Virus record (IMG/VR): IMGVR_UViG_3300042305_001673
Coordinates: 1-21,333 of that record
Source of the DNA: a virus
Direction: 5' to 3' (one strand)
Length of the DNA: 21,333 nucleotides
The notes beneath the pieces are model-generated. The model had not been told where the DNA came from. It saw only the letters and a list, made by a program, of their open reading frames with translations, and searched no databases. Shown here one piece after another: positions 1-21,333 of this stretch; within the stretch, counting starts at the first letter, position 1, and each line of letters starts with the position of its first letter. A program made the translations under genes and the position numbers.

Positions 1-367
1 AAAGGCATTCGGCTACTGCGATGTCTGCGGGTTTCGTTTTGACCTCAAAAAGCTCAAGAATCTCGTAGTCAAAACCAAGCAAACACAGATTCGTGCCTGT
101 ACGGCTTGTTGGACTCCAGATCAGCCACAGTTGCAACTCGGGATGTACCCAGTCTCAGATCCCCAGGCTATCCGCGATCCTCGGCCTGACACGAACACTT
201 GGTACTCATCCGGTGTGACTGCTACGGGCTCGTTCGGTGGGGGTAGCCGGGTGATTGAGTGGGGCTGGGCTCCGATAGGTGGGTCCAGTGGTTTTGATGC
301 GCCCCTGACGCCAAATAGCTTGGTCGGGCAGGGATATGTTGGTACAGTCCAAATTGTCACGACCTAA
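1..367 (+). CDS. Zinc-ribbon phage protein, 5'-truncated
   Basis: The reading frame is open from the first complete codon (base 2) to the TAA at 365-367, so the true start lies upstream of the window. The visible part is 121 residues. Four cysteines form two CxxC knuckles (visible residues 6/9, in YCDVC, and 33/36, in CTAC), separated by a Lys-rich stretch, which is the typical pattern of a zinc ribbon. The rest is Gly/Ser/Pro-rich with no catalytic motif. Small zinc-ribbon proteins of this kind occur among structural genes of uncultured phages, but the role is unknown. It could bind nucleic acid or be a structural metal knot. An internal TTG at 131 also opens this frame, but it would discard the cysteines and is unlikely to be the start. 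The CDS call is firm; the function is not. Confidence 0.75.
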   Translation, partial: KAFGYCDVCGFRFDLKKLKNLVVKTKQTQIRACTACWTPDQPQLQLGMYPVSDPQAIRDPRPDTNTWYSSGVTATGSFGGGSRVIEWGWAPIGGSSGFDAPLTPNSLVGQGYVGTVQIVTT

Positions 368-376
368 GGAGCGATG

Positions 377-532
377 ATGGAAAAAGCAATGCGCAAAGTT
401 GCCAAGCAAGAAGTTGGCAAGCACGTGAAAGCCATGCACAGCAAAGGCTTCAAGAAGGGCGGTCCCACCTCTGAGGACCGTATGCGCTTGGGCAAGAATC
501 TGTCCCGCGCTGCCAACCAGAAGACGGGGTGA
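377..532 (+). CDS. Small basic conserved phage protein (51 aa)
   Basis: This short frame follows the upstream stop by 9 nt and ends with TGA at 530-532. A strong Shine-Dalgarno AAGGAG at 366-371 precedes two tandem ATGs at 374 and 377. I chose 377 because it gives a 5-nt spacer against only 2 nt for 374. The product is Lys/Arg-rich and probably helical at the N terminus, then carries KKGGPTSEDRMRLGKNLSR, a motif that I recall from small proteins of aquatic phages next to structural genes. There is no TM segment or enzyme motif. Its basic charge suggests a DNA- or capsid-associated accessory protein, but this is a guess. It was too short for a length-filtered gene search, but the ribosome site, the tight spacing and the next gene only 3 nt away support it. 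Confidence 0.72.
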   Translation: MEKAMRKVAKQEVGKHVKAMHSKGFKKGGPTSEDRMRLGKNLSRAANQKTG

Positions 533-535
533 GCT

Positions 536-727
536 ATGAGCAAGATCACAAAACTGCCGCCTGCCAAGCAGGCATACCCGCAAGGCCCTGTCAATCCGCG
601 TGACCTGTGCATGGTGGTGGGCAACATCTCCAAAGAGTCCGCTCCGGGGCCGAAGACCTCCGGGATCAAGCAGCGTGGATCTGGTGCCGCTACTCGCGGC
701 TTCATGTCTCGTGGGCCGATGGCGTAA
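536..727 (+). CDS. Small conserved phage protein with KQRGxGAATRGxxxRGPMA C-terminus
   Basis: This 63-residue protein starts at ATG 536, 3 nt after the previous stop. Its C-terminal third reads GIKQRGSGAATRG then FMSRGPMA, a Gly/Arg-rich ending that recurs, in my memory, in small proteins of many uncultured podovirus-like phages near adaptor and tail genes. The N-terminal half is Pro/Lys-rich (KITKLPPAKQ) and probably disordered. No TM segment or enzymatic signature is visible. Function is unknown. Position between the zinc-ribbon gene and the adaptor-like gene suggests a minor virion or assembly component. The reading frame and motif conservation make the gene call good. Confidence 0.75.
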   Translation: MSKITKLPPAKQAYPQGPVNPRDLCMVVGNISKESAPGPKTSGIKQRGSGAATRGFMSRGPMA

Positions 728-735
728 TTTGGAAA

Positions 736-757
736 TTTTTGGCGGGAAGCCCAAAAA
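736..757 (+). promoter_or_regulatory. Hairpin carrying the ribosome-binding site of the adaptor-like gene
   Basis: In the only gap of note in this part (728-757), TTTTTGG at 736-742 can pair with CCAAAAA at 751-757, closing a loop of CGGGAAGC. The purine-rich GGGAAG at 744-749 is the only Shine-Dalgarno-like sequence for the GTG at 758 and lies in that loop; the stem ends at the base just before the start codon. It may tune translation of the adaptor-like protein. The AT-heavy stem is not very stable, so this could be chance. Confidence 0.35.
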
Positions 758-1408
758 GTGAACTACACCGAGTTGAAGATCGCTGTTGAGGATTACACCG
801 AGAACACGTTCTCGGCGACCGATTTCGCCACGATGACGGAGTTGGCTGAGCAGCGCATCTACAACTCGGTGCAGCTTCCTGCACTTCGCAAGAACGTCAC
901 AGGCACTTTGACGGCGGGCAATCAGTACCTCGCCGCCCCAGTTGATTTCCTGTCCGTCTTCAGCCTCGCGGTCATTGATGCTTTGGGTAACTACGAATAC
1001 TTGTTGAACAAGGATGTCAACTTTATTCGCTCATCGTTCCCAAATCCTACAACGACCGGGACGCCCAAGTACTACGCTTTGTTTGGTCCTGATTCGTCGA
1101 ACATCACGGACCTGACGCTCATTCTCGGCCCCACGCCGAACGCAGGGCTGACCGCAGAACTGCATTACTTCTACTACCCGCAGAGCATCGTGACTGCCGG
1201 TACGTCTTGGTTGGGCGACAACTTTAACTCCGTGCTTTTCAATGCGGTTATGGTTGAAGCGGCGAGGTTTATGAAGCAAGAAGCAGATATTGTGGCCGAG
1301 ACGGACAAGCAGTACGTCCAGTCCCTGACGCTTCTGAAGAACCTGGGCGACGGCAAGAACCGTCAAGACGCATATCGTAGTGGGCAGGTCAGGACTCAGG
1401 TGATCTGA
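758..1408 (+). CDS. Head-tail adaptor-like structural protein (216 aa)
   Basis: The gene starts with GTG at 758 and ends at TGA 1406-1408. The product has N-terminal helices containing AEQRIYNSVQLPALRKN, a central beta-rich part (FSLAVIDALGNYEYLLNKD, then DVNFIRSSFPNP and GTPKYYALFG), and C-terminal helices ending LGDGKNRQDAYRSGQ. This helix-sheet-helix layout and the length of about 200 residues match the adaptor (gatekeeper) proteins of short-tailed phages such as T7 gp11 and the SU10 adaptor, which link the portal to the tail nozzle. The family assignment comes from remembered motifs and architecture, not a search. It sits in a run of small structural genes, and the nozzle-like gene at 11186 would be its partner. 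The start relies on a weak site held in a hairpin. Confidence 0.75.
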   Translation: MNYTELKIAVEDYTENTFSATDFATMTELAEQRIYNSVQLPALRKNVTGTLTAGNQYLAAPVDFLSVFSLAVIDALGNYEYLLNKDVNFIRSSFPNPTTTGTPKYYALFGPDSSNITDLTLILGPTPNAGLTAELHYFYYPQSIVTAGTSWLGDNFNSVLFNAVMVEAARFMKQEADIVAETDKQYVQSLTLLKNLGDGKNRQDAYRSGQVRTQVI

Positions 1409-1409
1409 C

Positions 1410-1826
1410 ATGACAATTGTTCAGACACTTTGCTCTTCGTTCAAACAGGAGTCATGGCAGGGCGTCCATGACTTGGACACCGACACGCTTAAGCTGGCCC
1501 TGTACACCAGCCTTGCTGATCTTGGTTCTGCAACAACTGTTTACACCACAACACAAGAAGTGGTTGGCACAGGGTACACGGCGGGTGGCATAGTGTTGAC
1601 AAATGTCCAAGTGCTGCTCAGTGGCACGACGGCGTATGCAACCTTTGATAACCCAACATGGGCTGGGGTAAGTTTTGTCACCCGTGGTGGTTTGATTTAC
1701 AACTTCTCCAAGTCTGATAAGGCAATAGCTGTCTTAGACTTCGGTGCTGACAAAACCGCTGGACCCAACTTCACGGTCCAGCTTCCGGTCGCAACCGCGA
1801 CAACCGCGCTCCTTCGATTTAGCTAA
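1410..1826 (+). CDS. Conserved phage structural protein (138 aa), function unknown
   Basis: ATG at 1410 follows the previous stop by one base, so translational coupling is likely. The 138 residues are Thr/Gly/Val-rich and predicted all-beta. Recognisable segments are SFKQESWQGVHDL near the N terminus, DTLKLALYTS, GTGYTAGGIVLTNV in the middle and GLIYNFSKSDKAIAVLDFG towards the C terminus. I recall this pattern from small proteins of many environmental phages, always among structural genes, with no proven function. It lacks a signal peptide, TM segment or enzyme motif. A decoration, head-fibre or neck protein is plausible. The gene is certain from conservation-like motifs and packing; the role is open. 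Confidence 0.72.
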   Translation: MTIVQTLCSSFKQESWQGVHDLDTDTLKLALYTSLADLGSATTVYTTTQEVVGTGYTAGGIVLTNVQVLLSGTTAYATFDNPTWAGVSFVTRGGLIYNFSKSDKAIAVLDFGADKTAGPNFTVQLPVATATTALLRFS

Positions 1827-1835
1827 GGACTGATC

Positions 1836-2417
1836 ATGGCAAGTGAAAACGCAAAATCCCAAGACCTCGTTGCTTCTGCTTTGGCTTCCGTCAAAGAGTC
1901 CATCGATGGCGCAAAGGCTGGCGGTGTATACCGCATGGAATGCATTGGCCCGGACGGTAACGTCAAGTGGACCGCCGAGTGCCCCAATCTGGTGGTGAAC
2001 GTCGGCTTGCAAGACATGAACGCCAAGTATTTCAGCGGCAGTTCCTACACCGCTACTTGGTTCATTGGCCTGTATGGCGCTGCTTCATCCAACAACCCCG
2101 CAGCGGGTGACACCGCCGCTTCGCACGCTGGCTGGACTGAAGTGGTGCCTTACAGCAATGCCACCCGTCCTACGGCAACTTTTGGAACCGCGACTACCGC
2201 TGACCCGTCTGTGATCAGCAACTCTGCCTCCCCTGCTGCGTTCTCCATTAATGCCACGCAGACGGTTGGTGGCGCATTCCTGATCAGCAACAGCACCAAG
2301 AGCGGAACTACTGGCATCTTGTTCTCGGCGTCTGACTTCCAGTCGCCTGGGGATCGCTCTGTTGCTTCTGGTGATACGTTGAACGTCACCTACACGTTCA
2401 ACCTTGATGCTGTTTAA
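1836..2417 (+). CDS. Conserved phage structural protein (193 aa), function unknown
   Basis: A good ribosome site (AAGGA, 1825-1829) precedes ATG 1836 by 6 nt. The protein begins with a helical 30-residue segment (SENAKSQDLVASALASVKES), then GVYRMECIGPDGNVKW and NLVVNVGLQDMNAKYF, then a long beta-rich Thr/Ser/Ala region containing HAGWTEV, YSNATRP and GGAFLISN, ending with a GDTLNVTYTFNL strand. This combination is familiar from proteins found beside major structural genes in many phages and prophages of proteobacteria. It probably forms part of the virion surface or neck. No enzyme motif is visible. Spacing to both neighbours is short, consistent with one late operon. Confidence 0.72.
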   Translation: MASENAKSQDLVASALASVKESIDGAKAGGVYRMECIGPDGNVKWTAECPNLVVNVGLQDMNAKYFSGSSYTATWFIGLYGAASSNNPAAGDTAASHAGWTEVVPYSNATRPTATFGTATTADPSVISNSASPAAFSINATQTVGGAFLISNSTKSGTTGILFSASDFQSPGDRSVASGDTLNVTYTFNLDAV

Positions 2418-2430
2418 GGAGTAGTAAGTC

Positions 2431-2610
2431 ATGGCGTACAAAAAAGGTGACACCCTCAAGGTCAAAGCGGTTATCCCAACTGGGCCTGTGCTGGCCTTGC
2501 GCATGAGCGAGGATGGCGACATCTCCTACTTGCTGGAGTGGGTGGATCTAGAGGGTGAAACCCAACAGCGTTGGTTCCGCGAAGAAGAGTTGGAGCCTGC
2601 GGGGGCTTAA
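2431..2610 (+). CDS. Small SH3/KOW-like conserved protein (59 aa)
   Basis: This short frame has a strong Shine-Dalgarno AAGGAG at 2416-2421, 9 nt before ATG 2431, and ends at TAA 2608-2610, 3 nt before the next gene. The 59 residues read as a small beta barrel: YKKGDTLKVKAVIPTGPV, then LRMSEDGDISYLLEWVD and QQRWFREEELE. The pattern of an initial 'KGD-hydrophobic' strand, an acidic turn and a final 'RWF-acidic' strand is typical of SH3-like folds and is common as a tiny protein next to phage tail genes. Function is unknown. Codon periodicity and flanking signals make the gene likely, although it is short. Confidence 0.7.
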   Translation: MAYKKGDTLKVKAVIPTGPVLALRMSEDGDISYLLEWVDLEGETQQRWFREEELEPAGA

Positions 2611-2613
2611 TGA

Positions 2614-5598
2614 ATGTCGAATGGCGGATGGGGCTCAGGCTCCTGGGGTCAAGTTGCATGGGGGATGGGGCTCTATGATGGAGCCTCGTCTGAATCCGCA
2701 ACTGCCTCTGATTCCGCTTCTGCAAGATTAGTTTCCCCCCGCGCTGTCTCTGAGACGGCCACAGCCGCTGATGCAACGTCAGCGGTTTTTGCAGTACCCG
2801 CGTCTGTTTCTGAGTCTGCCACCGCAGCAGACTCGGTTTCGGCTAGGGAAATACTATTCCCGACAATATCTGAGACAGCAAACGCATCTGATGCTGTCTC
2901 TGTAGCCGCCAGCACGTTCAGACCGTCTATTGCTGAGACGGCAAGGGCATCGGATACAGCGTCTTCAGCCTTAGTTGTTAGGCCGTCAGTCGCAGAAACG
3001 GCCACTGCAGCGGACACGGTCTCCGCCACCGAGACACTACGCCCAACAGTCTCTGAGACTGCAGCGGCAGCAGATGCAACGGTAGTCGCGTCCAGCACGT
3101 TTAGGCCTTCTGTATCAGAGACAGCTAGAGCCAGTGACTCCGTATCAGTCGCAGGCAGCACGTTTAGACCGACTCTGTCAGAGACAGCAACGGCGGCTGA
3201 CTCTGTAACTGCCAGAGAAATACTAGTCCCAACGGTTGCCGAGACAAGCACCGCTTCGGACTCCGTATCGGTCGCCGCCAGCACATTCAGGCCAACGGTT
3301 TCTGAGTCTGCTACCGCAGCAGACACTACTTCATCGCGCACCGCCTTCGGTTCGTCGGTCTCAGAGACCACCACAGCGTCGGATGCTTCAACTGCAAGGC
3401 AGATATTCCAAGCCTACATAGGAACGTCTGGCTGGGGTTCTGGCGCTTGGGGCGGAGATCCTTGGGGAGGTTTGAACGACACAGCCGCGTCTATCTCTGA
3501 CTCGGTTGTTGCTTCGCCTGTTGCCAACGGCGCTGTTTCTGAGACTGCCAGGGCGTCAGACTCGGTATCTGTTGCTGCCAGCACGTTTAGGCCAACAGCT
3601 TCTGAGACGGCATCAGCGTCTGAAACGGTTGTAGCTAGTGCGACATTCGTTACGTCAGTCAGCGAGACAGCCAACGCTTCTGACAGCATTAGTGCGGCAC
3701 AGACAGCCAGAAGCACCGTATCAGAAACGGCAAACGCATCTGACTCCGTTGCTGCTGCGCAGGGCTTTACATCCGCAGTTTCAGAAACTGCCAGAGCCTC
3801 TGACAGTGTTAGCACAACGCAGACGTTTATTTCGTCTGTATCAGAGACGGCAAACGCTTCTGATTCCGTAGTTGCGCGTCAGACATTTGCCACGGCAGTT
3901 TCGGAAACGGCCAATGCGTCAGATGCAGTAGCGGCAGGGCAGTCATTCAGTACAAGTGCGTCCGAGACTGCGAGTGCTTCTGACTCAGTATCTGTAGCCG
4001 CCAGCACCTTCAACGCTTTTGTTGGAAGTTCTGGCTGGGGTTTTGGTGCTTGGGGTGAAGACCCGTGGGGCGGTTTAAACGACACCGCCGCAACTGCACT
4101 GGATGTAGTTTCTGCATCGCCTGCGTTTAATGCCAACGTATCTGAGTCTGCATCTGCCGCAGATGCTTTTGCGGTCGCCGCCAGCACGTTTAATGGGCTG
4201 GTTGCCGAAACTGCCACGGCAACAGACTCCGTAGCAGCCCGCCAAGTATTTGCAACGGCAGTAACAGAAACGGCCAATGCGGCGGATAGCGTTGTAGCTA
4301 CCCAAGCGTTCGTAGCGGCTGTATCTGAGACGGCAACGGCGGCAGACCAAACGCAGGCGTCTCAAGCGTTTACATCGGCTGTTTCTGAAACGGCTAGGGC
4401 ATCTGATACCGTTTCAGCGGCCCAGGCACCTACCTCAACAACTTCTGAAACCGCAACCGCATCTGACGCGGTTTCAACACAACAAGTCTTTGCCACAGCG
4501 GTCACAGAGAGTGCCACGGCTGCTGATAGCACATCAGCAGCACAGACTTTTGTAACCAGCGTAGCTGAAACAACCACAGCGGCTGACTCCGTATCTGTTG
4601 CCGCAAGTACCTTCAATGCCTACATTGGCACTCAAGGTTGGGGTTCCGGAGCCTGGGGCGAAGACCCGTGGGGTGGTCTAAACGACACTGCAGCTAGTGC
4701 TTCTGATGTCGTTGCTGCAGATCTAGCATTTGGCTCTGCAGTTTCTGAGGCAGCACAAGCCTCTGATGCCTTCGCTGTCGCGGCCAGCACGTTTAACCCA
4801 GCCGCAAACGAAACCGCTGCCGTCTTTGATGCTGCGTCTGCACAGCAAGTTTTTGCCACGGCAGTTTCTGAGAGTGCACAGGCGTCCGATGCTGTTGCGT
4901 CAGGGCTTCTCTCATCGGCCAGCGTCTCGGAGACAGCGCAAGCCAGCGATGTCGTTTCTGCTGGCAGCGTATTCAATGTAAGCGTCAGTGAAGGTGTAAC
5001 TGCTGCCGACGCAGTCACGACCACGACCATCACGCCCGCCAGCGTGAGTGAGACTGCACGAGCCGCAGACGCAGTAAACACCAGGGCTGACTGGCAAGTC
5101 AGCGTGAGCGAAGCCGCTCAGGCGATGGCGTTGTTTGAGGCGGGCAGGCTATTCCTTGCCTCGCTGCTGGAACAGTGTGGGGCGTTTGATTCAATCGTTG
5201 CCCAGAACCGCTGGCAGACCATTGACGACACGCAGAACCCTAACTGGCAAGTTGTCCCAGACGGACAGATTCCTGGGTGGCAGCACATCCAAGACTCGCA
5301 GACGCCTGGGTGGCAGCACATCAACGATACCCAGAGCCCTGCATGGCAATGCGCCACGACCGCTCAAACCCCAGCTTGGGTCTTGGTAACCGACACACAA
5401 GCGCCTGGGTGGCAGTGTGTCACCACCGCGCCATCCCAGCCGTGGCAGAATGTAGCAACTGCACAAGCGCCGGTATGGCAACCTACGCCCCCCGCCCCCC
5501 TTGACGGCTGGCAGAATGTAGACGATGATCAGTCTGCCGGGTGGCAAGATGTGGAGAGCCCTGAGTCAGCCGAGTGGGCTGATATTAATACGGGCTAA
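2614..5598 (+). CDS. Giant repeat protein: SETA repeats, Trp/Gly modules and 11-residue WQ array (994 aa)
   Basis: ATG 2614 follows the upstream TAA by 3 nt. The 994 residues contain almost no unique sequence. Residues 4-19 hold a GGWGSGSWG segment. From about residue 25 to 866 there are roughly 39 units of about 20 residues with consensus SETAxASDSVSAxxxF. These are interrupted by three modules of the form GWGxGAWGxDPWGGLNDTAA (starting at 3421, 4024 and 4627). Residues 867-994 are 12 units of exactly 11 residues with consensus WQxIxDxQxPx. Composition is Ala/Ser/Thr/Val-rich with one acidic residue pair per unit and almost no Cys or Lys. No signal peptide or TM segment is seen. A fibrous virion component (stalk, head fibre or decoration) is the best inference. 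Antisense and alternative-frame ORFs here are products of the repeat bias. Confidence 0.8.
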   Translation: MSNGGWGSGSWGQVAWGMGLYDGASSESATASDSASARLVSPRAVSETATAADATSAVFAVPASVSESATAADSVSAREILFPTISETANASDAVSVAASTFRPSIAETARASDTASSALVVRPSVAETATAADTVSATETLRPTVSETAAAADATVVASSTFRPSVSETARASDSVSVAGSTFRPTLSETATAADSVTAREILVPTVAETSTASDSVSVAASTFRPTVSESATAADTTSSRTAFGSSVSETTTASDASTARQIFQAYIGTSGWGSGAWGGDPWGGLNDTAASISDSVVASPVANGAVSETARASDSVSVAASTFRPTASETASASETVVASATFVTSVSETANASDSISAAQTARSTVSETANASDSVAAAQGFTSAVSETARASDSVSTTQTFISSVSETANASDSVVARQTFATAVSETANASDAVAAGQSFSTSASETASASDSVSVAASTFNAFVGSSGWGFGAWGEDPWGGLNDTAATALDVVSASPAFNANVSESASAADAFAVAASTFNGLVAETATATDSVAARQVFATAVTETANAADSVVATQAFVAAVSETATAADQTQASQAFTSAVSETARASDTVSAAQAPTSTTSETATASDAVSTQQVFATAVTESATAADSTSAAQTFVTSVAETTTAADSVSVAASTFNAYIGTQGWGSGAWGEDPWGGLNDTAASASDVVAADLAFGSAVSEAAQASDAFAVAASTFNPAANETAAVFDAASAQQVFATAVSESAQASDAVASGLLSSASVSETAQASDVVSAGSVFNVSVSEGVTAADAVTTTTITPASVSETARAADAVNTRADWQVSVSEAAQAMALFEAGRLFLASLLEQCGAFDSIVAQNRWQTIDDTQNPNWQVVPDGQIPGWQHIQDSQTPGWQHINDTQSPAWQCATTAQTPAWVLVTDTQAPGWQCVTTAPSQPWQNVATAQAPVWQPTPPAPLDGWQNVDDDQSAGWQDVESPESAEWADINTG
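2686..5211 (+). repeat. About 39 tandem ~60-nt units encoding SETAxASDS repeats
   Basis: Units are 19-21 codons long and begin at the Ser/Val-Ser-Glu-Thr position. DNA copies differ mostly at synonymous sites while the protein consensus persists, so the array looks old and selected rather than freshly amplified. A recurrent variant ending SVAAST-F marks unit 4, units 8 and 10, and the units flanking each Trp/Gly module. Confidence 0.85.
3421..4626 (+). repeat. Two direct 603-nt (201-codon) super-repeats inside the giant repeat gene
   Basis: The Trp/Gly module occurs at 3421, 4024 and 4627, exactly 603 nt apart each time. Each 603-nt block has the module (GWG...PWGGLNDTAA) followed by eight SETA units, the last with SVAASTFN just before the next module. 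After the third module a similar series of units runs for 585 nt into the WQ array and becomes degenerate at its end. The block preceding the first module is longer (804 nt between the first Trp of each). Confidence 0.85.
5212..5595 (+). repeat. 12 x 33-nt array encoding WQxIxDxQxPx
   Basis: Tryptophan codons fall every 33 nt from 5212 to 5575 with no insertion or deletion. Most units carry W-Q at positions 1-2, a hydrophobic residue at 4, Gln at 8 and Pro at 10. The final unit is cut to seven residues by the stop codon. The regular aromatic spacing suggests stacked beta turns. Confidence 0.9.
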
Positions 5599-5622
5599 GT
5601 TTTTGACCTTCTGAGGTAACCC

Positions 5623-7146
5623 ATGCCATCAACCTTTACGTCCAGTCTGCGACTGACCCTCCCTGCAACCGGCGAAAACGCCGGAACCTGGGGCAATCTG
5701 GTCAACACGGGCATCACGACCCTGATCGATACGTCGATTGCGGGGACGGCAAGCATCACCGTCGCTGGCACTGACTACACGCTCACCAACAACAACGGCA
5801 CGACAGACGAAGCTCGGGCCATGGTTATCAACGCCACCGGCACTCCGGGGGCTGCAAGAAACGTCATCTGCCCTGCTGCGAGCAAGATGTATGTCTTCCG
5901 CAATAACACCACGGGCGGCTTTGCGATGACGCTCAAGACCTCAGGGGGGTCGGGGATTGCCGTCCCTGCGGGGCAAAGTCGCCTGTTGTACTGTGATGGC
6001 ACCAACGTAGTTGAAGCGGTCAACGCCTTCAGTTCGCTGACGCTGGGCACAGCGCTTGGAGCCGTATCAGGCGGTACGGGCCTGACATCATCGGGAGCCA
6101 ACGGGAACGTCCTAACCAGCAACGGCACAACGTGGACTTCTGCTGCGCTGCCTGCTGGTGGCCTGACCTACATTTTCACAACCACCGCTGTCACGGCGAC
6201 CGACAAGCAGGGTGTTCTGACCAGCACTGCGGGTGGTTCGTTTACGGTCACTTTGCCCGCCACGCCAGCCACTGGCGCTCAGGTTGTGGTTGCTGATGCA
6301 GGTGCGTCATGGGGCACCAACAATTTGACGGTTGGCCGGAACGGATCGACTATCGGCGGACTTGCCCAGGATCTTGTGTGTGACATTACCGGGGTCAGTG
6401 TCCAGTTTGTTTACGACGGTACGACTTGGGAGGTTTATGCCCAGATTGGCGGGAACGGCGGTAATGCTGCAACTCAACCGGGTAACAACGCCTTCACTGG
6501 TGCAAACACCTTCTACAACGCCACGGGCCAGACATTCGGCACGGCGACATCAACCCAAGACGGCATCATCCTCGCAGGCCGTGCAGGTGGATCTTCTTCT
6601 TTCCGTGCAACCCTGCAGCCCACAACGCTGACGGCAAGCAGGACTTTGACGCTGCCTGACGCAACCAGCACGGTTGCGGTTCTGGGCCTTGCTCAGACCT
6701 TTACGGCTACTCAGACCTTCAGTGGCTCCAGCAGCGTGCTGGGAATGGTGCTCAACGATGCAGCAGAAGTCGCCACCATCAGCGCCACAGCAGCTACAGG
6801 CACGATCAACTACGACATCACCACGCAGTCAGTCCTGTATTACACCACGAACGCCTCGGCCAACTTTACGGTCAACCTGAGAGCCTCTTCAGGAACTACG
6901 CTGAACACGGCGTTGGCTACAGGCCAATCGGTCACGGTGGTGTTTTTGGTTACAAACGGCGGAACGGCGTACTACAACAACGTAGTGCAGGTTGACGGAA
7001 CTACGTCAGGAGTTACTACCAGATGGCAGGGCGGTACAGCGCCTACAGCGGGTAATGCTTCGAGCGTGGACATTTACTCTTACACGGTAGTAAAAACCGC
7101 TGCTTCAACGTACAGCGTGTTTGCTTCCCAGACGAGGTTTGCATAA
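5623..7146 (+). CDS. Tail-fibre-like protein with cyanophage-type C-terminal domain (507 aa)
   Basis: A GAGGT site (5613-5617) lies 5 nt before ATG 5623. The N-terminal 150 residues (LRLTLPATGENAGTWGNLVN, TLIDTSIAG, FRNNTTGGFAMTLKTSGG) are a conserved phage fibre domain. Around residues 150-175 is the GGTGLTSSGANGNVLTSNG linker found in many fibres and shared with the gene at 8879. A beta-rich middle follows. The last 120 residues, including SVTVVFLVTNGGTAYYNNVVQ, RWQGGTAPTAGNASSVDIYSY and a VFASQTRFA ending, match my memory of C-terminal domains of tail-fibre-type proteins in marine T4-like cyanophages and pelagiphages. It probably binds the virion through its N terminus and the host or another fibre through its C terminus. 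The gene starts the fibre block; its TAA overlaps the next ATG by one base. Confidence 0.8.
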   Translation: MPSTFTSSLRLTLPATGENAGTWGNLVNTGITTLIDTSIAGTASITVAGTDYTLTNNNGTTDEARAMVINATGTPGAARNVICPAASKMYVFRNNTTGGFAMTLKTSGGSGIAVPAGQSRLLYCDGTNVVEAVNAFSSLTLGTALGAVSGGTGLTSSGANGNVLTSNGTTWTSAALPAGGLTYIFTTTAVTATDKQGVLTSTAGGSFTVTLPATPATGAQVVVADAGASWGTNNLTVGRNGSTIGGLAQDLVCDITGVSVQFVYDGTTWEVYAQIGGNGGNAATQPGNNAFTGANTFYNATGQTFGTATSTQDGIILAGRAGGSSSFRATLQPTTLTASRTLTLPDATSTVAVLGLAQTFTATQTFSGSSSVLGMVLNDAAEVATISATAATGTINYDITTQSVLYYTTNASANFTVNLRASSGTTLNTALATGQSVTVVFLVTNGGTAYYNNVVQVDGTTSGVTTRWQGGTAPTAGNASSVDIYSYTVVKTAASTYSVFASQTRFA

Positions 7147-8486
7147 TGCCGATGCTTGGCACAAGAGGCGCGGCCTCTGCTCGGGGGTTTGGGGCATTCG
7201 CCTCGCTTGGTTCTCGGTATTGGATGGGAACCTTGGGGAGCACCGGAAGCGGCGATTTAGGATACGCAGTTGCTTTTGATTCACTAGGTTCTGTGTATCT
7301 CGCGGGCTTATCCAGTGGCGGGGGCCTTCAATTAGTTAAATACAGTTCAACCGGCCTTATCCAGTGGCAAAGGAAACTTGGCGGGATAAGCAGCAATGAT
7401 CTTGCATATGGCGTTGTAATTGACTCTTCTGATAATGTTTACATAGTTGGCACGCATTTTATAACATCTACTTATGATATTGTTTTGGCTAAATATAATT
7501 CAAGCGGCACTATTCAATGGCAAAGGAGATTGACAGGAGGGGGAGGCGGCCAAGGTGACGCTGGTTATGCCATAGCCGTCGATTCTTCCAGTAATGTTTA
7601 TGTTTGCGGAGAATCTAACGACTCAGGTTCTCCTGACATACAAATTGCTAAATATAATTCAAGCGGCACCATTCAATGGCAGAGGCGTCTGGACAGTTTT
7701 GCGTATTCAATTAATGGTGACGACAGAGGCTATGGAATAGCCGTTGATACATCTGGTAATGTTTATATTGGAGGTATTGCATCAAACGCTGTGTCAACTT
7801 TTGACGGGTTTATTACAAAATACAATTCTACCGGAACCATACAGTGGCAAAGAACACTAAATGTAACCAGTCAAAATACATACGTTTATGCAATAGCGGT
7901 AGATTCGTCTGGTAATCCTTACATTACAGGCCAGTGGCGTGATGCAGGAACTAACGAATTATTTGTAATTAAATATAATACAAGCGGAACACTTCAGTGG
8001 CAGAGAAGTTTAGGCGGTTCTGGCACTGGAGATGAGGAGGGTAAAGGTATCGCAGTAGACTCTTCCAGTAATGTTTATGTTTGCGGATTTTCTGCTGCTG
8101 CTACCGTTGATTTTCAAATAGCAAAATACGACACAAGTGGCACCATTCAATGGCAACGTAGTTTAAGCAGTAACAAGTCTGATTTTGGTGAAAATATAGC
8201 TGTAGATTCCTCTAATAATATGTACATCATAGGCAGTTCTAACGCAAGCACAAGTAGCTATGATTTTTTGTTCTCCAAACTACCAGACGATGGCTCAAAA
8301 ACAGGAACTTATACTGTGGGTGGGTATTCTTTTACTTACGCCTCAACAAGTTTAACTGATGCCGCCGCAACACTTACTTCTTCGGCTTCTTCTTTGACGG
8401 ACTCCGCATCAACTTTGACGGACGCTGCATCGTCATTGACTGATGCAGCAACAACCCTTACTTCTTCCATTACAGCAATACCATGA
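7146..8486 (+). CDS. Seven-blade beta-propeller (SBBP-like) protein with heptad tail (446 aa)
   Basis: The start ATG 7146 shares one base with the preceding TAA. After a short N-terminal region (TRGAASARGFGAFASLGSRYW, about 35 residues), residues 37-384 contain seven copies of a roughly 50-residue repeat with core AVDSSGNVYVxG...AKYNSSGTIQWQR. This is the SBBP-type beta-propeller repeat, and seven copies fit one closed propeller, with the early RYWMGTLG strand as a candidate closure. Residues 402-443 are six heptads of the xLTDAAx type. Such propellers often bind sugars or proteins, so a receptor-binding or adhesin role beside the fibre genes is reasonable but unproven. Base composition is much lower in G+C than flanking genes (16 of 60 in 7441-7500), a sign of transfer. 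The stop overlaps the next gene by 4 nt. Confidence 0.78.
   Translation: MPMLGTRGAASARGFGAFASLGSRYWMGTLGSTGSGDLGYAVAFDSLGSVYLAGLSSGGGLQLVKYSSTGLIQWQRKLGGISSNDLAYGVVIDSSDNVYIVGTHFITSTYDIVLAKYNSSGTIQWQRRLTGGGGGQGDAGYAIAVDSSSNVYVCGESNDSGSPDIQIAKYNSSGTIQWQRRLDSFAYSINGDDRGYGIAVDTSGNVYIGGIASNAVSTFDGFITKYNSTGTIQWQRTLNVTSQNTYVYAIAVDSSGNPYITGQWRDAGTNELFVIKYNTSGTLQWQRSLGGSGTGDEEGKGIAVDSSSNVYVCGFSAAATVDFQIAKYDTSGTIQWQRSLSSNKSDFGENIAVDSSNNMYIIGSSNASTSSYDFLFSKLPDDGSKTGTYTVGGYSFTYASTSLTDAAATLTSSASSLTDSASTLTDAASSLTDAATTLTSSITAIP
7254..8295 (+). repeat. Seven beta-propeller blade repeats
   Basis: The seven blades start near 7254 and recur every 47-56 codons. Two stretches are nearly identical in DNA: 7488-7522 with 7647-7681 (one mismatch, spacing 159 nt), and 7581-7610 with 8058-8087 (one mismatch, spacing 477 nt, three times 159). 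This suggests blade duplication or exchange that is fairly recent. Confidence 0.8.
8349..8474 (+). repeat. 6 x 21-nt heptad repeat (xLTDAAx) at the propeller C-terminus
   Basis: Six seven-codon units follow without gaps; Leu-Thr is fixed in every unit, with Asp-Ala-Ala, Asp-Ser-Ala or Ser-Ser next. Only Ala-Ile-Pro remains before the stop. G+C rises again here relative to the blades. Confidence 0.85.
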
Positions 8487-8875
8487 GCACCTACATCAAA
8501 CTATCCACCCAAGAGTATCCCCGTCATATCGGGGATATTGAACTTGACCCTGCAGGCATGGCGGACTACGCCATCGTGGAGTGGGTTGATCCTCCGGCGT
8601 TTGACCCGCAAACGCAGCGCCGCGCTCAACAAGCGCCTCAACAACAGGGCGACAAGTGGGTCATGGTGTGGGAAGTGACGCAGATTCCTTTTGCAGAGAT
8701 GGCGGCAAAGGTACGCACAAACCGCAACCAGAAGCTCAAGGACTCCGATTGGACTCAGTTGATTGACGCCCCGGTGGACAAAGCCGCATGGGCGGTGTAC
8801 CGCCAAGCACTGCGAGACATCACTACGCAGCCTGGATTCCCTTGGGAAGTTCAGTGGCCCGCACAGCCGGAGTAA
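8483..8875 (+). CDS. Tail assembly chaperone-like protein (130 aa)
   Basis: ATG 8483 overlaps the previous stop in an ATGA. The N-terminal 45 residues (IKLSTQEYPRHIGDIEL) are followed by a Gln-rich segment (QTQRRAQQAPQQQGDKW) and a C-terminal part with VRTNRNQKLKDSDWTQLID, WAVYRQALRDITTQPGFP and EVQWP. That C-terminal pattern (R..RN..L..SDWTQL.D.P....W..YRQALRDI..Q.GFP..V.WP) is characteristic of the Phage_tail_APC family (tail assembly chaperone) and tail-fibre assembly proteins. It lies directly between two fibre-like genes, which fits a role in folding or attaching fibres. The family call is from the motif; which fibre it serves is not visible. Confidence 0.78.
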   Translation: MSTYIKLSTQEYPRHIGDIELDPAGMADYAIVEWVDPPAFDPQTQRRAQQAPQQQGDKWVMVWEVTQIPFAEMAAKVRTNRNQKLKDSDWTQLIDAPVDKAAWAVYRQALRDITTQPGFPWEVQWPAQPE

Positions 8876-8878
8876 CAC

Positions 8879-9703
8879 ATGGCAAACCTTTCCAACATCA
8901 TCACGCCGACCAATGTTCTGACGGCGACCAGCACCAACACGGTCACCAACAAGACGATCAGCGGTGCAAGTAATACCATCACGAATATCCCGTTAAGCAC
9001 AGGCGTGACGGGTACGTTGCCGGTAGCTAACGGTGGGACAGGCGCGGCAACTCTTACCGCAAACAATGTATTGCTGGGCAATGGCACTTCAGCGCTTCAG
9101 GCGGTGGCTCCGGGTACAAACGGCAATGTGCTGACCAGCAATGGAACCACATGGACAAGTACTGCGGGTCCGGTGGCTGGGCTTACGTTGCTTCAGACCG
9201 TTACTGCATCTAGTAGCGCCACCGTTGATTTAGAAACCGGGATCGGATCTACATATGATAACTATTTGATAGTTTTTACCGGTATTGCACCTTCAGACGA
9301 TAGTGTTATTTTGTATGCACGATTAAAAATTAATGGTACGTATCAATCAAGTGATTACTCAACCGTTAATATTTACGGGAGTACCGATTCCGGTACTATA
9401 TCCAAAAATAGCGAAAGCACCGGTTTTACCGTAGCCAGATATAATGTTGGAAATGCAAGTGGGAGAACTGTGCAGGGCCAACTTTGGTTTGGTTCTCCGA
9501 CAAGCACGTCAATTTATAAATCAGCAAACTGGGCTTCAACAGCATTCAACCCAACGTCGTATGGAACAAATGTAGCCTCCTACAATACAGGAGGCGGTTT
9601 ATATAACGGCGGCGCACAAGCTCTGACCGGTGTCAGATTCTTCTTTGGGGCAGGTAACATTGCGTCTGGCGTATTTAGACTTTACGGCATCAGAAATAGT
9701 TAA
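8879..9703 (+). CDS. Tail-fibre-like protein with AT-rich, probably exchanged C-terminal domain (274 aa)
   Basis: GGAG at 8869-8872 precedes ATG 8879 by 6 nt. Residues 1-45 (LSNIITPTNVLTATSTNTVTN) form an attachment-type region. Residues 46-100 contain the fibre linker (ANGGTGAATLTANNVLLGNG, then GTNGNVLTSNGTTWTS). From about residue 105 a separate beta-rich domain begins (TVTASSSATVDLETGIGSTY, DNYLIVFTGIAP, LYARLKING) and ends RLYGIRNS. The N-terminal third is GC-rich like its neighbours; the C-terminal two thirds are AT-rich (17 G+C of 60 at 9301-9360). The boundary is near 9200, right after the linker. The protein is likely a short fibre whose C-terminal tip contacts the host. The tip was probably swapped in. 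Confidence 0.78.
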   Translation: MANLSNIITPTNVLTATSTNTVTNKTISGASNTITNIPLSTGVTGTLPVANGGTGAATLTANNVLLGNGTSALQAVAPGTNGNVLTSNGTTWTSTAGPVAGLTLLQTVTASSSATVDLETGIGSTYDNYLIVFTGIAPSDDSVILYARLKINGTYQSSDYSTVNIYGSTDSGTISKNSESTGFTVARYNVGNASGRTVQGQLWFGSPTSTSIYKSANWASTAFNPTSYGTNVASYNTGGGLYNGGAQALTGVRFFFGAGNIASGVFRLYGIRNS

Positions 9704-9712
9704 GGAGTGATC

Positions 9713-9970
9713 ATGGGACGACATCACATGACGGCTGAAGGGGCGATTCCCTTCACCCCGGAAGAAGAAGCCGAGTGGGACGCTCAAGAGGCTGCGTGGG
9801 TGGCTGAAGCTAAAAATCGCCACAACGCTGAGATGAAACAGAAGCGCGAAGCCGCGTACAAGGCTGAAGCTGACCCGTTGTTCTTTAAGGCGCAGCGCGG
9901 TGAAGTCACTGCGCAGGGGTGGGAAGCCAAGGTGGCCGAGATCAAAGCCCGCTTCCCTTACCAGGAGTGA
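9713..9970 (+). CDS. Small charged phage protein of the fibre block (85 aa)
   Basis: AGGAG at 9703-9707 lies 5 nt before ATG 9713; a GTG at 9707 in frame overlaps that site and is less likely to be the start. The protein is strongly helical and rich in Glu, Ala and Lys, with IPFTPEEEAEWDAQEAAW near the N terminus and DPLFFKAQRGEVTAQGW, then IKARFPY at the C terminus. The 'IPFTPEEEAEWDA' and 'DPLFFKAQRGE' segments recur in small proteins encoded next to fibre genes of many phages. A fibre-assembly or chaperone-like role is likely from position, but no activity can be read from the sequence. Confidence 0.72.
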   Translation: MGRHHMTAEGAIPFTPEEEAEWDAQEAAWVAEAKNRHNAEMKQKREAAYKAEADPLFFKAQRGEVTAQGWEAKVAEIKARFPYQE

Positions 9971-9998
9971 AGACACGATCACCACCAAGGGTTAAAAA

Positions 9999-10271
9999 AT
10001 GACCTGGGCAGATACCCTCAAAGCCGTCATACCCATCGTGGTGGCTTGTATCGCATGGCTGCTGGGGCAGGTGAACTCTTTCTCTGAGCGGCTGACCAAG
10101 ATCGAAGGCTCTATGCCTGCGCTCATCACGGCCCAAGGTACACCGACTGACAGTCCTCTGTCTGCTGAGAAGCGTGCCATCCTCAAAGAGCAACTGATGA
10201 CGCACATCAATGAGCTTCAGGTTAAGGTCCGACTGCTTGAAGAGCGCGAACGTATCAAAGGGGCTAAGTGA
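9999..10271 (+). CDS. One-TM small protein of the lysis cassette (90 aa)
   Basis: CAAGG at 9986-9990 precedes ATG 9999 by 8 nt. Residues 7-24 (LKAVIPIVVACIAWLLGQ) form one membrane segment, followed by a charged, probably coiled-coil helix (FSERLTKIEG; INELQVKVRLLEERERIKG). A Pro/Thr break (GTPTDSPLS) separates the two helices. Topology suggests a short N terminus with the coiled coil on one side of the inner membrane. The gene lies directly before the holin-like gene, whose ATG shares a base with this stop. A role as holin regulator (antiholin-like) or accessory lysis protein is inferred from context alone. It has no lipobox and no signal peptide cleavage site, so it does not look like a standard spanin. 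Confidence 0.72.
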   Translation: MTWADTLKAVIPIVVACIAWLLGQVNSFSERLTKIEGSMPALITAQGTPTDSPLSAEKRAILKEQLMTHINELQVKVRLLEERERIKGAK

Positions 10272-10741
10272 TGTTTGAGTCGCTAATCGGTGGTTTGTTC
10301 GGCGGTATCCTGCGCCTCGCTCCAGAGGTGTTCAAGCTCTTTGACAAGAAGAATGAACGGGCGCATGAGCTTCGCATGGTGGAAGCTGAGATGGAGTTTG
10401 CTAAGATCCGTGGCGAGATCGCTATGCGGCAGGTTGAAGCGCAGATGACGATGGCCGAGATGGACACGATGGCCCAGGCGTTCAAGGAGCAGTCCGAGAC
10501 CGCCAAGAATGCCGGATGGTTTGTTTCTGCAATCTCAGCGCTGGTGCGCCCGATGGTCACCTACGCCTTCCTGGCGCTGTACGCCTCTGTGAAGATTGCT
10601 GCCTTCCTGATCGCCATAGACCAGAACGGTAACTGGAAAGAGGTCTTGGTCACGATGTGGGGTGCAGACGATCTTGCCGTCTTCAACATGATCATCTCCT
10701 TCTGGTTTGTCGGACGGGTGTATGAGCGGTCCAGCAAGTGA
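10271..10741 (+). CDS. Three-TM holin-like protein (GTA_holin_3TM type)
   Basis: ATG 10271 overlaps the previous TGA by one base; an in-frame GTG at 10268 lies inside the preceding gene and is less attractive. The 156 residues start with a hydrophobic, possibly membrane-inserted segment (ESLIGGLFGGILRLAPEVF), then about 50 charged helical residues (ERAHELRMVEAEMEFAKIRG), and end with two clear hydrophobic segments (AISALVRPMVTYAFLALYAS plus KIAAFLIAI, and VFNMIISFWFVGRVY). The 'RPMVTY' before the TM pair is a mark of the holin family known from gene transfer agent release (GTA_holin_3TM). It would permeabilise the inner membrane and let the neighbouring lysozyme reach the peptidoglycan. The lysozyme gene overlaps it by 20 nt. 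Confidence 0.8.
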   Translation: MFESLIGGLFGGILRLAPEVFKLFDKKNERAHELRMVEAEMEFAKIRGEIAMRQVEAQMTMAEMDTMAQAFKEQSETAKNAGWFVSAISALVRPMVTYAFLALYASVKIAAFLIAIDQNGNWKEVLVTMWGADDLAVFNMIISFWFVGRVYERSSK

Positions 10742-11183
10742 GGCTGTAAATATTGCTGCTGCTCTGTGTCGGCCTTTTGAAGGGCTGCGGCTGAAGCCTT
10801 ACATCTGCCCAGCGGGCTACCCCACGATTGGCTATGGAACCGTTTTCAAGCCAGACGGCACCAAGGTGACGATGGAGCACCCCGAGATCACCAAAGAGAT
10901 TGCAGACGAGTGGTTGCTGTCTGAGTTACAAACAAACTATATGGCGGGGGTTTTGAAGGCTTCGCCGGGCTTGCTTGCGTTTCCGAAAGCCCTTGGGGCG
11001 ATGGCCGACTTTGCTTACAATCTTGGCGTAGCCCGGTATCGCGGCAGCACCCTGCGGCGTAAGATTGACGAGCAGGACTGGGAAGGTGCCAAGGAGCAGT
11101 TGGCCCTGTGGGTGCGCGGTGGCGGCAAAGTACTGCCCGGTCTGGTCAAGCGTAGAGCCGCCGAGTCGGCACTGCTGGGGTAA
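10722..11183 (+). CDS. Endolysin, GH24 lysozyme (N-acetylmuramidase)
   Basis: The product cleaves peptidoglycan glycan strands at the end of infection. From ATG 10722 it has 153 residues, the usual length for phage GH24 lysozymes. The catalytic triad pattern E-8-[D/C]-5-T is visible as E20 (FEGLRLKPY), C29 and T35 (YPTIGYG), with Cys in the middle position as in several phage enzymes of this group. Other family marks are FAYNLGVARYRGSTLRRKI and a final GLVKRRAAE. An in-frame TTG at 10707 would add five residues; ATG 10722 is preferred though its ribosome site (GACGGG) is weak and it overlaps the holin gene by 20 nt, implying coupled translation. No SAR or signal peptide is present, so it depends on the holin. 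Confidence 0.92.
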   Translation: MSGPASEAVNIAAALCRPFEGLRLKPYICPAGYPTIGYGTVFKPDGTKVTMEHPEITKEIADEWLLSELQTNYMAGVLKASPGLLAFPKALGAMADFAYNLGVARYRGSTLRRKIDEQDWEGAKEQLALWVRGGGKVLPGLVKRRAAESALLG

Positions 11184-11185
11184 AC

Positions 11186-13039
11186 ATGCCACTCAAGAAA
11201 CTTCAGTTGAAGTCGGGGGTAAACCGCGAAGGAACCCGCTACTCCACCGAGGGCGGATGGTTCTCCTGCGACAAGATTCGTTTCCGTCAAGGCACACCCG
11301 AGAAGATCGGTGGTTGGCAACGCATTTCTAGCGAGACCTACAACGGCATCTGCCGCGCTCTGTGGCAGTGGGCTACGCTTGCTGGCGTTCCATATCTTGG
11401 CGTCGGTACAAACACCAAGTACTACATCGCCTATGGTGGGTCGTACTACGACATCACGCCTGTTGTCTCTACGGTAACTTTGACCAATCCGTTCACCACC
11501 ATATCTGGCTCTGCCACGGTAACGGTTTCTGACGTTTCACACGGCGCTACTGACGGAACATTTGTCACGTATTCTGGAGCTACTGCTGTTGGTGGCTTGA
11601 CGCTGAATGGCGAGTACCAGATTACCTACGTTGATGTAGACACCTACACGATCACTGCCGCAAGCAATGCTTCTTCCAATGCCACGGGAGGTGGCACGGT
11701 CACGGCTGCGTATCAACTAAACGCAGGCTCTGCAATTGCTGTTCCGCTGTCTGGATGGGGCGCAGGTCCGTGGGGGTCGGGCGCGTGGGGCATAGGAACA
11801 TCTTCCAACAACCCAATCCGCATCTGGAATCACCAGAACTTCGGTCAAGACTTGATCTACGGCCCCAAGGGCGGGGCGATGTACTACTGGGACGCCACCA
11901 CCGGGCTGATTTCTCGTGGGGTAGCGCTGACCTCCTTGTCCGGAGCAACAGATGTACCGACCGTGCAAACGCTGTTCATGGTGTCTGATGCGTCACGGTT
12001 CACGATAGCTTTTGGGTGCAACGACTACGGGTCATCTGACATCGACCCCATGCTGATTCGCTGGTCGGATCAGGAAAGCGCGGTCAACTGGACCCCAGCA
12101 GCGACCAACCAAGCGGGCAGTCTGCGCCTGTCGCACGGCTCAAGAATTGATGCCACCCTGCAAACCAGACAGGAAATTTTGGTTTGGACAGACACATCGG
12201 TGTACGGTCTTCAGTACTTAGGCCCGCCTGTTGTCTGGGGCTCACAGCTTCTGGCCGATAACGTCTCCATTGTCAGTGACCGTGCTGTAGCGTTGGCTGC
12301 TGGTGTGGCGTACTGGATGGGAGAAGACAAGTTTTACACGTACGACGGTCGTGTAAATACACTTAGCTGTGACCTGCGCCAGTACATTTTTAGTGATATC
12401 AACTTGGATCAGTACAGCCAAGTCTGCGCCGGGACCAACGAACAATTTAACGAGGTCTGGTGGTTTTACTGCTCTGCCAGCAGTACCGCTATCGACAGGT
12501 ATGTTGTGTACAACTACCTTGAGAAGGTTTGGTACTACGGCAACCTGGGGCGCACTGCCTGGACAGACATCGGTGTCACTTCAAACTTCCCGATTGCTGC
12601 AACCTACGTAAACAATCTTGTCCAGCACGAGACTGGTAACGACGACAACGCCACTGCGTCAACGCTCCCGATTGAAGCCTACATCACTTCGTCTGAGTTT
12701 GACATTGACGACGGCGACAGGTTTGGTTTTGTCTGGCGGGTGTTGCCTGATGTGACTTTCCGTGGATCCAGTACTGCATCTCCCAGCGCCACCATGACGC
12801 TCCTGCCCCTGCAAAACTCTGGCTCGGGCTACAACTCCCCAGCCTCGCTGGGTGGGTCGGACAACGGCGTGGTCACTCGCACTGCAACGGTGCCTATCGA
12901 AGCCTTCACGGGCCAAGTAAACATCCGGGTGCGGGGCAGGCAGATGTCCATCAAGATGGCCTCGGATGGGTTGGGTGTGCAGTGGCAGATGGGCGCTCCG
13001 CGTCTGGATATTCGGCCTGATGGCAGGCGCGGGTCATGA
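11186..13039 (+). CDS. Tail nozzle-like structural protein (617 aa)
   Basis: ATG 11186 follows the lysozyme stop by two bases. The N terminus carries KSGVNREGTRYSTEGGWFSC and IRFRQGTPEKIGGWQ, a signature I recall in a widespread structural protein of podovirus-like phages. Residues about 95-180 look like an inserted beta domain (VSDVSHGATDGTFVTYSGA, GEYQITYVD). Residues 190-202 are GWGAGPWGSGAWG. The middle and C-terminal parts are beta-rich, with RWSDQESAVNWTP, WTDTSVYGLQYLGPP and YNYLEKVWYYG, consistent with a beta-propeller such as T7 gp12 (tail tubular B) or P22 gp10. It would extend the tail below the adaptor at 758. The structural role is fairly safe; the exact family is inferred. Its end overlaps the next start by 4 nt. 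Confidence 0.72.
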   Translation: MPLKKLQLKSGVNREGTRYSTEGGWFSCDKIRFRQGTPEKIGGWQRISSETYNGICRALWQWATLAGVPYLGVGTNTKYYIAYGGSYYDITPVVSTVTLTNPFTTISGSATVTVSDVSHGATDGTFVTYSGATAVGGLTLNGEYQITYVDVDTYTITAASNASSNATGGGTVTAAYQLNAGSAIAVPLSGWGAGPWGSGAWGIGTSSNNPIRIWNHQNFGQDLIYGPKGGAMYYWDATTGLISRGVALTSLSGATDVPTVQTLFMVSDASRFTIAFGCNDYGSSDIDPMLIRWSDQESAVNWTPAATNQAGSLRLSHGSRIDATLQTRQEILVWTDTSVYGLQYLGPPVVWGSQLLADNVSIVSDRAVALAAGVAYWMGEDKFYTYDGRVNTLSCDLRQYIFSDINLDQYSQVCAGTNEQFNEVWWFYCSASSTAIDRYVVYNYLEKVWYYGNLGRTAWTDIGVTSNFPIAATYVNNLVQHETGNDDNATASTLPIEAYITSSEFDIDDGDRFGFVWRVLPDVTFRGSSTASPSATMTLLPLQNSGSGYNSPASLGGSDNGVVTRTATVPIEAFTGQVNIRVRGRQMSIKMASDGLGVQWQMGAPRLDIRPDGRRGS

Positions 13040-14406
13040 CGATCTGGTCCACCATCACCAAGAAGTTTCGTGCGCCGCCGCTGCCGAAGCCGACGATCCA
13101 GTACGATTCAACGTATCTTGACAACCTTGTCAACGTCCTGCGCCTGTACTTCAACCAAATAGACAACCTGCTGGAGCAGATCGTGACGACTACAGGAAGC
13201 CCAGTACCAATTTCCATAGGCGGGACCAACGTCGATGCCTTTGGGCGGCTAAGAACCAGCGCTCCTTACACGATTTTTGACTCTCAGAACCGCTATGCTA
13301 TTGACAATCAGTTTGACACCAGCACGGCTACTGGAGGCTCAACAACGTACCTGCCTAACGAATCATCTGTGCGGATGGATGTCACCACCTCCAGTGGTTC
13401 TGAAGTTGTAAGGCAGACCTACAGGTGCATGCCGTACCAGCCGGGTAAGGGGTTGTTGTGTTTGGCTACGTTCGTGATGAACTCCCCTAAGACCGGGCTA
13501 CGCCAGCGAGTCGGGTACTTTGGAACCCAGAACGGCGTGTTCATTCAGCAAGCGGACAGCGCTGTCTCCTTCGTCCTGCGGTCTTACATCTCAGGATCTG
13601 TCAGCGATGCGCGGACGGTCAACCAAGCGGATTGGAACGGCGACAAACTTGATGGGACGGGGGACTCCGGCTACACCCTGGACCTGACCAAAGCACAAAT
13701 TTTGTGGATGGACTTTGAGTGGTTGGGAGTTGGATCTGTTCGTTGTGGGTTCATCATTGACGGCAACTACATCGTCTGCCACACGTTTGAGAATGCAAAC
13801 GACATCACTTCTGTTTACATGACCACGGCAATTTTGCCGGTCAGGTACGAGATTACCAACACCGCAGCGACGGCAAGCGCTTCGTCCATGAAGCAAATTT
13901 GCTCCTCGGTGGTTTCAGAAGGCGGGTACGAGCAGACATCCATTGAGCACGTTGCCCGCAGGACAACGACCAGAACTTCGATCAGCACGACATTTCTCCC
14001 TTTGGTGTCCATCCGGCTGGCTTCCACGGCGCTGAACGCAGTGGTGCTCCCTGCAAAATTTAACGTGATGCCGACCTCATCAGGGGATGACTTTGAGGTT
14101 ATTCTGGCAAAGAACAGCACGGGTTTGACTGGGGCCTCCTGGGCTGCGGTTGCAAGCGATGCCAACGTGGAAATGGACACTTCTGCCACGGCCATGACGG
14201 TAGGCACCATCGTAGACCTGCAGTATGTGAAAGCCTCTAACCAGTCCAGCGGGTCGATCAACCAGACTGCTGGGTACAACTGGGATCTTCAGTTGGGCTC
14301 TTCCTTGACGGGGACGAGTGATATCTATACGCTGGGCATCCGGGTGCTGTCGGGCTCCTCCGGCGCGGCCATCGGGTCTTTGACCTTCTACGATTTGACG
14401 CAGTGA
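13036..14406 (+). CDS. Conserved structural protein with DAFGRLR motif (456 aa)
   Basis: ATG 13036 overlaps the previous stop (ATGA). Residues 1-50 include a helix, STYLDNLVNVLRLYFNQID, also seen as a small separate protein in other phages as far as I recall. From residue 67 a second domain reads DAFGRLRTSAPYTIFDSQNR, then GGSTTYLPNESSVRM, YQPGKGLLCLATF and QRVGYFGTQNGVFIQ. This pattern is known to me from virion proteins of large cyanophages and aquatic phages, and it suggests a beta jelly-roll. The C terminus (SGSINQTAGYNWDLQLGSS) is another beta region. It is most likely a tail-associated or adhesin-like virion protein acting with the nozzle. No enzyme motif stands out. Confidence 0.72.
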   Translation: MTIWSTITKKFRAPPLPKPTIQYDSTYLDNLVNVLRLYFNQIDNLLEQIVTTTGSPVPISIGGTNVDAFGRLRTSAPYTIFDSQNRYAIDNQFDTSTATGGSTTYLPNESSVRMDVTTSSGSEVVRQTYRCMPYQPGKGLLCLATFVMNSPKTGLRQRVGYFGTQNGVFIQQADSAVSFVLRSYISGSVSDARTVNQADWNGDKLDGTGDSGYTLDLTKAQILWMDFEWLGVGSVRCGFIIDGNYIVCHTFENANDITSVYMTTAILPVRYEITNTAATASASSMKQICSSVVSEGGYEQTSIEHVARRTTTRTSISTTFLPLVSIRLASTALNAVVLPAKFNVMPTSSGDDFEVILAKNSTGLTGASWAAVASDANVEMDTSATAMTVGTIVDLQYVKASNQSSGSINQTAGYNWDLQLGSSLTGTSDIYTLGIRVLSGSSGAAIGSLTFYDLTQ

Positions 14407-14417
14407 TAGGTTAAGAA

Positions 14418-17400
14418 ATGGCTCTTCCGCTGTATCAAACGCTATCTTCTCAAGAACAGTTTGAGCGTCTTGGCGCAGCCATGCCGACCGGGTGGGAAAC
14501 CACCACGGATCCACTTGAGAGAATCAATTTACTCAACCAACTGGGTGTTAGTGGCGGTCAGCTAAAAGATGTCCTTGGGTACTCTCAGGATGACATTAAC
14601 TGGATGCAAAGCAAGGGGTTGGGGGTTCCTGCTCCTACTCCAGCCCCAATACAACAGAACGCTTATCAAACCCTGGCACAAGAGCCTGGATTTGACGCCG
14701 ATGCATATACATACGATAACCTCGTAGCCGACTACGTTGCCCCAACGCCGACACCTGCTCCAACTCCGGCTCCCACGCCAGCCCCGGTTTCAGCAACCAC
14801 TGCTCAAGCAACGGGTAATGCGTTCAAAGATTACATATACTCCGGAGATGCAAATGCCGCGCTTGCGACACAAAGAGGCATTCAGTACGCAAGAGAGCAA
14901 GGTTGGACACCAGAGCAAACAGTACAAAACTGGAACCAAGCGCTTGGGACGCAATTTACTCTAGATGATTACTTTAGAGTAACTGGACTTACCCCAGATG
15001 AAGCGTCAGATATAAATGACACTCAACCAACATTTTCTAATTTTGGTGATGAAGGCAGTTGGGATTTTGGGGCTGGTGCTGTTTATGATGCGCAGACCAA
15101 TCTTATTAAAGCTCCAGGCACGGTTTTTCAAAGTGGCAATGACGCTATTGTTTCTGATGAATTGTTTTGGAATCAACATAGTGTCACTGGTGCAGACCTA
15201 CAAAAACGTATTCAAGATACCCAAGCGCAAGGGCAACGCGCTGGTGTAGTTATTACGCCTTACGCGGTATTTCAAGGCAAAGCCACAAACCAGCAGCTTC
15301 TTGATGAAGTTAAGAACTCTGGCACTGATTTTGTAACAATTGACCCTTATTACCTTGGATTTGGTGCTTCATCAAAAGAATTGTTTGATTGGGCAAAAAG
15401 TTTTATCCCACAAGTTACTGCGCTTGGTAAAGAAGTAAAACTTGTCACACAAGGTTTTGCGCCAAAAGGTCAGGAACAACAAACGCTTGAGCACAATCAA
15501 AAAATGCTTGCCCTGCCAGGGGTAAGCGAATTTATTAACTTTGGTCTTGAAGACGCTAAAGATTTGCAGGGCGACCCAAACTGGGTAACTATTGGGAACG
15601 ACTACACCAAAACGCGGCCTAACATAAACGCAGCAAGTAGCGCGTCTGAGGGCATTGCGTCTTTAGTAACATCAAACGCCACCGCTCCTGCCGCTCCTGC
15701 CGCTGCTGTCTCCGATCCGGTTTACACATGGACCGGCCAAGGTGGTGTTGGTGGGGATATATCTTCACTTGGGGGAGACTACAAAACCCCGGAGCAAAGA
15801 GCAGAAGAGCTTGCACAACAAATTACGGCGCAATGGCAAAGCTACGGTATTAACCCTGATGTTCAGGGCATCAATCGGGCAAACGAACTCGCGCAAATTC
15901 TTGTTAACTACGGCATAACTGACCTGTCAAAGCTAGGCATTACTGAAACACCGTATGAGGAGTTGGTTAATTCCGTTACCGGCGAAGGTGGTCAGGATAG
16001 CTGGTCAACAGTTACAAGGAACCGTGGGCAACTTACATACGGCGATCAAACATTTGGACGTTTAGGCGGGTTTGGAAGTGGCGGGGAGCGAGAGTTTTCT
16101 GCGCCTCAAGAATACTTACAGCAATCAGACCCAGGCAGGTACGGTCTTGGGTACTCTGCTGCGGGCAAAGGGTGGACAGAGTTTGAGGTAGTTAAAGATG
16201 CTTCTGGCAAAGCTGTAATTGTTCCACGTTGGGGGTCAAGTAGTGACCTTGATCCCGGCTTAATCCAAGTGCTGGCTCTTGCTGGGAATTTTCTTGCTCC
16301 GGGGATATCTTCTGCGCTGGCTTCTACACTCGGCGCAACTGGCGCTAACATTGCCACGCAAGCGTTGATTCAAGGCACTCTTGGCGGGCTTGGTGCAGAA
16401 GCTCAGGGTGGCAGTTTTGGCTCTGGCTTTGGCAAAGGTGCAATTACAGGTGGTCTGACAGCAGGCATTGGTTCTCTTACAACACCGTTTGCAAACTCTA
16501 TTGGCGCGGATGTATTGGCCGCTGGTGGCCCTCAATGGTTGGCTGATGCCGCTACAGCAGCAGTGCGTGCCGGTGCTGGTGCGTTACCTTCGGCAATAGT
16601 CTCCGGTAATTTTGGCAACGTCCTGACTTCTGCACTCACAGCAGGAGCCACATCAGGCATCACGGCTGGCCTGTCAGACCTGACCGGGTTTACACAACCT
16701 CAGATCAGTGCTGCTGTAAACATCGCTCAAGGCGCTGCGTCTGGTGACCTACAAAAGATTTTGGCCGGGGCAAGTGCGTTTACAGACAGTCAGATTCCTG
16801 GCCTTGCCTCCAAAGCGTTGACGCTGAAAACGGCGGTTGAATCTGGAGATCCGACAAGGATCATGTCTGCCATGCAGGGCTTCGGCTCTGCGATGGATGC
16901 GTACAACAACCAGCAGACAAACGCAGCCGCAAACGCTACGGCCTATTCTGACCCATCACGATCTAGTGACACTCCAACAAATGAAGCTGCGTATCTAGAC
17001 CAACAAGCATTCCTAGACGCCCTTGAAGGTGCATCTGCGCTGGGTGGTGGCGCAGACTACGAAAAGTTCCTGGTTGCTGCATCTGATCCTAAACAACTAG
17101 CAGAGATACTTCGCGGCGTTGCTACACCATCCGATACACAGGATTTAATTGCTAGGATACAAAGGCAGGCGATTAACCTGCAAGCGGAGACTGACCCGCG
17201 TACTAGAGCAGTAATGCTCAATGACTTGCAAAATCAAGTACGCGCTCTATCTGGGCAATCGCCTGTAATCTACGATATTAAAGCTGGCAGCACGCCTTCA
17301 ACTTCAGGAACAGTTCGGCCAGGAGGAATATCGTCTCTTCCGACTGGTGGGGTATCTATTAATATGATGGATCCTTCAACTACTACTGGTGGGGGCCTGC

Positions 17401-19478
17401 TAACGGTTGACGAAGGTCGCAGTCTTGGTGGGGTTAGTTATACAGACCCCAACGCGCCCACAACATCTCAAGTCACGCGTCCGAGAATTGGGGTGTCGGG
17501 GGAGGCAAACGTATATCCAGTCGGTATGGGCGAGACTGGACAGGGTTGGATTGCGGGGCCGACTGCAGGGTTCATGGCTAATGAGATCATGAACATGTTG
17601 GCTACAGATAGAACGCTCACTTCTGAAGAAGTTCAGTTTTACACAGACCAATTGCGGCAAGCCGCAATGAACCCTGACATTGTTGCACAAGCACCTAGGC
17701 TCGCCGGGTATAACCCATATGTTTCAGACACATCAAGGACGCGAGAAGGTACAACCACCGCCACACCTACCACACCACCTGCTGTAACAACATTACCCCC
17801 GTTTGTTACAACCGGCACAAGGATTGCAAATCCCGCCGCAATTGATGCGTTAATTGCTTCAATTGAAGGTAGCTCTGTTGATCCTGTTACTGGATCCGTA
17901 GTTACAAACACGGGGGAAGTTGTAGGGCTGGAAGATCTATTAAGAAATGCGGGGCTTCAAGTGAACCCCGAAGTTGACCTTGGCGATATTGATTTCAACA
18001 ACATTGATCTTGCAAGCCTGTTGAGTACTGCTGTTGCGGAGTCAACTGCCACTCCTACTCCTGAGCCCACATCGGCACCCACTGCCGCTTCTGCCGCTCC
18101 TGCGGATTCCACCGCAGTTGTGGGGACTGATGAAGACGGTAGCGCAGTAACGCTTGCGGACCTTGGACTTGGCACTGCTCCTGCAACACCAGCTACCCCT
18201 GATACAACTGCTGCGCCTACTACCCCTGCTGCGCCCGCAACGACTGGCTCAACGGCGGATGTGGTTCTGGGCACTGACCCGGATACTGGGGCAGAAGTGA
18301 CGATGGGTGACATGGGTTTGGCAGAAACGCCTACAACATCGCCCGCAACGACGACCGCGCCCACGGCGGGAACAGTTCTGTCAACTGATCCTACTCAGGG
18401 TACGGCGCTGGTTGTTGACACAAACGGCGGAACACAAGTTGTTGGTGTACCTGCAGATACCAAGACTGGAGATCAGGTAAGCGTTGAAACACCTACCACT
18501 CCGACAACGCCCACTACACCTACTACACCTGCCGAAACTGCCACGACCCCCGCTACACCTGCCGAAGCCACAACCGCTACGCCAGTGGATACAACCCCCA
18601 CTACGCCTGCCGATACAACCACTACGCCACCCGCAGACACAACCACTACGCCACCCGCAGACACAACCACTACACCTGCTACGCCAGCGGATACAACAGT
18701 TACTCCTGCTACTCCCACTGACACCACCCCTACAACACCTACAGACACTGCGCCCACTACTCCGACTACGCCTGCCGAAACTTCCACGAGCCCAACTACG
18801 CCCACAAGTCCCACCGATTCCACAACAACACCTACAACCCCCACAGATACTTCCCCCACTACGCCCACAGACACAACCAATACGCCCACAACTCCCACAA
18901 CTCCCACAACTTCCACAGATACTGCGACAACGCCTACTACACCCACTGATACCGCCACGACACCCACAACGCCCACTACAACTACAACACCTACAACACC
19001 TACAACACCTACAACAACCACCACAACCACACCAGCGCCTACCCCGGCTCCGCCCGCACCAACACCGGCTCCTCCAGCGCCGACACCCGCTCCTCCCGCG
19101 CCAACCCCGGCACCTACACCCGCTCCACCCGCACCCACGCCCGCCCCTACTCCGGCCCCTACGCCCGCGCCTACTCCCGCGCCTACCCCTGCTCCTCCCG
19201 CGCCTACTCCGGCCCCAACGCCCGCTCCGACGCCAGCACCGCCCGCTCCTACTCCTGCTCCGAAGGCAAAACCACCGGCAGTTAAACCGCCTGCACCTAG
19301 CCCTGCGCCGAAGCCTCAGGCACAATCGCCCCAGATGACTCCGGAGCTTGCCGCGTTTATGCAAGAACTGATGCGGACAGAGGAAGCGGATCTGGAAGCA
19401 ATGACGATGGTGCGCAAAGAAGAGCGCGAAGAAAAGCGCAAAGGCGCTCGTGAAAAACTGAAATCTAGAAAGGCTTGA
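14418..19478 (+). CDS. Very large multidomain virion-like protein with TP/AP-rich tail (1686 aa)
   Basis: ATG 14418 follows the previous stop by 11 nt with a weak site (AGG at 14408-14410). Regions in order: helical N terminus (1-70); first Pro-rich linker (about 107-122); helical segment 129-190; residues about 210-405 of alternating strands and helices (AGVVITPYAVFQG, FVTIDPYYLGFG, KLVTQGFAPKG, FINFGLEDAKD) that resemble part of a TIM barrel; a mixed region to 600; a Gly/Ala-rich hydrophobic region 612-815 (GTLGGLGAEAQGG, GAITGGLTAGIGSL); helical 830-940; two related segments near 1235-1290 (VGTDEDGSAVTLADLGL and LGTDPDTGAEVTMGDMGL); Thr-Pro then Ala-Pro low complexity 1358-1615; and a Lys/Glu helix at the end. 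It might be an ejected or internal virion protein. No family is recognised for the whole. Confidence 0.75.
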   Translation: MALPLYQTLSSQEQFERLGAAMPTGWETTTDPLERINLLNQLGVSGGQLKDVLGYSQDDINWMQSKGLGVPAPTPAPIQQNAYQTLAQEPGFDADAYTYDNLVADYVAPTPTPAPTPAPTPAPVSATTAQATGNAFKDYIYSGDANAALATQRGIQYAREQGWTPEQTVQNWNQALGTQFTLDDYFRVTGLTPDEASDINDTQPTFSNFGDEGSWDFGAGAVYDAQTNLIKAPGTVFQSGNDAIVSDELFWNQHSVTGADLQKRIQDTQAQGQRAGVVITPYAVFQGKATNQQLLDEVKNSGTDFVTIDPYYLGFGASSKELFDWAKSFIPQVTALGKEVKLVTQGFAPKGQEQQTLEHNQKMLALPGVSEFINFGLEDAKDLQGDPNWVTIGNDYTKTRPNINAASSASEGIASLVTSNATAPAAPAAAVSDPVYTWTGQGGVGGDISSLGGDYKTPEQRAEELAQQITAQWQSYGINPDVQGINRANELAQILVNYGITDLSKLGITETPYEELVNSVTGEGGQDSWSTVTRNRGQLTYGDQTFGRLGGFGSGGEREFSAPQEYLQQSDPGRYGLGYSAAGKGWTEFEVVKDASGKAVIVPRWGSSSDLDPGLIQVLALAGNFLAPGISSALASTLGATGANIATQALIQGTLGGLGAEAQGGSFGSGFGKGAITGGLTAGIGSLTTPFANSIGADVLAAGGPQWLADAATAAVRAGAGALPSAIVSGNFGNVLTSALTAGATSGITAGLSDLTGFTQPQISAAVNIAQGAASGDLQKILAGASAFTDSQIPGLASKALTLKTAVESGDPTRIMSAMQGFGSAMDAYNNQQTNAAANATAYSDPSRSSDTPTNEAAYLDQQAFLDALEGASALGGGADYEKFLVAASDPKQLAEILRGVATPSDTQDLIARIQRQAINLQAETDPRTRAVMLNDLQNQVRALSGQSPVIYDIKAGSTPSTSGTVRPGGISSLPTGGVSINMMDPSTTTGGGLLTVDEGRSLGGVSYTDPNAPTTSQVTRPRIGVSGEANVYPVGMGETGQGWIAGPTAGFMANEIMNMLATDRTLTSEEVQFYTDQLRQAAMNPDIVAQAPRLAGYNPYVSDTSRTREGTTTATPTTPPAVTTLPPFVTTGTRIANPAAIDALIASIEGSSVDPVTGSVVTNTGEVVGLEDLLRNAGLQVNPEVDLGDIDFNNIDLASLLSTAVAESTATPTPEPTSAPTAASAAPADSTAVVGTDEDGSAVTLADLGLGTAPATPATPDTTAAPTTPAAPATTGSTADVVLGTDPDTGAEVTMGDMGLAETPTTSPATTTAPTAGTVLSTDPTQGTALVVDTNGGTQVVGVPADTKTGDQVSVETPTTPTTPTTPTTPAETATTPATPAEATTATPVDTTPTTPADTTTTPPADTTTTPPADTTTTPATPADTTVTPATPTDTTPTTPTDTAPTTPTTPAETSTSPTTPTSPTDSTTTPTTPTDTSPTTPTDTTNTPTTPTTPTTSTDTATTPTTPTDTATTPTTPTTTTTPTTPTTPTTTTTTTPAPTPAPPAPTPAPPAPTPAPPAPTPAPTPAPPAPTPAPTPAPTPAPTPAPTPAPPAPTPAPTPAPTPAPPAPTPAPKAKPPAVKPPAPSPAPKPQAQSPQMTPELAAFMQELMRTEEADLEAMTMVRKEEREEKRKGAREKLKSRKA
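18489..19262 (+). repeat. Thr-Pro then Ala-Pro low-complexity tract (258 codons)
   Basis: From 18489 to about 19028 the codons encode TPTTPTTP- and DTTTTPP-type repeats; from 19035 to 19262 they switch to PAPTPAPPAP. Codons for Thr, Pro and Ala are varied (ACA/ACG/ACC, CCT/CCC/CCG), so the DNA is not a simple tandem repeat and the protein pattern is what is kept. Long open frames on the minus strand and in another plus frame here are artefacts of this composition. Confidence 0.9.
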
Positions 19479-19480
19479 TC

Positions 19481-21229
19481 ATGCCCTACGAATTTGCCGA
19501 TTACCCCGTTGACGACCCGGCTGACAATTACGTACCTGATGAGCCCAGTGGATACTACCCTGACCCACTGAATGAACAAAAAGGATTTGGCAGTGGTGCT
19601 GGCGCAGATGTCGTAACTGATCCTTCTGGCGAAGTAGTTGGCACGCCCGGAACCATTGCTGGTCTCAAAGACTTCCTCGGTCCGTACAAGTCTTTGTTTA
19701 ACAAGATTAAGTCCGGTCAGGCTGGGGCAACTGAATACGCCGCTGCCGCTGGCATCCTTGGTTTGTTGATACCAAGCCTGAACCAGCCCAAGACCAAAGG
19801 CTGGAAGGGATCAATTGACCTGAACCGTCAATTTACTCGCACGCCTATTGCACAGCCCGCGTACACACCGTACGCACAGAGTGCTGCTCCAGTGATGGGA
19901 CGGCAGTTCTTTAACTCCACGTATGGCGCACCTGTTACCACGGGCGGTACGTTGCCCCCGGTAACAACGCCACCAATTAATCCTGATGCGCCTCTCCCAG
20001 GCAGTCTTGTTCCGCAAATTCCTCCACCAGATTCATCCGTAAACATTGCGACTGACGGAGGCGGCATGGCCCAGGGTGGTATTGCTGAAATGGCAAAAGG
20101 CGGCAGGGCTAACCGGCCTCGTTATCTGCGTGGCGAAACCGATGGCATGCAGGACCGAATCCCAAGTAACATCGACGGCGTGCAACCTGCCAAGCTCAGT
20201 CACGGTGAGTTTGTGATCCCTGCGGATGTCGTGTCTCATCTTGGTAATGGCAACTCTGACGCTGGAGCCAAGGTCTTGTACAAGATGATGGACCGTGTAC
20301 GTCATGCCAGGACTGGCAACAAGAAGCAAGGCCGTCAGATCAACCCGGAGAAATTCACACCGGGCGGGATTGCTGGTTACGCTGATGGTGGCGCAGTTGC
20401 GTTCCAGACTGGCGGCGCGGCAAGCACACCCACTGCACCGCTTGGAGCCTCCAACGAGCAGAACATCTCTGAGTGGGCAGGCCCCTACGTGGGGGATATG
20501 CTCAGCAAGACTGCTGCGCTAACCAACACTCCGTACCAAGCCTACCAAGGACCGATGGTTGCGGGCACGGCTCCGCTACAGAGCAAGGTGTTCTCCGGGC
20601 TTCAAAGTTTGAACTTCCCCGGCCAACTAGGGCAGTCGTTCACGGCACAGGGTGCGTACACGCTACCGACCGCAGGGGCACCGGGCACGCCTCCTGCTGG
20701 CCCAACCGGCATCGCTTCTCAGTACATGAACCCGTACCTGAGCGCTGTGCTGACGCCGCAACTGGAAGAACTTCGCCGTCAGTCTCAGATCACGCAGATG
20801 GGCACGGCTGGGAAACTAGCCCAGGCGGGTGCGTATGGTGGCTCTCGTCAGGCCATCATGGACGCTGAGACGCAGAGGAACTTGCTGCAAGAGCAGAACA
20901 AGGCAATCGGTACTGGGTACGCCAACGCCTATGACAAGGCGATGGGGCAGTTCAACACCGAACAGCAACAGGCCAGAACTCTTGCGGACATGATGGAAGA
21001 CGCGGGGCAGAAACAGCGCGGCATTGAGCAAGAAGGCATCACCGCTCTTCAAAAGCAGTACGAGACTGAGTTGCTTGATCCGTTTACAAAGCTGCGGTTC
21101 CAGAAGGAAATGCTGCAAGGTCTGCCGGTTGCGACTGCTTCCACCACTGCCAATCAATCCACGATGGGGCAGCTTGGTTCCGGGTTTGAGAACATTGGCA
21201 AGTTGATGAAAGAACTCGGCCTTTCCTGA
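19481..21229 (+). CDS. Internal virion / ejection-like protein with SHGEFVIPADVV motif (582 aa)
   Basis: GAAAGG at 19468-19473 precedes ATG 19481 by 7 nt; an in-frame TTG at 19475 overlaps the preceding stop and is less likely. Residues 1-60 are acidic and Pro/Tyr-rich (EFADYPVDDPADNYV). A hydrophobic stretch (EYAAAAGILGLLIPSL) follows near residue 90. Residues 195-320 are Gly-rich with GGGMAQGGIAEMAKGGRA, then LSHGEFVIPADVV at 239, DAGAKVLYKMMDRVRHAR and GGIAGYADGG. The last 190 residues are long helices (YMNPYLSAVLTPQLEELRRQ, AGAYGGSRQAIMDAE, FNTEQQQARTLADMM). The 'GEFVIPADVV...GAK.LY.MMDRVR' and 'GAYGGSRQA' segments recur in large structural proteins of aquatic podovirus-like phages. An internal core or ejection role is inferred from helices and position. 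Confidence 0.75.
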   Translation: MPYEFADYPVDDPADNYVPDEPSGYYPDPLNEQKGFGSGAGADVVTDPSGEVVGTPGTIAGLKDFLGPYKSLFNKIKSGQAGATEYAAAAGILGLLIPSLNQPKTKGWKGSIDLNRQFTRTPIAQPAYTPYAQSAAPVMGRQFFNSTYGAPVTTGGTLPPVTTPPINPDAPLPGSLVPQIPPPDSSVNIATDGGGMAQGGIAEMAKGGRANRPRYLRGETDGMQDRIPSNIDGVQPAKLSHGEFVIPADVVSHLGNGNSDAGAKVLYKMMDRVRHARTGNKKQGRQINPEKFTPGGIAGYADGGAVAFQTGGAASTPTAPLGASNEQNISEWAGPYVGDMLSKTAALTNTPYQAYQGPMVAGTAPLQSKVFSGLQSLNFPGQLGQSFTAQGAYTLPTAGAPGTPPAGPTGIASQYMNPYLSAVLTPQLEELRRQSQITQMGTAGKLAQAGAYGGSRQAIMDAETQRNLLQEQNKAIGTGYANAYDKAMGQFNTEQQQARTLADMMEDAGQKQRGIEQEGITALQKQYETELLDPFTKLRFQKEMLQGLPVATASTTANQSTMGQLGSGFENIGKLMKELGLS

Positions 21230-21238
21230 GGAATAGAT

Positions 21239-21333
21239 ATGTACGCACAACAATCCTCAATCGATCCGGCCCTGGCCGCGCTGATGCAAACAGCGCAGAT
21301 GGTGACGCCTGACAACACGCCGACCGTCGCGGC
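21239..21333 (+). CDS. Start of a further structural-region gene, 3'-truncated
   Basis: GAGGA at 21228-21232 lies 6 nt before ATG 21239, and the frame stays open to the window end. Only 31 complete codons are seen, beginning MYAQQSSIDPALAALMQ and continuing with a Thr/Pro segment (VTPDNTPTV). This is too little for a family call. The short gap after the 582-residue gene places it in the same operon, so another virion protein is likely. Confidence 0.6.
   Translation, partial: MYAQQSSIDPALAALMQTAQMVTPDNTPTVA

What the first reader, a model, noticed from the sequence alone, without database searches (positions are those of the whole stretch)
9180..9703. Composition break inside a fibre gene just after the linker
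The first third of the gene is GC-rich and the rest AT-rich (17 of 60 G+C at 9301-9360), with the change near 9200, right after the NVLTSNGTTWTS linker. This looks like exchange of a receptor-binding tip at a conserved linker.
Basis: partly seen in the sequence, partly recalled or inferred. Interest (0 to 1): 0.52.

Follow-up and report, generated by a model that had tools for sequence, protein, structure and literature searches.

The report
Swappable phage tail-fibre tip and chaperone
This virus of bacteria carries a small tail-fibre gene whose outer end was brought in as a ready-made piece, together with the part of a helper protein that goes with it, a natural way for such viruses to change the tip thought to touch their host.

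Summary
The composition break is real: 55.7% G+C before 9179, 42.9% after, and 17 of 60 at 9301-9360. It lies at synonymous sites too (tip GC3 0.36 against 0.64 expected from the window's own codon usage). Against the closest relatives with another version of the tip (four contigs, one identical protein), identity falls from 93% to 40% after residue 96 (support interval 90-96), at the end of the NVLTSNGTTWTS linker. The same N-module carries 8 tip clusters among 15 proteins; the same tip family sits behind 20 clusters of N-termini among 55 ORFs.

It crosses the gene boundary and takes the N-half of the next gene, a two-domain tail-fibre chaperone: 61 of 66 tip loci have that N-half, while the chaperone C-halves fall into five types. 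The upstream propeller fibre and its chaperone follow the same rule. The conserved block between cassettes is the C-half of one chaperone plus the N-module of the next fibre; relatives show filled and empty sites.

Tip exchange in tail fibres is known; the cross-gene cassette is a modest variant. Receptor binding and the route of recombination are inferred.

The parts
7146..8486 (+). Upstream fibre with SBBP beta-propeller tip (446 aa): second, independent tip/chaperone pair; AT-rich from 7255
   Evidence: PF06739 6e-35; 7255-8360 at 40.9% G+C; GC3 z -14
8483..8686 (+). N-half of tail-fibre chaperone 1, specific to the propeller tip; mostly beta-strands in the model
   Evidence: All detected homologues lie directly behind a propeller-type tip; AF2 strands within 2-67
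8687..8872 (+). Conserved C-half of chaperone 1 (PF16778 Phage_tail_APC); helical in the model; first part of the conserved block between cassettes
   Evidence: PF16778 8.4e-21, 74 bits against cut-off 26.6; conserved with variable N-halves
8879..9043 (+). Fibre N-module, residues 1-55 (MANLSNII...GGTG); ends at joint 1
   Evidence: DNA match ends at 9042-9044 in L019-L023 and L025-L036; 17 distinct proteins start so
9044..9166 (+). Spacer/linker, residues 56-96, with NVLTSNGTTWTS at 9125-9160; joint 2 at its end
   Evidence: Identity change point after residue 96; linker also in gene 5623-7146 at 6106-6141
9167..9700 (+). Exchangeable tip, all-beta (phrog_14820), low GC3, residues 97-274; putative receptor-binding domain
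   Evidence: phrog_14820 6.7e-14; AF2 pLDDT 89.1, pTM 0.84; 20 N-terminus clusters
9707..9970 (+). Chaperone 2 (87 aa from GTG 9707; ATG at 9713 more likely): N-half (about 9713-9802) travels with the tip, C-half of type 3
   Evidence: shares phrog_5714 with chaperone 1; PF16778 not detected in it
9999..10271 (+). Conserved downstream flank gene (90 aa); in empty-site relatives it follows a PF16778-type chaperone directly

Best explanation
The gene is a short tail fibre built from an N-module (residues 1-55, presumed to attach the fibre to the virion), a repetitive spacer/linker (56-96) and a beta-sandwich tip (97-274). The tip was acquired by recombination as part of a cassette that starts in the linker and ends inside, or at the end of, the next gene. 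That next gene is a dedicated intermolecular chaperone: its N-half fits this tip family, and its C-half is a generic assembly domain. The cassette therefore keeps tip and chaperone N-half together while leaving the phage's own fibre N-module outside. Shown here: modularity, junction places, co-inheritance of tip and chaperone N-half, exchangeable chaperone C-halves, and whole-cassette presence or absence between conserved flanks. Inferred: that the tip binds a host receptor, that the downstream protein folds or trimerises the tip, and that homologous recombination in the conserved chaperone-C/fibre-N block (rather than illegitimate recombination at the linker) does the exchange. The AT-rich synonymous sites are read as the mark of a pool of tips circulating among phages of other composition, only partly adapted to the new genome.
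For: Against L006 the identity change point is after residue 96, 93% to 40%, 0 of 500 shuffles. The anchor carries 8 tip clusters among 15 proteins of 150 aa or more; the tip lies behind 20 N-terminus clusters among 55 complete ORFs. Window and L004 tips are not sisters: AU p 0.0165. Among 41 tip pairs with a DNA match and enough upstream sequence, 23 matches begin 0-60 nt before residue 106 (in the linker), 4 at 61-120, 14 further up. Of 38 with enough downstream sequence, all 38 run at least 72 nt past the fibre stop: 9 end at +60-120 (inside the chaperone), 23 at +121-330, 6 beyond. 61 of 66 tip loci have the chaperone N-half motif; pairs with different C types have 62% N-half and 22% C-half identity (shuffled 24 and 21). 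Every detected homologue of the chaperone 1 N-half follows a propeller-type tip. Empty and filled sites with the same 3-nt spacing. Fibre N-part GC3 follows its genome with slope 0.93, the tip only 0.53 (57 loci). The chaperone 1 model has a beta N-half and helical C-half, the layout reported for Pam3 gp25 (PMC9608196, abstract and passages).
Against: Tip GC3 is below its genome in 50 of 57 loci, so part of the AT-richness may be intrinsic. Other genes of the window are equally AT-rich at third positions. Tip identity and chaperone N-half identity correlate only weakly across 55 loci (Mantel r 0.09, p 0.044), so co-inheritance rests on presence, not on fine co-evolution. The chaperones were picked by an N-half motif, so their N-half conservation is partly by construction. 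The DNA match pairs form 10 connected sets, not independent events. The linker DNA is not specially conserved. The AU test is modest and involves long branches. No pair with near-identical anchor DNA and an unrelated tip was found; relatives with other tips are at most 87% alike in the anchor.
Confidence: 0.83

Rival explanations
1. Fast divergence in place: the tip is vertically inherited but evolves quickly under selection by the host, so identity drops at the domain border without any exchange.
For: In L004-L007 the tip is a homologue (43% identical), not an unrelated domain.
Against: Window and L004 tips are not each other's closest relatives (AU p 0.0165); unrelated tips on the same anchor and the same tip on 20 N-terminus clusters; low GC3 at synonymous sites.
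Confidence: 0.06
2. The composition break is an intrinsic property of this tip family (codon choice for translation speed, mRNA structure or folding), not a trace of foreign origin, even though tips are exchanged.
For: Tip GC3 lies below the genome in 50 of 57 loci; L004's tip shows the same break (0.34 against 0.64 expected).
Against: In the 13 loci with genome GC3 under 0.3 there is no consistent break (lower in 7 of 13); tip GC3 still follows genome GC3 with slope 0.53; several other tips on the same anchor (L033, L034, L036, L044, L045, L047) show no break.
Confidence: 0.25
3. A programmed diversity system: an invertible segment with alternative tips, or a diversity-generating retroelement.
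For: Several fibres with shared N-modules in one phage are typical of such systems (recalled).
Against: No inverted repeats of 20 nt or more in the window; cassette copies in relatives lie on one strand as direct repeats; none of the window proteins scanned against Pfam matched a reverse transcriptase or recombinase. The record is a 21 kb fragment.
Confidence: 0.03
4. Assembly artefact: the contig joins the 5' end of one fibre to the 3' end of another.
For: Metagenomic contigs with shared anchors are prone to chimaeras (recalled).
Against: L003, a contig of other length, is 98.9% (not 100%) identical over 3879-11460, across the joint; four contigs from four datasets have the same architecture with another version of the tip.
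Confidence: 0.02

Closest known systems
Pam3 gp24/gp25 tail fibre and chaperone (PMC9608196; abstract and passages read) and phage Mu Tfa (North et al. 2019, seen only as cited and described there)
   Same: Chaperone gene directly behind the fibre; variable N-domain that binds the fibre, conserved helical C-domain; beta N-half and helical C-half in the AF2 model of chaperone 1
   Different: No structural match to those chaperones was returned; here the two halves are seen to be exchanged separately at the DNA level, the N-half going with the tip
Shared fibre and chaperone modules of Alteromonas phages A5 and V22 (PMC10579305, abstract and passages; PMC7289586, passages)
   Same: Fibre and cognate chaperone shared between distant phages, read by the authors as horizontal transfer
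   Different: There whole host-recognition modules are shared; here the unit is the 3' part of a fibre gene plus the 5' part of a chaperone gene
[quoted passage not shown]
   Same: Conserved N-terminal anchor, exchangeable C-terminal specificity domain
   Different: The passages read describe single proteins; here the exchanged piece crosses into a second gene
phrog_14820 and Pelagibacter phage HTVC019P, HTVC010P and HTVC034P proteins
   Same: Same tip family, in neighbouring copies
   Different: Annotated as hypothetical or of unknown function; no link with a chaperone given in those records

Membership tests
phrog_14820 (tip family) | Profile match over most of the domain | tested here: met
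   6.7e-14 over residues 87-271; 61 of 67 aligned tips match
PF16778 Phage_tail_APC | Profile score above the gathering cut-off, chaperone 1 (8483-8875) | tested here: met
   74 bits against 26.6
PF16778 Phage_tail_APC | Same test for the focal chaperone 2 (9707-9970) | tested here: not met
   No match at E 0.01; its counterpart in L006 scores 75.2 bits. It is called a chaperone by its shared N-half and position, not as a PF16778 member
Two-domain tail-fibre assembly chaperones (Tfa of Mu, gp25 of Pam3) | Gene directly downstream of the fibre | tested here: met
Two-domain tail-fibre assembly chaperones (Tfa of Mu, gp25 of Pam3) | Variable N-half tied to the fibre, conserved C-half | tested here: met
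   Chaperone 1; for chaperone 2 the N-half is shared with the tip and the C-half is one of five types
Two-domain tail-fibre assembly chaperones (Tfa of Mu, gp25 of Pam3) | Beta N-domain and helical C-domain of the known fold | tested here: inconclusive
   AF2 secondary structure of chaperone 1 fits; no Foldseek match at E 0.001, VIA rows cover mainly residues 68-130 with Z under 5; the C-half matches 2kz6, an uncharacterised protein, at 1.8e-6
Two-domain tail-fibre assembly chaperones (Tfa of Mu, gp25 of Pam3) | Binds the fibre tip and is needed for its folding | not testable with these tools
   Needs co-expression
Receptor-binding tail fibre with exchangeable tip | Conserved N-terminus with unrelated C-termini in relatives | tested here: met
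Receptor-binding tail fibre with exchangeable tip | C-terminal domain binds a host receptor | not testable with these tools
   Only a weak resemblance of the model to sandwich domains (best Z 8.4; galectins 6-7), which the tool warns may be a common arrangement

The most novel reading that the evidence does not exclude
In aquatic phages the natural unit of tip exchange is a cassette out of register with genes: the 3' part of a fibre gene plus the 5' part of its chaperone gene, bounded by a conserved chaperone-C/fibre-N block that recurs as a direct repeat and lets cassettes be gained, lost and multiplied by homologous recombination, perhaps helped by the homing endonuclease genes found beside the chaperone in several relatives.
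Probability: 0.35. Interest if true: 0.6.

Novelty: new variant of a known kind. Interest (0 to 1): 0.42.

Why it matters
Modular tail fibres are well known, but the pairing rule seen here (tip plus N-half of its chaperone, with the C-half exchangeable) gives a sequence signature for matching tip families with their cognate chaperones in metagenomes, suggests a role for phrog_14820 (now of unknown function), and implies that a tip moved without the right chaperone half may not fold. It also shows where natural crossovers fall: in the stalk linker and inside the chaperone gene.

Tried and rejected
A search with the tip alone as a single sequence found only 4 loci; the alignment search found 130, of which 80 were kept. 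The 36-nt linker as a DNA-level recombination site within the genome was tested and not supported. Fine co-evolution of tip and chaperone N-half was tested by Mantel and is weak (r 0.09). Composition alone as proof of foreign origin was rejected, because other genes are as AT-rich at third positions. Fold of the tip: no PDB match at E 0.001, no sequence relative of known structure worth naming, VIA best Z 8.4 with GH32 beta-sandwiches and galectins at 6-7; not used as evidence of sugar binding. Mu Tfa and Pam3 gp25 did not appear among matches of the chaperone 1 model, which does not exclude them. Inverted repeats of 20 nt or more: none in the window. The large gene 14418-19478 against PADLOC: nothing. 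Literature: nine answered searches listed no paper that, by title or start of abstract, describes a fibre-tip plus half-chaperone cassette; most subscription journals are not held.

Rows dropped before counts: L052, L059, L107, L136, L158 and L211 as second views of contigs already counted; three tip loci without the landmark (L219, L251, L280) left out; five tip loci without the chaperone motif (L218, L240, L253, L255, L286; L240 is cut off 91 nt downstream) counted as misses in 61 of 66; six of 63 loci with under 600 nt of other ORFs or under 40 codons of N part left out. The 18 pairs were chosen by me from the 48. Loci lists were capped at the best 80 of 579, 444 and 130.

Full report
Setting. 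The window is a 21,333-base virus record with structural genes of a tailed phage; gene 13036-14406 is closest to Phage DSL-LC04 (61.5%) and also matches HMO-2011 and cyanophages. The finding lies in gene 8879-9703 (274 aa). Upstream are a beta-propeller fibre (7146-8486) and a PF16778 tail assembly chaperone gene (8483-8875); downstream an 87-aa gene (9707-9970) and a conserved 90-aa gene (9999-10271).

Observation. The break is as described: 167/300 G+C at 8879-9178, 225/525 at 9179-9703, 17/60 at 9301-9360. The change point is 9224, reached by 7 of 2000 codon shuffles. It also holds at synonymous sites: tip GC3 0.358 against 0.639 expected from its amino acids and the window's codon usage (z -8.1), while residues 1-55 and the next gene are as expected. 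The same low GC3 occurs in the propeller fibre and in two large genes, so composition is a hint, not proof.

Conservation. 49 related loci were found in IMG/VR, with 28 distinct proteins. Against L006 (same protein in L004, L005 and L007) the identity change point is after residue 96 (2-lnL interval 90-96), 93% to 40%, 0 of 500 shuffles. In DNA the match runs at 79% to 9213, then fails but for a short piece at 9678-9795, and resumes at 9999 with 83-96%. In L019-L023 and L025-L036 the DNA match of the N-module ends at 9042-9044 (residue 55, after GGTG), and in L033/L034 it resumes at 9996 with 91-92%. So there are two joints, one after the N-module and one at the linker. Seventeen distinct proteins start with this N-module; the 15 of 150 aa or more fall into 8 tip clusters.

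The tip elsewhere. An alignment of tips reached 130 loci, of which 80 were kept, giving 65 distinct ORFs. Of these, 55 are complete with at least 45 residues before the tip, and their first 40 residues form 20 clusters. The junction is mostly a variant of GTSGQVLTSNGSGAPTWTTPSSGALTLL. Among tip pairs with a DNA match over at least 300 nt, 23 of 41 matches begin 0-60 nt before residue 106, 4 at 61-120 and 14 further up. In register, mean identity over 18 chosen pairs rises from 49% to 67% to 86% across the three 30-nt bins around the landmark, from a background of about 32-36% further up. The window and L004 tips are not sisters (AU p 0.0165).

The cassette crosses the gene border. All 38 tip pairs with enough downstream sequence stay alike for at least 72 nt past the fibre stop: 9 matches end at +60-120, 23 at +121-330, 6 beyond. 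In 61 of 66 tip loci the next gene begins with a chaperone N-half of the form M.RYHATAEGNIPFTAEEEAEWDAQEAAW; of the five others one is cut off. The C-halves of the 58 complete ones fall into 5 types of 31, 12, 9, 3 and 3 members; the largest is the PF16778-like C-half, the window's own is a type of 3. Pairs of different C type are 62% alike in the N-half and 22% in the C-half, shuffled controls being 24% and 21%. The motif used to pick them makes N-half likeness partly circular; the mechanical listing of next ORFs, made without it, shows the same picture.

The neighbour pair repeats the rule. Every detected homologue of the chaperone 1 N-half (8483-8686) lies directly behind a propeller-type tip (about ten distinct contexts by my reading of 16 rows, duplicates merged), some without a detectable homologue of the C-half (L010, L040). 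Across phages the C-half of PF16778 chaperones is conserved (mostly 70-82%) with different N-halves. The AF2 model of chaperone 1 has its strands within 2-67 and helices at 70-87 and 100-115, the layout reported for Pam3 gp25.

Filled and empty sites. The conserved C-half ends 3 nt before either the fibre N-module (14 of 14 distinct copies) or the 90-aa gene (9 of 10, the tenth 2 nt); 55 of 80 distinct copies are followed by other genes and one by none. L063, L066, L067, L095 and L098 have chaperone then 90-aa gene, with no N-module fibre between. L006 has chaperone, fibre with this tip family, second chaperone with the same C-half (83% identical over 168 nt), then the 90-aa gene. L098 has the window's type of propeller fibre and chaperone with an empty site. 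The focal fibre is thus an optional cassette. Two C-half copies per contig occur in 13 of 123 contig views (views of one contig counted apart).

Composition and exchange. Across 57 loci fibre N-part GC3 follows the rest of the locus with slope 0.93, the tip with slope 0.53. The tip is lower in 50 of 57, but in only 7 of 13 loci with GC3 under 0.3. A shared pool with partial adaptation explains the slope; a residual intrinsic AT preference would explain why tips tend to be lower.

Structure and function. The tip model (residues 85-274) is confident and all-beta (pLDDT 89.1, pTM 0.84). It has 101 BFVD matches at E 0.001 or better, the listed ones mostly unnamed phage proteins, and no clear solved relative. 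In named phages the family occurs in Pelagibacter phages and one uncultured podovirus. Receptor binding is inferred from position and exchange, not shown.

Drivers. NUMOD3 homing-endonuclease motifs exceed the cut-off in 5 of 32 records searched; in L026, L063 and L086 the gene lies in the fibre/chaperone region. This is suggestive only; no rate elsewhere was measured.

Known context. Modular receptor-binding proteins (PMC10684548, PMC8262889), shared fibre and chaperone modules (PMC10579305, PMC7289586), two-domain chaperones (PMC9608196) and variable tail genes with homing endonucleases in natural phage populations (PMC7468147, passages) are in print. The searches named in Tried and rejected did not show the cross-gene cassette in print. 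I therefore call it a new variant of a known kind, of moderate interest.

Noticed in passing
window 14418-19478, AT-rich part 14853-15620: A 1686-aa gene with an AT-rich segment (GC3 0.31 against 0.64 expected), no Pfam match in its first 694 aa and no PADLOC match, and a Pro/Thr-rich repeat region near 18450-19350 with extreme GC skew.
   Followed up: partly
window 2614-5598: A 994-aa gene made of about 20-residue SETATAADSVSA-type repeats with a 603-nt higher-order repeat holding a Gly/Trp-rich stretch; no Pfam match.
   Followed up: no
L026 3945-4490, L063 405-1088, L086 3073-3726: NUMOD3 homing-endonuclease-like genes in the fibre/chaperone region of relatives; L063's also has a GIY-YIG domain. 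L006 4023-4499 looks similar by eye but has no Pfam match.
   Followed up: partly
L058, L208, L209 (Pelagibacter phages HTVC019P, HTVC034P, HTVC010P): The tip family occurs as three neighbouring short genes per genome, almost without an N-part: a tandem tip array.
   Followed up: partly
L291-L294: Four relatives of the tip in bacterial assemblies (two contigs of Nitrosomonas sp. Nm34, two MAGs), perhaps prophages or co-assembled phage.
   Followed up: no
L034 2518-3482, L061 1823-2646, L126 5044-5999: Between fibre or chaperone and the 90-aa gene these relatives carry genes that look by eye like 2OG-Fe(II) oxygenases followed by a small conserved gene; DSL-LC04 has an annotated one in its fibre region.
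   Followed up: no
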